Made by a program: the position numbers and the translations under genes | Shown: positions 1-64,000 of the stretch, in pieces | How the letters are laid out: each line of letters opens with the position of its first letter | How positions within the stretch are numbered: position 1 is the stretch's first letter | Assembly: GCF_003367245.1 (NCBI RefSeq) | Contig: NZ_QRGR01000005.1 | Coordinates: forward strand, 62,001-126,000 | Source of the DNA: Pontibacter diazotrophicus | GTDB taxonomy: Bacteria; Bacteroidota; Bacteroidia; Cytophagales; Hymenobacteraceae | Direction: 5' to 3' | Length of the DNA: 64,000 bases | The notes under the pieces: model-generated | Told to the model about the DNA's origin: nothing | What the model saw: the letters and a program-made list of their open reading frames with translations, nothing else | Databases searched by the model: none

Positions 1-3
1 ACG

Positions 4-1245
4 ATGCAACTATTAAGATTTACAACAGCCGGAAGTGTAGATGACGGGAAAAGCACCCTTATCGGCCGTTTGTTATACGACTCAAAGTCCATTTTCGAAG
101 ACCAGATGGAAGCCGTCAGAAAGTCGAGCGAGAAGAAGGGCCTGGACCACGTAGACCTGTCCTTATTTACCGATGGCTTGAAAGACGAGCGGGAACAGGG
201 CATTACCATTGATGTGGCCTACCGCTATTTCGCCACCCCAAAGCGCAAATTTATTATAGCCGACACTCCTGGCCATATACAGTATACCCGTAACATGGTG
301 ACAGGCGCCTCCACAGCTAACCTGGCCCTCATCCTGCTGGATGCGCGCAACGGTGTGGTGGAGCAAACCTGCCGGCACTCTTTTATCGCTACGCTCCTGC
401 AAATTCCGCACGTAGTGGTGTGTATCAACAAGATGGACCTGATGGACTACTCTGAGGAGCGTTTTGATGAGATAGTAAAGGAATACACCGAGTTTGCCGC
501 GAAGCTGAATGTGAAGGATGTCCGCTTTGTGCCCATCAGTGCGCTGCATGGCGATAATGTGGTTAACAGGTCCGACAAAATGAGCTGGTACCAGGGCGAA
601 ACACTGCTGCACATGCTGGAGACCATCCACATCGGCAATGACAAGAACCTGATCGACTGCCGCTTTCCTGTGCAGACAGTTATCCGGCCGCACAACGATG
701 AGCATCACGACTACAGGGGCTATGCCGGCCGTGTGGCAGGAGGCGTGTTTAAGCCGGGCGATAAGGTACTGGTAATGCCCTCAGGCTTTAGCAGCACCAT
801 TAAAAGCATCGACACCTTTGATGGTCCGGTGCAGGAAGCCTTTTCTCCCATGTCGGTGAGCATGACGCTGGAAGATGATATTGATATCAGCCGTGGTGAT
901 ATGATTGTGCGGGAAAACAACCAGCCGAAAGTGATACAGGACCTGGATGTGATGCTGTGCTGGTTGCATGAGCAGGGCCCTGCCATGCGAGGAAAGTATA
1001 TCCTGCGCCACACAACAAACGAGGTGCGTACCATGATTAAAGAGGTGCTGTATAAGGTGAATGTGAATACGCTGCACCGCATAGAGGATGACAAGGATAT
1101 AAAAATGAACGAAATCAGCCGCGTGCGCCTGCGCACAACAAAGCCGCTGCTCGCTGATGCTTATAACCGCAACCGCCAGACGGGCAGTATCATATTAATA
1201 GACGAAACAACGAATGAAACAGTAGCGGCCGGTATGATTCTGTAA
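4..1245 (+). CDS. cysN: Sulfate adenylyltransferase subunit 1 (GTPase)
   Basis: CysN is the GTPase subunit of ATP sulfurylase; with CysD it makes adenosine 5'-phosphosulfate in the cytoplasm. The 413-residue protein has an EF-Tu-like G domain: P-loop GSVDDGKST (residues 10-18), DTPGH (87-91) and NKMD (142-145), followed by beta-barrel domains 2 and 3. It has no C-terminal APS-kinase (CysC) extension, so APS kinase must be encoded elsewhere. The start lies three bases into the window; cysD is expected just upstream. A sulfotransferase gene lies two genes downstream, which suggests the activated sulfate is used at least partly for polysaccharide sulfation. Confidence 0.95.
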   Translation: MQLLRFTTAGSVDDGKSTLIGRLLYDSKSIFEDQMEAVRKSSEKKGLDHVDLSLFTDGLKDEREQGITIDVAYRYFATPKRKFIIADTPGHIQYTRNMVTGASTANLALILLDARNGVVEQTCRHSFIATLLQIPHVVVCINKMDLMDYSEERFDEIVKEYTEFAAKLNVKDVRFVPISALHGDNVVNRSDKMSWYQGETLLHMLETIHIGNDKNLIDCRFPVQTVIRPHNDEHHDYRGYAGRVAGGVFKPGDKVLVMPSGFSSTIKSIDTFDGPVQEAFSPMSVSMTLEDDIDISRGDMIVRENNQPKVIQDLDVMLCWLHEQGPAMRGKYILRHTTNEVRTMIKEVLYKVNVNTLHRIEDDKDIKMNEISRVRLRTTKPLLADAYNRNRQTGSIILIDETTNETVAAGMIL

Positions 1246-1260
1246 AACTGCCTCCGAAAA

Positions 1261-2040
1261 ATGAACGACCTGATAGCAAATAAAAAGATAGTTACCTATC
1301 ATAAAATAAATGCGCAGAATCACCTTTCTGAACACTTTGATGTTTATCAGGGAAAAGATATTCTGATTACAGTGGATGATGGTGATATTTCATTTTATCA
1401 CTACATGTTCCCGCTGCTTAAAAAGTACAACATGCCTGCCATCCTGTTCATCATCACAGGGCTGATTGATACAAAAATACCTTTCTGGTGGGATGAAATA
1501 GTCTATCTTCTGGGAGCAGAAGAAGGGGAGAAAAAGGTATGGGAGGTAAAGAACTGGCCTAACCACAAAAGGCTGGACTATATACAGCAGCTGCGTGATA
1601 ATAGCAACAAGCCCCCACTGGAGCAGGTGCAGCTAACCACTGCGCAACTACAGGAGATGCAGGCGGCGGGTGTTACCATAGCGAATCATTCGCACACGCA
1701 CCCCATGTTCGACCAGTGCACCGAAGAAGAGCTGCGGGAGGAGTTCAGAAAATCAAAGCAATTTTTTGAGGATCGGCAGCTAAACGGGTATGAGCTGTTT
1801 GCGTACCCCAATGGTAATTACAGCGCTTTTACAGAGAGGATAGCGAAAGAGGAAGGAATACAGGCTGCTTTCCTCTTTGACCATAAGCTGACGGGCAAAG
1901 ACTATAACCCCTACCGCATATCCAGGTTAAGCGTAACGGATCAAACAAGTGTAAATAAGCTACGCTTCATATTAAGCGGGTGGCATACGAAGATATTGCC
2001 AGTTCGCAAGAAAATTTTCAACATACTTAATGGCAGATAA
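1261..2040 (+). CDS. Polysaccharide deacetylase (NodB-like, CE4)
   Basis: A 259-residue NodB-fold deacetylase, expected to remove acetyl groups from amino sugars in a glycan or lipid-linked precursor. Visible motifs are TVDDG near residue 38 (the TFDDG metal-binding motif) and HSHTHP near residue 142 (the H-x3-H zinc ligands). A late AYPNG segment matches the usual third motif. No signal peptide is seen, so a cytoplasmic or membrane-associated site is possible. It starts 15 bases after cysN, and its last 11 bases overlap the sulfotransferase gene, implying cotranscription. The exact substrate cannot be read from sequence. Confidence 0.85.
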   Translation: MNDLIANKKIVTYHKINAQNHLSEHFDVYQGKDILITVDDGDISFYHYMFPLLKKYNMPAILFIITGLIDTKIPFWWDEIVYLLGAEEGEKKVWEVKNWPNHKRLDYIQQLRDNSNKPPLEQVQLTTAQLQEMQAAGVTIANHSHTHPMFDQCTEEELREEFRKSKQFFEDRQLNGYELFAYPNGNYSAFTERIAKEEGIQAAFLFDHKLTGKDYNPYRISRLSVTDQTSVNKLRFILSGWHTKILPVRKKIFNILNGR

Positions 2041-2890
2041 ACCACTTTTTCATCGACTTGTCGGGCGTTTAAGAAAGAACAAGGCGCTCATGTCTTTTCT
2101 TGACATAACCGGGAGCAACATCCAGAACAAGAAATGGGTCTTTGTAATAGGCTGTTACAATTCGGGCACCACGCTTTTAGAGCAAGTGCTCTCCACACAC
2201 CCTGCCATGAGCTCTCTGCTGGACGAAGGGGTAGTGCTCACAGACAAACTCCGGCGCCCCGAGGATTTTGCCTGGCGACGCATGTGGCATGCCTGTGAAG
2301 ATGAAATGAGAATCAAGGAAGCGGAGGCCCCGGAAGTAGCCAGAAGAGTGAAAAGGCACTGGTCTCATTTTTATGATCTGAACAAACCCGTGCTGCTCGA
2401 AAAATCAATTGCCAACACCACCCGCATAGAATTCTTTAACAACTATTTTAAGGATGTGTATTTCGTGCATTTAGTCAGAAACGGCTATGCCGTGGCGGAG
2501 GGAATACATCGAAAAGCTGCCATTATGGAAGGAAACCCGCTGTTCGGTAAGGAGGACCGTTACCCTATAGAACTCTGTGCACAGCAATGGGCCAGAAGCC
2601 TGGAGCTAGTGGAGCAGACAAAAGCAAAGGCAAAAAACTTCTATGAGATCACGTACGAGGAATTCACAGACGAGCCGGATGCTGTGCTGCGGGAAATAAC
2701 AGATTTTATAGGTGTTGACCCCTTCCGGAACAGCTTCAAGAACGAAGTCTTTTCTGTTCATAATGTGGAGAGCAGCATCCGGAACATGAATAAGAAGAGC
2801 CTGCAAACTCTCTCTAACGATGATATCAATTTGATAAACAAAGCTGCTCTCCCTTATTTAGAACAATACGGTTACCTGATAAAGGCATGA
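2030..2890 (+). CDS. Sulfotransferase family protein
   Basis: A 286-residue PAPS-dependent sulfotransferase. GCYNSGTTLLEQVL near residues 41-54 is the 5'-phosphosulfate-binding loop of the family (in place of the more common PRSGTT form), and LVRNGYAVAEG near residue 147 matches the 3'-phosphate-binding motif. It overlaps the deacetylase upstream by 11 bases and the glycosyltransferase downstream by 4 (ATGA). The context (cysN upstream, glycosyltransferase downstream) points to sulfation of a sugar in the exported polysaccharide rather than of a small metabolite. That acceptor assignment is inference. Confidence 0.82.
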   Translation: MADKPLFHRLVGRLRKNKALMSFLDITGSNIQNKKWVFVIGCYNSGTTLLEQVLSTHPAMSSLLDEGVVLTDKLRRPEDFAWRRMWHACEDEMRIKEAEAPEVARRVKRHWSHFYDLNKPVLLEKSIANTTRIEFFNNYFKDVYFVHLVRNGYAVAEGIHRKAAIMEGNPLFGKEDRYPIELCAQQWARSLELVEQTKAKAKNFYEITYEEFTDEPDAVLREITDFIGVDPFRNSFKNEVFSVHNVESSIRNMNKKSLQTLSNDDINLINKAALPYLEQYGYLIKA

Positions 2891-4056
2891 AGATACTTTT
2901 TGTACAGGATAGCCTTGGTACAGGTGGAGCAGAGCGTTCGAATGCAAACCTATGGTACTACCTGCGGTCGCAGGGTGTGGACCTGAGTATTGTGGTGCTG
3001 GAGCATCGCAAAGAGGGCATTGAGCAAGAGATTTTAGGCGAAGGTTTTCCGGTGATATTCTTAAAGAAGGGAAGCTTCCTGCGTAACAGCAGAGAGATTG
3101 CTGCTATCATCAAGGCATATAAGCCGACTGTCGTGCATTCTACCCTGATAAGGTCAAACTTACGCGTGAGGCTGGCCAAAATGTTTGCGTCCTTTTACCA
3201 TGTAGAAAGTCTGGTGAACTGCACTTATGACCCCATCAGGCTACAGGATCCCAGGGTAAGCAAAGCTGGCTTCTATGTATATAAATATATCGATTATTTT
3301 TCCCGGTCCAGAGGGGTAGATCATTCCATTGCTATTACGCGCGAAGTAGAGAAACATTACCAGCGCGAGTTGGGAGTGCCCAGGGAGCGATTGTCGGTTA
3401 TATACCGTGGCCGGAGTGGAAATGACCATCTGGACACAAGCACAGTGAGCCGGATGAAGTTTAGCGCAGAGTTGGGTATTCACCAGGACAAGGTGTGGCT
3501 GATCCACGTGGGCAGGCAGGAGTTTCAGAAAGGGCATATTTACTTACTGAAAGCCCTGCAGCAAATTCATGCTGAAAACGCTGCTGTCTGGAATAAAGTC
3601 GCCATGGTGTTCTGCGGGAGAAGGGGTAATGCCTCTTCCGATATAGACGCTTTTCTGGAGAAACATCCTGCCCTGAATCAGCATATCCATTGGCTGGGGC
3701 ACCGCCATGATGTGCCGGAGCTATTGGCTGCTTCAGATGTTTTCGTATTCCCCTCTTTGTATGAAGGCTTAGGCGGCTCCCTGATTGAAGCACAGGCGGC
3801 GGCACTTCCTGTCGTATGCTCTGACATTCCTGTATTACATGAGGTGGTGAACGATGGAGAAAATGCATTGATGTTTCCCGCAACTGATGCGGCCGCACTG
3901 GCGGAGCAAATAACCAAGGTGACTCAGGAGCCGGCATTGCGGAAAAATATGAGCGAAAACAGTCTGAAGAATTTCAACAAAAAGTTTAGGCTGGAGAAGA
4001 TCAACGAAGAGACGCTTCGTTTTTATAAAAAGGTAAAGACTGCTGCGTCAGGTTAG
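2887..4056 (+). CDS. Glycosyltransferase family 4 protein
   Basis: A 389-residue GT-B glycosyltransferase. The N-terminal GTGGAERSNANL glycine-rich acceptor loop and the C-terminal segment FPSLYEGLGGSLIEAQA (EX7E-type nucleotide-sugar motif) are typical of GT4. It has no transmembrane segment and should act on the cytoplasmic face of the membrane on a lipid-linked glycan. The start overlaps the sulfotransferase stop as ATGA. After this gene comes a 304-base gap, so it probably ends the first small operon. Donor and acceptor sugars cannot be assigned. Confidence 0.9.
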   Translation: MKILFVQDSLGTGGAERSNANLWYYLRSQGVDLSIVVLEHRKEGIEQEILGEGFPVIFLKKGSFLRNSREIAAIIKAYKPTVVHSTLIRSNLRVRLAKMFASFYHVESLVNCTYDPIRLQDPRVSKAGFYVYKYIDYFSRSRGVDHSIAITREVEKHYQRELGVPRERLSVIYRGRSGNDHLDTSTVSRMKFSAELGIHQDKVWLIHVGRQEFQKGHIYLLKALQQIHAENAAVWNKVAMVFCGRRGNASSDIDAFLEKHPALNQHIHWLGHRHDVPELLAASDVFVFPSLYEGLGGSLIEAQAAALPVVCSDIPVLHEVVNDGENALMFPATDAAALAEQITKVTQEPALRKNMSENSLKNFNKKFRLEKINEETLRFYKKVKTAASG

Positions 4057-4360
4057 AATGTACAACCGACGATGTCTTCTCATGATTGTGCTCCAGTTAT
4101 TCAGGAAGAAAGGATAAGCATCAACTGTAGAAGGAACAATGAACAAAGTATCACCGTAGGACCTTTAAAAATAGCATTTGTATAGTATATGAAAATGCAA
4201 ACTTATGCTTATAACAAGTACAGCTGTATCTATTGAAAATCCCGGAGATAAATCCTTTGAGGATATCAGGGCTCCTGATAGGCCAAGTACATGAAGTAAA
4301 TATATCATACAAGTGGTATGATAGCCAAAAGAATGTAATTGTATTAATAAACTAAAAAAA
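4057..4360 (+). other. Intergenic region before the nonulosonate operon
   Basis: A 304-base AT-rich gap between the GT4 gene and the nonulosonic acid cluster. No ORF of substance and no strong terminator hairpin was recognised. The next long overlapping gene run starts at 4361, so a promoter is expected here. An imperfect -7-like element (TAGCATTTG, one base too long for TAnnTTTG) lies near 4172, which is only weak support. Confidence 0.4.
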
Positions 4361-5374
4361 ATGAAAAGTATTTTAATAGTTGGAGGTGCCGGGTATGTAG
4401 GTACTGTCTTAACATCTCACTTACTAAAGCAAGGCTATAGTGTAAAAGTGCTAGATAACTTTATCTACGAAAACCAATTTGCAGTTCAGCCCTATATAGG
4501 AGATCCGAATTTTACGTTTTTTTACGGGGATCTCAGAAACCAGAAAGACCTGGAAGAAGCCTCTAAAGGTGTTACCGATGTGGTGCTTTTGGCTGGTTTG
4601 GTAGGAGATCCTATCACAAAGAAATATCCTCAGGCATCGGAAGAAATCAATGATGAAGGCATTACAGACTGTATACACTACTTTAACGGTAAAGGCCTTG
4701 ACAAATTAATTTTTGTATCGACGTGCTCTAACTATGGTCTGATTAAAGATAACGAGTTAGCTGACGAAAACTTTGAGCTAAATCCACTGTCGCTGTATGC
4801 AAAGGCAAAGGTGGGAGCAGAGCAGACACTCTTGTCTCTAAAAGGTGAAAGCGACTTTACAGGTGTTGTATTAAGGTTTGCAACTGCGTTTGGCGTCTCT
4901 CCCAGAATGAGATTTGATTTAAGTGTCAGCGAATTTACAAAAGATATTTTCCAGGGAGAAGAGTTGCTGGTATATGATGAGCATACCTGGAGGCCTTACT
5001 GCCATGTGCGCGATTTTGCAAGGCTAATAGAACTTGTATTAGAAGCTGATAAAGACAAAGTGAATTTTGAGGTATTCAATGCAGGTGGAGATGTAAACAA
5101 CTTTACCAAAAAGATGATTGTGGATGAAATACTGAAATTTGTTCCGGATGGAAAAGTGAAGTACGGGCAGAATGGTAGTGATCCACGAAACTATAAAGTC
5201 TCCTTTAATAAGGTAAAAGAACGTTTAGGATTTGAACCCAGCTTTACTGTATCCGATGGAATCAAGGAGTTGGTAGATGCCTTAAAAGCGGGATTTTATT
5301 CTGATGCTAAATCTGAAAAGGAGAAGTATGGTAACTATAAGTTGGCTTTAGCAGAAGGGAAGGATGACAAATAA
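4361..5374 (+). CDS. NAD-dependent epimerase/dehydratase (extended SDR)
   Basis: A 337-residue extended short-chain dehydrogenase/reductase acting on a nucleotide sugar. The Rossmann motif GGAGYVG is at residues 8-14 and the catalytic YAKAK (Y-x3-K) near residue 146. The segment after the central strand reads STCSNYG where 4,6-dehydratases usually carry an Asp/Glu (TDEVYG or TSEVYG type). That makes a plain 4,6-dehydratase less likely and an epimerase or reductase more likely. It overlaps the LegC-type aminotransferase by 11 bases and opens the nonulosonate gene run. Its exact step is unresolved. Confidence 0.8.
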   Translation: MKSILIVGGAGYVGTVLTSHLLKQGYSVKVLDNFIYENQFAVQPYIGDPNFTFFYGDLRNQKDLEEASKGVTDVVLLAGLVGDPITKKYPQASEEINDEGITDCIHYFNGKGLDKLIFVSTCSNYGLIKDNELADENFELNPLSLYAKAKVGAEQTLLSLKGESDFTGVVLRFATAFGVSPRMRFDLSVSEFTKDIFQGEELLVYDEHTWRPYCHVRDFARLIELVLEADKDKVNFEVFNAGGDVNNFTKKMIVDEILKFVPDGKVKYGQNGSDPRNYKVSFNKVKERLGFEPSFTVSDGIKELVDALKAGFYSDAKSEKEKYGNYKLALAEGKDDK

Positions 5375-6509
5375 GAAAACGATTGATTTCATTAAGTCTC
5401 TTTTCCCGAACAAAGATTTCATCCCTTTACATGAGCCCAGGTTTTTGGGGAACGAGAAGAAGTATGTAGCAGATGCCATCGATTCTACCTTTGTTTCTTC
5501 AGTAGGCGCTTATGTGAATAAGTTTGAGGAGATGATGCAGGACCTTACAGGAGCAAAATATGCAGTGGCAACTGTAAATGGCACTTCTGCCTTGCATATG
5601 GCACTAGTAGTGGCAGGGGTAAAGCAAGGGGACGAAGTGCTGTCGCAGGACCTGACCTTTATCGCTACGGCCAATGCCATTAGTTATATAGGCGCAAAGC
5701 CTGTCTTCTTGGACATTGACAGGAAAACCCTAGGCCTATCGGCAGATAAGTTAGAGGCCTTTTTACAGGAGTATGGGCAGAAGGGCGCAGATGGAACTAC
5801 GAACTCCAGAACGGGCAACCGGATAGCCGCCTGTGTGCCCATGCATACGTATGGCTTTCCCTGCGAAATAGACCGCATAGCCGCTATCTGCGCAGAGTGG
5901 AACATTCCGTTGATAGAAGATGCCGCAGAGTCTTTAGGTAGCTATTATAAAGGGATACACACGGGCGCTTTCGGGCTTATGGGTACCTTCAGCTTCAACG
6001 GTAACAAGACAGTGACCGCTGGCGGCGGTGGCGCCATTGTGACAGACAATGAGGAACTGGCAAAATTTGCCAAGCACCTGACCACACAGGCAAAAGTGCC
6101 TCATGCCTGGGAGTTTAACCATGACCACATTGGCTATAACTACCGTATGCCTAACCTGAATGCGGCCCTGGCCTGTGCCCAGTTAGAGCAACTCGCTGCT
6201 TATGTGGAAAACAAACGGGAATTGGCAGAAACCTACAAACAATTCTTCAGCGAGGTGGAGGGTATAACACTTTGTGAAGAGGGAAAGGATGCTAAAGCGA
6301 ACTACTGGCTGAATGCCCTGTTGCTGGAGAACAGGGAAGAACGGGATACGTTTTTATCAGAGACAAACAGTAACGGTGTAATGACACGCCCGGCATGGAC
6401 CCTGATGCACAAACTGCCCATGTTTGAAAATTGCCAGCACCACAATATAGAAGTAAGCCAGTGGGTGGAAGATAGGCTGGTGAACATTCCGAGCAGCGTG
6501 AGACTATAA
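5364..6509 (+). CDS. LegC-family PLP aminotransferase
   Basis: A 381-residue DegT/DnrJ/EryC1/StrS aminotransferase that transfers an amino group to a 4-keto-6-deoxy nucleotide sugar. EDAAESLGSYYKG supplies the PLP-contacting Asp, and the Lys in FSFNGNKTVTAGGGG is the Schiff-base lysine (near residue 215). The N-terminal region (PLHEPRFLGNEKKYV...STFVSSVG) is characteristic of the LegC subgroup used for legionaminic acid and bacillosamine. It sits directly before the NeuD-type acetyltransferase, matching the order of amination then acetylation. Confidence 0.88.
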   Translation: MTNKKTIDFIKSLFPNKDFIPLHEPRFLGNEKKYVADAIDSTFVSSVGAYVNKFEEMMQDLTGAKYAVATVNGTSALHMALVVAGVKQGDEVLSQDLTFIATANAISYIGAKPVFLDIDRKTLGLSADKLEAFLQEYGQKGADGTTNSRTGNRIAACVPMHTYGFPCEIDRIAAICAEWNIPLIEDAAESLGSYYKGIHTGAFGLMGTFSFNGNKTVTAGGGGAIVTDNEELAKFAKHLTTQAKVPHAWEFNHDHIGYNYRMPNLNAALACAQLEQLAAYVENKRELAETYKQFFSEVEGITLCEEGKDAKANYWLNALLLENREERDTFLSETNSNGVMTRPAWTLMHKLPMFENCQHHNIEVSQWVEDRLVNIPSSVRL

Positions 6510-6511
6510 GT

Positions 6512-7141
6512 ATGAAGAAAATTGCCTTGTTCGGGTATTCGAGCCATGCGTATGTAGTAGCGGATGCTATAAGGCTAAACGGAGATGAGCTGATAGGGTA
6601 CTATGAAAAAGAGAAAGCCCACGCTGACCCATATGGTATCACCTATTTAGGCTACGAGCAGGATAAAGATGCTCTAACCCCTCTGAAGGCAAACGGAATT
6701 TCAGGGTTTGTAGGAGTAGGAGAGAACAACATCAGAAAAAAAATCATGCACTTTCTGAAGAGCCAGGGAGTAACCTGTACTCCGGTCATTCACCCGTCCG
6801 CTATGGTGTCTGGTATGGCTACGGTAGGGGCAGGTACCCTGGTGGCTGCTGGCGCGAAGGTTAATCCTTTGGCCTCGGTAGGGGCAGGCGTTATCCTCAA
6901 CACAGGCTGCATTGTGGAGCACGAGTGCAGCATCGGCGATTTTGCGCATATAGCCCCCGGTGCTGTGCTGGCTGGCAATGTAACCGTTGGCGAAGATGCT
7001 TTCATCGGCGCGAATGCAGTTGTAAAACAAGGAGTCAGTATCGGGCGTAATGTGGTGGTGGGTGCTGGTGCTGTGGTATTAAAAGACATTCCCGACAATC
7101 AGACATGGGTAGGAAACCCAGCTAAAGAGATACGTAAATGA
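6512..7141 (+). CDS. NeuD/PglD-type sugar O/N-acetyltransferase
   Basis: A 209-residue acetyltransferase. Residues 1-80 form a Rossmann-like PglD N-terminal domain, followed by a left-handed beta-helix built from hexapeptide repeats (for example VGAGTLVAAGAKV, VGAGVILNTG, VGEDAFIGANAVV). The likely catalytic His lies in CIVEHECSIGDFAHIAPGA. In related pathways such enzymes acetylate the 4-amino group of UDP-bacillosamine or its GDP analogue (LegH/PglD). It starts two bases after the aminotransferase and overlaps NeuB by four, consistent with acting right after it. Confidence 0.87.
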   Translation: MKKIALFGYSSHAYVVADAIRLNGDELIGYYEKEKAHADPYGITYLGYEQDKDALTPLKANGISGFVGVGENNIRKKIMHFLKSQGVTCTPVIHPSAMVSGMATVGAGTLVAAGAKVNPLASVGAGVILNTGCIVEHECSIGDFAHIAPGAVLAGNVTVGEDAFIGANAVVKQGVSIGRNVVVGAGAVVLKDIPDNQTWVGNPAKEIRK

Positions 7142-8163
7142 GCAAAACCATTATTATAGCTGAAGCCGGTGTAAACCATAACGGTGACATGGCTTTGGCA
7201 AAGCAGTTGATAAATGTAGCGGCAGAGGCAGGAGCGGACTATGTGAAGTTCCAGACGTTTAAAGCCGATAAGTTGGTTAGCAAATCAGCAAAACAAGCCG
7301 AGTACCAGGTGAAGAACCAGGCCGGGCAGAGCGACGATTCTCAGTATGGCATGTTAAAAAGGCTGGAACTGTCGGAGCAGCACCATTATGAGCTGCAGGA
7401 GTATGCCAACCAGAAGGGAATCAAGTTTCTCTCAACAGGCTTCGAACATGATAGTATTAATTTTCTTGACGAGCTGGGTTTGGATTTTTTTAAAATTCCT
7501 TCTGGTGAAATCACCAATAAACCTTACCTGAAGCACGTCGCAGGTAAAGGAAAGCCTGTGGTGTTATCTACGGGCATGGCGTCTTTGAAAGAAATCGACG
7601 AGGCGCTTGAAGTGCTGGAAGAAGCAGGGCTGCAACGGGAGGACATAACGGTGCTTCATTGCAATACAGAATATCCGACCCCTATAGAGGATGTGAATCT
7701 GAAGGCTATGCTGACCATACGCGATGCTTTTAAAATTAATGTAGGCTACTCTGACCACACCATGGGCATAGAGGTACCTGTAGCTGCTGTTGCTCTGGGA
7801 GCCACTATCATCGAAAAACACTTTACCCTGGACAAAAACTTGCCCGGGCCCGATCATAAAGCCTCCCTGGAGCCTGCAGAGTTGAAGGCCATGGTGCAGT
7901 CTATCCGGAATATCGAACTTGCTTTGAGCGGAGACGGTAGAAAAAAGCCTAGCCCTTCTGAGAAGAAGAACAAGCCGATGGTTAGAAAAAGCTTGTTTTA
8001 TAGTGGGGCTATACCTGCCGGTACTGTATTAGAGGAGTCTCATTTCATAGCAAAGCGGCCTGCCACCGGCATCAGCCCTATGCGAATTGACGATCTCCTG
8101 GGAAAAACGCTTAAAAAAGAGGTGAATGAAGGAGATCCTGTAGAACATAATGACTTTTCATGA
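7138..8163 (+). CDS. neuB: N-acetylneuraminate/legionaminate synthase family (NeuB/LegI type)
   Basis: A 341-residue nonulosonic acid synthase that condenses phosphoenolpyruvate with a 2,4-diacetamido hexose or ManNAc. The TIM-barrel NeuB domain (about residues 1-270) shows IAEAGVNHNGD at the N-terminus, KFQTFKADKLVS, and the GYSDHTMG and EKHFTLDKNLPGPDHKASL segments. A C-terminal SAF/antifreeze-like domain covers about 280-341. From sequence alone I cannot separate Neu5Ac from legionaminate specificity; the LegC-type neighbour favours a legionaminic-type sugar. Confidence 0.92.
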   Translation: MSKTIIIAEAGVNHNGDMALAKQLINVAAEAGADYVKFQTFKADKLVSKSAKQAEYQVKNQAGQSDDSQYGMLKRLELSEQHHYELQEYANQKGIKFLSTGFEHDSINFLDELGLDFFKIPSGEITNKPYLKHVAGKGKPVVLSTGMASLKEIDEALEVLEEAGLQREDITVLHCNTEYPTPIEDVNLKAMLTIRDAFKINVGYSDHTMGIEVPVAAVALGATIIEKHFTLDKNLPGPDHKASLEPAELKAMVQSIRNIELALSGDGRKKPSPSEKKNKPMVRKSLFYSGAIPAGTVLEESHFIAKRPATGISPMRIDDLLGKTLKKEVNEGDPVEHNDFS

Positions 8164-9317
8164 AGAAAATATGTGTCGTGACCGGCACCAGGGCAGAGTA
8201 TGGCCTGCTGTACTGGACACTGAAAGAACTTAAAGAAGAACCGAGCATAAACCTGCAACTGTGCGTGACCGGCATGCACCTGTCTCCTGAATTTGGGAAT
8301 ACCTATAAGCAGATAGAGAAAGATGGATTCCAGATAGACAAGAAAGTTGAAGTACTGTTGTCTTCCGACTCCTCTGTTGGTGTATCTAAAAGCATTGGTT
8401 TAGGCGTGATCTCCTTTTCTGAGGCTTTTGCTGAACTCAAACCTGATCTTATCCTGATTCTGGGCGACCGCTTTGAAATATTCGCAGCTGCCACAGCAGC
8501 CATGATTTCAAAGATCCCTATTGCCCATTGCCACGGTGGCGAAGCCACTGAAGGTCTTATTGATGAACCTATCCGGCATTCCATCACTAAAATGTCGCAT
8601 GTGCATTTTACGGCTACCGAGGAGTACAGCAGGCGGGTGATGCAGCTTGGGGAGCAGCCGGCGAATGTTCATAATGTCGGGGCACTTGGTATCGAAAACA
8701 TCAACAGGCTAAAACTTCTTGATAAGCAAAGCTTTGAGGAAAGCATCGACTTTAAGCTAGGGAAGAAAAATGTGTTGGTAACCTTTCACCCTGTCACCTT
8801 AGAGAATGCCACCGCTGAACACCAGTTTAAGGATTTGCTCCGCGCCCTTGATGAGTTGGAAGAAACGCATATCATTTTTACGAAACCTAATGCCGACACG
8901 GATGGTAGAGTAATCATACATCTCATCGATGAATATGTGAAAGCGCATGCAAACAAAAGCATCGCTTTTATCTCTTTGGGGCAGTTAAGGTACTTATCTG
9001 CCCTGCAGCATGTGGATGTGGTTGCAGGCAATTCATCAAGCGGTTTAATAGAGGTTCCGAGTTTCAGGATACCCACCATTGATATAGGTGATCGGCAGCG
9101 GGGGCGAATAAAAGCTTCCAGCGTTATCTCCTGCGACCCTGACTATTCGTCAATTAAAGAGGCCTTTGAAAAAGCTTATTCAACAGGTTTTACTGCGTCA
9201 TTGAGAGAAATGAAAAACCCCTATGGTGAAAAGAATGCCTCCAAAGAGATAGTTAAGGTTCTCAAAGAGACTGACATAGAAAATCTGTTAAAGAAAAAGT
9301 TTTTTGATCTGAAATGA
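8160..9317 (+). CDS. neuC: Hydrolysing UDP-N-acetylglucosamine 2-epimerase (NeuC/LegG type)
   Basis: A 385-residue GT-B-fold epimerase of the hydrolysing class. It converts a UDP-(diacetamido)hexose to the free 2-epimer used by NeuB. VTGTRAEYGLL at the N-terminus, GDRFE near residue 101, HCHGGEATEG near 121 and GNSSSGLIEVPSF near 293 are the conserved substrate- and UDP-binding segments. It overlaps neuB by four bases and the formyltransferase by four. In legionaminate pathways the homologue (LegG) acts on the 2,4-diacetamido nucleotide sugar, which fits the LegC and NeuD genes here. Confidence 0.92.
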   Translation: MKKICVVTGTRAEYGLLYWTLKELKEEPSINLQLCVTGMHLSPEFGNTYKQIEKDGFQIDKKVEVLLSSDSSVGVSKSIGLGVISFSEAFAELKPDLILILGDRFEIFAAATAAMISKIPIAHCHGGEATEGLIDEPIRHSITKMSHVHFTATEEYSRRVMQLGEQPANVHNVGALGIENINRLKLLDKQSFEESIDFKLGKKNVLVTFHPVTLENATAEHQFKDLLRALDELEETHIIFTKPNADTDGRVIIHLIDEYVKAHANKSIAFISLGQLRYLSALQHVDVVAGNSSSGLIEVPSFRIPTIDIGDRQRGRIKASSVISCDPDYSSIKEAFEKAYSTGFTASLREMKNPYGEKNASKEIVKVLKETDIENLLKKKFFDLK

Positions 9318-10198
9318 AGGTTGTTTTTATAGGTACCGTAGAATTTTCGAAGAAGGCGCTGCTCAAACTACTGGAGTTGAAGGTGAACGTGGTGGGTGTA
9401 ATCACCAAAGCTAAATCAGACTTTAATGCTGATTTTGTGAGCCTGGAGGAAGTTTGCGAGGAGAAGGAGATTCCGTATAAACTGGTGCGAGACATAAACC
9501 ACCCGAACAATATTGCCTGGATACAAGAGCGAAGCCCTGATGTTCTGTTTTGTTTTGGATGGTCGAGCTTACTTAAAGCCGATATCCTATCTCTTGCTCC
9601 CATGGGAGTAGTTGGTTACCATCCTGCGCTTATACCGCAGAATAAAGGGCGGCACCCCATTATCTGGGCTTTGGTGTTAGGCCTGGATAAAACAGGTTCT
9701 ACCTTCTTTTTCATGGACGAGGGAGCAGACACAGGCGACATCCTGAACCAGAAAGCATTGGAAATAGCACCTGACGATGATGCCGGTACACTGTATAGCA
9801 AGCTGGTTAATCTGGCTTTAAAACAAATAGAGGAATTTGTGCCGCAGCTTCAGGCAGGGGAATATCCCAGAATTCCACAGGAAGAGGAGGGAAACTCCTG
9901 GAGAAAGCGCGGCAGGAAAGATGGTGAAATTGACTGGCGGATGAGTAGCGAAAATATCAGAAACCTTGTCAGAGGGCTTACCAGACCATATGTAGGCGCC
10001 CATTTTATGTATAAGGGCGGCGAGTACAAAGTCTGGAAATGTGAGACAGTTGCTACTGCAGTTGAAAAAAATATTGAGCCGGGGAAAGTGATTGAAAAGA
10101 AAGATGGCAGCCTTTTGGTAAAAACAGGTGATACCGCCATTCGCTTAACTGAATTTGATTTAACTGAAGATATAGAGATCGGAGAATATCTGATATGA
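9314..10198 (+). CDS. Formyltransferase family protein (sugar N-formyltransferase-like)
   Basis: A 294-residue protein with a formyl_trans_N domain and a C-terminal Fmt-like domain. It is probably a 10-formyl-tetrahydrofolate-dependent N-formyltransferase. The core segment GVVGYHPALIPQNKGRHPI keeps the catalytic His, and MDEGADTGDI keeps the Asp, but the usual Asn two residues before the His is Gly. True Fmt is expected elsewhere in the genome, and the placement inside a nonulosonate operon, overlapping PIG-L by four bases, argues for formylation of an amino sugar. The substrate is inferred. Confidence 0.78.
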   Translation: MKVVFIGTVEFSKKALLKLLELKVNVVGVITKAKSDFNADFVSLEEVCEEKEIPYKLVRDINHPNNIAWIQERSPDVLFCFGWSSLLKADILSLAPMGVVGYHPALIPQNKGRHPIIWALVLGLDKTGSTFFFMDEGADTGDILNQKALEIAPDDDAGTLYSKLVNLALKQIEEFVPQLQAGEYPRIPQEEEGNSWRKRGRKDGEIDWRMSSENIRNLVRGLTRPYVGAHFMYKGGEYKVWKCETVATAVEKNIEPGKVIEKKDGSLLVKTGDTAIRLTEFDLTEDIEIGEYLI

Positions 10199-10869
10199 GA
10201 AAAAACGTACTCGTAGTTGCCGCGCATCCTGACGATGAAGTGCTGGGTGTTGGAGGAACCATTTTAAAACATAAAGCCCAGGGTGATGCTGTATATTGGC
10301 TAATAGTAACCAACATATTCGAGAAAGACGGATTTACGGAGGAAAGGGTCCGAAGCCGCCAGCAGGAGATTGAAGAAGTTGCGGAACGCTTGGGTATAAC
10401 TAAAACATTTAAGTTAGATTACCCTACCATGACTTTATCAAGCTCCAGCCTGATAAAGATGATACCAGAGATTTCCTCTGTTTTTCAGGAGGTGGAGCCG
10501 GAAGTTATCTACTGCCTCAACAGATCCGATGCCCACTCAGACCACAGGTTTATTTTTGATGCGGTTATGGCCTGCACCAAGTCTTTCAGATACCCGTATG
10601 TAAAGCAGGTGCTGATGTACGAGTGCATTTCTGAAACAGAATTTGCGCCTGCTCTTCCTGAAAAAGCCTTTCTGCCGAATTATTACGTAGATATTTCTGA
10701 TTACCTGGAGCAGAAGTTGAACATCATGAAGGTGTATGCATCAGAAGTGGGGGAGCACCCATTTCCGCGTTCTTTAGAAAACATTAAAGCACTTGCACAT
10801 TACAGAGGGGCAAGTGTCGGCGTAAAACATGCCGAGGCTTTTCAACTTGTTAAATATATTGATAAATAA
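10195..10869 (+). CDS. PIG-L family zinc deacetylase
   Basis: A 224-residue LmbE/PIG-L deacetylase, which removes an N-acetyl group from a sugar. AAHPDDEVLGVGG (near residues 9-21) provides the His/Asp/Asp zinc ligands and NRSDAHSDHR near residue 117 supplies further ligands. It overlaps the formyltransferase by four bases and ends one base before the next gene. A deacetylase paired with a formyltransferase suggests that one acetamido group of the nonulosonic acid or its precursor is exposed as a free amine and then formylated. Confidence 0.85.
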   Translation: MRKNVLVVAAHPDDEVLGVGGTILKHKAQGDAVYWLIVTNIFEKDGFTEERVRSRQQEIEEVAERLGITKTFKLDYPTMTLSSSSLIKMIPEISSVFQEVEPEVIYCLNRSDAHSDHRFIFDAVMACTKSFRYPYVKQVLMYECISETEFAPALPEKAFLPNYYVDISDYLEQKLNIMKVYASEVGEHPFPRSLENIKALAHYRGASVGVKHAEAFQLVKYIDK

Positions 10870-10870
10870 T

Positions 10871-11917
10871 ATGAATGACTACCACAGACACATTATCAAA
10901 AGTAAATCTCCTATAAAACAGGCGCTGGCACAGTTAGACAAACTGGCTGCCGACGCCATTTTATTTGTTGTAGACAGTGATGAAAAGCTCGTCGGCTCTT
11001 TAACAGATGGCGATGTGAGAAGAGGTTTCTTAAGAGGCCTTTCTTTAGATGATGTTGTTGATGAGTTTATTCAGCCAAATCCCAAATTCATTCAAAAAGG
11101 TGCCTATACTATTGAGGAGGTTATCAACTACAGGAAAAATCAACTAAAGATTATTCCTGTGCTCTGCCAGGAAGGCAGAATTGTGAATGTTATCAACTTC
11201 AGGTTTTTAAAGTCCTATTTGCCTGTTGATGCCGTACTAATGGCCGGCGGCAGAGGGTCAAGACTAAGACCTCTAACGGATAATGTGCCAAAGCCCCTGC
11301 TAAAAGTAGGAGACAAGCCTATTATTGAGCATAACATGGACAGGCTGATCAGCTTCGGTATTGACGATATTTGGTTGTCTGTTCGCTACCTGGGGGAGCA
11401 GTTGGAAGAACATTTTGGGGATGGTAGCTCCAAGTATGTGAACGTTCAATATGTATGGGAAGATGAGCCCTTGGGAACATTGGGAGCAGTAGGCAAAGTA
11501 GAAGACTTCCAGCACGACTGTGTATTGGTTTCCAATTCTGACCTGCTCACCAACCTAGACTACGAAGACTTCTACCTGGACTTTAAAGCAAAAGACGCGG
11601 CCATATCCGTGGTTTCCATACCCTATACTGTCAATATACCGTATGCCGTTCTGGAAACAGAGGAGACAACTATCAAAAGCTTTAAGGAAAAGCCTACCTA
11701 TACATATTACTCTAACGGAGGAATATACCTGATCAAGAGAGAGGTGCTGAAGTATATCCCTAAAGATAGCTTCTACGATACGACAGATCTCATGGAGCTG
11801 CTTATCGAAAAAGGCTTTAAGGTTAACTCTTACCCGCTGCGGGGATACTGGCTAGACATTGGTAAGCCCGAAGACTTTAAAAAAGCACAGGAAGACATCA
11901 AGCATATTAAATTTTAG
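10871..11917 (+). CDS. CBS-domain nucleotidyltransferase (PtmE/LegE-like)
   Basis: A 348-residue protein. Residues 1-115 hold a CBS-domain pair, and from about 122 there is an NTP-transferase domain with VLMAGGRGSRLRPLTDNVPKPLLKVG. In Campylobacter the homologue PtmE makes the GDP-activated amino sugar that starts the GDP route to legionaminic acid. I place the start at 10871 because the alternative in-frame start at 10829 would overlap the PIG-L gene and adds 14 residues lacking the family's start. It abuts the CMP-transferase with no gap. The activated base (GDP or UDP) cannot be read. Confidence 0.85.
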   Translation: MNDYHRHIIKSKSPIKQALAQLDKLAADAILFVVDSDEKLVGSLTDGDVRRGFLRGLSLDDVVDEFIQPNPKFIQKGAYTIEEVINYRKNQLKIIPVLCQEGRIVNVINFRFLKSYLPVDAVLMAGGRGSRLRPLTDNVPKPLLKVGDKPIIEHNMDRLISFGIDDIWLSVRYLGEQLEEHFGDGSSKYVNVQYVWEDEPLGTLGAVGKVEDFQHDCVLVSNSDLLTNLDYEDFYLDFKAKDAAISVVSIPYTVNIPYAVLETEETTIKSFKEKPTYTYYSNGGIYLIKREVLKYIPKDSFYDTTDLMELLIEKGFKVNSYPLRGYWLDIGKPEDFKKAQEDIKHIKF

Positions 11918-12604
11918 ATGGACTTTCTTTTTTTAATCACAGCGCGTGGCGGCTCCAAGGGACTGCCCGGTAAAAACATTAAGCCTCTTTACGGCAGGCC
12001 GTTGCTCTCGTATACCCTGGACGCAGCCAAAGCCGTAAGCTCCCCGGAGCATATCTGCGTATCAACAGATGATGAGGCCATTGCAGCGGTTGTACGGGAC
12101 GCCGGTATTCCGGTGCCTTTCATGCGGCCCCAGGAACTGGCAACGGATACGGCCACTACGGAGCAGGTTTTGATTCATGCTATTCAGTTTTATGAAAGCC
12201 AGGGAGTAAACTATGATTATGTTGTTATACTACAGCCTACTTCTCCTCTAAGAACAGGCCAGCACATTCAGGAGGCACTGAACACTATTACGCCTGATAC
12301 TGAAATGATTGTTTCTGTAAAGGAAACAGATGCAAACCCGTATTATGTATTAGTGGAGGAAGATGAAGAAGGAATACTTCGTAAATCCAAAGAAGGACAT
12401 TTCACCAGAAGGCAGGACTGTCCTAAAGTATATGAATTGAATGGTGCCATCTACATCATCAATGTAGATAAGTTAAAACAGAAAGGACTGACTCAGTTGA
12501 ATAGGCAGAAATACGTAATGGATAAAATGGCTTCAATAGATATTGATGATGAGTTGGATTTCAGTCTTGTTGAATTAGTTATTTCTAAAGAAGAGCGTGG
12601 GTAA
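11918..12604 (+). CDS. neuA: CMP-nonulosonate cytidylyltransferase (NeuA/LegF type)
   Basis: A 228-residue cytidylyltransferase that activates a nonulosonic acid with CTP to give the CMP-sugar donor. ITARGGSKGLPGKNIKPLYGR at the N-terminus is the CTP-binding signature, and LQPTSPLRTG near residue 107 and the late SIDIDDELD segment are also conserved. It is the last enzyme of the pathway and sits at the end of the run. Its final codons overlap the GTG start of the ABC exporter by eight bases. Confidence 0.93.
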   Translation: MDFLFLITARGGSKGLPGKNIKPLYGRPLLSYTLDAAKAVSSPEHICVSTDDEAIAAVVRDAGIPVPFMRPQELATDTATTEQVLIHAIQFYESQGVNYDYVVILQPTSPLRTGQHIQEALNTITPDTEMIVSVKETDANPYYVLVEEDEEGILRKSKEGHFTRRQDCPKVYELNGAIYIINVDKLKQKGLTQLNRQKYVMDKMASIDIDDELDFSLVELVISKEERG

Positions 12605-14396
12605 ATCTAATAACATAATAAATAAATACTTTGAGAATTTTGCCTACTTCTATAACCATTTAGGCAACAGGATATTTATCTCCTTTGGGCTAAGCATCAT
12701 GGTAGGTGTATTGGATGGCTTTGGCCTGGCCATGTTTCTGCCCCTGCTCCAGATGGTAGACAGCAGGAACGCTGAAGTGGACTCGGAACAGATGGGAAAC
12801 CTGTCTTTCCTGATTGATGGACTCCGGTCGATGGGCTTTACGCTCAACCTGCAGACCGTGCTGCTGGTTATGCTGCTGTTTTTTTCGCTGAAGGGAGTAA
12901 TGAAGTTCCTGGAGGGACTCTACAAAGTTGTGCTGCAGCAGCGCTTTATACGGCAGATTCGTTTTTCAAACATCAACCTGCTATCGGGGTACCGCTATAC
13001 GGAGTTTGTTAACAGCGACTCCGGAAAAATTCAGAATACCTTTAGCGGTGAAGTTGACCGGGTAAACCAGGCATACCGGGCTTATTTTAAGACTTATCAG
13101 TATGGCGTTATGGTGCTGGTATACATGTGCTTCGCGCTGATGGCCAATGCCCAGTTTGCCCTTTTTGTAGCTATTGGAGGGGTGCTTACAAATTTCTTCT
13201 TCAATTACTTCTACAAAAAGACAAAGCAGCTTTCAAAAAAATACACCACCAAGACACACGCTTTTCAGGGTTTGCTCATTCAGATGGTGGCCAACTTCAA
13301 ATACCTGAAAGCATCCGGGCTTATTAGTGAGTTTGGGCAGAAGTTAAAAAAATCAATCACCAGTATAGAGGTAATACAGCGTAGAATAGGCACCTTGTCT
13401 GCTGCCCTGTCTGCTGTGCGGGAGCCAATGGTAATTCTGGTGGTGGTAGTGGTGATACTGGTGCAGGTAAACTTTCTTGGAGAAAGCCTGGGCCTGATTA
13501 TCCTGAGTTTGCTTTTCTTTTACCGGGCGCTGAATTTCCTGATGTCCGTTCAAAACTACTGGAATTCTTTTCTGGGTGTATCAGGCTCTCTCGATAATTT
13601 ATCGGAGTTTACAGAAGAACTGGCGCAGCACCAGGAGGTACCCGGAGCGAAGAAGTTTGAAGGTTTTCATGAGCAGATTGAAATAAGGAACCTCAACTTC
13701 TCCTACGACACGATGCATGTGTTGAAGGGAATTTCGCTTACTATCAGGAAAAATGAAACTGTAGCGCTGGTAGGAGAGAGTGGCTCCGGAAAAACCACCT
13801 TAATGAATGTACTCAGCGGCTTGCTTCAATCCGACAAAGGGACATTCCTGATAGATGGAAAAGAAATCTCTTCCTTCGATGTGCGCTCGTACCAGCAGCG
13901 CATAGGGTATATAACACAGGAGCCTGTGATTTTCAATGATACCATCTTCAATAACATTACGTTCTGGGATGAGCCCACACCAGATAACATAGCTCGCTTT
14001 CATAAGGCCCTGAAGCTGGCCTCTATCGAAGACTTTGTCAATAGCCTGCCTGAAAAGGAAAACGCGCCTCTCGGCAACAATGGCATCATGGTAAGCGGCG
14101 GTCAGAAGCAGCGTTTATCTATTGCCCGGGAGCTGTATAAAGAGGTTGATTTCCTGTTTATGGACGAAGCCACCTCTGCCCTGGATTCGGAAACAGAGAA
14201 GAGCATACAGGAAAACATCGACCAACTAAAAGGGAATTATACGATTGTCATTATTGCACACCGTTTGTCCACTGTTAAAGATGCCGACAGAATAGTGTAT
14301 CTGAAACATGGGGTTGTGGAAAACGAGGGAAGCTTTGATGATCTGAAGGAAACCTCTAACAGGTTTAAGAAAATGGTTGAGATGAATAACTTGTAA
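12597..14396 (+). CDS. ABC exporter with fused permease and ATPase (MsbA/PglK-like)
   Basis: A 599-residue half-transporter. About 320 residues of transmembrane domain with several hydrophobic helices are followed by a nucleotide-binding domain with Walker A GESGSGKTT, signature MVSGGQKQRLS, Walker B VDFLFMDEATSALD and a downstream HRLSTVKDADRI switch. It starts with GTG inside the end of neuA, so it is likely translationally coupled. PglK-type exporters flip lipid-linked oligosaccharides, and no Wzx flippase was seen in the window, so this may be the flippase. Lipid A export (MsbA) is the alternative. Confidence 0.88.
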   Translation: MGKSNNIINKYFENFAYFYNHLGNRIFISFGLSIMVGVLDGFGLAMFLPLLQMVDSRNAEVDSEQMGNLSFLIDGLRSMGFTLNLQTVLLVMLLFFSLKGVMKFLEGLYKVVLQQRFIRQIRFSNINLLSGYRYTEFVNSDSGKIQNTFSGEVDRVNQAYRAYFKTYQYGVMVLVYMCFALMANAQFALFVAIGGVLTNFFFNYFYKKTKQLSKKYTTKTHAFQGLLIQMVANFKYLKASGLISEFGQKLKKSITSIEVIQRRIGTLSAALSAVREPMVILVVVVVILVQVNFLGESLGLIILSLLFFYRALNFLMSVQNYWNSFLGVSGSLDNLSEFTEELAQHQEVPGAKKFEGFHEQIEIRNLNFSYDTMHVLKGISLTIRKNETVALVGESGSGKTTLMNVLSGLLQSDKGTFLIDGKEISSFDVRSYQQRIGYITQEPVIFNDTIFNNITFWDEPTPDNIARFHKALKLASIEDFVNSLPEKENAPLGNNGIMVSGGQKQRLSIARELYKEVDFLFMDEATSALDSETEKSIQENIDQLKGNYTIVIIAHRLSTVKDADRIVYLKHGVVENEGSFDDLKETSNRFKKMVEMNNL

Positions 14397-14463
14397 AAGG
14401 CACTGCTGCAGAAGCTATAATTAAACAGGCTCTAAATTTTTTATATGAATCATCAAACTCTTC

Positions 14464-15258
14464 ATGGTTAATATCAGATATTTGAAAGGAGTTGCCAAAT
14501 ATGCAAGAAAGCGACTGTCATATTATTTTGCGGATCTGGCAAATATATTTTTTTATGACACTGTTAAAGAACCCTATCGATTAATAAAGGTAAATCCTGC
14601 AGCTATCAGTATGCGATTGCTACCTTCCAAGCGAACGGACAAGGATATTTTTGCAAACATAAAGAAGGAGGCTCTGCATTTATATGACCTGGAAAGAGGG
14701 GCTTTTGATCCGAAACGAAACACTGGCCGTATTTTGGGTGGTGATTGGGACCTGAAGAAAAAACCATACGATGTGGACATGATGTTTGAATCGTATAACA
14801 AGCGATTCAACGAAGGGGCAAACTGGGAAGATACTGCGGTTTTCGAGCAAGGAGTAGGCGTGTTAGAGAAAGGAGGTATAATGTATGGATGCCGGACCTT
14901 GGAGGAGTTTAAAAGCAAAAGGCTGGACTATATAGACAACTTGTGCCATGATATAAGAACAAACGGCTTTCGGACGCAGAATAATACCCTGGAAAATGAT
15001 AAAAGAAGCCAAGATACCTACCACGAAATTACAGTAAACATTGGTAGAAACGGAGAGCTTATTTATAATAACTGTACAGGCAACAACAGGCTGGCGCTGG
15101 CTAAAGCCCTTCAACTCGAATACATTCCTGTATTAGTAGTTGTGAGGCATAAAAAATGGGAGCTTTTAAAAAAGAAAGTTAGAGAAAACCATACTTCTGG
15201 AATAAATAGTCTTTTGGTAGAGCAAGTTAGAAGCCATCCAGATTTTCAAGCAGAATAA
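14464..15258 (+). CDS. Uncharacterised protein with ParB-like fold
   Basis: A 264-residue soluble protein. The C-terminal part (about residues 190-225) reads ITVNIGRNGELIYNNCTGNNRLALAKAL followed by a hydrophobic VLVVVRH strand. This is the layout of a ParB/Srx-fold core, in which GNNRLA would replace the GHRRLA of typical members. The N-terminal half is unlike anything I recognise. It lies 67 bases after the exporter on the same strand, before a mobile-element scar. Such proteins recur in glycan clusters; a nucleotidase or CTP-binding role is conceivable but not shown. Confidence 0.6.
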   Translation: MVNIRYLKGVAKYARKRLSYYFADLANIFFYDTVKEPYRLIKVNPAAISMRLLPSKRTDKDIFANIKKEALHLYDLERGAFDPKRNTGRILGGDWDLKKKPYDVDMMFESYNKRFNEGANWEDTAVFEQGVGVLEKGGIMYGCRTLEEFKSKRLDYIDNLCHDIRTNGFRTQNNTLENDKRSQDTYHEITVNIGRNGELIYNNCTGNNRLALAKALQLEYIPVLVVVRHKKWELLKKKVRENHTSGINSLLVEQVRSHPDFQAE

Positions 15259-15274
15259 TAATGGAATTGCATAG

Positions 15275-15560
15275 TTAGTTCACTGGAGGCTTTTTCTCCA
15301 GCCACTGGGCCATTTGCCGCTTCTGCTCCTGGGTGAAGCGGCAAATGGCCCAGTGGCAGTTGCATGTAAAACCGGTCCGAGAACGTGGTGGGGCTGCAGT
15401 CAAGAGGTACGCGCAGGCCACGCAGGCTGGTGTGCGCCATGGCTGCTTTTATCGCCCTGAGGTGCTCGCGCTCGTACTCCTGCTGGTGGCAGGCATAAAG
15501 CCGCTGCCACTCTGCCCTGTCAACACCCTTCTGCTTTACCTGTTCTAACTGCCTGGCCAT
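15275..15560 (-). pseudogene. Transposase N-terminal remnant (IS630-like)
   Basis: Reading the minus strand from 15560, an ATG opens MARQLEQVKQKGVDRAEWQR and continues into a region that looks like the helix-turn-helix N-terminus of an IS630-type transposase. The frame then loses sense; in another frame RFTQEQKRQMAQWLEKKPPVN resembles the linker after the HTH and ends at a stop near 15275. There is no DDE domain. The frame change falls next to a perfect 23-bp palindrome. It is a dead fragment; the family assignment is tentative. Confidence 0.42.
15301..15357. repeat. Perfect 23-bp inverted repeat with 11-nt loop
   Basis: The arms are 15301-15323 and 15335-15357, exact reverse complements, with a loop at 15324-15334. 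They lie inside the decayed transposase, and no T-run follows on either strand, so this is not an ordinary terminator. The right-hand information is also part of the coding-like segment, suggesting a templated inverted duplication. Confidence 0.85.
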
Positions 15561-15682
15561 AGTCGTTCCCGTTTAGAAGACAACAAAAAAGACCTTACTT
15601 GTGCCATTCTTTTGGCATGAAGGGAGTAACCGGGACGCCAGTGGTCTTTTGCCTTTGCTTTTTTGAAAAGCAATGTTACAAA

Positions 15683-16813
15683 TTATAGTAAAGAAAATAC
15701 TTTTTCCCACATTGTCCCAACTTGATTGGAGAGTTCTGGTTTTCTCTCTATCAAATGATTCCTCATTTTTCTGTTTGATTCAGTATCCAAGAGTTCATTA
15801 AGCCTTGACTCTAATATTTTTTCTGATTCAGTAACCTTCACTACTCTATCCTCTAGTCCAAAATCCTTAAACAGTTCAGAATATTTATGGCTCCAACTTG
15901 TAGCCAGACAAGGGATATTTTGATTTAAAGCACTTGCAACGCCGTGGTAGCGGGATGAAATTACAGCAAATGACGCAGAGATAACACCTTTTAGTTGTTT
16001 AGAATCTAAATCTGAAAAAATTTGTACAGGGGAATCTAAACTCTGATTGACGGCATGGCATAATTTGAGATCTCTTTTTCCCTCGTGATTTAATAAAAAG
16101 GGCGTATAACCTAAAGATCGACTCTTCTGAATAATTTTGTGTAGAAAGGAAATATATTGATCGCTGGAGGTTGCTGTGTGGTTAATCATTTGAGAATTAG
16201 GAATTACACAAATGCCATTAACGACTTTAAAATCTTGTGGGACCTCACCTTTAACGGTTAAACTGAAATCAGTACATATCATCGTCTTGTCTTTATCAAG
16301 ACCTGCGTCAACTAAATAGTTGTATGATATTTCTTCCCTGGCAACTACCAAATCAGCGTAGTCATTTAAGATATCTATTATCTTTTTCCCATGTGTTGTT
16401 TGAAAAGGTCCAAATGCTTGAGGTAATAAGATAATCTTAGTACCATTACTTTTCAACCCCTGGTAATAATTTCTAAATCTTTGGAAATACTCATCTTTAT
16501 ATTTCCACTGATCACCCCACCGAAAGCCACTGGCATCTAGTACTATATTAATCTGCGGATCCGCATAATACCTATCGAAAATAGGAATATCCATTTTAAG
16601 CCGCCTGAATATTGCCCTGGGATAGCGACCGTGCTTTAACAAAAAGCGATGTCTTAAATCCAGTGTTGTATCTATTGTTTCTATACTCCCCTCTGAGTTG
16701 TTATAATAGACGGTGGAATTGGGGAATCTATTTTCTACCTCACCAAGAATAGCATACAACATTAACTCAGCACCTTTATTTTTCCTCTCGGTACCGTCGA
16801 TTTGAATTTTCAT
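15683..16813 (-). CDS. Polysaccharide pyruvyl transferase family protein
   Basis: A 376-residue PS_pyruv_trans-family protein, expected to add pyruvate ketals to (or, in related branches, otherwise modify) sugars of an exported glycan. The N-terminus has NKGAELMLYAIL, the middle has LLPQAFGPF, and SSRYHGVASALNQNIPCLATSW near residue 291 is the conserved donor-binding segment. It is transcribed against the main locus, last in a minus-strand group. Its AT-rich codon use differs from the flanking + strand genes, consistent with separate acquisition. Confidence 0.88.
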   Translation of the reverse strand: MKIQIDGTERKNKGAELMLYAILGEVENRFPNSTVYYNNSEGSIETIDTTLDLRHRFLLKHGRYPRAIFRRLKMDIPIFDRYYADPQINIVLDASGFRWGDQWKYKDEYFQRFRNYYQGLKSNGTKIILLPQAFGPFQTTHGKKIIDILNDYADLVVAREEISYNYLVDAGLDKDKTMICTDFSLTVKGEVPQDFKVVNGICVIPNSQMINHTATSSDQYISFLHKIIQKSRSLGYTPFLLNHEGKRDLKLCHAVNQSLDSPVQIFSDLDSKQLKGVISASFAVISSRYHGVASALNQNIPCLATSWSHKYSELFKDFGLEDRVVKVTESEKILESRLNELLDTESNRKMRNHLIERKPELSNQVGTMWEKVFSLL

Positions 16814-16844
16814 GAATTCGTCAGATTATTTCTTCTTAATTGAT

Positions 16845-17351
16845 CTATATTTCTCTTTTCTGAAAAAGCAACCATTCCTTCGGAATCGGAGTAACCCACT
16901 GCCATGTACATGAGAGGACGTTGGTGTTTTTCAAATCTAAAACCTTTTCCATTTTTCTTTTTAAGCCTTCCATATCAGGCCCATTAATTGAGCAAATGCT
17001 TAGGCTTAAGGTTTCCAATGCAAGCATCATCGTCATATTGGCTAGTGATGCATCTATATGTTTTACATGTCTATCTGTTTTATCAAAATGGGCATCTAGG
17101 TTGCCTACAATGACAATCAACATCTCTTTTTCATAACCCTTTATCCCCATTGGAATTTTGACTACATCTTTCAGTAAATCCGGATCATCAATAATAAAGT
17201 AATCTAAGGGCTGAGGATTACAAGGACTTGGAGGCTGGCTTGCTGCTAAAATAGCTTTGCTGATAATATCCCAGAGAATATTCTGATTAAGAAACCAGTA
17301 TACAGATCTTCGATAAGGGGTGAGTTTATAAAATTCAGCATAAAAATACAA
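16845..17351 (-). pseudogene. Nitroreductase-family fragment, N-terminus missing
   Basis: A 168-codon frame resembling the C-terminal half of the flavin nitroreductases found with F420-reductase/pyruvyltransferase gene sets. RRSVYWF, then PPSPCNPQPLDYFIIDD (the usual SPSxCNxQPW-type FMN segment), and a final CTWQWVTPIPKEW are recognisable. The only available start is a TTG at 17351; the frame is open a few codons further up to a stop, with no ATG. Members of this set are usually about 330 residues, so roughly the first half is gone. It is probably non-functional. Confidence 0.62.
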
Positions 17352-17452
17352 GCCTTTTACGCTGCAATCCTTTTATAGGGTGAGTTGCCGTTCCCACTTA
17401 TTCGGTTAGCACATCCTTGAACCACTTGTACTGCGCAATTTATTTATATGAT

Positions 17453-17575
17453 TTACCATGCAAATCGCAAGAGATGGCAAGTGTTACATCTTTGTATTTG
17501 AACTACTGTTGTACTGATTAGCATGAGGTGTGCTCCTTTATTAGGAACACCCATACCTTTCAATTCTATGATCAT
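17453..17575 (-). pseudogene. Remnant of a second pyruvyl transferase (N-terminus only)
   Basis: A 40-codon frame starting at an ATG that overlaps the upstream gene's stop as ATGA. The first 20 residues, MIIELKGMGVPNKGAHLMLI, align with the start of the intact pyruvyl transferase at 16813 (MKIQIDGTERKNKGAELMLY). Homology ends abruptly there, and the frame stops 20 codons later. The sequence between it and the nitroreductase fragment has no recognisable coding content. This looks like a deletion that removed the rest of this gene and the front of the next. Confidence 0.6.
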
Positions 17576-18999
17576 TTGATAAGTTTAACGATTTTGACTT
17601 TGATCTTCTGCAGAATTTTTGCGCTCATAGAAGAAGGATGGAATTTTTTTGTCTCTTTTAGAATATTTTCTTTAAAATAATTTAAATCATTTTTGCGTTT
17701 GGCTTCCAAAAATATTTCATGAGAAGCATCTCTTACCTCCTCTCTTACTTTATAGATTTTTTCTCTGGACTTTGGGATTTTCAGATTCATATCTACCCTT
17801 TTCTCAGGAGCCCACAGTCCTTTTTTAGATTTTTGTTTGAGTCTGTAGGCTAATCCTTCCCTTCTATGACGTATACCGCCCGCCTGCGACATATTGATCA
17901 CATCAGGACTTACTGTTTCTAAGTGAAGCTTCCCTTCGCTAATCCCTTTAGCGATAATTTTTTCGATGAGGCTATTTCGTACCACCACAACGTTATTACC
18001 CTGATCATCATCCATCATTTCTTTTAACCACGCGTCTCCAATTGAAACATCAGTGGTTTCCCCAACGATATCATCACAATAATCGCAGGCTTTATATTTA
18101 AACATATTATGACCCCAGTTACCTCCCACAAGAGCTTTTGAAGATACCACTTCCGTCTTCTTGTTGTGGACATCCACTGCAAAAACACCTTTTTCATTGG
18201 CCTTTTTCCCAGGAATCTTATCTCTGAATTCAATACCCTGCAGATTTTGAGGTTCCACTCCTAACTGCCATGCAAAACTCTCTGCATATCCTGTTGATTT
18301 TAGGTGCCCACATATTATACCGATAGTGAACTTAACCCTCTCTTTTAAAATTGAATTTTTTTCTGCAAAATTTCTTAAAGCTTTACTGAAACATGGAACA
18401 GTGGTAACTGCATATCTACCTTCATTATTTATAATAAAGTTTAAGGTGTCCTCTAAGGAAATAGGGTAATAAGCAGATTTGGCACCCTTAAGCATATCAT
18501 CATTTTTAGTAAAAACCTGATAGGTATAAAGTTTCCCTTTGACTTTTTCATTCACTACTTGTATAGCATAGTCAATCTCATCATTTATTAATAGCTGATT
18601 CAAAAGCCATTTCCCCATGCCCCCACTGCTCCCTTTTTTTCTGTAATCTCCCTCTTTTACATAGCCTACATAGTTTTGAATGTATTTTCCCAAATAAGGA
18701 TCTTTGTTTTCTACATTTTTAAATATCTTTTCACTAATGCTATCCTCATTTTGAATGTAATCGCTAAAGGGACATAACTCACTGGCCTCTGTCAGTTTTT
18801 CATCAGAGATTTCGTTTTCTGACATATTAGCTTTCAGCATACCGTATTTGTCTAACTGAACACTAAAAGCATTCTTATTATGAAAAGCGCATATGCCACA
18901 CCCTATACAATAATCATTTTCGATAACGTCCTTTATTGAACCTTTCATAGTAAAGTTACTTTTGATTTTTCTTGAGGTTTCCTTGCTAACAATCGGCAT
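17572..18999 (-). CDS. Coenzyme F420 hydrogenase/dehydrogenase beta-subunit-type iron-sulfur protein
   Basis: A 475-residue protein of the FrhB-like family often encoded beside pyruvyl transferases in polysaccharide loci. The N-terminal CIGCGIC (near residue 32) is half of a ferredoxin-type 4Fe-4S motif, with a later CPF. SSGGMGKW near residue 125 and the C-terminal domain (CKACDYCDD, VSIGDAW) fit the FrhB fold. An internal ATG at codon 18 is an alternative start. Its role in glycan synthesis is not known; a flavin/FeS redox modification of a sugar is plausible. The gene appears intact although its downstream partners are broken. Confidence 0.82.
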   Translation of the reverse strand: MPIVSKETSRKIKSNFTMKGSIKDVIENDYCIGCGICAFHNKNAFSVQLDKYGMLKANMSENEISDEKLTEASELCPFSDYIQNEDSISEKIFKNVENKDPYLGKYIQNYVGYVKEGDYRKKGSSGGMGKWLLNQLLINDEIDYAIQVVNEKVKGKLYTYQVFTKNDDMLKGAKSAYYPISLEDTLNFIINNEGRYAVTTVPCFSKALRNFAEKNSILKERVKFTIGIICGHLKSTGYAESFAWQLGVEPQNLQGIEFRDKIPGKKANEKGVFAVDVHNKKTEVVSSKALVGGNWGHNMFKYKACDYCDDIVGETTDVSIGDAWLKEMMDDDQGNNVVVVRNSLIEKIIAKGISEGKLHLETVSPDVINMSQAGGIRHRREGLAYRLKQKSKKGLWAPEKRVDMNLKIPKSREKIYKVREEVRDASHEIFLEAKRKNDLNYFKENILKETKKFHPSSMSAKILQKIKVKIVKLIK

Positions 19000-19067
19000 G
19001 CACAGATTAAAAATTTGGTCGTGCTTTAAAAAGTATGATAGTATGAGAAAGTTATAGCAGCGGTTTG

Positions 19068-19199
19068 TTAGAATTGGAAGTCCAAATCTATTGTCCTCAT
19101 TGCTGCAGTTATACAGTAGGCAAAAACGGCAAAAAGGTTACAGCTGTGGTAAACTATTTCTACACGAGTACCTATACTGGGGAGCTGACCCAAAAATAA
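19068..19199 (+). pseudogene. Possible IS1-type zinc-finger remnant
   Basis: An open stretch without a start reads QIYCPHCCSYTVGKNGKKV, which resembles the CxxC zinc knuckle followed by a VKNGK segment at the start of IS1-type InsA proteins. It stops at 19197-19199, and the downstream sequence has several stops in all frames. This is short evidence and could be chance. The surrounding 19.0-19.48 kb otherwise holds no gene I can support. Confidence 0.28.
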
Positions 19200-19486
19200 G
19201 TGGCTGATAAGCCGCATGCTTGTGCGGGGCTTGGGGGTAATGTGGTGGCCAACTTCAACTGAAATGAGTATGCTATTATAGGAACTGTGATAAGAGGTGG
19301 TGCAATGCCTGATAAACCAGCTGCAAAGTGAAAAGAAGCACAGTTGAACCGCTGCCACTGAAACCCTACACCAAGTGCTCAAGTAAGTATTAAAGTTTTT
19401 ATGAGCACGTTTATTAAGTGAGACAACGCTTCACAATCTGTCAGTGCTCTGAAACCCCTCAACTTACGAAGCTGCAAAGCATTTAT

Positions 19487-20707
19487 ATGAGTAAAATTGT
19501 TTTTCTGGAATTACGCCTATTTCGCAATAGCATGGTTGAAACGTATCAAATCAACCAGCTGCGGGATGCGGGGCATGAAGTTGAAATATGGCACCTGGGC
19601 AGTCTGTTTGGTGTGAGTGATAATTTGGTTTTGCATGCTCCCGCCATAGAGGAATATGCCATCATTATCAGCAGCTTTCAGGAGTTAAAAGACAGGGTCA
19701 GAAAACTGGAAGCGAATTCCATCTTTTTCTCCATGTTAGGCTTGCTCCATTTCTATCCTGTCCTCTACAAAATCCTGAAGTCTCGGAATGACCTGATCTG
19801 GATTGGAAGAATAACCAAGAGCCTTCCCATGGGTAGCAGCAGGCAGATACACCCACTCAAAGCCTTAATTGGGAACATCTTCTTTTTCAAGTTGTACAGG
19901 CCATTTCATAATGCTTTTCTTTATGTCGCTCAAAAAGTAATCCGCAAGTACGGTGCTGCAGTAGGAATGAGAAGCTATGAACCAGATTACCTGATGGTGT
20001 CGAACGTAAAGCAGGTGCCCCCTGACTTTCCGAAAAACAGGGTGATCGTGACGCATGCTGACGATTATAATATTCACCTCCTGAATAAGGATATCTCGGT
20101 AGACCCATCTTTACAGGATGCTGTTGTTTTTCTGGATCAGATGATCTTTTATCATCCTGACTTCAAAAATAACTTAAGGGAGAAAATGAATGTAGATGAT
20201 TATTATGAAAACCTGAACAAGGTATTGGATGCTATTTCCGAAAAGTTGGGCAAGCCCGTTATTATTGCCGGTCATCCGGAAGCCGATAAGCGTCCCGGTT
20301 ATGCCGAAAAATTCAACGGCAAGAAGTTTATAGTAGGCAAGAGTTTACTTCTTGTAAGGCATGCCGCTTTAGTTATCAGCCACTACAGCACAGCCGTAAA
20401 CTTCGCTGCTATTTATAACAAGCCCCTCGTGCTGCTGACAAGTAACGGGTTCGAGACTATTGAGAAAATAAGAAATCCTATAAAGGTATTATCTAAAGCA
20501 CTGAACGCCCCTGTCATCAACATCGATGAGGTAAATCTGCAAAGCATTGACTTAAAACTGGAGCCTGATTATCTGGAGTATAAAGATGATTATATAAAGT
20601 CTCATAATACGCCCGAGGAACTTTCGTATCCTTATGCAGTCAGTTACGTTCTGAGCCTTGTAAGCGGAGAAACTCCGGAGGCACAACAGGTCTCTTTGCA
20701 GGGATAA
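19487..20707 (+). CDS. GT-B-like glycosyltransferase or surface-carbohydrate protein
   Basis: A 406-residue protein. The C-terminal half has KPVIIAGHPEAD, then VRHAALVISHYSTAVNFAAIYNKPLVLL. This arrangement is seen in GT-B enzymes of capsule and polysialyl/CDP-glycerol transferase type, where the His-Ser region binds the nucleotide of the donor. I chose the ATG at 19487 (preceded by MSKIVFLELR-type start context) over an in-frame GTG at 19418 whose extra residues look unrelated. A transferase using the CMP-nonulosonate made upstream is possible but not demonstrable. Confidence 0.65.
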   Translation: MSKIVFLELRLFRNSMVETYQINQLRDAGHEVEIWHLGSLFGVSDNLVLHAPAIEEYAIIISSFQELKDRVRKLEANSIFFSMLGLLHFYPVLYKILKSRNDLIWIGRITKSLPMGSSRQIHPLKALIGNIFFFKLYRPFHNAFLYVAQKVIRKYGAAVGMRSYEPDYLMVSNVKQVPPDFPKNRVIVTHADDYNIHLLNKDISVDPSLQDAVVFLDQMIFYHPDFKNNLREKMNVDDYYENLNKVLDAISEKLGKPVIIAGHPEADKRPGYAEKFNGKKFIVGKSLLLVRHAALVISHYSTAVNFAAIYNKPLVLLTSNGFETIEKIRNPIKVLSKALNAPVINIDEVNLQSIDLKLEPDYLEYKDDYIKSHNTPEELSYPYAVSYVLSLVSGETPEAQQVSLQG

Positions 20708-20915
20708 AGAGTTATCAGAGCCTTTCCTGCGGAGTATAGCCCGCCTGTCGGGTATACCTGTTGAAGGCTGCCATGCTTCGATAACCAGCTCCAGGCACTG
20801 CCGCTGCACAAAGGCTTATCCGCTAAACAATACAAATGCTAACATGAAAAACCACCTCGATTTGTTATTCCGAATTTTTTCGACTGAAAATAAAGAGGTA
20901 ATAATTCAAATCTAA

Positions 20916-22019
20916 ATGAAAGTCCTTCAGTTAATTCATAAACCACAACCACGGGGGGCTGAGATTTTTGCAGCACAACTATCAGATAACCTCGCGTTAC
21001 AGGGGCACCGCTCCGAATTGCTGGCCATCTATGAAAGTATGGATGCCGCCAAATTCAACCGCACTTATCATTCTATCAACGCAAACCCTAAAGCCAGCCT
21101 TTGTGACATAGCAGGATGGAAAGCTTTGGCGACTAAAATAGCAGCCGAACAGCCTGACATTGTACAGGCGAATGCAGGCGATACCTTAAAGTATGCTGTC
21201 TTCTCAAAACTGTTTTTTCGGTGGCGGCAACCACTCGTTTTCCGTAACGCAAGTACCTTAAGTTCGTATCTTAAGAAGCCGCTCCAGAAAGCGTATACAG
21301 GGTTCCTGTTCCGTCAGACTGATGCGGTCGCTTCAGTTAGTGAGTTCTCCAGGCAGGACTTAGTCCGTCTTTTTCCATCCCTGTCTGCCAGAGCTAAGGT
21401 TATTCCAATAGGTCTGGAAAAAAAAGGCGCTGTCAGTAATCCTTTTCCGGCTGGCCCTCCTGAGCAAATTAACCTGGTGCATGTCGGAGGCTTCTCTTTC
21501 GAGAAAAATCACCGTGGGCTCCTCCGCATTTTCAAAGCAGCCCTGGAACGCTTGCCGGATGCACACCTGTTGCTGGTGGGGGACGGGCCGCTACGGACAG
21601 AAACGGAAGCTCTGGTAAAAGAGATGAGACTAAAGGAACGGGTGCATTTCACCGGATTTGTGCAGAACCCCCTGGACTATATAGCGCATGGGCAGGCACT
21701 GTTGCTGCCCAGCATTATAGAAGGCTTGCCAGGTGTTATTCTGGAGGCCATGCTTTACCAGACGCCGGTAGTAGCATATAAAGTAGGCGGAATTGGAGAA
21801 GTGGTTGCCCCCGGTAAAACAGGCTGGTTGCTGGAGCCTGGCGATGAAAGAGGCTTTGCCGAAGCTATAGTGGAAGTTATAGGCAACAGCGAAAAAACAG
21901 CTAAAGTTGTCATGAATGCGTATCAGCAAGTGAATGAAGAATACATGAATGAAGGAATTGCACTTTCCTTTATTCAACTGTACCAGGATTTACTAAAAGG
22001 AGGCCAGGTCAAGAAATAA
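20916..22019 (+). CDS. Glycosyltransferase family 4 protein
   Basis: A 367-residue retaining GT-B glycosyltransferase. The N-terminus KPQPRGAEIFAAQLSDNL is the acceptor loop; the C-terminal domain opens with NLVHVGGFSFEKNHRGLL and contains LLPSIIEGLPGVILEAMLYQTPVVA, the EX7E donor motif. It has no membrane segment. It starts about 208 bases after the previous gene and lies 9 bases before the GT2 gene, so it probably begins a new transcription unit of the assembly section. Sugar specificity is unknown. Confidence 0.9.
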   Translation: MKVLQLIHKPQPRGAEIFAAQLSDNLALQGHRSELLAIYESMDAAKFNRTYHSINANPKASLCDIAGWKALATKIAAEQPDIVQANAGDTLKYAVFSKLFFRWRQPLVFRNASTLSSYLKKPLQKAYTGFLFRQTDAVASVSEFSRQDLVRLFPSLSARAKVIPIGLEKKGAVSNPFPAGPPEQINLVHVGGFSFEKNHRGLLRIFKAALERLPDAHLLLVGDGPLRTETEALVKEMRLKERVHFTGFVQNPLDYIAHGQALLLPSIIEGLPGVILEAMLYQTPVVAYKVGGIGEVVAPGKTGWLLEPGDERGFAEAIVEVIGNSEKTAKVVMNAYQQVNEEYMNEGIALSFIQLYQDLLKGGQVKK

Positions 22020-22028
22020 AAAAGATAT

Positions 22029-22862
22029 ATGGATAAGATTGGGGTAGCAGTCGTAACCTTTAACAGGCTTAAATACTTACAAATTTGTTTGCAGAAAATC
22101 TCAAATCAGACTTATAAGAATTTCGATGTTTTAGTTGTAAACAACAACTCTGATGACGGGACAAAAGAGTTTTTGCTGACACAAGATCTTGCACAAATCC
22201 ATTTAGATGATAACACGGGGCCGGCCGGAGGCTTTCATGAAGCGATAAAGTATTTCCTTGAAAAGCAGGACTATGACTATTTATGGTTAATGGATGATGA
22301 TGTTTTTCCTGCTGCCGATTGCCTGGAGCATTTGCTTGGGGCCAGAGAGGAGCACAGCATATTCTACCCCTATATCAGAACAAAAGATCTCAAGTCCATT
22401 ACTTACCCGGGTTGGTCCGGGTTTCTGTTGCCGATAGGTATTACCAGGCAGGCGGGTTTACCCATTAAAGAGTTGTTTTACTGGAGCGAAGACACCGAAT
22501 ACATTCAACACCGTATCCGGGATCAGCTGGGCTGCAAAATCAAATTTGTGCCCAAGGCAAAGGTCGTACACTTTACAACCAAGTCCAGGAAAAAAAGAGC
22601 GTGGGGCTATTATTACGAAGTCCGGAATATGCTGTACATGCGCCTGTATGTGAAAGAGCGCACCGCACTGAGAGCTTTTAAGCTAGTGCGAAGTTGGGTA
22701 AAGCTGTTGGGGGCTATTATACTAAGAGAAGACAACAAACTTGAAAAAATAAAATGGTTCTTACGCGGAACCGTCCACGGGATAACCAAAAAGTTAGGCA
22801 AAACCATTGATCCGCATGCAGGAAAAGGTAAAAATATTGCATATCATAAAGTCGCTGGGTAG
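22029..22862 (+). CDS. Glycosyltransferase family 2 protein
   Basis: A 277-residue GT-A enzyme. The N-terminus IGVAVVTFNRLKYLQ and VVNNNSDDGTKEFL bind the nucleotide; LMDDDVFPAADCLEHLL carries the metal-binding DxD. The layout resembles rhamnosyl- or galactofuranosyl-transferases of the GlfT/WbbL type. It begins 9 bases after the preceding GT4, and its last 47 bases overlap the next GT4 gene in another frame, an unusually long overlap that is still readable in both frames. Confidence 0.87.
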   Translation: MDKIGVAVVTFNRLKYLQICLQKISNQTYKNFDVLVVNNNSDDGTKEFLLTQDLAQIHLDDNTGPAGGFHEAIKYFLEKQDYDYLWLMDDDVFPAADCLEHLLGAREEHSIFYPYIRTKDLKSITYPGWSGFLLPIGITRQAGLPIKELFYWSEDTEYIQHRIRDQLGCKIKFVPKAKVVHFTTKSRKKRAWGYYYEVRNMLYMRLYVKERTALRAFKLVRSWVKLLGAIILREDNKLEKIKWFLRGTVHGITKKLGKTIDPHAGKGKNIAYHKVAG

Positions 22863-23976
22863 GGGTGGCGCAGAAATGCTGTTGCCGGAAACGCTCAATT
22901 ATCATGACAAGGATAAATATGAGTTTCATTACATCTACTTTCTCCCCTGGAAGGACCAGGTAGTAAAACCTATTGAGCGCAATGGTGGCAAAGTTACCTG
23001 TCTGGCGGCCTCCAACAATATCGAAATCGCCCTAAAAGTCCCGGCCCTTGTCAACTACATCCGCAACCATAACATAAAGCTGGTGCACTGCCACCTGGCC
23101 TGGGCGGGCATTGCCGGGAGAGTTGCAGCCAAATTAGCCGGTGTTCCGGTTATCTACACAGAGCATAACAATTTCTCAAGCTACCATATCCTCACAAAGC
23201 TAATGAGCCGGTTAACCTTGCCGCTGAGTGACCTAACGATAGCCGTATCCGCAGATGCCGAGCAAGCGTCGAGGCAGGTGGTGGCACCTGAAAAGTTGCA
23301 GTTAGTCCTGAACGGTGTAGATACCGCATCCTTCAGGCGGGGTGACAGTGCCGCTGACCTGCGCCAGCGGCTAGGTATACCGGAAGATCATGTTGTTGTA
23401 GCCACAGTGGCTGTATTCCGTAAGCAGAAAAGGCTGGACAATTTTGTGCGAGTGGCTGCCGGTATTGCTGCGCGCCACGAGAAGGTGAGTTTCGTGCTGA
23501 TAGGGGATGGGCCTGAACGAGCTGAAGTGGAGGAACAGGCGAAGCAGGCAGGCCTTACGGGCAGGATACATTTTGAAGGACTGCAACATAATGTCATGCC
23601 CTATTTTGATATGACGGACATCTACCTGATGACCTCTGACTATGAAGGCTTACCTATTGCCCTGCTGGAAGCCATGAGTATGGCCTGTGCACCTGTCGCT
23701 ACAGATGTGGGGGGCATTCCGGAAGTAGTGGAAGATGGCATTTCAGGACTCTTAAGCCCTGCCGGCGATGTGGCAGCGCTGCAGGAGCAGGTAGAAGCGC
23801 TTATACAGGATAAAGAGAGAAGATTGGAAATAGCTTCCAACGCCCGTAAGCGGATTGAACAGCAATTTAGTATGAAGAAAATGGTGCAGGAACTGGAGGC
23901 TATCTATCATCAATTTTTAACACATGGAGCATATAGCAAAGAAACGGATAGAGTATACAGTCAGAGTAGCCAATGA
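22816..23976 (+). CDS. Glycosyltransferase family 4 protein
   Basis: A 386-residue GT-B glycosyltransferase with IIKSLGRGGAEMLLPETL at the start, HCHLAWAGIAGRVAAKL in the acceptor domain, and MTSDYEGLPIALLEAMSMACAPVATDVGG as the donor motif. I chose the ATG at 22816; the in-frame TTG at 22807 adds only three residues. It overlaps the GT2 gene by 47 bases and the following acetyltransferase by 53 bases. These overlaps at both ends suggest tight translational coupling. Confidence 0.9.
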   Translation: MQEKVKILHIIKSLGRGGAEMLLPETLNYHDKDKYEFHYIYFLPWKDQVVKPIERNGGKVTCLAASNNIEIALKVPALVNYIRNHNIKLVHCHLAWAGIAGRVAAKLAGVPVIYTEHNNFSSYHILTKLMSRLTLPLSDLTIAVSADAEQASRQVVAPEKLQLVLNGVDTASFRRGDSAADLRQRLGIPEDHVVVATVAVFRKQKRLDNFVRVAAGIAARHEKVSFVLIGDGPERAEVEEQAKQAGLTGRIHFEGLQHNVMPYFDMTDIYLMTSDYEGLPIALLEAMSMACAPVATDVGGIPEVVEDGISGLLSPAGDVAALQEQVEALIQDKERRLEIASNARKRIEQQFSMKKMVQELEAIYHQFLTHGAYSKETDRVYSQSSQ

Positions 23977-24925
23977 GCAGGATTTGCCCGCCATCATTGA
24001 GTTGTTTGAGCTCTCATTAGGTGCTGAGCACGGCGCTCCTACCGAAAGCTTCTGGCGATGGAAACACATCGACAATCCATTCGGGGTGTCGCCGGTGCTG
24101 CTGGCTTTTGACGGAGATAAACTGGTAGGCTTGCGCGCTTTTATGCGTTGGCAATGGCAGTACCAGGGGCGGATATTACCTGCTTTCAGAGCTGTTGATA
24201 CAGGCACGCACCCGGACTACAGAGGCAAAGGCATTTTCTCCAGGCTCACGAAGCAACTAGTGGCAGAGTTAAAGGAAAGCGAGCCTTCCTGCTTCATCTA
24301 TAATACCCCCAATGATCAATCAAAGCCAGGCTATCTGAAAATGGGCTGGCAGGTGCTGGGCAAGCCGAATATAATAGGAAGTGTCGCTTTGCGTTACTCT
24401 TCTAAAGCCCGGCAGCGCTTCGACACATACCACCAGTACCTGCAGCAACTTGATTTAAATAACCTGCCTGCTTCTTACAGAGTAGATGTAAAGCAGGACC
24501 GGATTCACGTCAACCATTCCCTTGCTTACTATAAATGGCGCTACCAGTCTATACCTGAACTACCTTATGGCGCTTACAGGTATGAAACAAAGGAGGGGGA
24601 AGTGCTGCTGTTCTTTCACTTAAAGTTCAGGAAGTACTTTTACGAGTTAAGAATCAGTGATGCCCTATGGCTGAGTGGCAACCCGAAGCGGCAGATGCTG
24701 ATGAGCGCCAGCCACAGGTTGGCCGGCCACCTGGGCACTCCTTTCATCAGTCTTGTATCTAAAGACCCTATTACGTACTGGGAAAGAGTACGGTACAGGA
24801 TGTTTTCGATGAAGAAATTTGCACCGGAGCTTACTATTCGTGAAGTAAACGATAAAGATTTACTGGCTTTAGTTAGTGATATAAACAATTGGTCCTTTAC
24901 AATGGGGGATCTGGAATTATTTTGA
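23924..24925 (+). CDS. GNAT-family N-acetyltransferase
   Basis: A 333-residue protein whose N-terminal 150 residues form a GNAT domain. VDTGTHPDYRGKGIFSRLTKQL is the acetyl-CoA-binding motif A and YNTPNDQSKPGYLKMGW is motif B. The rest is a second, less conserved domain seen in GNAT proteins of exopolysaccharide loci next to asnB. It overlaps the GT4 gene by 53 bases and ends one base before asnB. It probably acetylates an amino group on a sugar or amino-acid substituent; the acceptor is not known. Confidence 0.8.
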   Translation: MEHIAKKRIEYTVRVANEQDLPAIIELFELSLGAEHGAPTESFWRWKHIDNPFGVSPVLLAFDGDKLVGLRAFMRWQWQYQGRILPAFRAVDTGTHPDYRGKGIFSRLTKQLVAELKESEPSCFIYNTPNDQSKPGYLKMGWQVLGKPNIIGSVALRYSSKARQRFDTYHQYLQQLDLNNLPASYRVDVKQDRIHVNHSLAYYKWRYQSIPELPYGAYRYETKEGEVLLFFHLKFRKYFYELRISDALWLSGNPKRQMLMSASHRLAGHLGTPFISLVSKDPITYWERVRYRMFSMKKFAPELTIREVNDKDLLALVSDINNWSFTMGDLELF

Positions 24926-24926
24926 T

Positions 24927-26774
24927 ATGTGTGGAATCTTTGGAAATATAGGTCGCCTAAAAGACAGCGACATGGAAGTGGCAAGGGAAATGCTGTGCCA
25001 CCGCGGACCGGATGGACAGGTTTATAAAACCTATGAGCCGAATGTGCACCTGTTTCATGCCAGGCTGAGTATTGTGGACATTGCAGGTGGCACCCAGCCT
25101 ATGGATGACGAGGACCTGGCGATTATCTTTAACGGCGAGATATACAACCACCTGGAGCTGCGCAAGCAGTTCAGCCTAAGCGGCCAAACGCATTCCGACA
25201 CCGAAACCATTCTGCTCCTATACAAGAAGCTGGGGCTCGACATGCTAGAGCACCTGGAGGGAATGTTTGCCATGGCGCTGTATGACAAGAGGCAGGGCAA
25301 AGTATATTTATTCCGGGATCGCGCTGGAAAGAAACCGTTGTACTTTTCTAAAACAAATGACAGCATCTACTTCGGGAGCGAACAAAACCTGTTGCAAAAG
25401 ATACTGAGGCCCTCCATCAGGCTATCCGCTATGGCAGCTTACCTGCAAACCGGAATGGTGTATGGCGAGGCAACTCCTTTTGAAGGTATATCGGAAGTAA
25501 AGCCAGGTCACTTTGTCGACATAGATGTAAGAAGAGGTATTATTTCCGAGCAAAAGGAGTGGTGGTCTATTGTGCCTTTCTACGAACAGGATTCTATTGA
25601 GGCAAGTGATGAAGAAGCTCTGCAGGAGCTTGACAGGCGGTTAAAGCAGGCAGTTAAAAGGCGCATAGAAAGCAGTGATTTGGAGGTGGGCTGTTTTCTG
25701 AGCGGAGGGATTGACAGTGGCATTGTAACGGCTATGGCAACGGAAGTAAAGCCGGGCTTGCGCACCTTCACAGTCAGATTCAGCGATGAGTATGACGAGT
25801 CGCCGATTGCCAGAAAAGTCGCCAACCATTTAGGTACGAACCATCAGGAGTTGGATGTGTCTTACGATAATCTTTTACAGGACTTTGAAAATATTGTAAA
25901 CGCCTATGGTGAGCCTTTTGTAGATGATTCGCAGATACCCTCCTACTACGTAGCCAGAGAAGCCCGCAAGCATCTGACTGTTATCGTGAATGGAGACGGA
26001 GGGGATGAGTTATTCGGGGGCTACAGGCGGTATGTCCCCTACGCAAATGCTCTGCTGACAAGTGGTGGCGTGAAGGCTGTGTCAAAGCTAATCGCTCCGC
26101 TGTTGCCGGCCCCGGACAACAAAATGACCCTTTACAACTATGCCTATCGCTTAGCCAAGCTTAACAGCCTGGAGAGTTTTGAGCAGTACTTAAGTGCCAG
26201 TACAGACTTGCTGCTTGATCAGGCAACACCGTTTAAGGTGAAGCCAGATGAGGCGCTGGAGAAAAAGATTCGCAGCATATACGGTAAAAATATTTCTGCG
26301 CTTGATAAAATCATGCTGGCAGATTTTGAAACCATTCTCCCGTATATCCTTTTAAAGAAAATCGATATAAGCTCCATGCAGAATTCGCTGGAGGGCAGAT
26401 CTCCATTCCTGTCGAAGGATATAATGGAATTTGCCCCTACGTTGCCGGACCACATGAAGGTGAGAGGGCGAACAACGAAGTGGCTGCTTAGAAAGCTTGC
26501 TGCGCAGTATCTGCCGATAGGTAACGAAAAGCTCCCAAAAAGAGGCTTTGAGACACCGATTATCGAAATGGTTGAAAAAACACTTCAGCCTATCCTACAG
26601 GATTATCTGCATAGCAGCAACTGCCTGTACAAGGATGTGTTAGAGGCTTCCTTTGTGGAGAAACTCCTGAATGATAAAGTGGCGGTATCGAAAGATAAAA
26701 GAGCTAAAATACTGTTTGGTATTTTATCAATGGAAATATGGTATCGTAAGCAGGCAGAAGCAGTACCAGCCTAG
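24927..26774 (+). CDS. asnB: Asparagine synthase (glutamine-hydrolysing), AsnB type
   Basis: A 615-residue two-domain amidotransferase. MCGIFGNIG exposes the Cys2 nucleophile of the class II glutaminase domain (about 1-200), and CFLSGGIDSGIVTAMA is the PP-loop of the synthetase domain. Homologues in polysaccharide loci are often thought to amidate a uronic or other carboxyl group of the glycan rather than aspartate. The position between a GNAT enzyme and a candidate polymerase supports that reading, but ordinary asparagine synthesis cannot be excluded. Confidence 0.9.
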   Translation: MCGIFGNIGRLKDSDMEVAREMLCHRGPDGQVYKTYEPNVHLFHARLSIVDIAGGTQPMDDEDLAIIFNGEIYNHLELRKQFSLSGQTHSDTETILLLYKKLGLDMLEHLEGMFAMALYDKRQGKVYLFRDRAGKKPLYFSKTNDSIYFGSEQNLLQKILRPSIRLSAMAAYLQTGMVYGEATPFEGISEVKPGHFVDIDVRRGIISEQKEWWSIVPFYEQDSIEASDEEALQELDRRLKQAVKRRIESSDLEVGCFLSGGIDSGIVTAMATEVKPGLRTFTVRFSDEYDESPIARKVANHLGTNHQELDVSYDNLLQDFENIVNAYGEPFVDDSQIPSYYVAREARKHLTVIVNGDGGDELFGGYRRYVPYANALLTSGGVKAVSKLIAPLLPAPDNKMTLYNYAYRLAKLNSLESFEQYLSASTDLLLDQATPFKVKPDEALEKKIRSIYGKNISALDKIMLADFETILPYILLKKIDISSMQNSLEGRSPFLSKDIMEFAPTLPDHMKVRGRTTKWLLRKLAAQYLPIGNEKLPKRGFETPIIEMVEKTLQPILQDYLHSSNCLYKDVLEASFVEKLLNDKVAVSKDKRAKILFGILSMEIWYRKQAEAVPA

Positions 26775-26840
26775 TGGCAGCAATAGCTTCTTTCTGAGTA
26801 TTTTGATGATTAAAGTATATAATTTATATATAATTTGTAA

Positions 26841-28049
26841 ATGGTAGGGGCGATAATTCTTATCCTGTTTTTATTTGCGATCACCCAGCCTATTCTTCAG
26901 CATTTTAAGAGAAGGTTTCCCTTCTTTTCTGTTGATTTGATGAATAAGCTGTACTGGTACCATTATGTGTTCTGGGGTTTTTATTTTTGGTACCAGTCTT
27001 TCAACCCATCAGATTCAAAGACTTATTACAAAGATGCGACGACGGCTTATACTTCCTGGTTTCAGGCATACGGTACAGATACCTATTTTATTGAATTCGT
27101 AGGGTATCCTTTTGCAAGCGGCCTGGGCTTCTCCTATGCGGCTATGATGGCCTTGTTTGCCTGGTTTGGGTACCTGGCCTTTGTTTTCTTCTATATCTTC
27201 TTTAAAGAGAATATAAAGACAAAAGTGCAGGTATTTCGCATGGACTTGATTACGCTGCTCCTGTTTTTGCCGAACATGCATTTCTGGACAGTTGCCTTCA
27301 GTAAAGGCTCCCTCATACTGCTGGGAATTAGTATGTTTGCATACGGCATGAGAGTGCCACAGAAGAGACTGTTTATTCTGACGCTCGGCTCCTTGATTGT
27401 CTATCATATCAGGCCCCACATGTTTCTTTTCCTCGGGGTAGGTGCGGTTGCCGGTTATTTCACCGGAAAAGAAAAGGTGCCGTTTTATCAAAAGCTGTTA
27501 GTTTACGCCACCTTTATTGGTGCCTTGATCATCTTCTCCGACAAGATTTTGGCAATGGGTAATATTAACCTGGAGGAGGGTGCTATTGAGAGTTTCCAGG
27601 ACTTTGCAGAAGGCCGGGCAGCCAGTTTATCTAAATCAGGGTCGGGTATAGACATTAACAGTTATCCGATTGTGCTGAAACTGGTGACCTTCTGGTTTCG
27701 CCCGCTGTTTGTGGACGCGCCCAGTGCCATGGGTATATTCGTATCGCTGGAGAATGTTTTATATATCTATCTGGTAAGCAAACTCTTTGACCGGAAGTTT
27801 ATCCCGTACATCAAAAACTCATCTTCTTTAGTGAAGATGAGCTTAACGATATTCCTGACATCTTCCTTAGCGCTTGCCTTTGTGATGTCTAACCTCGGTA
27901 TTGCGATGCGGCAGAAGAGCCAGGTAATGTATTTCCTTTTCTTTGTGATTGGGTCTTTCCTGGATTACAAAAGGAGGATGTGGCTAAGAAAGAGAGCAAA
28001 GAAAAAGGAATTGATGGCGGCGAACGCAAACGTAGTGACACATGCTTAA
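26841..28049 (+). CDS. Multi-pass membrane protein, candidate polysaccharide polymerase (Wzy-like)
   Basis: A 402-residue, very hydrophobic protein with about eight to ten predicted transmembrane stretches (for example at 2-15, 37-53, 85-120, 130-150, 170-205, 225-245, 290-310, 340-385 by eye). A central loop contains YHIRPHMFLFLGVG, and charged residues cluster at the C-terminus. There is no assignable motif, but it is the only protein of this type in an otherwise complete assembly locus, so a Wzy/EpsG-like polymerase is the best guess. It overlaps the next gene by eight bases. Confidence 0.6.
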   Translation: MVGAIILILFLFAITQPILQHFKRRFPFFSVDLMNKLYWYHYVFWGFYFWYQSFNPSDSKTYYKDATTAYTSWFQAYGTDTYFIEFVGYPFASGLGFSYAAMMALFAWFGYLAFVFFYIFFKENIKTKVQVFRMDLITLLLFLPNMHFWTVAFSKGSLILLGISMFAYGMRVPQKRLFILTLGSLIVYHIRPHMFLFLGVGAVAGYFTGKEKVPFYQKLLVYATFIGALIIFSDKILAMGNINLEEGAIESFQDFAEGRAASLSKSGSGIDINSYPIVLKLVTFWFRPLFVDAPSAMGIFVSLENVLYIYLVSKLFDRKFIPYIKNSSSLVKMSLTIFLTSSLALAFVMSNLGIAMRQKSQVMYFLFFVIGSFLDYKRRMWLRKRAKKKELMAANANVVTHA

Positions 28050-29031
28050 AGATATACCTGTATTTACTATTTCTTTAGATTTTGAATTGTATTGGGGCAT
28101 TTTCGACAGAATGCCCTTAGAAAAGAAAGTCCAGTACTTCGAAAATACCCGGCAGGTTATTCCTGAAATGCTATCGCATTTTGAAAGGGAAAAGGTGCAC
28201 GTAACCTGGGCTACTGTCGGTATGCTGTTCGCAGAAAACTGGGATGACTGGACTGCCCATAAGCCCGAACAAATCCCAACATATGAGAAGCCGCAACTGT
28301 CTTCCTACCGGTTAAAGGACCTGTATGCCGGGAAACCTGAGTTCAATTCCTGTCTCTTTGCGCCTGCGTTGGTCGAACAGGTAAAGAATACGCCTTACCA
28401 GGAGATGGCTACGCATACCTTCTCGCACTATTACTGCCGGGAAGAGGGCCAAACGGTGGCACAGTTCAGAAGCGACCTGCAGGCTGCCAAACGCATTGCC
28501 GCAAGAAAAGGTATTGAACTGCGCTCTATGGTGTTCCCAAGAAACCAGCTGAACGAGGCTTACCTGAAAGTTTGCCACGAAGAGGGGCTTGCAACCGTAC
28601 GGTCGAACCCAGTGGATTGGTTCTGGGACATGGATGTAAAGGAAAGGCTTATCAAGAGGGCTTTCCGCTCAGCAGATGCTTACATACCTATCGGCGCAAG
28701 AACATCCTATAAGCTATCTGCCCTAGAGCTGCAAGAAGGCTTGCCGCTTGCCCTACCTGCCAGCAGGCTGTTGCGGCCGCTGCATCTAAAGTATAAATTT
28801 TTAAACCGACTGCGCCTAAAGCGAGTATTGGGGGAGATGACGGCTGCGGCTAAGTCTAAGGAATGTTATCATCTCTGGTGGCACCCGCATAATTTCGGAG
28901 ATAGCCCACGTCAGAGTTTACAAGACCTGGTGGTTATCCTGAATCATTTTACAACACTAAAAGAGAAGTATGGTATGGCGAGTATGAGCATGCTTGGCAT
29001 TTACGATCATATCAAAAATAAAAAAGCATAA
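28042..29031 (+). CDS. Polysaccharide deacetylase family protein
   Basis: A 329-residue NodB-like protein. SLDFELYWGIFDRMP near residues 10-24 is the diagnostic first motif of the branch found with exopolysaccharide glycosyltransferases, and THTFSHYYC near residue 122 carries the metal His pair. WWHPHNFGD near residue 275 is a further conserved element. No signal peptide is seen. The gene overlaps the membrane protein upstream by eight bases and the GT4 gene downstream by one. It likely deacetylates an N-acetyl hexosamine in the growing glycan. Confidence 0.82.
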   Translation: MLKDIPVFTISLDFELYWGIFDRMPLEKKVQYFENTRQVIPEMLSHFEREKVHVTWATVGMLFAENWDDWTAHKPEQIPTYEKPQLSSYRLKDLYAGKPEFNSCLFAPALVEQVKNTPYQEMATHTFSHYYCREEGQTVAQFRSDLQAAKRIAARKGIELRSMVFPRNQLNEAYLKVCHEEGLATVRSNPVDWFWDMDVKERLIKRAFRSADAYIPIGARTSYKLSALELQEGLPLALPASRLLRPLHLKYKFLNRLRLKRVLGEMTAAAKSKECYHLWWHPHNFGDSPRQSLQDLVVILNHFTTLKEKYGMASMSMLGIYDHIKNKKA

Positions 29032-30224
29032 TGGCAGTAGTACTATTTCGTGTAACAACAGTTCCTGTATCCCTGAAGAACCTTATCGTAGGGCAGTTGC
29101 CTTACATGAAGGCCCATGGGTTTAAACCGATCATGATCTCCGCAGACGGGCCGGAAAGAGAGCTGGTGATACAAGAGCAGGACAGCCCACATATTATTCT
29201 GAACCTGACCCGCAAAATTACGCTGTTTCAGGACTTGAAGGCCCTGTGGCAGTTTTACAAACTCTGCAGGCAGTATAAACCGGATATTATACATTCCCAT
29301 ACGCCTAAGGCAGGTATCATTGCTATGCTCGGTGGTAAGCTGGCCGGCGTGCCTATCCGGTTGCATACAGTAGCAGGCATGTACTTACTTGAAGCAAAAG
29401 GCTTTAAGCGGTTTATTTTAGAGTTGGTAGAGGTCTTGACTTATGCCTGTGCTACGAGAGTATATCCAAACTCCAGTAACTTAACGGAGATCATAAAACG
29501 CGACCTCTATAACAATCCAGCTAAATTAAAAGTAATAGGGAACGGCAGCAGCAACGGCATTAACACCTCCTTCTTTAGCCGGGAAGCGCTTCCTGCCCAA
29601 GAAGTGCAGCAATTAAGGGAAAGCCTTCGCATCAGCGATAACGATTTCTTGTTTGTTTTCGTTGGCCGTATAGTAAAAGACAAAGGCATACAGGAACTGA
29701 TCGCTGCCTTCAGCAAACTGAACAAGCTGCATCCTTCCTGTAAACTTCTACTGGTGGGGCCGCTGGAGCAGGAGCTTGATCCTATTTCGGAAGAATGCCT
29801 GCAGGAGATTGAAAGCAATCCTGCCATTATATCGGTAGGTTATCAGAACGATGTACGCCGCTTTCTGGCCATTAGCCATGCGCTGGCGTTTCCTTCCTAC
29901 AGAGAGGGCTTTCCCAATGTTCCCATGCAGGCGGCTTGCTTTGACTTGCCCTGCATCGTAACCGATATCAATGGCTGCAATGAAATCATCGTGGAGGGTG
30001 AAAACGGGCTGATTATCCCACCAAAATCAACGCAAGAGCTGTATGATGCCATGGAAAAATTGCTGACAGACGAGAATTTATACGTACACTTAAGCGCCAA
30101 TGCACGTAAGATGGTCGTGGAGCGCTACGAACAAAGGCATATTTGGAGCCTCCTGCTACAGGAATACTATGAACAGTTAAAACAGCATGAAGTTGTACCA
30201 GAAGTACGTCAAGCCCTTACTTGA
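29031..30224 (+). CDS. Glycosyltransferase family 4 protein
   Basis: A 397-residue GT-B enzyme of the EpsD/PglA type, usually the first transferase acting on the sugar placed by the phosphoglycosyl transferase encoded next. [21 protein letters not shown] in the acceptor domain, [17 protein letters not shown] at the start of the donor domain, and [18 protein letters not shown] as the donor motif. It overlaps the preceding stop by one base and the PglC-type gene by 38 bases. That pairing supports a role as second-sugar transferase. Confidence 0.9.
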
Positions 30225-30828
30225 TTTTATTTTAGCCTTAACGGCATTCATCTTATTACTACCGATTACCCTGCTGACGGCGCTACTGCTTTTTATTGCC
30301 AACAGAGGAGATGTCTTCTTCGTGCAACCAAGGCCAGGTAAAGGAGGGGAAGTTTTTCATATCATCAAGTTTAAGACTATGAACGATATGAAAGACAAAC
30401 AGGGCAATCTGCTGCCCGACGAAAAGCGCCTGACACCGGTAGGAAAATTTGTGCGAAAAACATCGCTCGATGAGCTCCCACAGCTGATCAATGTACTTAA
30501 AGGGGACATGAGCCTGGTAGGCCCACGGCCGCTGCTGGTGGATTACCTTCCGCTGTACAACGAACGGCAGCAGAAAAGGCATGACGTAAAGCCTGGCATT
30601 ACCGGCTGGACACAGGTAAACGGGCGAAATGCGCTCGGCTGGGGCCAGAAGTTTGAGTACGATGTCTGGTATGTAGAGAATATCTCCTTTGCCCTGGATG
30701 TGAAAATCCTCTTTATGACTGTTGGTAGAGTACTAAAATCCGAAGGCATCTCGGCAGAGGGCCATGCCACCATGCCTACCTTTATCGAATACGTTCGACA
30801 AAAAAACAGAACCGATACGACTATATGA
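30187..30828 (+). CDS. Initiating phosphoglycosyl transferase (PglC/WcaJ C-domain type)
   Basis: A 213-residue small-form bacterial sugar transferase, which moves a sugar-phosphate from a nucleotide sugar to undecaprenyl phosphate to start the repeat unit. One N-terminal membrane (re-entrant) helix is at about residues 13-36; [33 protein letters not shown] and [13 protein letters not shown] are the conserved catalytic and substrate segments. The short form prefers UDP-bacillosamine or similar sugars in known cases. It overlaps the GT4 gene upstream and the ATP-grasp gene downstream. Confidence 0.93.
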
Positions 30829-31862
30829 AAAAAATACTTGTAACAGGTGCTGGTTCACTATTGGGCCAGGGAATCCTGCGCTGCCTGAACAACTCCAGCA
30901 ATCCGTACTATATCATCACCGCCGACCCTGACTTCAGGGCACCGGGGCATAGCCTGGGCGACAAAGCCTACACCAGCCGCATGGCCAATGATCCGCAGTT
31001 TTTATCTGAACTGGAAAAGATTATCGAGAAGGAGCAGGTGGATGCAATGTTTGTAGGTATCGATCAGGAACTGCCCCTTGTTTCTGAGAACAAACGCCGC
31101 CTGGAGGAACAGTACGGGGTAAAGGTGATTGTCTCCGGCCCCGATGTGATTGCTATCTCTAATGATAAATGGCTAACGGCTGAGTTCCTGCGGGAGAACG
31201 GATTCCCCTATCCGCAATCGGCCCTCACCACCGACAGGGGGGGCATTGAAAAACTGCGCCAGAGCTGCTCCTATCCTTTTATAGCCAAACCAGTGGATGG
31301 GGCCAGATCCATGGGCATTAAGATAATCAAGGGAGATGAGGACCTGCAGCACGTTTGCTCTTACCCCAATAACCTGGTAGTGCAGGAAATGCTCAGCGAA
31401 GAAGAGGGCGAGTTTACAGCGGGCACGATGGTGATAGACGGAAAATGCAGGGCCATTGTTTCGTTGAAGCGCGACCTGAAAGATGGCAACACCTACCGGG
31501 CCTACCGCGATGGTGACAATCCCTACGATGCCACCATCAGCAGCATTGCCGAGCGCCTGGGCGTAGAAGGCCCTGCCAATTTTCAGTACCGCATCAAAGA
31601 CGGGAAACCGGTGGTGTTCGAAATAAACGGACGTTTTAGCGGTACCACGCCGCTGCGTTACATGTTTGGGTTTAATGAGGTGGAGGCCCTGCTCAACCAT
31701 CTTTTTGGTGTGGAGGAAATGAAACAGCCTCAGCTTCGGAATGGTGCTGTTTTCAGAGCCTGGGCCGATATTTTTGTGGAGAACGAGCAACTGAACGAAT
31801 TACAGGAGAAAGGCGTGCTGGAAGGCTACCGCAGCCAGTACTATCCATTTAAAAACAAATAG
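30825..31862 (+). CDS. ATP-grasp family ligase
   Basis: A 345-residue ATP-grasp protein with an N-terminal Rossmann-like preATP-grasp domain ([14 protein letters not shown]) and the ATP-binding core: [18 protein letters not shown], then [16 protein letters not shown] and [16 protein letters not shown] with the metal-binding Glu and Asn. It resembles the carbamoyl-phosphate-synthase-like proteins found in O-antigen and capsule loci that ligate an amino acid or similar group to a carboxylated sugar. It overlaps the phosphoglycosyl transferase by four bases and is followed by three sugar-modifying genes. Confidence 0.8.
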
Positions 31863-31868
31863 AAGCGC

Positions 31869-32762
31869 ATGAAGTACCTCGTAACAGGCGCGGGCGGATT
31901 TTTGGGCAGCACGCTGGTAAAGCACTTACAGGAGGCAGGAGAAGAGGTATATGCCGCCAGGCGAAAGCCGATAGAGGGTTCTGTTACCCTGGATATCACC
32001 AAGCCGGAACATTTTGATGCACTGGATATACAGCCGGACATCATCATCAATTGCGCCTCTGCATTACCTGATGGCGGTAAAAGTTTCAGCGACCCTGATT
32101 ACCTGAGGCAGCTTTTTGAAACGAACGTCATTGGCAGTACTAACCTGATGAATTGGGCAGCCTCCCGCAAGATCCCTAAAGTGATCAACTGTTCTACGCT
32201 GGTAGTGGTGAATAAGCCCTGGCCGGTGCCCTTGAAGGAAGAAGAAAACACCTATCCCAAGGGAGGCCATGTAGGGTACAGTGCCTCCAAGCTCTCGCAG
32301 GAACTGGTGATGAGCTCCGTTGCCGAAGCTAAGGGAGTAGACTTGTTGCATGTGCGCATATCAGCGCTCTATGGCCCCGGTATGAAGGAGGGCGGGATCT
32401 TAACCAAGTTGTTAAAGCAGGCTGCTGCAAATGAAAAAATAAGCCTGACGAATGGCAATGGTGTAAGTTTCGATTTTCTGCATGTAGAAGATGCCGCTAA
32501 AATTCTTTATCACCTCTCCAGAATGAAAGCATGGCCCCGGCGCGTTCTCAACCTGGCTTCAGGCGAAGAAATCGGCCTGCTGGAGTTGGCAGAAACGCTG
32601 TGCCGGTTAACGGGAAATACGGAAGAAAACATTGAAAATACAGACCAGCCGGGCGTTTCATCCAGGGCAAAGGTGGATACCACCCTGCTGGAAAAGTACC
32701 TGGAGGGAAGCGGAATCAGCACCCGGCCTTTTTCAGAGAAAGTTAAAAGCATGCTGGCATGA
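31869..32762 (+). CDS. NAD-dependent epimerase/dehydratase (extended SDR)
   Basis: A 297-residue extended SDR with GAGGFLG at residues 7-13, a central NCASALPD, NCSTLVVV, and a catalytic YSASK. This is a nucleotide-sugar epimerase, dehydratase or reductase; the absence of an Asp/Glu after the central Thr disfavors a 4,6-dehydratase. It starts six bases after the ATP-grasp gene and ends 16 bases before the phosphoesterase, so the set is probably one transcript. The precise substrate is not visible. Confidence 0.82.
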   Translation: MKYLVTGAGGFLGSTLVKHLQEAGEEVYAARRKPIEGSVTLDITKPEHFDALDIQPDIIINCASALPDGGKSFSDPDYLRQLFETNVIGSTNLMNWAASRKIPKVINCSTLVVVNKPWPVPLKEEENTYPKGGHVGYSASKLSQELVMSSVAEAKGVDLLHVRISALYGPGMKEGGILTKLLKQAAANEKISLTNGNGVSFDFLHVEDAAKILYHLSRMKAWPRRVLNLASGEEIGLLELAETLCRLTGNTEENIENTDQPGVSSRAKVDTTLLEKYLEGSGISTRPFSEKVKSMLA

Positions 32763-32778
32763 AAGGAATAGCGAACGC

Positions 32779-33423
32779 ATGAGGGTACTGATTTTTGGCG
32801 ATGTGCATGGCAATCTTCCTGCGCTTGAAAAAATGCTGGAAAAGGCTGGCACGGTGGACCGGATGATCTGCCATGGCGATGTAGTCAACTACGGCCCCTG
32901 GAGCAACGAATGCGTGCAGCTGCTGCAAAGCCTGGACTGTAGCTGCCTGGTGGGCAACCATGAGGAGTTTTTCTTGGAAGGAAGCTATCCGGGTGAGCAT
33001 CCGGTAGCCAGGGGCTTCTTTGACCACTGCTATCCGCTGTTTACGCAGCAGGAAATTATCTCAACTTATGGAGAGCGTTTGCAACTGGGGGACTACCAGG
33101 TGCAGCATACGGTGAACAACCAGTACATCTATCCGGATACAGATATAAATGCACTGGAACTGAAAGAGAATTACATTATCGGGCATTCTCATCACCAGTT
33201 TGCTGCCGAAACCGCCTCTGGCAAAAAGCTAGTTAATACCGGCAGCGTAGGCCAAAACAGAAAATATATCAATGTAATTAATTACCTGATCTACGATACA
33301 GAACAAAATGCCCTGGAACTGGAGGCGCTGGTATATGAGGTGGATCAGGTTATTAACAAAATGAAGCAGCAAGGGTATCCTCCGCTCTGCCTGGACTATT
33401 ACCTGCAAAAGAAACGCGTATGA
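32779..33423 (+). CDS. Calcineurin-like metallophosphoesterase (YfcE/MJ0936 type)
   Basis: A 214-residue phosphoesterase. GDVHGN, GDVVNYGP, GNHE and GHSHHQF are the four metal-binding blocks in order. I took the ATG at 32779; an in-frame ATG at 32632 lies inside the preceding SDR gene and its added 49 residues look like shadow sequence. It overlaps the aminotransferase as ATGA. An intracellular phosphatase is unusual in such a cassette and might dephosphorylate a sugar-phosphate intermediate. Confidence 0.85.
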   Translation: MRVLIFGDVHGNLPALEKMLEKAGTVDRMICHGDVVNYGPWSNECVQLLQSLDCSCLVGNHEEFFLEGSYPGEHPVARGFFDHCYPLFTQQEIISTYGERLQLGDYQVQHTVNNQYIYPDTDINALELKENYIIGHSHHQFAAETASGKKLVNTGSVGQNRKYINVINYLIYDTEQNALELEALVYEVDQVINKMKQQGYPPLCLDYYLQKKRV

Positions 33424-34562
33424 ACGACAAGATATGGCTTTCTTCTCCGCACATGGGGGAGAATGAATTAAAGAATGTACAGGAAGCATTTGCCACCAAT
33501 TGGATTGCCCCGCTAGGGCCTCATGTAAATGCCTTTGAAGAAGGACTTTCGCAGTACCTGGGCGAAGGCGTGCAGGTAGCAGCTCTAAGCGCCGGTACAG
33601 CTGCCTTGCATCTGGCCCTGGTAATTTTGGGTGTGCAGGCAGGCGATGAGGTTATCTGCCAGTCCATGACCTTCTCTGCCTCTGCCAACCCCATCGTATA
33701 CCAGGGAGCAACTCCGGTCTTCGTAGACAGCGAGGAGCAGACCTGGAACATATCGCCCAAGCTTCTGGAAGCGGCAATCAAGGATCGGATTGAAAAGGGC
33801 AAAAAGCCGAAGGCGATTATTATTGTACACCTCTACGGCATGCCGGCCCAAATGGATCAGCTGATGGAAATAGCCAACAGGTATGAGATACCTGTGGTAG
33901 AGGATGCTGCCGAGGCACTGGGTTCATCTTATAGAGGGCAAAGGCTGGGTACTTTTGGCGCTATCAGTATCCTTTCTTTCAATGGTAACAAGATTATCAC
34001 CACCTCGGGGGGAGGCGCTTTGGTATCTAAAAATGAGGAGTGGGTGAAGAAAGCACGTTTTCTGGCCACACAGGCACGTGATGCAGCTCCGCACTACCAG
34101 CACTCGCAGATTGGCTACAACTACCGCATGAGCAACATCTGCGCAGGCATTGGCTGCGGACAACTGGATGTGCTGGAGGCGCGTGTTGCCAAAAGGCGCA
34201 GCAACTACGACTTCTATAAAAATGAATTGTCTGACTATACCAACATGCGGTTTATGGAAGAGCCGGGCTCTGACTATTACTCCAACAGGTGGCTATCGAC
34301 GCTGCTGGTAGAGGAAGACGGTGGCTTTAGCAGGGAAGATATCCGCCTGGGGCTGGAGAAAGATAATATTGAATCCCGGCCGCTCTGGAAGCCCATGCAC
34401 CTGCAGCCTGTTTTTGAAGGAGCGCCCTTTTATGGAGACGGGACCAGTGAGCGCTTATTCCAAAAGGGGCTCTGCCTGCCCTCTGGCTCGAACCTGAGCG
34501 ACGGAGATTTGAACAGGGTGGTGCGGCAGATCCACCAGCTTTTGCAGACGGTCGAAAAGTAA
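33420..34562 (+). CDS. DegT/DnrJ/EryC1/StrS-family PLP aminotransferase (EpsN/PglE-like)
   Basis: A 380-residue sugar aminotransferase. EDAAEALGSSYRGQRLGTFG holds the PLP-contacting Asp and the Lys of ILSFNGNKIITTSGGG is the cofactor lysine. It belongs to the same superfamily as the LegC-type enzyme at 5364 but is clearly divergent, so the locus makes two different amino sugars. With the 4,6-dehydratase at 37454 and the PglC-type transferase at 30187, it could supply the first sugar of the repeat. It is the last gene before a strong terminator. Confidence 0.9.
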   Translation: MNDKIWLSSPHMGENELKNVQEAFATNWIAPLGPHVNAFEEGLSQYLGEGVQVAALSAGTAALHLALVILGVQAGDEVICQSMTFSASANPIVYQGATPVFVDSEEQTWNISPKLLEAAIKDRIEKGKKPKAIIIVHLYGMPAQMDQLMEIANRYEIPVVEDAAEALGSSYRGQRLGTFGAISILSFNGNKIITTSGGGALVSKNEEWVKKARFLATQARDAAPHYQHSQIGYNYRMSNICAGIGCGQLDVLEARVAKRRSNYDFYKNELSDYTNMRFMEEPGSDYYSNRWLSTLLVEEDGGFSREDIRLGLEKDNIESRPLWKPMHLQPVFEGAPFYGDGTSERLFQKGLCLPSGSNLSDGDLNRVVRQIHQLLQTVEK

Positions 34563-34599
34563 AAATGGGCCATCACGCTTCAACGTGATGGCCCATTTT
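34562..34599. terminator. Bidirectional intrinsic terminator
   Basis: A perfect 16-bp stem (34562-34577 with 34584-34599) with a 6-nt loop and A/T runs on both sides. It sits between the convergent ends of the aminotransferase gene and the CMAH-like gene, so it can stop both transcripts. Confidence 0.9.
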
Positions 34600-34620
34600 G
34601 GTTAGTTTAGAGAGGCTCAC

Positions 34621-36186
34621 TTATCGAGTCACTTGGTTGTCTACATCAATATTATCAATCCGTTCTACCTTGAGCTTATCGCAACTGCTTGTAATGCATT
34701 CACCGGTTTCCAGATCAAAGTCGTAGTGGTGGGCAAGGCACCTGAAAATACCGCCCGGAAGTACTTCACCTGAGTTTAAGAAGTCGTTTCCTGCATGCGG
34801 ACAATACCTTGATACGGAATAGGTCTTGCCATCCGAATGAATGGTTATTCTTTCATCCGATACAGGGGTGGTTTCAAATTTGGTTACTTCCTCCAGCGCT
34901 TCTTCGTCTGCAAACTTCAGGAGGCCCAGCAGGTGGTCATTATAACGGTCTGGGTTTCTTCTGGCATTAAACCGCAGGGACAGGAAGAAATCCTCCCACG
35001 GAACTTCTTTTGCCAGCACAGGAGGCAACCAGCGGGATTCAAAGGTGTAGATATAGCCGCAGTCTTCAACACCTTTTCCGACACCCTGTTTTTCTCTGAA
35101 GTCCACATGCCAGTCTCCTCCACCATTTCCAGTAATTTCAAATCCGACCCGCATATCAATGCGCTCATTAAAGTAGGTGCTCAGGGTTAGCAACTCCTCC
35201 ATGTATGCTTTGAATGGTTCCCAAAGAGACGCCTCAGGAACAGGATAGCGGTCATAAACCTTTTGAATCTGATCCATTCGTCTTTCCTGATACTCTTTGA
35301 GATAGTCCCACCGTGAATCAAAACTAAAGTTCTCCCATTGGGAATCCTGCGTTTTCTGTTCTTCGGCTGAGTCCCATGTGTCTCCGGGCAATAAAACCTC
35401 GATATTTGTAATTTTCTTTTTAGCCAGGAAACCGGCTACCTGCTCCTGATCCGGGAATATTCCCTCTTTCATTTCCTCATTATATGGGAATAAGTTCGGA
35501 TCCAAAAAGCATGGAGGCCCGGCAAAGGGAAGGCCGACAATGGGTTCAACGATTCTCATGCTCTTAACGCAGTAGGATAGTTTTGCCGCTCTTTTCTGCT
35601 TCCGGAGTTTTTCCTTTTGCTCATCATCAAAGTCATATACCATGGGGAACCACGAAGCACCAGCTCCCTGAAAAGCAAACATATGAATGTCACCGCCGAC
35701 CTTTTGCTTGATGTCTCTTAACTGCATAGGAAACAAACGCGCATCGTTCATGTTCAGCAGTGTGTGCCCATCTGCCTGAATGACAATGGCAGAATCATGG
35801 TTCATGGGCGGTTCAGAGACGAAGAAAACCTTTGTGTTGCTGGTAATGGCATAAGTTTCCCACTCATTTACCTCAATGATACGCCTTTTACCTCCCTGCA
35901 ATATTTTCTGCTTTAAGACTGGTGAAGGATATTTAGGAACAATTACAGGAACTTCCGGATCAACCCTGGACAAAAACCAAGGATCGCAATGGTCCAAATG
36001 CTCATGTGAAATAATGATTGCGGTGGGTTTGTATAAGTCCTGGTCCGACAGCAGGTGTGAGTTGTCAGGGAACTGAAACCAGGAGGCCTGAAAATTGCCT
36101 TCCGGTGATAACCAGGGATCCATCAAAAGCGTTGCATCCTCGGTCTGTACTTTTAGGCCAGCGTGTCCAATAGCAGTTACTTTCAT
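34621..36186 (-). CDS. CMP-Neu5Ac hydroxylase-like protein: MBL-fold domain plus C-terminal Rieske domain
   Basis: A 521-residue protein. Residues 1-270 form a metallo-beta-lactamase-like domain with DPWL (23-26) and HEHLDH (61-66). The segments LLNMNDARL, GAGASWFPM and GLPFAGPP parallel ILNTVDCTR, GGASGFPM and CPFAG of animal CMP-N-acetylneuraminate monooxygenase (CMAH), as I recall that sequence. Residues 459-500 carry a Rieske [2Fe-2S] motif: Cys462, His464, Cys483, His486. In animal CMAH the Rieske domain is N-terminal, so the order here is permuted. The convergent nonulosonate genes support action on a CMP-nonulosonate. Homology is recalled, not computed. Confidence 0.75.
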   Translation of the reverse strand: MKVTAIGHAGLKVQTEDATLLMDPWLSPEGNFQASWFQFPDNSHLLSDQDLYKPTAIIISHEHLDHCDPWFLSRVDPEVPVIVPKYPSPVLKQKILQGGKRRIIEVNEWETYAITSNTKVFFVSEPPMNHDSAIVIQADGHTLLNMNDARLFPMQLRDIKQKVGGDIHMFAFQGAGASWFPMVYDFDDEQKEKLRKQKRAAKLSYCVKSMRIVEPIVGLPFAGPPCFLDPNLFPYNEEMKEGIFPDQEQVAGFLAKKKITNIEVLLPGDTWDSAEEQKTQDSQWENFSFDSRWDYLKEYQERRMDQIQKVYDRYPVPEASLWEPFKAYMEELLTLSTYFNERIDMRVGFEITGNGGGDWHVDFREKQGVGKGVEDCGYIYTFESRWLPPVLAKEVPWEDFFLSLRFNARRNPDRYNDHLLGLLKFADEEALEEVTKFETTPVSDERITIHSDGKTYSVSRYCPHAGNDFLNSGEVLPGGIFRCLAHHYDFDLETGECITSSCDKLKVERIDNIDVDNQVTR

Positions 36187-36527
36187 AATTGTTTTTTAGA
36201 TAGGTAATTGATGTTATATGAGTTTCTGTGGTTTTCTTTCCGAATAAAAAGCACTTTATTACTACGGACAAGATCCATTTCGTTGTTTTGTACCAGTTTA
36301 TGTACAGCCACACCGGCTTCTTTTTTTACTATGTTCCCTGTTGTAATAAAGGGAAAAGGGCAAACATTTGTGCCTGAACGATTTCTGTTGCGTATCGTCA
36401 TATAGCCGGAAACAGCAACCTGAGGACTTAAAAAAGCGGAAACACCTATTTTAGTAGCATGCCCAATGGTACAACGGGAACGTAAAAAAAATGTTTGTTG
36501 ATTAGAAGCGGTTCTTTCCTGAGCTGT
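36183..36527 (-). pseudogene. Degenerate hexapeptide-repeat acetyltransferase
   Basis: A minus-strand frame open from a stop at 36528-36530 to a TGA at 36183-36185, with no credible start. It reads RCTIGHATKIGVSAFLSPQV, then AVSGYMTI and a late SGTNV segment, the pattern of a NeuD-type left-handed beta-helix; the N-terminal Rossmann half is missing. The stop overlaps the CMAH-like start as ATGA, so the two were once an operon with translational coupling. A functional short form starting at the ATG at 36401 seems unlikely. Confidence 0.55.
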
Positions 36528-37453
36528 TTAACCGCAGAAAATAGCGCATAGCAAAAGACAAAAGACTGCAGTGCCTCCTAAACTGCCTTTTAGTGTGCTG
36601 GGCTTAAGGTGCAACCTATGTATAGAAGCTTTAACCCAAGCGACATGGTATTATTAGATACCTAAGAAGTTAAATAACGCGTGTAGCGATAAAGTGTTGG
36701 TGCTGCCCGGCTTTTTATGGGGATTAGTAAAATTTACTTTAGATTTCTTGTAGCAACGCCAGACTTATAATATAAATAAGGTTTGTGTATAAACTATTTT
36801 GTTGTGCAGTTGGATATTTTCGTGTGTTTGATTTTAGTGTATTTAAACCCTCAGCGGCAAAAAAAACATAAAGTTAAAATATAGCAAAGTTACAGCCGTC
36901 TGTTTTACATCTAGCAGCTACCCCCGACGCGGCAAAAGCTTTCTGTAAATAGCCTTTATTTAGCTTATGTTAGTAGGCTGCCTCTTAATGTGTTTAGGAA
37001 TCTGTGCCATTGATAGAGCTCTTCAACCCACAAAGTTGTGTTTAATGTAAAATAATCTCTCTTTTAATCCTGAAAAACTGAAACCTTTCTTGCCTTCCTG
37101 CTTTAGATGAATCTTTGAATCTGCGCATTCAACATATCGCGACTTTACACCTCATATTAATGCATCCTTTTGTTATGCATAGATAACAAAAACATCCCTG
37201 TATTATGATTAAATCAATATTTTTTAAAATCAGTATAACCATTTGTTTTCCTCGCCGTTCTAACTACCACAGCTTTAAAAGCTAAAAAAATTGATATTTA
37301 TAAATTTATATAAAGTCATCCCACTTTATTATAAAAGTGTTTTAAATTGTACATATAGCAGTTTTATTTTTACTAAAGTACTGAAATTTAGTAAATCTTA
37401 TATGATGGTTTTATGCTCGCAAAAAGTAGTATAAAATGAGATGAGTTGGTGTT
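36528..37453. other. AT-rich non-coding region upstream of the 4,6-dehydratase gene
   Basis: About 930 bases with stops in all frames and no recognisable gene, tRNA or repeat array. It probably contains decayed sequence related to the acetyltransferase remnant and the promoter of the downstream gene. Several AT runs occur, but I could not pick out a confident TAnnTTTG promoter box. Confidence 0.4.
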
Positions 37454-39385
37454 ATGAAGATATTACTTAACAAGTTCCTCCCTAAGTGGATGGTTTTAAT
37501 AATTGACCAGCTGATAATGAGCTGGTCTTTTGCCTTGTCTTTTTTTGTAGTCAGGCAATTTGAATTTGCAGAGATACTGAGAGGCCATTTTTTAATTTAC
37601 ATAGGGCTGTTCTGTATTGTTTCTCTGATTACTTTCTATAGCATGCGTGTGCACACCGGGCTTATCAGGTATTCGAGCATTCATGATATCTATCGTATTT
37701 TCTCTGCTGTTCTAATCTGTAGCGTTGCCTATGCCGCCTTTGTGGCGCTTTGGCTTGCACCGGTTCATAATATTGACTCCGTTAATATCTACCTGGTCCT
37801 GCTATTAAACTTCTTTATCGCATCAACCCTGCTTATAATGGTGAGGTTGGGAGCGAAGGCGTTGTTTCTATACATCAGAAGTGGTACAGCCGGAAGTAAA
37901 GAGAGAGTTCTTATTTATGGAGCAGACGGCTACTCTATCTTATTAAAGCAGGCACTGGAGGCAAGTAATTCCGGCTACTTCTCTATTATTGGTTTCCTGG
38001 ATGATGACCCGCACAAGATAGATAAAGACATACATCAGAAAAGGGTTTACCATGTAAACGACATAGAGAACCTGCAGCGTAAGTTTAATATAGATAAGCT
38101 ATTTGTTTTTAATGAGGACCTGAAGTCGGAGTTTCGTAAAAAATCCATTGAAAAGTGTGTGGAGCTTGGTATAAAAGTACTTACTGTTCCACCTACAGAG
38201 CAGTGGATGTCCGGCAATCTGAGCATGAAGCAAATTAAAAATCTTAAAATTGAGGATCTGCTGCAGCGCCCACCAATTGTTATAGAGAATAAGCAGGTAG
38301 CAAGCGATTTGGCAGGCAAGCGGGTGCTCATTACAGGAGGTGCCGGTTCTATTGGCTCTGAAATTGTGCGGCAGGTGCTTAGTTACAATCCTGAGTTGGT
38401 GGTAATATGCGACCAGGCAGAGTCCCCGCTGCACGAGTTGCAACTGGAAATTAAAGAGTTGTTCCCTGATGCAAATGTGGCCGTTTGTATTTGCGATGTA
38501 ACGAACTTTAACCGCATGTACTCACTTTTCAAAGACTTTACTCCTGAAGTGGTGTACCATGCAGCAGCTTACAAGCATGTGCCAATGATGGAAAGTAACC
38601 CTTGTGAGGCGATTCTGACAAACGTGTTGGGAACAAAGAACCTGGCTGATTTATCGCTTACCTTTGATGTAGAGAAGTTCGTAATGATTTCTACAGATAA
38701 AGCGGTAAACCCTACCAATATCATGGGTACTTCCAAGCGAATCGCCGAAATCTATATACAGTCGCTGAATAACATTAGCGGCAAAAAAATCAACGGTAAC
38801 AACCCAGCAGGCGTAGCGGAGCCACAGACCAAATTTATAACAACCCGCTTTGGTAATGTGCTTGGCTCAAATGGTTCTGTTATTCCGCGTTTTCGTTCTC
38901 AAATTGAAAAGGGAGGACCGGTTACAGTTACACACCCAGAAATTACACGTTATTTCATGACCATACCGGAGGCGGTACAGCTGGTGCTGGAGGCAGGAAC
39001 AATGGGCAAGGGAGGTGAGATATTTATCTTTGATATGGGTGAACCCGTTAAGATTGTAGATTTGGCCACTAAGATGATTAAGCTGGCAGGCTTGGTGCCG
39101 AACGTAGATATCAATGTGGTTTTCACAGGTCTCCGACCTGGAGAGAAGCTGTATGAAGAACTGCTGAATGAAAAAGAACTGACAATCCCGACGCATCATT
39201 CAAAGATTAAAATATCGAAGGTCAGAAATTATGATTATGAAGATGTCGTCAACGATATTGAGGAGCTGTTGAAGTTGAACAAGAATAAAGAAGAGTTGAG
39301 AGTTGTGAAGAAGATGAAACAAATAGTTCCAGAATACATCAGCAACAACTCCCGGTTTGAGCAGTTGGATATGCATATGAATTAA
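37454..39385 (+). CDS. Membrane-bound nucleotide-sugar 4,6-dehydratase (WbpM/PglF/CapD type)
   Basis: A 643-residue protein with four N-terminal transmembrane helices (about residues 13-150), a CoA-binding-like Rossmann domain (RVLIYGADGYS), and a C-terminal SDR domain with VLITGGAGSIGSEIVRQ, ISTDKAVNPTN and IMGTSK. The MGTSK replaces the usual YxxxK with MxxxK, a mark of PglF/WbpM-type UDP-GlcNAc 4,6-dehydratases, while the STDK Asp is kept. It makes the 4-keto-6-deoxy sugar that the two DegT-family aminotransferases in this locus need. A terminator follows directly. Confidence 0.92.
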   Translation: MKILLNKFLPKWMVLIIDQLIMSWSFALSFFVVRQFEFAEILRGHFLIYIGLFCIVSLITFYSMRVHTGLIRYSSIHDIYRIFSAVLICSVAYAAFVALWLAPVHNIDSVNIYLVLLLNFFIASTLLIMVRLGAKALFLYIRSGTAGSKERVLIYGADGYSILLKQALEASNSGYFSIIGFLDDDPHKIDKDIHQKRVYHVNDIENLQRKFNIDKLFVFNEDLKSEFRKKSIEKCVELGIKVLTVPPTEQWMSGNLSMKQIKNLKIEDLLQRPPIVIENKQVASDLAGKRVLITGGAGSIGSEIVRQVLSYNPELVVICDQAESPLHELQLEIKELFPDANVAVCICDVTNFNRMYSLFKDFTPEVVYHAAAYKHVPMMESNPCEAILTNVLGTKNLADLSLTFDVEKFVMISTDKAVNPTNIMGTSKRIAEIYIQSLNNISGKKINGNNPAGVAEPQTKFITTRFGNVLGSNGSVIPRFRSQIEKGGPVTVTHPEITRYFMTIPEAVQLVLEAGTMGKGGEIFIFDMGEPVKIVDLATKMIKLAGLVPNVDINVVFTGLRPGEKLYEELLNEKELTIPTHHSKIKISKVRNYDYEDVVNDIEELLKLNKNKEELRVVKKMKQIVPEYISNNSRFEQLDMHMN

Positions 39386-39412
39386 AGATTTTTACACCTC
39401 AATCACACATTT

Positions 39413-39455
39413 AAAGCATAAGAATAGCTATACAGGCTGTTCTTATGCTTTTTTT
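39413..39455 (+). terminator. Intrinsic terminator after the 4,6-dehydratase gene
   Basis: A perfect 12-bp stem (39413-39424 with 39440-39451), with three further pairs inside the loop, followed by a T-run to 39455. It lies 27 bases after the stop codon and marks the end of the polysaccharide locus. Confidence 0.88.
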
Positions 39456-39715
39456 ATGACCCATTCATTTTTGTGTCACTTCTATTATCATATCTGATTG
39501 AGAATGAAATAATTTTATATTATATTTAATTCATACAGTTTTGCCTGCGTATACTATGAACAAATCTAAAACCTCATATGACATGAGTAATAGATTGACT
39601 TAAGCTCTGACAAGGCTCAGATGGAGTGTGTTAGCAGCGCTGTTACGCAGAGAATAGTTGCCTGCAGGTTCTGAAATTAAATTTATAGCATCATCGGGAG
39701 GTTAAATGTAAAGGG

Positions 39716-40900
39716 ATGGAAATGGTTGATAATAAAATCCTGGAAAGAACTTACTCTTATGTAGAGCATCAGTTACTTGCAGCTGGTGAGAAGACTGGTT
39801 TTGATTTAAGACACACGAAAGAGCTGGTTGCCGTGGCGGAAGAGGTAGGCAGGTCCTGTGCGCTGCAGGAAGAGGAAATGGAAATACTGCTTTTGGCAGC
39901 CTGGCTTCATGATGTCAGTTATGCTAAACCAGGAGAGCCTACGGACGGTGCTGCCTTTTTACCCATAACAGAATATCTGGAAAATAGTGGGCTGTCTCAT
40001 GCCGAAGTTCAGAAAGTAAAGCAGTGTATAGCCGCCACCCATTACCCGCAGTACCCGCAGGATGCGCTGGAAGAGGCGCTTTGCGATGCCGTGTCAAGCT
40101 TCCTGGCCGCACCCGATTACCTGGCGCAGGAGGAGAAACAGGCAAAAGCCAAATCGCGGAAGAAACGGGACTTGTATGAATGGATGAACAACCAGATCTC
40201 GCTGTTTAAGAAACATGCCTTTTTTACAAGGCACGCCATAAGCGCCTTTTCTGATGGCAAAGAGAAGAACCTCAAGCTACTCAAGAAAAAGCTAAAGGAA
40301 CTAAGCAAAGATAACGCTGAACTGGAAGCGGTTTGGGAGGAAAATAAAAAACTGAAGAAAAACCTGGTAAAAGAGAAAGAACAGAAGGTAAGCAAAGGGA
40401 TAGAGACGATGTTCAGAACCACCATGGCCAGTCACCTGCAATTAAGTGTAATGGCCGATGGCAAAGCGAACCTGATGATATCTATCAATGCTATTGTTGC
40501 CTCCATTCTGATTTCCACTTTCGTCAGGAAATTTGAAGAAGTCCCCCACCTGATGATTCCGTCCATCATGCTTACCCTGGTTTGTCTATTAACCATCATT
40601 TTTGCTGTACTGTCCACCCGCCCGAACATCAAGAAAACAACTGTGCCGGAAGACAGGAGAGACCTGCTCTTCTTCGGCGATTTCGTGCAGCTAAGTTCAG
40701 AAACGTATAAGAACGGTATCCGGAACATCATGCGGGACCATGACAAACTGTACAATAGCATGATTGATAATATCTATCTGCAGGGAAAGGTATTAGCCAG
40801 AAAATACCGTCTGCTGAAAATCGCTTACACCATTTTTATGGTCGGTTTTGCCGTGGTTTTAGCAAGCTATGCTGTCGCCTGGTTTTTATTTGGGCAATAG
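39716..40900 (+). CDS. HD-domain protein fused to a Pycsar-effector-like (DUF5706/PycTM) membrane domain
   Basis: A 394-residue protein. Residues 20-130 are an HD phosphohydrolase domain with metal ligands His33, His65-Asp66 and Asp124. Residues 180-230 are a Lys/Glu-rich coiled coil. Residues 234-394 hold MADGKANLMISINAI (246-260), two adjacent transmembrane helices and a third near 370-390, the layout of DUF5706/PycTM, the membrane effector of Pycsar antiphage systems. No pyrimidine cyclase gene is next to it. The HD domain might hydrolyse a cyclic nucleotide that the membrane domain senses; that is inference. It appears monocistronic. Confidence 0.78.
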   Translation: MEMVDNKILERTYSYVEHQLLAAGEKTGFDLRHTKELVAVAEEVGRSCALQEEEMEILLLAAWLHDVSYAKPGEPTDGAAFLPITEYLENSGLSHAEVQKVKQCIAATHYPQYPQDALEEALCDAVSSFLAAPDYLAQEEKQAKAKSRKKRDLYEWMNNQISLFKKHAFFTRHAISAFSDGKEKNLKLLKKKLKELSKDNAELEAVWEENKKLKKNLVKEKEQKVSKGIETMFRTTMASHLQLSVMADGKANLMISINAIVASILISTFVRKFEEVPHLMIPSIMLTLVCLLTIIFAVLSTRPNIKKTTVPEDRRDLLFFGDFVQLSSETYKNGIRNIMRDHDKLYNSMIDNIYLQGKVLARKYRLLKIAYTIFMVGFAVVLASYAVAWFLFGQ

Positions 40901-40970
40901 GCCGCGTTCAGGAAAAGCAGCGCTACCGGCTAGTAGGCATCAGCAATTGCCTACCTGACTCCCTACCAAT

Positions 40971-41270
40971 ATGAAAACCTACAGTACAGCCAAGTTGTGG
41001 CTGCCTGAAAAATTTTCCAGTAAAACATTGCCATTCCAGGACAATGGTACCTGTATCTCTGAAGAGGTAAAAAGTAAAATCTTCCAGCCTTTTTTCACTA
41101 CCAAGCCAAGCGGCCAGGGAACAGGCTTAGGCTTATCCTTAAGCTATGACATCATTACAAAAGGCCACAGTGGAGAAATAAAGGTATACTCACAAAAAGG
41201 GGGATATACTGAAACCATCATAACACTACCTGCAACTAATTCACAAAACCAAATGCACGAAGTTTTATGA
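40971..41270 (+). pseudogene. Histidine-kinase ATPase-domain fragment
   Basis: A 99-codon frame with FQDNGTCISEEVKSKIFQPFF, FTTKPSGQGTGLGLSLSYDI and a terminal GG..TETIITLP. These are the G1, F and G2 boxes of a HATPase_c domain. The sensor part, the dimerisation His and the N box are missing, so this is the 3' end of a deleted sensor kinase. The first residues (MKTYSTAKLWLPEKF) do not look kinase-like. It stands alone between the HD-PycTM gene and the HTCS gene. Confidence 0.7.
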
Positions 41271-41418
41271 TAGTCAAATATGGAATTAATATCGTGGAAA
41301 ATACCTTCTCTTAAAAGTTGAATCGCTGATTGGCTTCTGGTATAAATAAACATGACTGCTGTAGCTGAAAGCCATGTTTTCAGATCTGCGTTTTTGGTGA
41401 TTGCAACTATAAATGAAT

Positions 41419-41451
41419 AGTTTCTAAAGAATTTTGTCTAATTTAGAAACT
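41419..41451. promoter_or_regulatory. Inverted repeat upstream of the HTCS gene
   Basis: A perfect 10-bp inverted repeat, AGTTTCTAAA (41419-41428) and TTTAGAAACT (41442-41451), with a 13-nt spacer. It ends 27 bases before the chosen HTCS start and encloses GAATTTTG (41429-41436), one mismatch from the TAnnTTTG promoter box. A dimeric regulator site over the promoter is plausible; a leader hairpin is the alternative. Confidence 0.45.
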
Positions 41452-41478
41452 GCGATAATCTTATTCTTTACTGCAATC

Positions 41479-44400
41479 ATGCATTTCAACAGGTTATTAG
41501 TATTCATTTTGCTTCTAGTAGGGAATTTAAACACTGTACTTGCTGCTATACCAGAGCAATACAGGTTTTCTCTTTTAGATATCAACAACGGGTTATCAAA
41601 TAACCAGATTAAGAGCTTTCTAAAAGATAGCAAAGGGTTTCTTTGGGTTGGTACCTCCTCCGGGCTGAACCGCTATGATGGCTATAAGTTTAAGGTATTT
41701 AAGTACAATTCCAACGATACCTCTTCCCTGGTGAATAACGACGTTTGGAAATTATTTGAAGGTCCGGAAGGTAAAATATGGATACAAACCAGCAATGGAG
41801 CCTGTATTTATGATCCCGCAACAGAAAAGTTCTCCAGGCAGCACAAAGACATACTGAAGAAATACGGTTTACCTGATGCCATTGTTGAAGATGTTGCGAA
41901 AGACGCAGCGGGCAATTACTGGTTTATCAGCACGGGCAAGGGAATTACCAGGTACAATCCTGCCGATGGAAGTTCTGTAAGGCTTACGCATGCCTTCAAC
42001 AGCAAAAACACGCTCAGCACTAACGATGTGTCTGCCATCCGGCAGAACTCAAAAGGCGAATTGTGGGTCATTCACCGGAACGGTATTCTGGAGAAGCTTA
42101 ACAGTGAAACACTGCAGGTAGTGGAGCGCAACGATGATATTTACAAAAGCTTTAACCAGGAGCAGCTAAATTACTCCTTAACCGTTGATAGTGACGATGA
42201 CCTTTGGGTGCACCTTCAAAATGTACCGGGAGGGGTGTTCTTTTACGACAGTAAAAGTAAGTCACTCTCTCATTTCCATAAGAAAGCCACAAGGCTGCAG
42301 CTCAATAACAATGTGGTAAGAGGCGTAGTGGAAGGCGCCAAAGGGAAAATCTGGATTGGCACTGACCACGGCGGTATAAATGAAATAGATAAGAAAGATT
42401 TCTCTGTACACTATATCCGTTATAACCCTGAGGTGGAGAAAAGCCTTTCACACAACAGTATCAATACTCTTTATAAAGATGATGAAGGCATTGTCTGGAT
42501 CGGAACATTTAAGAAGGGTATAAACTACTACCACCCGAACAATATCCGTTTCCCGCACATAAAGCACCAGTCCTCTGTCAGTACCAGCCTTCCGTATGAT
42601 GATGTAAATGCTTTTGTTGAAGATGCAAAAGGAAACCTCTGGATTGGCACCAATGGCGAAGGTTTGTTATACTGGAATAGGGCCTCGGGAACGTACACCC
42701 GCTATCGGCACGATGTAAACAACCCGAACAGCCTGAGCAGCGATGTAGTCGTTAGCCTGCTGATAGACAAAACCAACACCTTATGGGTAGGAACCTACCT
42801 CGGCGGGTTAAATAAGTTCGATGGCACAGGCTTTACCCACTACAAAAATGACCCGCGAGACCCTCGCAGCCTGTCTGACGACAGCATCTGGGAGATGTAT
42901 GAAGACTCGAAAGGAGACTTATGGCTCGCCACCCTTCGGGGTGGGCTGGAACTGTTTGATCGTCAGCAAAACGTATTCCGCCATTCCCGTTTAGGTGAGG
43001 GTGAGTTCCCGGTGCATTGCGACTACCTTTCCTCTATCGCGGAAGACAGCAAAGGCAATCTATGGGTTGGCGGTGGCTACGGGATAGATGTATTTAACCG
43101 GCAAACCGGCAAAAGCACCTACTTCTCACATGATCCGAAAGATCCCCATAGCCTTGTCAGTAACAACATCACCTACATCCTGAGAGACAGTGAGCAAAAC
43201 ATCTGGATAGGAACTTCGGAAGGCCTTGATCTTTACAATGAGAAGACGAATTCCTTCCGGCACTATACCGTAGCAGATGGACTGCCGAGCAATACCATTG
43301 TCGCCATAGTGGAAGATGGTGTTAAAAATTTGTGGCTATCAACGCCTAATGGTATATCGAACATGCTGCTGGATAGGGGAGAGGGAATGGCGGCTACCTT
43401 CAGGAACTTTGATGAACTGGATGGCCTGCAGAGCAAGGCTTTCAACGAAAACGCAGCTTACGTAACTAGCAAAGGCGAAGTTATATTTGGCGGACCAAAT
43501 GGCCTGAATATCTTCCTGCCGGAGAGTATAGGAGAAAACAGCTTATCACCCCGCATTGTATTCACCGATTTTCAGCTGTTTAACAAGAGCGTGGAAGCCG
43601 GTAAGGTGGTGAATGGCCGTGTGCTGCTGTCCAAAGCAATTTCTGAGACACAGGCTGTTTCCTTAAAGCACGACGAGAACGTTTTCTCCGTAGAGCTTGC
43701 TGCGCTCAACTTCTTCCATCCTGAAAAGACAAAGTACCGCTATATGCTGGAGGGCTTCGACAAAGAATGGCATACGGCAAGCAATACCAACAGGAGAGTT
43801 ACCTATACCAACCTCGACCCGGGAGAGTATAAACTGAAGGTGATGGCCTCCAACAACGATGGTATCTGGAACGAGGAAGGTGTCAGCATGCAAATTACGG
43901 TGCTTGCTCCCTTCTGGCTGGCAACGGAGGCATTTGTCCTGTATATTGTGCTGGCTATTGCCCTGTTAATTTTTGCCCGGAAGGTGCTGCTGCAAAGGGC
44001 AAGGGCAAACTTCCTGATAGAGCAGGAGAGAAGAGAGGCCCATCAGCTGCACGAGCTCGACCTCATGAAAATCAAGTTCCTGACAAACGTAAGCCACGAA
44101 TTCAGGACACCGCTTACCCTTATTCTGGCTCCGATTGAGAGCCTGCTGAAAACTACGAAGAACCCGGACCAGTTGCAGCAGTTCGAGATGATAAACCGAA
44201 ATGCCAAACGGCTGCTTAACCTCGTGAACCAACTGCTTGACTTCCGGAAGATCGAGGTAGAGGAAATCAGCCTTTACCCATCGGAAGGCAACGTGGTGAA
44301 GTTTGTGGAAGCAACGGTCAGTTCCTTCTCCGCTTTGTCGGAAAAGAAAAATATTACCTTAACCTTTAAGGCGAACGTACCGGAACTGCAGGCATCTTTT

Positions 44401-45648
44401 GATATGGACAAACTGGAGAAAATCCAGTTCAACCTGCTGTCTAACGCCTTCAAGTTCACGCCCGACTATGGCTTCATCAACGTAGAACTGAACTGCTACG
44501 ACAACGATTCCTCTTCTGCGGGCATAAAGATTCTGGAGATGAAGGTGAGGGATAGTGGTATTGGAATCGCCAAGGAGAATCATAAGAAGGTGTTCGAAAG
44601 ATTCTTCCAGGATGTAGTGCCGGGCAACATGGTGAACCAGGGTAGCGGTATCGGTTTAGCTATCACAAAAGAGTTCGTGAAGATACATGGGGGTATTATC
44701 ATACTTGATAGTGCTCCGGGGCAGGGCAGTTGTTTTACTGTCACTATTCCTGTAAAGGAAATTATGCCGATGCCTGCACTGGAAACAGAAGAGTTGAAGG
44801 AAAAGGACGCAAATGCTCCGAAAGAAAGAGAAACAGTTACGCCGGAAAAGCTGCAGGTCTCCAGCTACCTCAACAATGCCCCGGTCGTGTTATTAGTAGA
44901 GGATAGCGAAGATTTCCGCTTTTACCTAAAAGACAACTTAAAGGAGCACTTTACTATTGTAGAGGCGAAAGACGGAAAAGAGGGTTGGCAGAAGGCGCTA
45001 GCGCATATGCCGGACCTGATCGTGAGTGATTTGATGATGCCGGAGGTAAACGGGATTGACTTCTGTAAAAAGATAAAAGCCGACTCCCGCACTTCACACA
45101 TCCCGTTTGTGCTCCTGACAGCGCATGCCTCAGAAGACAAGAAGCTGGATGGCCTGAATATCGGAGCCAATGATTATGTTACCAAGCCCTTCAGCTTCGA
45201 CCTGCTGCTATCGCGTATCAAAAACCTGATTACGCAGCGTGAATTGCTGCAGAAGGTGTTTGAAAAGAAAATCAGTGTACAGACAAGCGAAGAGAAAGTT
45301 GTTTCCCTGGACGATAAGCTGGTGCAGAATGCCATAAAAACGGTGGAAGAGAATCTCTCTAATGCTGATTTCTCAGTAGAGATGCTGAGTAAAGAACTGG
45401 GCGTGAGCAGGGTGCACCTGTATAAAAAGCTGTTGGCCATAACCGGGCAGTCGCCGGTAGAGTTTATTCGGAAAATAAGGCTGCAGCATGCGGCGCAGAT
45501 CCTCGAAAAGAGCCAACTGACAGTGGCAGAAGTGGCCTATAAAGTAGGTTTCAATAACAGGAAGTACTTCACGAAGTATTTTAAAGATGAGTACAAAATC
45601 CTGCCGTCGCAGTATGCTGAAAGCAAGCAAAAGGAAACACAGGCATAA
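41479..45648 (+). CDS. Hybrid two-component system regulator (HTCS)
   Basis: A 1389-residue one-protein sensor-regulator typical of Bacteroidota polysaccharide-utilisation loci. In order: signal peptide, two seven-bladed propellers from repeated LWVGT/IWIGT motifs (about residues 25-690), a Y_Y_Y domain (about 700-815), a transmembrane helix near 820, HisKA with VSHEFRTPL (phospho-His near 872), HATPase_c, a receiver domain with acceptor Asp in VSDLMMPEV near 1184, and an AraC-type HTH at about 1298-1384. I used the ATG at 41479 because it starts a normal signal peptide; a TTG at 41434 is upstream. It should bind a periplasmic oligosaccharide and activate the genes that follow. Confidence 0.95.
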   Translation: MHFNRLLVFILLLVGNLNTVLAAIPEQYRFSLLDINNGLSNNQIKSFLKDSKGFLWVGTSSGLNRYDGYKFKVFKYNSNDTSSLVNNDVWKLFEGPEGKIWIQTSNGACIYDPATEKFSRQHKDILKKYGLPDAIVEDVAKDAAGNYWFISTGKGITRYNPADGSSVRLTHAFNSKNTLSTNDVSAIRQNSKGELWVIHRNGILEKLNSETLQVVERNDDIYKSFNQEQLNYSLTVDSDDDLWVHLQNVPGGVFFYDSKSKSLSHFHKKATRLQLNNNVVRGVVEGAKGKIWIGTDHGGINEIDKKDFSVHYIRYNPEVEKSLSHNSINTLYKDDEGIVWIGTFKKGINYYHPNNIRFPHIKHQSSVSTSLPYDDVNAFVEDAKGNLWIGTNGEGLLYWNRASGTYTRYRHDVNNPNSLSSDVVVSLLIDKTNTLWVGTYLGGLNKFDGTGFTHYKNDPRDPRSLSDDSIWEMYEDSKGDLWLATLRGGLELFDRQQNVFRHSRLGEGEFPVHCDYLSSIAEDSKGNLWVGGGYGIDVFNRQTGKSTYFSHDPKDPHSLVSNNITYILRDSEQNIWIGTSEGLDLYNEKTNSFRHYTVADGLPSNTIVAIVEDGVKNLWLSTPNGISNMLLDRGEGMAATFRNFDELDGLQSKAFNENAAYVTSKGEVIFGGPNGLNIFLPESIGENSLSPRIVFTDFQLFNKSVEAGKVVNGRVLLSKAISETQAVSLKHDENVFSVELAALNFFHPEKTKYRYMLEGFDKEWHTASNTNRRVTYTNLDPGEYKLKVMASNNDGIWNEEGVSMQITVLAPFWLATEAFVLYIVLAIALLIFARKVLLQRARANFLIEQERREAHQLHELDLMKIKFLTNVSHEFRTPLTLILAPIESLLKTTKNPDQLQQFEMINRNAKRLLNLVNQLLDFRKIEVEEISLYPSEGNVVKFVEATVSSFSALSEKKNITLTFKANVPELQASFDMDKLEKIQFNLLSNAFKFTPDYGFINVELNCYDNDSSSAGIKILEMKVRDSGIGIAKENHKKVFERFFQDVVPGNMVNQGSGIGLAITKEFVKIHGGIIILDSAPGQGSCFTVTIPVKEIMPMPALETEELKEKDANAPKERETVTPEKLQVSSYLNNAPVVLLVEDSEDFRFYLKDNLKEHFTIVEAKDGKEGWQKALAHMPDLIVSDLMMPEVNGIDFCKKIKADSRTSHIPFVLLTAHASEDKKLDGLNIGANDYVTKPFSFDLLLSRIKNLITQRELLQKVFEKKISVQTSEEKVVSLDDKLVQNAIKTVEENLSNADFSVEMLSKELGVSRVHLYKKLLAITGQSPVEFIRKIRLQHAAQILEKSQLTVAEVAYKVGFNNRKYFTKYFKDEYKILPSQYAESKQKETQA

Positions 45649-45669
45649 AATTGCTTCGTGCAGAGATAT

Positions 45670-45699
45670 AAAAGCTGGGGGAAAACCTCAGCTTTTTTT
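45670..45699 (+). terminator. Intrinsic terminator after the HTCS gene
   Basis: An 8-bp stem (45670-45677 with 45689-45696) with a G-rich upper stem and A loop, followed by T residues to 45699. It lies 22 bases after the HTCS stop. Confidence 0.82.
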
Positions 45700-45822
45700 G
45701 TGACTTTTCCTCTCATAGGAACAAAGGCAGAAAAGAAGACGATGCAGCCCTGCAAAACGAAAGCGGAAACAAAAGGAACCGTTTTATTCACAAAAAGGGG
45801 CTTCTGTGGCTGTTTCATTAAC

Positions 45823-45892
45823 ATGTTAACACGTTGTTCTCTTATCTGAAACATTTTATACCCCCTCTATCCAGCACGATTATGTAATTTCG
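45823..45892 (+). promoter_or_regulatory. Candidate HTCS-activated promoter, copy 1
   Basis: ATGTTAACA (45823-45831), 16 bases, then GAAACATTTTATACCCC (45848-45864); 22 bases after TATACC comes TAATTTCG (45885-45892), one mismatch from TAnnTTTG. The same two blocks with the same spacings occur before susC. The AACA cores in the two blocks are 22 bases apart, two helical turns, as expected for an AraC-type protein binding direct repeats. The next gene starts 55 bases after the -7-like box. Confidence 0.72.
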
Positions 45893-45946
45893 AAGTTGTA
45901 ATTACTTACTCACTCTTGAAGGATAAATTCAATATTCTAAAGTAAA

Positions 45947-47788
45947 ATGTATAAACCCCCGATTATTTCTATTAAAAGGTTAGTTGCAGCCTGTGCCTTT
46001 ATAGTCTATGCGGCCACAGCGCAGAAGGCAAGCAGCCAGCCCAACAGGCTTGAGTTACAGGACTTGTCGGCGTTCCAGAATCCGGGCAAGAGCTGGCAGG
46101 TTGTGGGAGACGTAACAGCTACTTTGGACAAGGAGAATAAGCTCAACACCAGCGGCGGCACTGGTGTGCTGGTGAACCTGCCGCGCAGGAAAGGCGCTGG
46201 CAAAGACGTGCTTACCACATTTGAGCACGGAGATGTGGATGTAGAGCTGGATTATATGATGGCCAAAGGCTCTAACTCCGGTATTTACCTTCAGGGGCGC
46301 TACGAGCTGCAGCTGGAAGACAGCTGGGGAAAAACGAGCCGCTCTGCCAGCAACAACGGCGGCATATACGAACGCTGGGACACAAGCCGGCCCAAAGGGC
46401 AGGAGGGCTACCAGGGCTACGCTCCCCGCCAGAATGCAGGGCGTGCGCCGGGCCTTTGGCAGCACCTGAAAATCTCTTTTCAGGCACCTCGGTTCGATGC
46501 GAATGGCAAGAAGATAGAGAACGCTAAAATGCTGCGCGTGGAGCTAAACGGTGTGCCTATACACGAGAACGTAGAGTTGTTCGGTCCTACCAGAGGTGCT
46601 ATCAGTAACGAGGAGGCAGCCAATGGGCCGCTCCGCATCCAGGGTGATCATGGTGCTGTAGCTTTTAAAAACATGGTGGTCACGCATTTTGTGAAACCTC
46701 GCCTGGAGCTAACAGATTTAAAGTATACGATATACCCAGGCAGACATGAGAAGGAGCCGTTCTATAAAGATATCCCGCCGGAAGCTGAAGGACCTTCCGG
46801 CATTTTAACCTCTAATTTAAATACGGAGGCGAGGCAATTCCTGCTTCGCTATACGGGATCCCTCATCGTGAAAGAACCCGGGGAATATACATTCGACCTG
46901 ACCACACCTGGAGGGGCAGGTGTGGTGAGAATTAACAATGAGGAGGTGGTGCCAATGAAGTACTGGAACGGTACCGGCTCTGTGAAACTGCCGGCGGGAA
47001 AGGTGCCTGTTGAAGTGGTATACTCCAAGTACATGGATTGGGCGCAGCCAGCGATGGCGCTGTACGTATCTGGCCCGGACCTGCGCAAGTACCTGATCAG
47101 CGATAAAGAAGTAGGACTGACAGATGTCGTGGACCCTATTCTGGTGGATCCACAGGAGAAGCCTATCCTCCGCAGCTTCATTGACATACCGGGGGGGCAT
47201 CGTGTAACACATGCCGTATCAGTGGGCAGTCCGGAGGAATTACATTATACCTACGACATGGACCACGGTTCGCTCGTGCAGCTGTGGCGCGGCGGCTTCC
47301 TAGACGCAACCCCGATGTGGCATGACCGTGGTGACGGCTCCTCACGGGCAATCGGTTCTATTCAGCATTTGGGGAAACCAACACTCTCCATTGCCAGACT
47401 TGCCTCAGAGCAGGCTGCATGGGCAACAGACACGACTGGCAGTGCTTACCGCCAACGTGGCTACAGGTTAAATGAGAAAGAAGAGCCTACATTTATGTAC
47501 AGTGTGTATGGCGCGAACGTGCAGGATGCAATCAGTTTGCTGCAGAATGGGCAGGGGATACAACGCCATATAAGCCTCCAGAACACGACAAATAATTTAT
47601 ATGTGCGCCTGGTGGAAGGAGAGAAAATTGAAGAGATGGCAAAAGGCATGTATCTCGTGGACGGCAAGTCCTATTATGTGCGCCTGGACGATGCCGATGG
47701 GGCAAAGCCAGTGGTGCGGAATATGGCAGGTCGGCAGGAACTGATCATTCCTGTGCGCGAGAAACTGACTTATTCCATTCTTTTCTAG
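45947..47788 (+). CDS. Secreted DUF1080 (3-keto-disaccharide hydrolase-like) protein with PA14-like region
   Basis: A 613-residue protein with an N-terminal signal peptide (about 1-30). Residues 35-255 form a DUF1080/concanavalin-like domain: SNSGIYLQGRYELQLEDSWG, then NNGGIYERW and WQHLKISFQAPRFD. A PA14-like region follows (FLLRYTGSLIVKEPGEYTFDL, about 305-385), then a beta-rich C-terminal part. DUF1080 proteins include hydrolases acting on 3-keto-glycosides. It heads an operon with a dehydrogenase/cytochrome gene 18 bases downstream, which fits oxidation followed by hydrolysis. The site is periplasmic or outer-membrane. Confidence 0.78.
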   Translation: MYKPPIISIKRLVAACAFIVYAATAQKASSQPNRLELQDLSAFQNPGKSWQVVGDVTATLDKENKLNTSGGTGVLVNLPRRKGAGKDVLTTFEHGDVDVELDYMMAKGSNSGIYLQGRYELQLEDSWGKTSRSASNNGGIYERWDTSRPKGQEGYQGYAPRQNAGRAPGLWQHLKISFQAPRFDANGKKIENAKMLRVELNGVPIHENVELFGPTRGAISNEEAANGPLRIQGDHGAVAFKNMVVTHFVKPRLELTDLKYTIYPGRHEKEPFYKDIPPEAEGPSGILTSNLNTEARQFLLRYTGSLIVKEPGEYTFDLTTPGGAGVVRINNEEVVPMKYWNGTGSVKLPAGKVPVEVVYSKYMDWAQPAMALYVSGPDLRKYLISDKEVGLTDVVDPILVDPQEKPILRSFIDIPGGHRVTHAVSVGSPEELHYTYDMDHGSLVQLWRGGFLDATPMWHDRGDGSSRAIGSIQHLGKPTLSIARLASEQAAWATDTTGSAYRQRGYRLNEKEEPTFMYSVYGANVQDAISLLQNGQGIQRHISLQNTTNNLYVRLVEGEKIEEMAKGMYLVDGKSYYVRLDDADGAKPVVRNMAGRQELIIPVREKLTYSILF

Positions 47789-47806
47789 TTTAACGAAGTA
47801 CGAAGC

Positions 47807-49780
47807 ATGAAGAACAGACATAAAAATATACTGCGAAGTATGCTGCTGGCAACAGGCCTGCTAGCTAGCCTTGGCACACAGGTGCAGGCGCAGGAGTCGC
47901 CGATGGAGGAGGATTTTTTCAAAATCATGAGGATAAGCTCTCCAGAGGGTACGTTACTGGAAGTGGGTGGCCTGACGGTGCTTCCAAATGGAAAACTGGG
48001 TGTTTCTACCCGCAGGGGCGATATCTTTATAGTGGAGAACCCTACCTCCGCGCAGCCATTTTTCCGCAGGTTTGCCTCGGGCTTGCACGAGGTGCTTGGC
48101 TTGGCATACAGGGACGGGGCACTTTATGCAGCCCAGCGCGGGGAACTGACGAAAATGACGGACACGAACAATGATGGCAAGGCAGATTTATTTGAGACAG
48201 TGTATGCCTGGCCTTTGTCCGGGAACTACCATGAGTACAGCTTCGGTCCGAAAATAGCTCCGGACGGCTCATTCTTTGTTTCGGCTAACCTGGGCTTTCC
48301 CAATCCCTGGTGGCACGCCAAAAGCCTTGTGCCGATGCGCGGCTGGATGATGCGCATCACCGAAGATGGCAAGATGGAGCCATGGGCCACAGGGCTTCGC
48401 TCACCCGCAGGACTGGGTATGATAGACGGAGAGATGTTTTACGCCGAAAACCAGGGCGACTGGGTAGGTTCGGGCGGTATCTGGCACGTGAAGAAAGGCG
48501 CTTTCACCGTGCATCCGGGCGGGCTGCGCTGGGCAGACAGACCCGACTCACCTGTAAAGCTGAAGCAGGAGCAAATCTTCTCAAAGATAAAGCCACGCGA
48601 AGAGTTTGACGACAGTGGAGAGCCCGTAAAGCCGGAGAACATGCAGAACGAAGATTTCGTGACGATGTATGACATGAAGGAGGAGATCCCAGGGCTGCAG
48701 ACACCTGCGGTCTGGTTGCCGCATGGTATACTCGGTATCTCTAACTCAGAAATAGTAAAGATACCCGAAGAGAACTTTGGCCCCTTTGGAGGGCAACTGC
48801 TGGTTGGCGACCAGGGGCAAAGCAAAATTATGCGTGTAGTGATGGAAGAGGTGAACGGCGAGTACCAGGGGATTGCCTTCGATTTCCGTGGCGGTTTCCA
48901 GTCAGGTGTGCTGCGTATGGCCTGGGCTCCGGACGGTTCTCTTTTTGTTGGGGAGACAAGCCGTGGCTGGGGTGCAGCTGGCGATGCCAATCAAGGGCTG
49001 CAGCGCCTGGTATGGAACAATAAACTCCCCTTTGAGATGCGCACGGTAAAGGCGATGCCGGACGGTTTTGAAATAGAGTTTACCAAACCCGTGGATAGGA
49101 AGTCGGCAGAGGATCTTGCCTCATATGGGGTAGATAGTTACATCTATAAATATCACGCAGTGTATGGCAGCCCGCCTGTGAACATGGCAACACTTCCTGT
49201 GAAGGGGGTTAAAGTGTCAGAAGACGGCATGAAGGCACGCTTAATTGTAGATAATCTGCGCAAGGGCTACATCCATCATATCAAGCTGGATGGTGTGCGT
49301 GCGAAAGATAATTACTACTCATTAGTACACCCCACTGGCTACTACACGCTGAATAATATCCCGGAAGGGCAGAAACTGAGCATGAGCGAGGTAAGCACCA
49401 TAAATTCAGCAGTAGCCACGCAGCAGAAAGCCAACACGGTAAAGTCAGCGCAAAAGAATACAGCCAGTGCCGCTGCCAAAGGGGCGAAGTCAGCCAGCCC
49501 GGCACAGGCAAAAGCCGTGGCACTAGATTATGACAAGGACATCAAGCCGCTCCTGGCTAAGAATACCTGCCTGGCTTGCCATAACACAGACAAGAAACAG
49601 GTAGGGCCGGCATTCAGGGAAGTAGCCAAGCGGAAATATGCTGATAAGCAGATCGTACAGCTAATTCATGAGCCCAAGCCTGAGAACTGGCCAAGCTATG
49701 CCACACCAATGCCACCGATGCCGCAGGTACCGGAGGCGGAAGCACTCAAAATTGCTTCGTGGATCAATTCTCTGAAATAA
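47807..49780 (+). CDS. PQQ-type sugar dehydrogenase-like propeller with C-terminal cytochrome c
   Basis: A 657-residue secreted protein (signal peptide about 1-28, ending VQAQ). Residues 40-420 form a soluble glucose-dehydrogenase-like beta-propeller (LEVGGLTVLPNGKLGV, ATGLRSPAGLGMIDGE, MAWAPDGSLFVGETSRGW). An Ala/Lys-rich linker leads to a class I cytochrome c domain with CLACH near residue 593 and a distal Met in MPPMPQ near residue 638. It is likely a periplasmic oxidoreductase passing electrons from a sugar to the respiratory chain. The substrate is not known; PQQ use is inferred from the fold. Confidence 0.82.
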   Translation: MKNRHKNILRSMLLATGLLASLGTQVQAQESPMEEDFFKIMRISSPEGTLLEVGGLTVLPNGKLGVSTRRGDIFIVENPTSAQPFFRRFASGLHEVLGLAYRDGALYAAQRGELTKMTDTNNDGKADLFETVYAWPLSGNYHEYSFGPKIAPDGSFFVSANLGFPNPWWHAKSLVPMRGWMMRITEDGKMEPWATGLRSPAGLGMIDGEMFYAENQGDWVGSGGIWHVKKGAFTVHPGGLRWADRPDSPVKLKQEQIFSKIKPREEFDDSGEPVKPENMQNEDFVTMYDMKEEIPGLQTPAVWLPHGILGISNSEIVKIPEENFGPFGGQLLVGDQGQSKIMRVVMEEVNGEYQGIAFDFRGGFQSGVLRMAWAPDGSLFVGETSRGWGAAGDANQGLQRLVWNNKLPFEMRTVKAMPDGFEIEFTKPVDRKSAEDLASYGVDSYIYKYHAVYGSPPVNMATLPVKGVKVSEDGMKARLIVDNLRKGYIHHIKLDGVRAKDNYYSLVHPTGYYTLNNIPEGQKLSMSEVSTINSAVATQQKANTVKSAQKNTASAAAKGAKSASPAQAKAVALDYDKDIKPLLAKNTCLACHNTDKKQVGPAFREVAKRKYADKQIVQLIHEPKPENWPSYATPMPPMPQVPEAEALKIASWINSLK

Positions 49781-49889
49781 TTTGTAGATTGTAAGCCAAA
49801 GCATATTACAAGCAAAGCTCCTGCCCTAAACTTGCTAAGTGCAGGGAAGGACAGCATGACAAACAGAAATCAAAAGAACTCTTACACAC

Positions 49890-50654
49890 ATGAAATCTAA
49901 CCTTTCAAAAAGAGCTGCTTTCGCCGCTATAGCCCTTGGCTTGCTGGCCTATACCAACACACAGGCACAGGAAACACCGAAGCCCCCGAAAATGGTACCG
50001 GAGATGACCGAGTTCTGGGAACCCGCAGTGCGCGTAGTCACCCCTGCGGCCAACAACGCTGCCCCCTCTGATGCAATTGTGCTGTTTGATGGAAAAGACC
50101 TTTCCCAATGGAAGGCCAAGGACGGAAGTGGTGAGGCCAAATGGCAGGTAAAGAACAACGTGTTCACAGTTGGCAAAGGCGATATCTCTACTAATAAGGA
50201 GTTTGAAGATTTTCAGCTGCACATAGAATGGAGTGCGCCGGATGAAGTGAAAGGTGAAAGCCAGGGCCGTGGCAACAGCGGCATTTTCCTGCAGGACCGT
50301 TATGAGGTGCAGGTACTCGACAACTACAACAACCGAACTTACTCCAATGGCCAGGCAGGCAGCATATACAAGCAGCACCGCCCGCTGGTAAATGCCATGC
50401 GCCAACCTTCGGAGTGGAACGTTTATGACATCATCTATACCGCCCCGCGTTTCAAAGAAGATGGTTCTATGTTTACACCTGCCCGCGTAACGGTGCTACA
50501 CAATGGTGTATTGGTACAAAATAATACGGAAGTGAAGGGGCCAACAGAATATATTGGCCTGCCTGAGTACAAAGCCCATGGCAAAGCGCCTATCAGCCTG
50601 CAGGACCATGGTAACCCTGTGCAGTACCGTAACGTCTGGATTAGGGAGTTATAA
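49890..50654 (+). CDS. DUF1080 / 3-keto-disaccharide hydrolase-like protein
   Basis: A 254-residue secreted protein (signal peptide ending TQAQ). The single DUF1080 domain (about 60-254) shows IVLFDGKDLSQWKAKDG, RGNSGIFLQDRYEVQVLDNY and PLVNAMRQPSEWNVYDIIYTAP, all family hallmarks. It is the third gene of the 3-keto-sugar set and a shorter relative of the protein at 45947. A stable terminator-like hairpin follows. The role in splitting an oxidised glycoside is by family analogy. Confidence 0.85.
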   Translation: MKSNLSKRAAFAAIALGLLAYTNTQAQETPKPPKMVPEMTEFWEPAVRVVTPAANNAAPSDAIVLFDGKDLSQWKAKDGSGEAKWQVKNNVFTVGKGDISTNKEFEDFQLHIEWSAPDEVKGESQGRGNSGIFLQDRYEVQVLDNYNNRTYSNGQAGSIYKQHRPLVNAMRQPSEWNVYDIIYTAPRFKEDGSMFTPARVTVLHNGVLVQNNTEVKGPTEYIGLPEYKAHGKAPISLQDHGNPVQYRNVWIREL

Positions 50655-50664
50655 TAAGATGTAG

Positions 50665-50711
50665 GTATAAACAGAGCACCCGCTTTAAGAATGTGCTCTG
50701 TTTATACTTTT
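50665..50711 (+). terminator. Terminator-like hairpin after the DUF1080 gene
   Basis: A perfect 15-bp stem (50665-50679 with 50693-50707) and 13-nt loop, followed by only four T residues. It lies 11 bases after the stop codon. It may terminate the operon partly or protect its 3' end. Confidence 0.75.
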
Positions 50712-50754
50712 ACACCTAATCACCTGACTTTATCATAGCATTTAATTTAACAGG

Positions 50755-51417
50755 ATGAAAAAACAGATTGCTTTCTTGCTTTTTGCTATTGCCTTCCTAT
50801 TCTTTCATAGTTTTGGTGCACAGGCACAATCAAAAATTAAAGTGGCCTGTGTAGGTAACAGTATAACAGAGGGTGCAGGGTTAAAGCAAACATATCCTGA
50901 CGTGCTGCAGATACTTCTTGGGGAGCAGTTTGAAGTAAAGAACTATGGCATTGGTGGGCGCACGCTTCTTAAAAAAGGTAATTTACCATATTGGAATGAG
51001 GAAAAGTACACAGATGTACTCGGCTGGAACCCTGATGTTGTGATCATTAAACTTGGCACCAACGATACGAAGCCACAAAACTGGCAGCACAAAAAAGATT
51101 TTGTCAAAGATTATAAAGCCTTGGTGAAGTCTTTCCAACAGCTGCCTTCCAATCCGCAGGTTTATCTGGTATATCCTGTTCCCGTTTTCGAGGATAAGTG
51201 GGGCATAACTGAAAATGTGGTAAAGAACGAGGTGATACCTGCCATAGAGAAAATTGCCCGACAAACCAAAGCAAAAACAATAGACCTGTATACGCCTTTC
51301 CTGGGCAAAGCCGCCCTGACCTACGACGGTGTTCACCCAAATGATGCCGGAGCCGCACTTATAGCCAATGAAGTGTATGAAGCCGTTAAACCCGTAAAAG
51401 CCGTATCTGCTAAATAG
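50755..51417 (+). CDS. Secreted SGNH/GDSL-type esterase
   Basis: A 220-residue secreted protein (signal peptide ending FGAQAQS). GNSITEGAG (block I, nucleophile Ser), GIGGRTL (block II Gly), GTNDTKPQNW (block III Asn) and DGVHPNDAG (block V, Asp and His) make a complete SGNH active site. In a hemicellulose locus such enzymes commonly remove acetyl groups from mannan or xylan; that is inference. It follows the DUF1080 operon after a terminator-like hairpin, so it may have its own promoter or rely on readthrough. Confidence 0.87.
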   Translation: MKKQIAFLLFAIAFLFFHSFGAQAQSKIKVACVGNSITEGAGLKQTYPDVLQILLGEQFEVKNYGIGGRTLLKKGNLPYWNEEKYTDVLGWNPDVVIIKLGTNDTKPQNWQHKKDFVKDYKALVKSFQQLPSNPQVYLVYPVPVFEDKWGITENVVKNEVIPAIEKIARQTKAKTIDLYTPFLGKAALTYDGVHPNDAGAALIANEVYEAVKPVKAVSAK

Positions 51418-52180
51418 CAAGAAAGCAATTCCTGCAGAAGAAGGTGGTCTTGTGCTTCCTAGTGAAGCTTTCGCTGGGATGAAAGCGTGTGCCTTGTTTA
51501 GCAGCGCTCTGCTGCACATTATGAGCCGCCAGGCCATGTGCTATGCATGCATCATAAGAAGCCGTATCCTGAAAATACGCTTTACACAACTTACAAAGTG
51601 TGTAATCTCCGGACAGAGTAAACATAGGTAATACCAATAAAGCTTTCAAATCAGGCGTTCCTGCGCACGATGTAGTGACATTATGTCACTTTGTTTAACG
51701 TTCCATTCGGATGAGGCAAATAAATATATCAGGAGTACTACATTTTTTTCAGAACAACAACCATTAAGAAGTCAATTCGTTCTTAATGGTTGTTTGCATA
51801 TGATAATATAGTTCATACTTGGTGTAAATGTTATGTACCAAATAAATTAAAAGAAAGTTTTGTTTGGCAACATGTATAGCTTCCTTATTTATTTGATTTC
51901 TTGAACGATGCTATACCTGATGTTTATAGACGCAAAACCTGTTCTCTATACTGTACCGGTTCTGTGAAAGGAGAATAAGAGTTGTGCTGGTGTTTCCTTG
52001 AGCATAAAGTAAGTTGAAGAAAGTAATGCAAACAAAGCGTTTCTAAAACTAGTAATGTTTCACTTAAGAAATTTCACCTTTTTATTGACAAATCTAAATT
52101 ATCATACGCAGGCAATCAGAAGCGATAAGTATCAAAAGTGTCAAAAGCACTCTTTAGGCCTATTTTAATCTAAGTTTGCA
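51418..52180. other. Non-coding region between esterase gene and susC promoter
   Basis: About 760 bases without a gene I can support. It contains a perfect 15-bp inverted repeat at 51756-51794 (listed separately) and AT-rich sequence beyond it. A minus-strand frame at 51410-51649 with several Cys codons was considered but has no recognisable family. Confidence 0.4.
51756..51794. repeat. Perfect 15-bp inverted repeat (hairpin)
   Basis: The arms 51756-51770 and 51780-51794 are exact reverse complements with a 9-nt loop. Only a short T-run follows on the + strand. It may be a weak terminator for the esterase transcript or a structured RNA element; no protein is encoded here. Confidence 0.7.
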
Positions 52181-52250
52181 ATGTTAACAGGTGAGGTATA
52201 CATTAGAAACATTTTATACCCCTGTAAGAATGAATATATCCGTACTTTAG
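52181..52250 (+). promoter_or_regulatory. Candidate HTCS-activated promoter, copy 2 (upstream of susC)
   Basis: ATGTTAACA (52181-52189), 16 bases, then GAAACATTTTATACCCC (52206-52222), then 22 bases after TATACC the -7-like box TACTTTAG (52243-52250). The two blocks are identical to those before the DUF1080 operon and all spacings agree, although the spacer sequences differ. This element lies about 700 bases before susC. Confidence 0.72.
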
Positions 52251-52945
52251 TAGCGTGAAAAGTGAAGAGTCACCTGCCACAATTGAGTATTGGCTCACTA
52301 AATGTTGCATCAGGTAAAAGAAACTTTTCTTTTTGTAAAACGATATATGTAGCTTCGTGTGCTGCTATCTTCACCTATAGAATCTTATTATAGTTATTTA
52401 AACCAGCTGCTTTATCTGACAAAAAGTTTTTAATGTGTTACAAAAGTAGGTATGCGAATGCAAGACATAGGTTATGCAACCGATTTCAATAACTAATTGC
52501 ATCGATGCATTTAATTGTTTAATGTTAAGTTTGATATTAGGTTTGTTAAGATAGTATCATATATAAGGTTGTAAAACGCATAGATTTGCTATACCTGGTA
52601 TAGGTAACAAGCCATTGTTTATTAAAGTACTTATTTAAACATTGATTAGGAGTCTATAGTATTTAAAGATACTAGGGTAAAATAAAATTTTATGTGGAAT
52701 TTAAACAGTAAGGTTCATGTTCAGCGAAAGCAACATCTGTGTGACCTTTGTTTATTTGGGTTTAGCTTCTCTTCTTGATAAAGACTTGTTTAAGTACCTT
52801 ATTTCTGTGTCTTTAAATGATTGACTAATCACTTATATATCAAAAGCAAGTAACCAGTTAATGAATAATGAAGGAAGCTTTAATGAGGACAAAATTCAAA
52901 AAATATTTTAATCAGTAATTATCTACACAAATTCTATAACCAATT
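52251..52945 (+). other. Long AT-rich leader between the inferred promoter and susC
   Basis: If copy 2 of the operator drives susC, the transcript has a leader of nearly 700 bases. No ORF of note is present. A second promoter-like pair occurs inside it: TTG at 52515-52517 and TAGGTTTG at 52538-52545, with 20 bases between, which matches the Bacteroidota vegetative consensus. Which one is used cannot be settled here. A short hairpin-forming stretch lies near 52650-52675. Confidence 0.4.
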
Positions 52946-55900
52946 ATGATGAAATACATTTACTTCTACAGGGGTTTTAATCACCCTGCTAGTGACTCGC
53001 TAAAAGCATGGAGGCTGGCCCCGTTCATGCTGGCTTTCCTTCTGCTGCAAAGCGTTTTTAGCTTTGCACAGACAACTCAGCCAGTAAGTGGTAGAGTTGT
53101 GTCATCGGAAGACAACTCACCGTTGCCAGGCGTAAGTATTGGCGTAAGAGGAACATCTGCCGGTGCTATTACAGACGCAGAAGGTCAGTTCCAGCTTCAG
53201 GCTGCCGACGACGCTGTTCTGATGGTGTCTTACATTGGCTTTGCCGCGCAGGAGGTTCCTGTGGATGGCCGCTCAAACATCACCATCACGATGAGCCCTG
53301 ACGAGCGGCTGCTCCAGGAGGTCGTGGTTACAGGTTATGGAGAGATCAGAAAAAATGATATGACCGGTGCTCAGACAACAATCGGGGCAGAGGCCATCGA
53401 AAGAACAGTGAACACAACTATTGAGCAGGCCATTCAAGGTCGTGCTGCCGGTGTTTACGTTACCCAGAACACAGGTGCGCCAGGTGGCGGTATTTCTGTA
53501 AATATCAGGGGGGTAAACTCTATCAATGGAAGTAACGAGCCACTTTATGTAATAGATGGTGTGCAGATTCAGGGAGCTGCATCTGCTGCGGGAACAAACC
53601 CATTATCGAGCCTGAACCCAGCTGATATTGAAAGCATGGAGATCCTGCAGGGACCTTCTGCTACAGCCGTTTATGGGTCAAGAGGAACGAATGGTGTCGT
53701 ACTTATCACGACAAAACGCGGTAAAGCTGGTGAAATACGCGTAAATTACGCTTACCTGTATAGTTTACAGACAGCTCCTGAGCAGCTGCAAGTGATGAAC
53801 CTGCGCCAGTATGCCCAAATGGATAATGAGTACAGGGAGATTGCAGGCGGAGAAGTTCGTGAAGACTTCCTGGATCCCGCTCTATTAGGCGAAGGAACTA
53901 ACTGGCAGGAAGAGCTATTCAGGACTGCACCAATGCAAAAGCACCAGCTAAGTGTGAGCGGTGGTAGCGAGAAAACTACGTATTACCTGTCTGGTGAGTA
54001 CTTAGACCAGGAAGGTATTGCAATCGGATCTGGTTTTGATCGAGCCTCCATACGTTTGAACTTAGATAATAAAGCAAAAGAATGGTTGACAATCAACGGT
54101 AATTTCAACTTTGCTCAAACAAACGAGCAATTATCTACAACACAGGGGAATATCATATCAAGAGCAATTCAGTTGCCTCCTCATATCCCGGTAAGAAACA
54201 TTGACGGTACATACGGTGGAGGTACTGTAACAGCTGGTAATACGTCAGAGCAGTTTACGCCACCTAACCCTATCGGACTTGCCAATATCACGACGAATGA
54301 GTTAACCAGAAGACAATTTTTGGGAGGTTTAACTTTTGCTGTCAACATCATTGAAGGATTAGACTTTCGTACTTCAGTGAATGGTAACTTTGATTTCTCA
54401 AACTCTAATTACTTCCTCCCAACCTACCGTTTTGGATATCAGCAGAACCCGGAGGCAGTTTTAAGAAACAATAACGGGTTGAATACCAACTGGAACTGGA
54501 ACCAAATGCTGCAATACAACAAGCAGTTTGGCAAGCATAGTGTGAATGTCATGGCAACGCATGAGTCTCAGGAGTCTACCTGGAGAAACTTATCCGGTGA
54601 GAGACGTGGTTTCCAGACGAACGATGTGATCGACCTGAACGCGGGTGATATCCTGACAAGTGTTGCCGGTGGTGGACACGGCGAGTGGGCAATGGAGTCT
54701 TACCTGGGAAGGGTTAACTATAACTTTGACGACCGTTACATCATTCAGGCTGCCTTCCGTGCCGATGGTTCTATCAACTTCGGACCAGAAAACAGATGGG
54801 GCTATTTCCCATCCGTGTCAGCTGCCTGGAGAGTTTCTGAAGAAGACTTCTTCAACGTTGGTTTCGTGAGTGACCTGAGACTACGTTACGAAATTGGTCT
54901 TACCGGTAATCAGGGTGGTAGTGGCGCAATTTTCGGCACACTGTCTTCTGGTCCGACACCATGGGGAACAGGTTTCATACCAAACAGGTATCCTAACCCG
55001 AACTTTCAGTGGGAAGAGACAAAGACAAACAACTTTGGTATAAACTTGGGCTTGTTTGAAAACAGAGTACAGTTAGAAGCTGATTATTACATCAAAGATA
55101 CAGATAACCTGATTCTCGTAGCCACACTGCCTTGGTACATGGGTACAAGCGGTGTTGGTGCTATCGCAGCCCCTACTGTGAACATCGGTTCCCTGCAGAA
55201 TAAGGGATGGAGTTTTACCCTGAATACTGTTAACATCGACAACACAAACTTCAGATGGGAGTCAAATTTCAACCTGTCTCACTTTGTAACGGAACTGACA
55301 GCTCTTTCTACTGAAAGCAGCATCCTGAACCGTACAACAAGAGAGTGGAACACCTGGACACAGCGTTCAGTTGTAGGACAGGCTCCATGGTTGTTCTATG
55401 GTTATATCGAAGAAGGATTGTTCCAGGATTTAGAGGACCTGCAGAACAGCCCGCGCCCGGCTGATAACAACGGCGAGCCTTTGCCAATTGGTGAAAACAG
55501 CATCTGGGTTGGTGATGTGAAGTACCGTGATGTAAACGGCGATGGCATTATCACGGGTGAAGACCAGACCTTCATTGGTAATCCTTGGCCAAAGTACTAT
55601 GCCGGTTTCACGAACACCTTTACCTATAAAGGCTTTGATCTGAGCATTCTGATTACAAGCACACTTGGTAACGATATCTTTAACTATCTCAAAAGAGAAA
55701 ACACAAACCCGAACAACATGAACCTTGGCCGCAATCTCTTTATAGATGCGTTTGACTATGCCAGAGTAGCGTTGGACGAGGAGGGTAATCCTTATCTGGA
55801 GAATCCGGAAACTAACGTGGCCAGAATGTCTGGCGGTAACAACAGAAACGGCAACTTCGAAAGACATACAGACAAATTTGTAGAAGACGGATCGTTTGTT

Positions 55901-56152
55901 AGGCTTAAAAACGTAACCTTGGGCTATAACCTGCCAACTTCATTGATTCAGAGACAGAATTTCATCAAGTCGGCCAGAGTAGGTTTCAGTGCTCAGAACG
56001 TGTTCACTATTACTAACTACACTGGATATGATCCTGAAGTTGGTTCACACGTGGGTGGTCTTGAAAACGCCAATTCTGCTGCCATAGGAGTAGATTATGG
56101 CCGCTATCCGTTAACACCGATTTACTCTGTTAACATGAGTATTGACTTTTAA
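52946..56152 (+). CDS. SusC/RagA-type TonB-dependent outer-membrane transporter
   Basis: A 1068-residue outer-membrane protein. The signal peptide ends near FSFAQ. Then come a carboxypeptidase-regulatory-like domain (PVSGRVVSSEDNSPLPGVS, about 45-125), the SusC-specific plug (QEVVVTGYGEIRKNDMTGA; ITVNIRGVNSINGSNEPLYVIDG-type segment; SMEILQGPSATAVYGSRGTNGV) and the beta-barrel to the C-terminal aromatic residue. With SusD it imports oligosaccharides released at the surface. The susD gene starts 18 bases downstream. Confidence 0.97.
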   Translation: MMKYIYFYRGFNHPASDSLKAWRLAPFMLAFLLLQSVFSFAQTTQPVSGRVVSSEDNSPLPGVSIGVRGTSAGAITDAEGQFQLQAADDAVLMVSYIGFAAQEVPVDGRSNITITMSPDERLLQEVVVTGYGEIRKNDMTGAQTTIGAEAIERTVNTTIEQAIQGRAAGVYVTQNTGAPGGGISVNIRGVNSINGSNEPLYVIDGVQIQGAASAAGTNPLSSLNPADIESMEILQGPSATAVYGSRGTNGVVLITTKRGKAGEIRVNYAYLYSLQTAPEQLQVMNLRQYAQMDNEYREIAGGEVREDFLDPALLGEGTNWQEELFRTAPMQKHQLSVSGGSEKTTYYLSGEYLDQEGIAIGSGFDRASIRLNLDNKAKEWLTINGNFNFAQTNEQLSTTQGNIISRAIQLPPHIPVRNIDGTYGGGTVTAGNTSEQFTPPNPIGLANITTNELTRRQFLGGLTFAVNIIEGLDFRTSVNGNFDFSNSNYFLPTYRFGYQQNPEAVLRNNNGLNTNWNWNQMLQYNKQFGKHSVNVMATHESQESTWRNLSGERRGFQTNDVIDLNAGDILTSVAGGGHGEWAMESYLGRVNYNFDDRYIIQAAFRADGSINFGPENRWGYFPSVSAAWRVSEEDFFNVGFVSDLRLRYEIGLTGNQGGSGAIFGTLSSGPTPWGTGFIPNRYPNPNFQWEETKTNNFGINLGLFENRVQLEADYYIKDTDNLILVATLPWYMGTSGVGAIAAPTVNIGSLQNKGWSFTLNTVNIDNTNFRWESNFNLSHFVTELTALSTESSILNRTTREWNTWTQRSVVGQAPWLFYGYIEEGLFQDLEDLQNSPRPADNNGEPLPIGENSIWVGDVKYRDVNGDGIITGEDQTFIGNPWPKYYAGFTNTFTYKGFDLSILITSTLGNDIFNYLKRENTNPNNMNLGRNLFIDAFDYARVALDEEGNPYLENPETNVARMSGGNNRNGNFERHTDKFVEDGSFVRLKNVTLGYNLPTSLIQRQNFIKSARVGFSAQNVFTITNYTGYDPEVGSHVGGLENANSAAIGVDYGRYPLTPIYSVNMSIDF

Positions 56153-56170
56153 TTTAACACAACAATCAAA

Positions 56171-57832
56171 ATGAAAAATAAATATTTATTTATAGGCGGG
56201 TTCCTGGCATTGTCTGTATTCTCAGGCTGTGAGAGCGAGTTTCTCGAAAGGCCCCCACAAGACACATTGGTGGATGCGAACTTTTTTCAAACAAATGAGC
56301 AGCTTTTAGCCGCTTCAGCGCCGCTGTATAGTGTAGTTTGGAAGGACTATGTGGATAAAGCCTACTGGGCACTGGGTGATATAAGAGCTGGAACGCTTTT
56401 CCGGGCCTGGGGTAACAGAGACCACGTACTATTCAACACCACAGAAGTTTCGAGTGAAAATGCTGAAGCCTACCGCGCTTTCTATATTGTGATAGGACAG
56501 GCTAATTCGCTTATCCAGAATGTGAACCGATATGCAGGAGCAGACACAAGTCCGGAAATAAGGAACCAGGTGATTGCCGAAGCAAGATTTATGCGGGCTA
56601 CTGCGTACGCTTTCCTTGTAATGAATTATGGTGCAGTTCCGATTATTGAAAACAACCTGGATCTGTTAAATAATGCGGAGGTAACCCGTAATACAGTAGA
56701 AACAGTTTGGGAGTTTATTACAAGAGACTACCTGTTTGCTGCTGAGAACTTACCAGCGACTCCTGGTCAGCCAGGAAGGATAACCCGATGGTCGGCCGAA
56801 GGAATGCTGGCCAGAACTTACCTGAATAGAGCCGGAGTAGGTGGAACAAGAAACCAGGAATACCTGGATTTGGCGAAGCAATACTCCGAAAGAGTAATCC
56901 AAAGCAATGCTTACAGCCTATTACCTGACTACGCTAATCTGTTCAGATACCCTTATGATAACAATGCGGAATCCATGTTTGAGCAGCAGTGGGTTTTCAC
57001 AACTGACTATGGGTATGCGAATACAATGGTTTCTCAGCTAACCTACAGCAATGATATTGCCAACGGTGATGGCTGGGGAGGTGACCTTAGCGCATCCTGG
57101 TGGATGCTGAGCCAGTATGATGGCCTGATGGAAGACGGTTTCACAAATGACAGACGCCTGAAAGCTACCTTCATGTTACCGGGTTTCCATTATCCGGAAA
57201 TATCCCAGACAGTTAGAGATGCTGATGGTACTGAAAGAATGCAGGAGTTGATTTTCCCGGCACCAGCACCAGACGGAGACGCGAGCTTTGCCAATGTGAA
57301 GAAATATGTAGTTGGAAAATCAGAAGACGTTGGTGGGCAGTCAATCACGCAGCGATACCCTAACAACACCTATATGTTAAGGTTCGCGGAGATGTTCCTG
57401 ATTTATGCAGAAGCATCCCTTGGCGCTGATGGATCTACTAATGATGCGCAGGCACTAGCGTATTTCAACACGATTCGCGCAAGAGCTGGAGTTCCTCCTC
57501 TTGATGGACCGATTACCTGGGACGATATTTATTCAGAGCGCGTGAAGGAGTTTGCAGTGGAGGGATTAGCTTGGTATGACTTAGTGCGCCTGCACTACTA
57601 CAACCCGCAGCACGCTTATGATATTGTCAATAGCCAGGACCGCGGTCTTTTTGTAGTTCATCCAAATCGCATGCCGAACCCGTCTTCCTGGGAGTTTGCC
57701 AAAACAGAGTGGTTTGAAGAAAGAACGGCTACCGCTAATTCAGGAAACTTCGAGCTTCCGATACCGGCAGCAGAAGCAAGCCAGGCACCAGGACTGAGAG
57801 CAGAGCCTATTCCTTATATTTTTGGTGGTTAG
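56171..57832 (+). CDS. SusD/RagB-family glycan-binding lipoprotein
   Basis: A 553-residue outer-membrane lipoprotein with lipobox FSGC and mature start at Cys22. The N-terminal ERPPQDTLVDANFFQTNEQ and the tetratricopeptide-like helices (EARFMRATAYAFLVMNYG) are typical, and the C-terminal RLHYYNPQHAYDI region with the final IPAAEASQAPGL are usual for SusD. It caps the SusC barrel and binds the oligosaccharide. It follows susC with an 18-base gap, and the next lipoprotein gene begins 33 bases later. Confidence 0.96.
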   Translation: MKNKYLFIGGFLALSVFSGCESEFLERPPQDTLVDANFFQTNEQLLAASAPLYSVVWKDYVDKAYWALGDIRAGTLFRAWGNRDHVLFNTTEVSSENAEAYRAFYIVIGQANSLIQNVNRYAGADTSPEIRNQVIAEARFMRATAYAFLVMNYGAVPIIENNLDLLNNAEVTRNTVETVWEFITRDYLFAAENLPATPGQPGRITRWSAEGMLARTYLNRAGVGGTRNQEYLDLAKQYSERVIQSNAYSLLPDYANLFRYPYDNNAESMFEQQWVFTTDYGYANTMVSQLTYSNDIANGDGWGGDLSASWWMLSQYDGLMEDGFTNDRRLKATFMLPGFHYPEISQTVRDADGTERMQELIFPAPAPDGDASFANVKKYVVGKSEDVGGQSITQRYPNNTYMLRFAEMFLIYAEASLGADGSTNDAQALAYFNTIRARAGVPPLDGPITWDDIYSERVKEFAVEGLAWYDLVRLHYYNPQHAYDIVNSQDRGLFVVHPNRMPNPSSWEFAKTEWFEERTATANSGNFELPIPAAEASQAPGLRAEPIPYIFGG

Positions 57833-57865
57833 TATCAACATCATTCATTGTAGAAAAAGATATTT

Positions 57866-59026
57866 ATGAAATTTAATTTGAAATCGTTGTTATTCCTCTT
57901 CTTCGCGTTTGCGACGGCAGGAATGTTTACAAGCTGTTCGGATGATGATGACAATCTCCCGAGCGGCGGTACACCTAGGGTGGATTACATCAGGGTTACC
58001 AGACCTGAAGCATCAGACTCCCTAATTGCAATGGCAGGCCAGGGAGCTATGATTGCCATTGTTGGTCAGAATTTAGGAGATGCGCGTGAGATTTGGTTTA
58101 ATGATCAACCCGGTGCCTTATCACCTACCTTCGTTACCAATAACTCTATCATCACCAGAGTTCCTACAGAAATACCGCTGGAGATCAATAACCAGATGAA
58201 ACTGGTTTTCGCGAATGGTGATTCTTTGCTACATGATTTTGTAGTAGATATCAGCGAACCAATGCTTTCCGGTATGCTGAGTGAGTATGTGAACACAGGC
58301 GATGTAGCCGTGATTGTTGGTAACTACTTCTACGAACCCGTTACTGTGACTTTCACAGGAGGCGTAGAAGGCGAAGTGATCTCTGTAGATGATGATGTGA
58401 TTGAAGTAAGAGTACCGGAAGGCGCTGAGCCAGGACCGATTACTGTGGCAACCAATTTCGGTGAGACAGAGTCTGAATTCTGGTTCCGTGATAACAGAAA
58501 CATCATTGCAAGCTTTGATGAAACAACGGAAGGCTTATGGCACGGACCGGATTATATTAAAGCAGATGATCCTGTTATCCCTAACATCAGCGGTAACTTT
58601 ATCCGAGTTAATCGCCAGTTAGGAGCATGGGCCTGGTTCGAAATGTACGTGGGTGGTGCAGACTCCGATATAGCTTTAGAAACAAGAAATATTCCGCAGG
58701 CAGCTTTTGCAAACCCTTCGGACTATGTCATTAAAATGGAAATCAACACATTAGCTCCTTTAACAGGTGCAAACATCAGAATGTACATGGGCCAGGACGT
58801 AGGGGGCGAGCGAGGTGAAACCTATTATAACTGGACACCTAACATAGACACAAATGGAGAATGGGAAACTATCACTATTCCATGGGAAGAATTCTATGCT
58901 GATAATGCTGAGTTTGCATACAACCCGAACGGGTATGGCGTGTCTTTCCACTTTAGTGGTCCGCTTGCAGTGGAAGCGAATTTTGCGATAGATAATATGC
59001 GGGTAGTACCTAAAGCGAATAATTAA
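57866..59026 (+). CDS. Surface glycan-binding lipoprotein with IPT/TIG domains (SGBP-B-like)
   Basis: A 386-residue lipoprotein. The lipobox TSC is followed by SDDDD, an acidic surface-export signal. Two IPT/TIG-like Ig domains (about 35-200) precede a C-terminal carbohydrate-binding domain (about 205-386: NIIASFDETTEGLWHGPDYI; WAWFEMYVGG; VSFHFSGPL), matching the xyloglucan-binding SGBP-B architecture. It would hold the polysaccharide at the cell surface for the enzymes and SusCD. The ligand could equally be a mannan. Confidence 0.85.
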   Translation: MKFNLKSLLFLFFAFATAGMFTSCSDDDDNLPSGGTPRVDYIRVTRPEASDSLIAMAGQGAMIAIVGQNLGDAREIWFNDQPGALSPTFVTNNSIITRVPTEIPLEINNQMKLVFANGDSLLHDFVVDISEPMLSGMLSEYVNTGDVAVIVGNYFYEPVTVTFTGGVEGEVISVDDDVIEVRVPEGAEPGPITVATNFGETESEFWFRDNRNIIASFDETTEGLWHGPDYIKADDPVIPNISGNFIRVNRQLGAWAWFEMYVGGADSDIALETRNIPQAAFANPSDYVIKMEINTLAPLTGANIRMYMGQDVGGERGETYYNWTPNIDTNGEWETITIPWEEFYADNAEFAYNPNGYGVSFHFSGPLAVEANFAIDNMRVVPKANN

Positions 59027-59050
59027 TTCTTATAAAATATATATATATGT

Positions 59051-61123
59051 ATGAAGAATTTTTATAATACAAGGCTACTCTTGCTTATCTGCCTGGTGCT
59101 GTCGATTGGGTTTATAACCTCATGCGATGACGATGATGATGTTGATCCAACATCAGGGCAGGTGCAGTTGCTAAGCTTTGGCCCTACCGGTGTGCAACAT
59201 GGAGACGAGATTCGGTTTTTTGGTCGAAATCTGAACCGTGTAGAGGCTATTGAAATGGCTGGCGCTACCGTTACAAGAGCGGATTTTATTGAGCAGACAA
59301 CAGAACTCATCAGGCTCATGGTGCCTGATGAGGCCATGGAAGGATTAGTTACGCTTAGACTTGATAATGGCGAAGAGGTTGTTTCCAAAACGATCTTGAG
59401 TTTCAATGTTCCAATCACCATCACTTCTGTTACCGAAGAAGCAAGACCTGGTGCTAACATCACCATAACCGGTACTAGGCTTGATTGGGTGGAAGGTGTC
59501 GTGTTTGACAGAGACACAGTAGACGAGTTTGTCAGCCAGACAGCCTCTGAACTGGTACTACAGGTTCCAATGACTGCAAGCACCGGAACACTGTTCCTTC
59601 TAGGTGGCGGAACAGAGCCAATGTCTATTGAAACGGAGAACGAACTGGTAGTAACATTGCCTCAGGTAACGGCTTTACCTACAACGCCTTTCAATACCGG
59701 TTCAAACCTGACCATTACAGGTACTAATCTGGATCTTGTAAAAGCAATCATGTTTACAGGCGTAGGCGAAGCCGTAGTAACTGAATTTGTAAGCCAAACG
59801 CCTACTCAGATTGTCGCGCAGATACCAGCCAATGCGGCTACGGGTCCTCTTACGCTAGTGGCATTATCTGACGTGGAGGTAGAAACGACACAAGAGATAA
59901 CCGTTGTTTTACCTGCGGTAACAGCATTGTCTCCTAGTGCTGTCCGACATGGACAGAACCTGACTATCACGGGTACAAACCTTAACCTCGTAGAGGAGAT
60001 CCAATTTACAGGAGTAGGTGAAGCCAATGTAAGTGAATTTGTAAGTCAGTCTGCCACACAAATCGTGGTAGAAGTGCCCGGTAATGCATCAACCGGTACA
60101 TTAACGATGGTGACAAGTTCAGGTGTAGAGGTTGAAACCACGCAAGAGGTGAATATTTCTCTACCGACTATCACTTCGCTATCACCAAGCCAGATAGATC
60201 CGGGGCAGAACTTGACCATCAACGGAACAAACCTTGATCTTGTTGAGATGATCGAGTTCCAGGGCGGTGCTGAGGTAACTTCGTTTGTTAGCCAGTCAGC
60301 AACGCGCATTGTTGTACAGGTTCCGATGGATGCCCAAAGAGGAGCTTTGACATTGACCACTAACACAGACTACGTGGTAGAAACAGAAGCTGAGGTTAAT
60401 ATCATACTACCTGCTATAACAAGCTTATCGCCTGAACCAGTAGCTCACGGCAGCTATCTTACTATCACAGGTACTGAACTGAACCAGGTAGAGACCGTTG
60501 TATTCGATGGAGGTGTAGAAGTTTCTGATTTTGTAGCGCAGAATGACAACCAGATTGTGCTCACAGTTCCTGCTGGTGCTCAGGCAGGCGAGTTGATCTT
60601 CATCACGCATTCTGGCTTCGAAGTATCTACTGGAGTAGAGGCACAAGTTGGTGGCCCAGGTCCTGACATTGACTACTACATATATGATAATGCCCTGCGT
60701 ACAAACCCTGCTACTGGTGATGCAGAATGGCAACAGTGGGGTGGTTGGGAAACTGAATCCCAGGATCTTGCTAATACAGAACACCCAAACAGAGGCCCTA
60801 GAGCTATCAAAGTAGTGTATAGCGGTGAATATGGTGCTCTTCAGTTGCATCCGATAGATGCCGATGTGTTAGAAGGCTATTCAACTTTAGTACTTTATGT
60901 ACGTGGGTCAGTTAACAGCACACTTGCTGTTCAGGTTAAAAATGGTGATGGTGACAATTCTGAAGATGTTCCTTTTGATGTTACAGCTGGAGAGTACACG
61001 CTGGTTGAGATACCTCTCAGTTCTTTAGGTGACCTTTCCAGCGGAATAACAGAATTCATGATCAAAAACTACGGAACACTACCAAATACTGTCTATATCG
61101 ATGATATTGGATTACGTGAGTAA
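59051..61123 (+). CDS. Large surface lipoprotein with six tandem IPT/TIG modules and a C-terminal glycan-binding domain
   Basis: A 690-residue lipoprotein (lipobox TSC, then DDDDD). Six IPT/TIG modules of about 83-85 residues follow (roughly 36-118, 119-202, 203-286, 287-370, 371-452, 453-533). Each has a version of GxNLTITGTNLxxVExIxF, EFVSQSxTQIV and VETxxEVxxxLP; modules 3 and 4 are the most alike. The C-terminal 150 residues (DYYIYDNALRTNPA ... VYIDDIGLRE) look like a carbohydrate-binding beta-sandwich. The array probably acts as an extended stalk that lifts the binding domain from the membrane. A terminator follows. Confidence 0.83.
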   Translation: MKNFYNTRLLLLICLVLSIGFITSCDDDDDVDPTSGQVQLLSFGPTGVQHGDEIRFFGRNLNRVEAIEMAGATVTRADFIEQTTELIRLMVPDEAMEGLVTLRLDNGEEVVSKTILSFNVPITITSVTEEARPGANITITGTRLDWVEGVVFDRDTVDEFVSQTASELVLQVPMTASTGTLFLLGGGTEPMSIETENELVVTLPQVTALPTTPFNTGSNLTITGTNLDLVKAIMFTGVGEAVVTEFVSQTPTQIVAQIPANAATGPLTLVALSDVEVETTQEITVVLPAVTALSPSAVRHGQNLTITGTNLNLVEEIQFTGVGEANVSEFVSQSATQIVVEVPGNASTGTLTMVTSSGVEVETTQEVNISLPTITSLSPSQIDPGQNLTINGTNLDLVEMIEFQGGAEVTSFVSQSATRIVVQVPMDAQRGALTLTTNTDYVVETEAEVNIILPAITSLSPEPVAHGSYLTITGTELNQVETVVFDGGVEVSDFVAQNDNQIVLTVPAGAQAGELIFITHSGFEVSTGVEAQVGGPGPDIDYYIYDNALRTNPATGDAEWQQWGGWETESQDLANTEHPNRGPRAIKVVYSGEYGALQLHPIDADVLEGYSTLVLYVRGSVNSTLAVQVKNGDGDNSEDVPFDVTAGEYTLVEIPLSSLGDLSSGITEFMIKNYGTLPNTVYIDDIGLRE

Positions 61124-61136
61124 GACTTCGGTTACT

Positions 61137-61175
61137 AAAAAAAGGAAGAGCAGCAATGCTCTTCCTTTTTTTTTT
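61137..61175 (+). terminator. Strong intrinsic terminator after the susCD operon
   Basis: A perfect 16-bp stem (61137-61152 with 61157-61172), a 4-nt loop and a run of T residues to 61175. It ends the susC-susD-SGBP-TIG transcript 14 bases after the last stop. Confidence 0.93.
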
Positions 61176-61374
61176 ACCATCATTGATTCGCAAAAGAATC
61201 TTCCATAATATAATACCCATATCGATTGGTTTATGCGCAGTACATTTTGCCTGACTGCAGATTCCCCTCCTGGGGGTAGGGGCCCTCTTGGAGGGGCAGG
61301 AGTGGGTTCTGCAGAACAGCTTCGTGCGCAGTATTCTGGTGATAATGGTATAAGTTGATTTGGTCAATGAAATG

Positions 61375-61444
61375 ATATTAACGCATCAGTAAGCATGGCA
61401 AACAAATATATACCTTTGTTAAGTTATTTTAATGATAAACTTTG
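61375..61444 (+). promoter_or_regulatory. Candidate HTCS-activated promoter, degenerate copy 3 (upstream of GH26)
   Basis: ATATTAACG (61375-61383), 25 bases, TATACC (61409-61414), 22 bases, then AAACTTTG (61437-61444). The distances between the left block, TATACC and the -7-like box are the same as in copies 1 and 2, though the sequence is less conserved. Its AAAC core is shifted by one base. A separate TACCTTTG (61411-61418) fits the -7 consensus by itself. The GH26 gene starts 45 bases later. Confidence 0.5.
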
Positions 61445-61488
61445 GATAAGAGAGAAGCTCGCTTATTAAATATATTTTTAAAATGTGA

Positions 61489-63165
61489 ATGGTGCGAATG
61501 GATAAAACCTTTACTATACTTTTGGGCTTGCTTGTCGCGAGCCTGTTCACTTCCAAAGTGTTAGCCCAGAAATATGAAGCCGAAAACGCGACACTTGCCG
61601 GAGGAGCATCGAAAATAGCATGTGCAGGCTGCTCTGGAGGTAGTGCCGTGGCGCAGGGAGAGGGTAACCTTACTTTCACGGTGACCATTCCAACAGAAGG
61701 TTTCTACAATATCTATATCAAAGCGGCTGCTCCATCAGGCGATAAAATAAACAAGCTTGAAATAGGAGGGAACACCTTAGACTTTTCGCTGAAACAAAAC
61801 AACCAGTATACCACCCATAAGCTAGTCAGCGCCCAGAAACAGGCTGCCGGCCAGCACCAGGTGAAAATTTCCAAATCCTGGGGTTGGATTGACATTGACT
61901 ACATCGAGTTTGAAAGCGTGGACGGAACAGACAGGTTTGATTTGAACCAGACCCTCGTTACTCCAAATCCCACCAAAGAGGCAACAGCCCTATATAATTT
62001 TCTGCTGGACAATTACGGAGACAAGATCATCTCCGGAGTGATGACCTTAAATAGTTTTGATGAGTCAGAATGGCTAAAGGAAAACACCGGAAAAGAACCC
62101 GCCTTGCTTGGAATCGACTTCATGCACAGTGGCCGGGACTATGATTGGTACGATGATGAAACTCCTATTAATGACGCTAAAACCTGGTACAGCAGAAACG
62201 GCATACCCGCCTTAATGTGGCACTGGCGTGATCCTTCCCGTACCACTGAAGAATTCTATACCAGAACTAACACTAAGCCAGAAGGTACTACATTTGATAT
62301 TTCCAGAATCTCTGACCCGACCTCAGCAGAATATACTGCCATGCTGGCTGACATTGATTATGTAGCAGGCATGCTGAAAGAACTGCAGGACCAGAATGTA
62401 CCCGTAATATGGAGGCCTTTGCATGAAGCGGCAGGTGGCTGGTTCTGGTGGGGAGCCAAAGGTCCTGCGCCATTAAAAGCGCTGTGGCACCTGATGTATG
62501 ACCGCATAGTAAACCACCACGGCTTGCGCAACCTGATTTGGGTATGGACAAGGGAGCCCGACGATGATGCCTGGTACCCTGGTGACGAGTATGTGGATAT
62601 AGTAGGGCGTGACATTTACAAAGACGGAGATCATGGCTCTCAGACGCTGGAGTTTAGCGACATGAACAGCCGGTACGGCGGCAAAAAAATGCTGACTCTG
62701 AGCGAGGTAGGCTCTTTCCCGGATGTTGACAATCTTGTAAGCGACGGAGCCGCCTGGTCCTGGTATATGCCCTGGTATGGTGGGTACACCCGCGATAGCA
62801 AGTATAATTCTCTTGCCCTGTGGAGAAAGATGTTTGCGCATGAGTATGTGATTACGCTCGACGAAATGCCGCAGCTAAGCACATACGAAAGGCAAGACCC
62901 GGTAACTGAACCAACAGGCTTGTGGAACAGCCAAAAAGAGAAACCGGCTTTTGTGGCTTATCCAACCATGGTGGTGAGAGATTTAGTCATCAGCAGCGAG
63001 AGGAGAATGAAAACTGTTACTGTTTATAATGCGCAGGGAAAGTTGGTGAAGAAACAAAACATAGGCGGAACAACTGCTACCGTATCTTTCACGGACCTCG
63101 CTCCGGGATTATACCTAGTGAAAACAAATTTGAATGGAGCAGCAGTGAGAATTATAAAGAAATAG
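61489..63165 (+). CDS. GH26 beta-mannanase with N-terminal CBM and T9SS sorting domain
   Basis: A 558-residue secreted enzyme that cleaves beta-1,4-mannan or glucomannan. It has a signal peptide (ending VLAQ), a CBM35/CBM6-like module (about 28-145: YEAENATLAGGA ... GWIDIDYIEFE), then the GH26 barrel (about 160-475) with acid/base Glu313 in RPLHEAAGGWFWW and nucleophile Glu406 in LTLSEVGSF. The last 65 residues end in TVTVYNAQGKLVKKQNI and GLYLVKTN, a type IX secretion sorting domain. It has its own candidate HTCS promoter. Confidence 0.93.
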   Translation: MVRMDKTFTILLGLLVASLFTSKVLAQKYEAENATLAGGASKIACAGCSGGSAVAQGEGNLTFTVTIPTEGFYNIYIKAAAPSGDKINKLEIGGNTLDFSLKQNNQYTTHKLVSAQKQAAGQHQVKISKSWGWIDIDYIEFESVDGTDRFDLNQTLVTPNPTKEATALYNFLLDNYGDKIISGVMTLNSFDESEWLKENTGKEPALLGIDFMHSGRDYDWYDDETPINDAKTWYSRNGIPALMWHWRDPSRTTEEFYTRTNTKPEGTTFDISRISDPTSAEYTAMLADIDYVAGMLKELQDQNVPVIWRPLHEAAGGWFWWGAKGPAPLKALWHLMYDRIVNHHGLRNLIWVWTREPDDDAWYPGDEYVDIVGRDIYKDGDHGSQTLEFSDMNSRYGGKKMLTLSEVGSFPDVDNLVSDGAAWSWYMPWYGGYTRDSKYNSLALWRKMFAHEYVITLDEMPQLSTYERQDPVTEPTGLWNSQKEKPAFVAYPTMVVRDLVISSERRMKTVTVYNAQGKLVKKQNIGGTTATVSFTDLAPGLYLVKTNLNGAAVRIIKK

Positions 63166-63241
63166 CCGCTGCTAATAATCTGCAGAAGGCGCAGCTATCA
63201 ACTCTTTTCAACAGCATAATAATTGTGTTAAAAAAGCAGCA

Positions 63242-63280
63242 CCCTCTCCAGTGCCACCTCGCTTTCGGAGGGGGCTTTTT
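63242..63280 (+). terminator. Terminator-like hairpin after GH26 gene
   Basis: An 8-bp G/C-rich stem (63242-63249 with 63267-63274, one G-T pair) and 17-nt loop followed by five T residues. It lies about 75 bases after the GH26 stop. The match is imperfect, so strength is uncertain. Confidence 0.5.
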
Positions 63281-63319
63281 AATACAGCCCGAACTGTATA
63301 TGTCTCTAATTTCCTAACA

Positions 63320-64000
63320 ATGCTTAATATGAAGAAACGCTACTTCCTTACTTTACTTTTATCTTTTGTTTGTATCATAATGCAACAGCATGCCTGGGCG
63401 CAGGCCTTAGGGGAATATACTTGGAAGAATGTGCAGATACAGGGAGGAGGTTTTGTAACGGGTATCATATACAACCCATCAGAAAGAAATTTAGTGTATG
63501 CGCGAACGGATGTAGGAGGTGCTTACCGGTGGAGCGAAACAAACAAAAACTGGATACCACTCACAGACCATCTGGGGCGGGACGAAGAAAACTACACGGG
63601 TATTCTTAGTTTAGCAACTGACCCTTCAGACCCTAATAACGTCTACCTTGCCACCGGGCTATATACCCAGTCGTGGGCGGGTGCGGGAGCAATACTAGCC
63701 TCAGCCGATAAGGGAAATACCTGGACAAAGACAGAACTGCCTATCAAGTTAGGCGGCAACGAAGATGGCCGGTCAGCAGGAGAACGGCTGATGGTAGACC
63801 CGAACCTTGGCAGTGTGCTTTACCTGGGGTCCAGCACCGATGGCCTCTGGAAAAGCACCGACAGCGGAGGAAACTGGAGCAAAGTGAACAGCTTTCCGGT
63901 AGAAAGCTCTCCCATAGCATCAGGTGGGATTTCATTTGTACTGTTTGATGAAGCCAGCGGAACAACAGGAGAGCTTACGCCTACTATCTATGTAGGCGTG
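63320..64000 (+). CDS. GH74-family glycoside hydrolase, 5' part (runs off the window)
   Basis: An open frame from ATG 63320 (alternative in-frame ATG at 63329) to the window edge, 227 codons. A signal peptide ends near HAWAQ. Then GGGFVTGIIYNPSERNLVYARTDVGGAYRW and the later repeats ILASADKGNTWTK and GLWKSTDSGGNWSK are the tandem Asp-box-like propeller motifs of GH74 xyloglucanases. The rest lies outside the window. It follows GH26 and would extend the locus to xyloglucan or a related beta-1,4-glucan. The catalytic Asp residues cannot be checked fully. Confidence 0.85.
   Translation, partial: MLNMKKRYFLTLLLSFVCIIMQQHAWAQALGEYTWKNVQIQGGGFVTGIIYNPSERNLVYARTDVGGAYRWSETNKNWIPLTDHLGRDEENYTGILSLATDPSDPNNVYLATGLYTQSWAGAGAILASADKGNTWTKTELPIKLGGNEDGRSAGERLMVDPNLGSVLYLGSSTDGLWKSTDSGGNWSKVNSFPVESSPIASGGISFVLFDEASGTTGELTPTIYVGV

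Follow-up and report, generated by a model that had tools for sequence, protein, structure and literature searches.

AraC of Escherichia coli acts at araI1-araI2, two half-sites about two turns apart, and the xyloglucan locus of B. ovatus combines a GH31 alpha-xylosidase, GH2 and GH9 enzymes, SusCD and a xyloglucan-binding surface protein. The promoter-proximal half-site of AraC, araI2, recruits polymerase according to the available part of PMC4760080. For Bacteroides HTCSs, the available part of Ravcheev et al. 2013 (PMC3878776) describes operators that are direct repeats with an average distance of 21 bp, and leaves 20 of the 36 B. thetaiotaomicron HTCSs without a predicted motif. Here we describe an element found in a 64,000-nucleotide stretch of the Pontibacter diazotrophicus genome (the window) that shares with the Bacteroides operators, as presented in that part of PMC3878776, a two-box direct repeat with a variable spacer, a position before polysaccharide-locus operons and an AraC-type HTH regulator. 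It differs from them in coming from another taxonomic order, in sequence, in a distance of 22 bp and in a regulon that suggests xyloglucan; we also measured a rigid 22 nt between downstream box and −7 box, a feature unmentioned for Bacteroides HTCS operators in the same part of that source. HTCS direct-repeat operators are already known, and the present one is an unusually well-preserved case, from another taxonomic order and with a measured, fixed coupling to the −7 box. A literature search whose coverage left out most subscription journals returned no paper describing this operator. As at araI1-araI2, the half-sites are about two turns apart and the promoter-proximal one is predicted to recruit polymerase. 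In contrast to the E. coli system, the promoter is of the Bacteroidota sigma-A type, and a phosphorelay fusion in the membrane takes the place of the arabinose-binding dimer as regulator.

The predicted binder is encoded at 41479..45648 on the forward strand, as are the operators, −7-like boxes, putative operons and GH genes of the window described below, and carries Reg_prop, Y_Y_Y, HisKA, HATPase_c, receiver and AraC-type HTH domains (Pfam); its HTH matches a solved HTCS chain. It is adjoined by a gene (39716-40900) whose product has a PycTM domain, of the Pycsar effector type, and matches HD weakly, and the region 41040-41240, 5′ to it, resembles by eye the end of a histidine-kinase ATPase domain, possibly a gene remnant. 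According to Pfam, a first putative operon (45947..51417) encodes a PA14/DUF1080 protein, a cytochrome-c-domain protein, a DUF1080 protein and a GDSL esterase, and a second (52946..61123) SusC, SusD, a surface glycan-binding protein with a xyloglucan-binding domain and a TIG-domain protein. Two further genes follow: a beta-mannanase-like GH26 with CBM35 (61489..63165; Pfam and sequence matches) and a GH74 xyloglucanase-like gene recognised by sequence matches, of which only the start lies in the window (63251..64000; full gene L143:1251-3740). In the first operon the cytochrome-c-domain protein (47807-49780) is flanked by the two DUF1080 proteins, members of the 3-keto-disaccharide hydrolase family, and an oxidative 3-keto sugar route alongside hydrolysis is possible. 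No Rfam family matched anywhere in 41000-64000.

ATGTTAACA-N16-GAAACATTTTATACCCC is present exactly at 45823-45864 and 52181-52222, with unrelated spacers, and was absent from 100 shuffles. In operator 1 (45823..45864), which lies at the same place in relatives, the upstream half-site extends over about 45826-45840 and the downstream half-site over 45848-45864; the corresponding positions in operator 2 (52181..52222) are about 52184-52198 and 52206-52222. Each is followed, 22 nt after TATACC, by a −7-like box: TAATTTCG at 45885..45892, with conserved spacing, and TACTTTAG at 52243..52250. Coordinates, identical boxes, unrelated spacers and −7-like boxes of these two copies are all as given in the first-pass annotation. 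The start codon of susC lies 695 nt after the second box, as against 285-712 nt in five relatives (mechanical start codons); this long leader (52251-52945), itself without Rfam matches, is perhaps regulatory. The same annotation had proposed a genome-wide search with a pattern that begins with ATRTTAACR-N25-TATACC. In the 6.4 Mb genome the three exact matches to this part were the three places that it had reported. Allowing one mismatch adds three places and allowing two a further 54; at up to two mismatches the 60 matches compare with 49 for the reversed control.

We examined the conservation of the element in the genus. An HTCS orthologue (56-100% identity over nearly the whole query) is present in 12 of 50 genomes, own included, and the remaining matches reach at most 40%. 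Footprinting in relatives, as suggested at first pass, gave a strict-pattern site (up to two mismatches) behind the HTCS in nine of the 11 relatives with the gene, two of which also have one before susC. A family-pattern site is found in the two others, before susC in G035 and behind the HTCS in G037, where the HTCS orthologue (L027, G037:C1) was reported with one internal stop. With the family pattern, the element stands behind the HTCS in 10 of the 11, the exception being G035. Before the susC orthologue it occurs with at most one mismatch in G027, G035, G047, G021 and G036, and weakly, with three mismatches, in G034 and G037. A collection of 49 distinct sites (family pattern, up to two mismatches) was drawn from the window and the studied loci; 14 of the loci had been added to the set, 10 of them because of pattern matches, and those give 10 of the 49. 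The commonest form is GTTAACA-N16-GAAACATTTGATACCCC.

The site is kept while the genes after it vary: PA14/DUF1080, susC, GH31 (scanned in G016), GH9 (scanned in the own genome) and homologues of GH74. In Rufibacter and kin the gene concerned is that of the HTCS. The own-genome GH9 follows a third true site (G000:C47:132884; L143:8884) about 6.9 kb past the window end, with its box 38 nt before the gene. In G008 and G029 sites are also present on contigs other than that of the HTCS, the one in G008 before a PA14/DUF1080 gene. Those that precede the HTCS gene in Rufibacter and its kin (L075, L076, L077, L078, L079, L094, L126, L127 and L134) have the box 234-424 nt from the HTCS start, and a box with at least four of six matches at 22 nt in seven of nine cases, judged by eye; four of the nine copies lie inside long mechanical open frames. 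Their position suggests self-regulation of the HTCS.

The first-pass annotation had counted a further copy at 61375..61444, before GH26, and accordingly placed the element before three operons. An operator profile built from the 49 sites scored operators 2 and 1 at 52.5 and 46.4, the next best place in the window at 2.7 and the 61375 copy at −14.5, while the best operator-plus-box score in 54 shuffled strands was 1.4. In this copy AACA is one base off register, and in the closest relative, Pontibacter pamirensis (G027, HTCS 94% identical), the region aligned to it contains neither TTAAC nor TATACC. The low score, the shifted AACA and the absence from P. pamirensis lead us to reject 61375-61444 as a member of the operator family; it matches ATRTTAACR-N25-TATACC because that pattern had been loosened to admit it. 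At 22 nt it does have a fair −7-like box, AAACTTTG (5/6 matches, profile score 5.2), and there may be an ordinary promoter before GH26. As a consequence of this rejection, the element precedes two operons in the window and not three.

We then compared the distribution of the element with that of the HTCS in 200 genomes of the family, 30 with the gene (counted at E up to 1e-280) and 170 without. TTAACR-N17-AAACATTTKATACC was found with at most one mismatch in 22/30 genomes with the HTCS and 0/170 without (Fisher 5e-23), and with at most two in 28/30 and 5/170 (Fisher 8e-27); both values ignore relatedness, and the counts, taken from related genomes, are non-independent and inflated by kinship. 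Matches in the 200 genomes numbered 61 against 20 for the reversed control. An HTCS orthologue is no more than 50 kb away at 48 of these 61 places; seven others lie elsewhere in HTCS genomes and six in genomes without the gene. One of the 22 genomes (G060) has its sole place unlinked and with a poor box, which may be due to chance; G072 and G080 have the HTCS and no site at up to two mismatches, and the loci L082 and L089 contain no convincing site. At the level of the order (390 genomes, at most one mismatch, pattern slightly altered, its two loose positions being N and G), a place was present in 12 of 49 genomes with the HTCS and in one of 341 without. The element is 34-65 bases behind the HTCS match in G406, G420 and G442, and on a different contig from the HTCS in G460. 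In order families f19, f11 and f9, and in one weak case (f5), the site is retained behind the HTCS gene, at a distance of up to about 600 bases. By itself, co-occurrence does not distinguish the HTCS from some other gene that accompanies the locus.

The geometry of the element is fixed. A TAnnTTTG-like box with at least four of six matches stands exactly 22 nt after ATACC in 46 of the 49 sites, which had been chosen without use of this box, and one with at least five of six in 36; the next best offset gives 11/49. In the order, 46 HTCS places lie beyond the window's own family, and a distant set of 40 (41-56% identity) was hand-picked from them, many from genus g58, six chosen because a pattern match had already been seen there. 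Against 1000 shuffles, whose 99% level was −1.4 and whose maximum was 9.1, the operator profile scored above the 99% level in 31 of these 40 regions, 14 of which still fall below the null maximum; nine regions stayed below the 99% level. The box was at 22 nt in 26 of the 31 sites above the 99% level and in 15 of the 17 above 9.1, and in 20 of 25 when the six pre-known regions were excluded. Among the five sites without it, L168 and L169 have a box at 23. Several distant sites display explicit repeat boxes, for example GTTTACAAATGAACCCC...GTAAACATTTGGATCCCC.

Identity between half-sites peaks at a shift of 22, with 7.43/16 for the 49 close sites and 9.16/16 for the 31 distant sites, the latter picked by a profile with AACA in both halves, which favours this shift; in a log-odds self-comparison of the profile, shifts 22 and 32 score about equally. 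Conservation starts 59 nt upstream of the −7-like box. A −33 TTG is expected to end 19-21 nt before the −7 box, and this was observed in one of the 49 sites. A TTG ends at 18 nt before the box in six of the 31 distant sites and, in the available part of PMC7366714, a −33 motif could not be identified in Flavobacterium johnsoniae; for both reasons the missing −33 box is weak evidence.

The first-pass annotation linked the utilisation locus to mannan. The GH26 of the window does resemble beta-mannanases, yet it has no operator, and mannan is made doubtful by the GH74 xyloglucanase-like gene, the GH9 behind a true site and the surface protein with its xyloglucan-binding domain next to SusCD. In G016, the sole relative scanned, the HTCS is followed first by a GH31 gene that resembles alpha-xylosidases, with the BoGH31A structure as best match, and a GH2 lies further on. 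The likeness to the B. ovatus locus is a composite, with GH9, SusCD and the xyloglucan-binding surface protein seen in the own genome and GH31 and GH2 in G016; different from that locus are the additional GH74, GH26 and DUF1080/cytochrome operon. To judge by gene content, the regulon looks xyloglucan-directed across relatives rather than simply mannan-directed.

Footprinting, co-occurrence and fixed spacing support the proposal, made at first pass, that the element is an AraC-type direct repeat placed at −33 and serving the adjacent HTCS. Very probably it serves as the operator through which the HTCS encoded at 41479 activates transcription, from two half-sites in an AraC class II-like position. 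From sequence, conservation, spacing and co-occurrence we infer binding, dimer arrangement, activation, polymerase contact and ligand as follows. A hemicellulose fragment, probably, and most likely one derived from xyloglucan, would be sensed in the periplasm and relayed by phosphorelay to the receiver. The AraC-type HTH domains of the phosphorylated HTCS would then bind as a head-to-tail pair, its protomers on two half-sites of roughly AACA-N2-TG-N3-CC; since these are 22 bp apart, both protomers would lie on one face of the DNA. With TAnnTTTG taken as −12 to −5 (PMC9723704, available part), the predicted span of the downstream half-site is about −49 to −33, that of the upstream half-site about −71 to −57. 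Relative to this predicted +1, the promoter-proximal half-site overlaps or abuts the −33 region at fixed phase, as in AraC class II activation. Because it ends at about −33, the bound regulator probably touches and recruits sigma-A RNA polymerase.

Other readings of the same 70 bp can be weighed against this one. The fixed distance to the −7-like box would also be expected if an alternative (ECF-type) sigma factor used the whole block as one long promoter, without an activator; the box, however, is of the ordinary TAnnTTTG sigma-A type, and the conserved bases reach far past a two-element promoter. The elements of ECF promoters are closely spaced, which also counts against such a promoter, and we regard it as highly improbable. 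The HTCS may bind the element and repress, or both repress and activate: a protein bound across the −33 region could keep polymerase out, and at least one HTCS, BT2391, is said to repress in the available part of PMC11253607. The receiver of the HTCS at 41479, however, carries SHIP, as in the S/CHIP-DK motif of that paper, the start of a consensus linked there to inhibition relieved by phosphorylation, and repression appears quite unlikely.

A different regulator travelling with the locus could also bind the element while the HTCS acts elsewhere. The element does co-occur with both the locus and the HTCS, and where it precedes the HTCS gene, as in Rufibacter and kin, that gene could be regulated by something else. 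Against this stand the retention of the site just behind the HTCS gene in f19, f11, f9 and, weakly, f5, and the 22-bp direct repeat, a structure described for HTCS operators in the available part of PMC3878776. Furthermore, a Pfam scan of 14 proteins from the 34.6 to 64 kb region recognised no other transcription regulator. We judge this explanation unlikely and retain the activating HTCS operator.

Bacteroidota HTCSs might generally use one rigid module, namely a 22-bp direct repeat with its downstream box at −33 and a set distance to TAnnTTTG, the geometry being kept while the box sequence drifts with the regulator; we put this forward tentatively, at less than even confidence. By eye, one HTCS clade (L042, L197-L203) has a C-rich direct repeat just behind the HTCS gene, with boxes about 21-22 bp apart in all eight aligned loci and a TTTG box at a roughly comparable distance. 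Intergenic alignment of a second clade (L036-L039), again by eye, shows C-rich boxes about 21-22 bp apart in ambiguous register. In a TAnnTTTG-anchored search near HTCS paralogues, coding sequence swamped the signal.

Many HTCSs are without a known operator; the present one could be delineated by comparing sequences of many genomes. The likely substrate of the locus is shifted from mannan towards xyloglucan. To the regulon are added a GH9 gene that lies beyond the window and, from relatives, homologues of GH74, a GH31 and the gene of the HTCS. The fixed distance between operator and promoter provides a strict rule for finding targets, together with a probable mechanism. If the rigid module were general among Bacteroidota HTCSs, their regulons would be readable from DNA alone.
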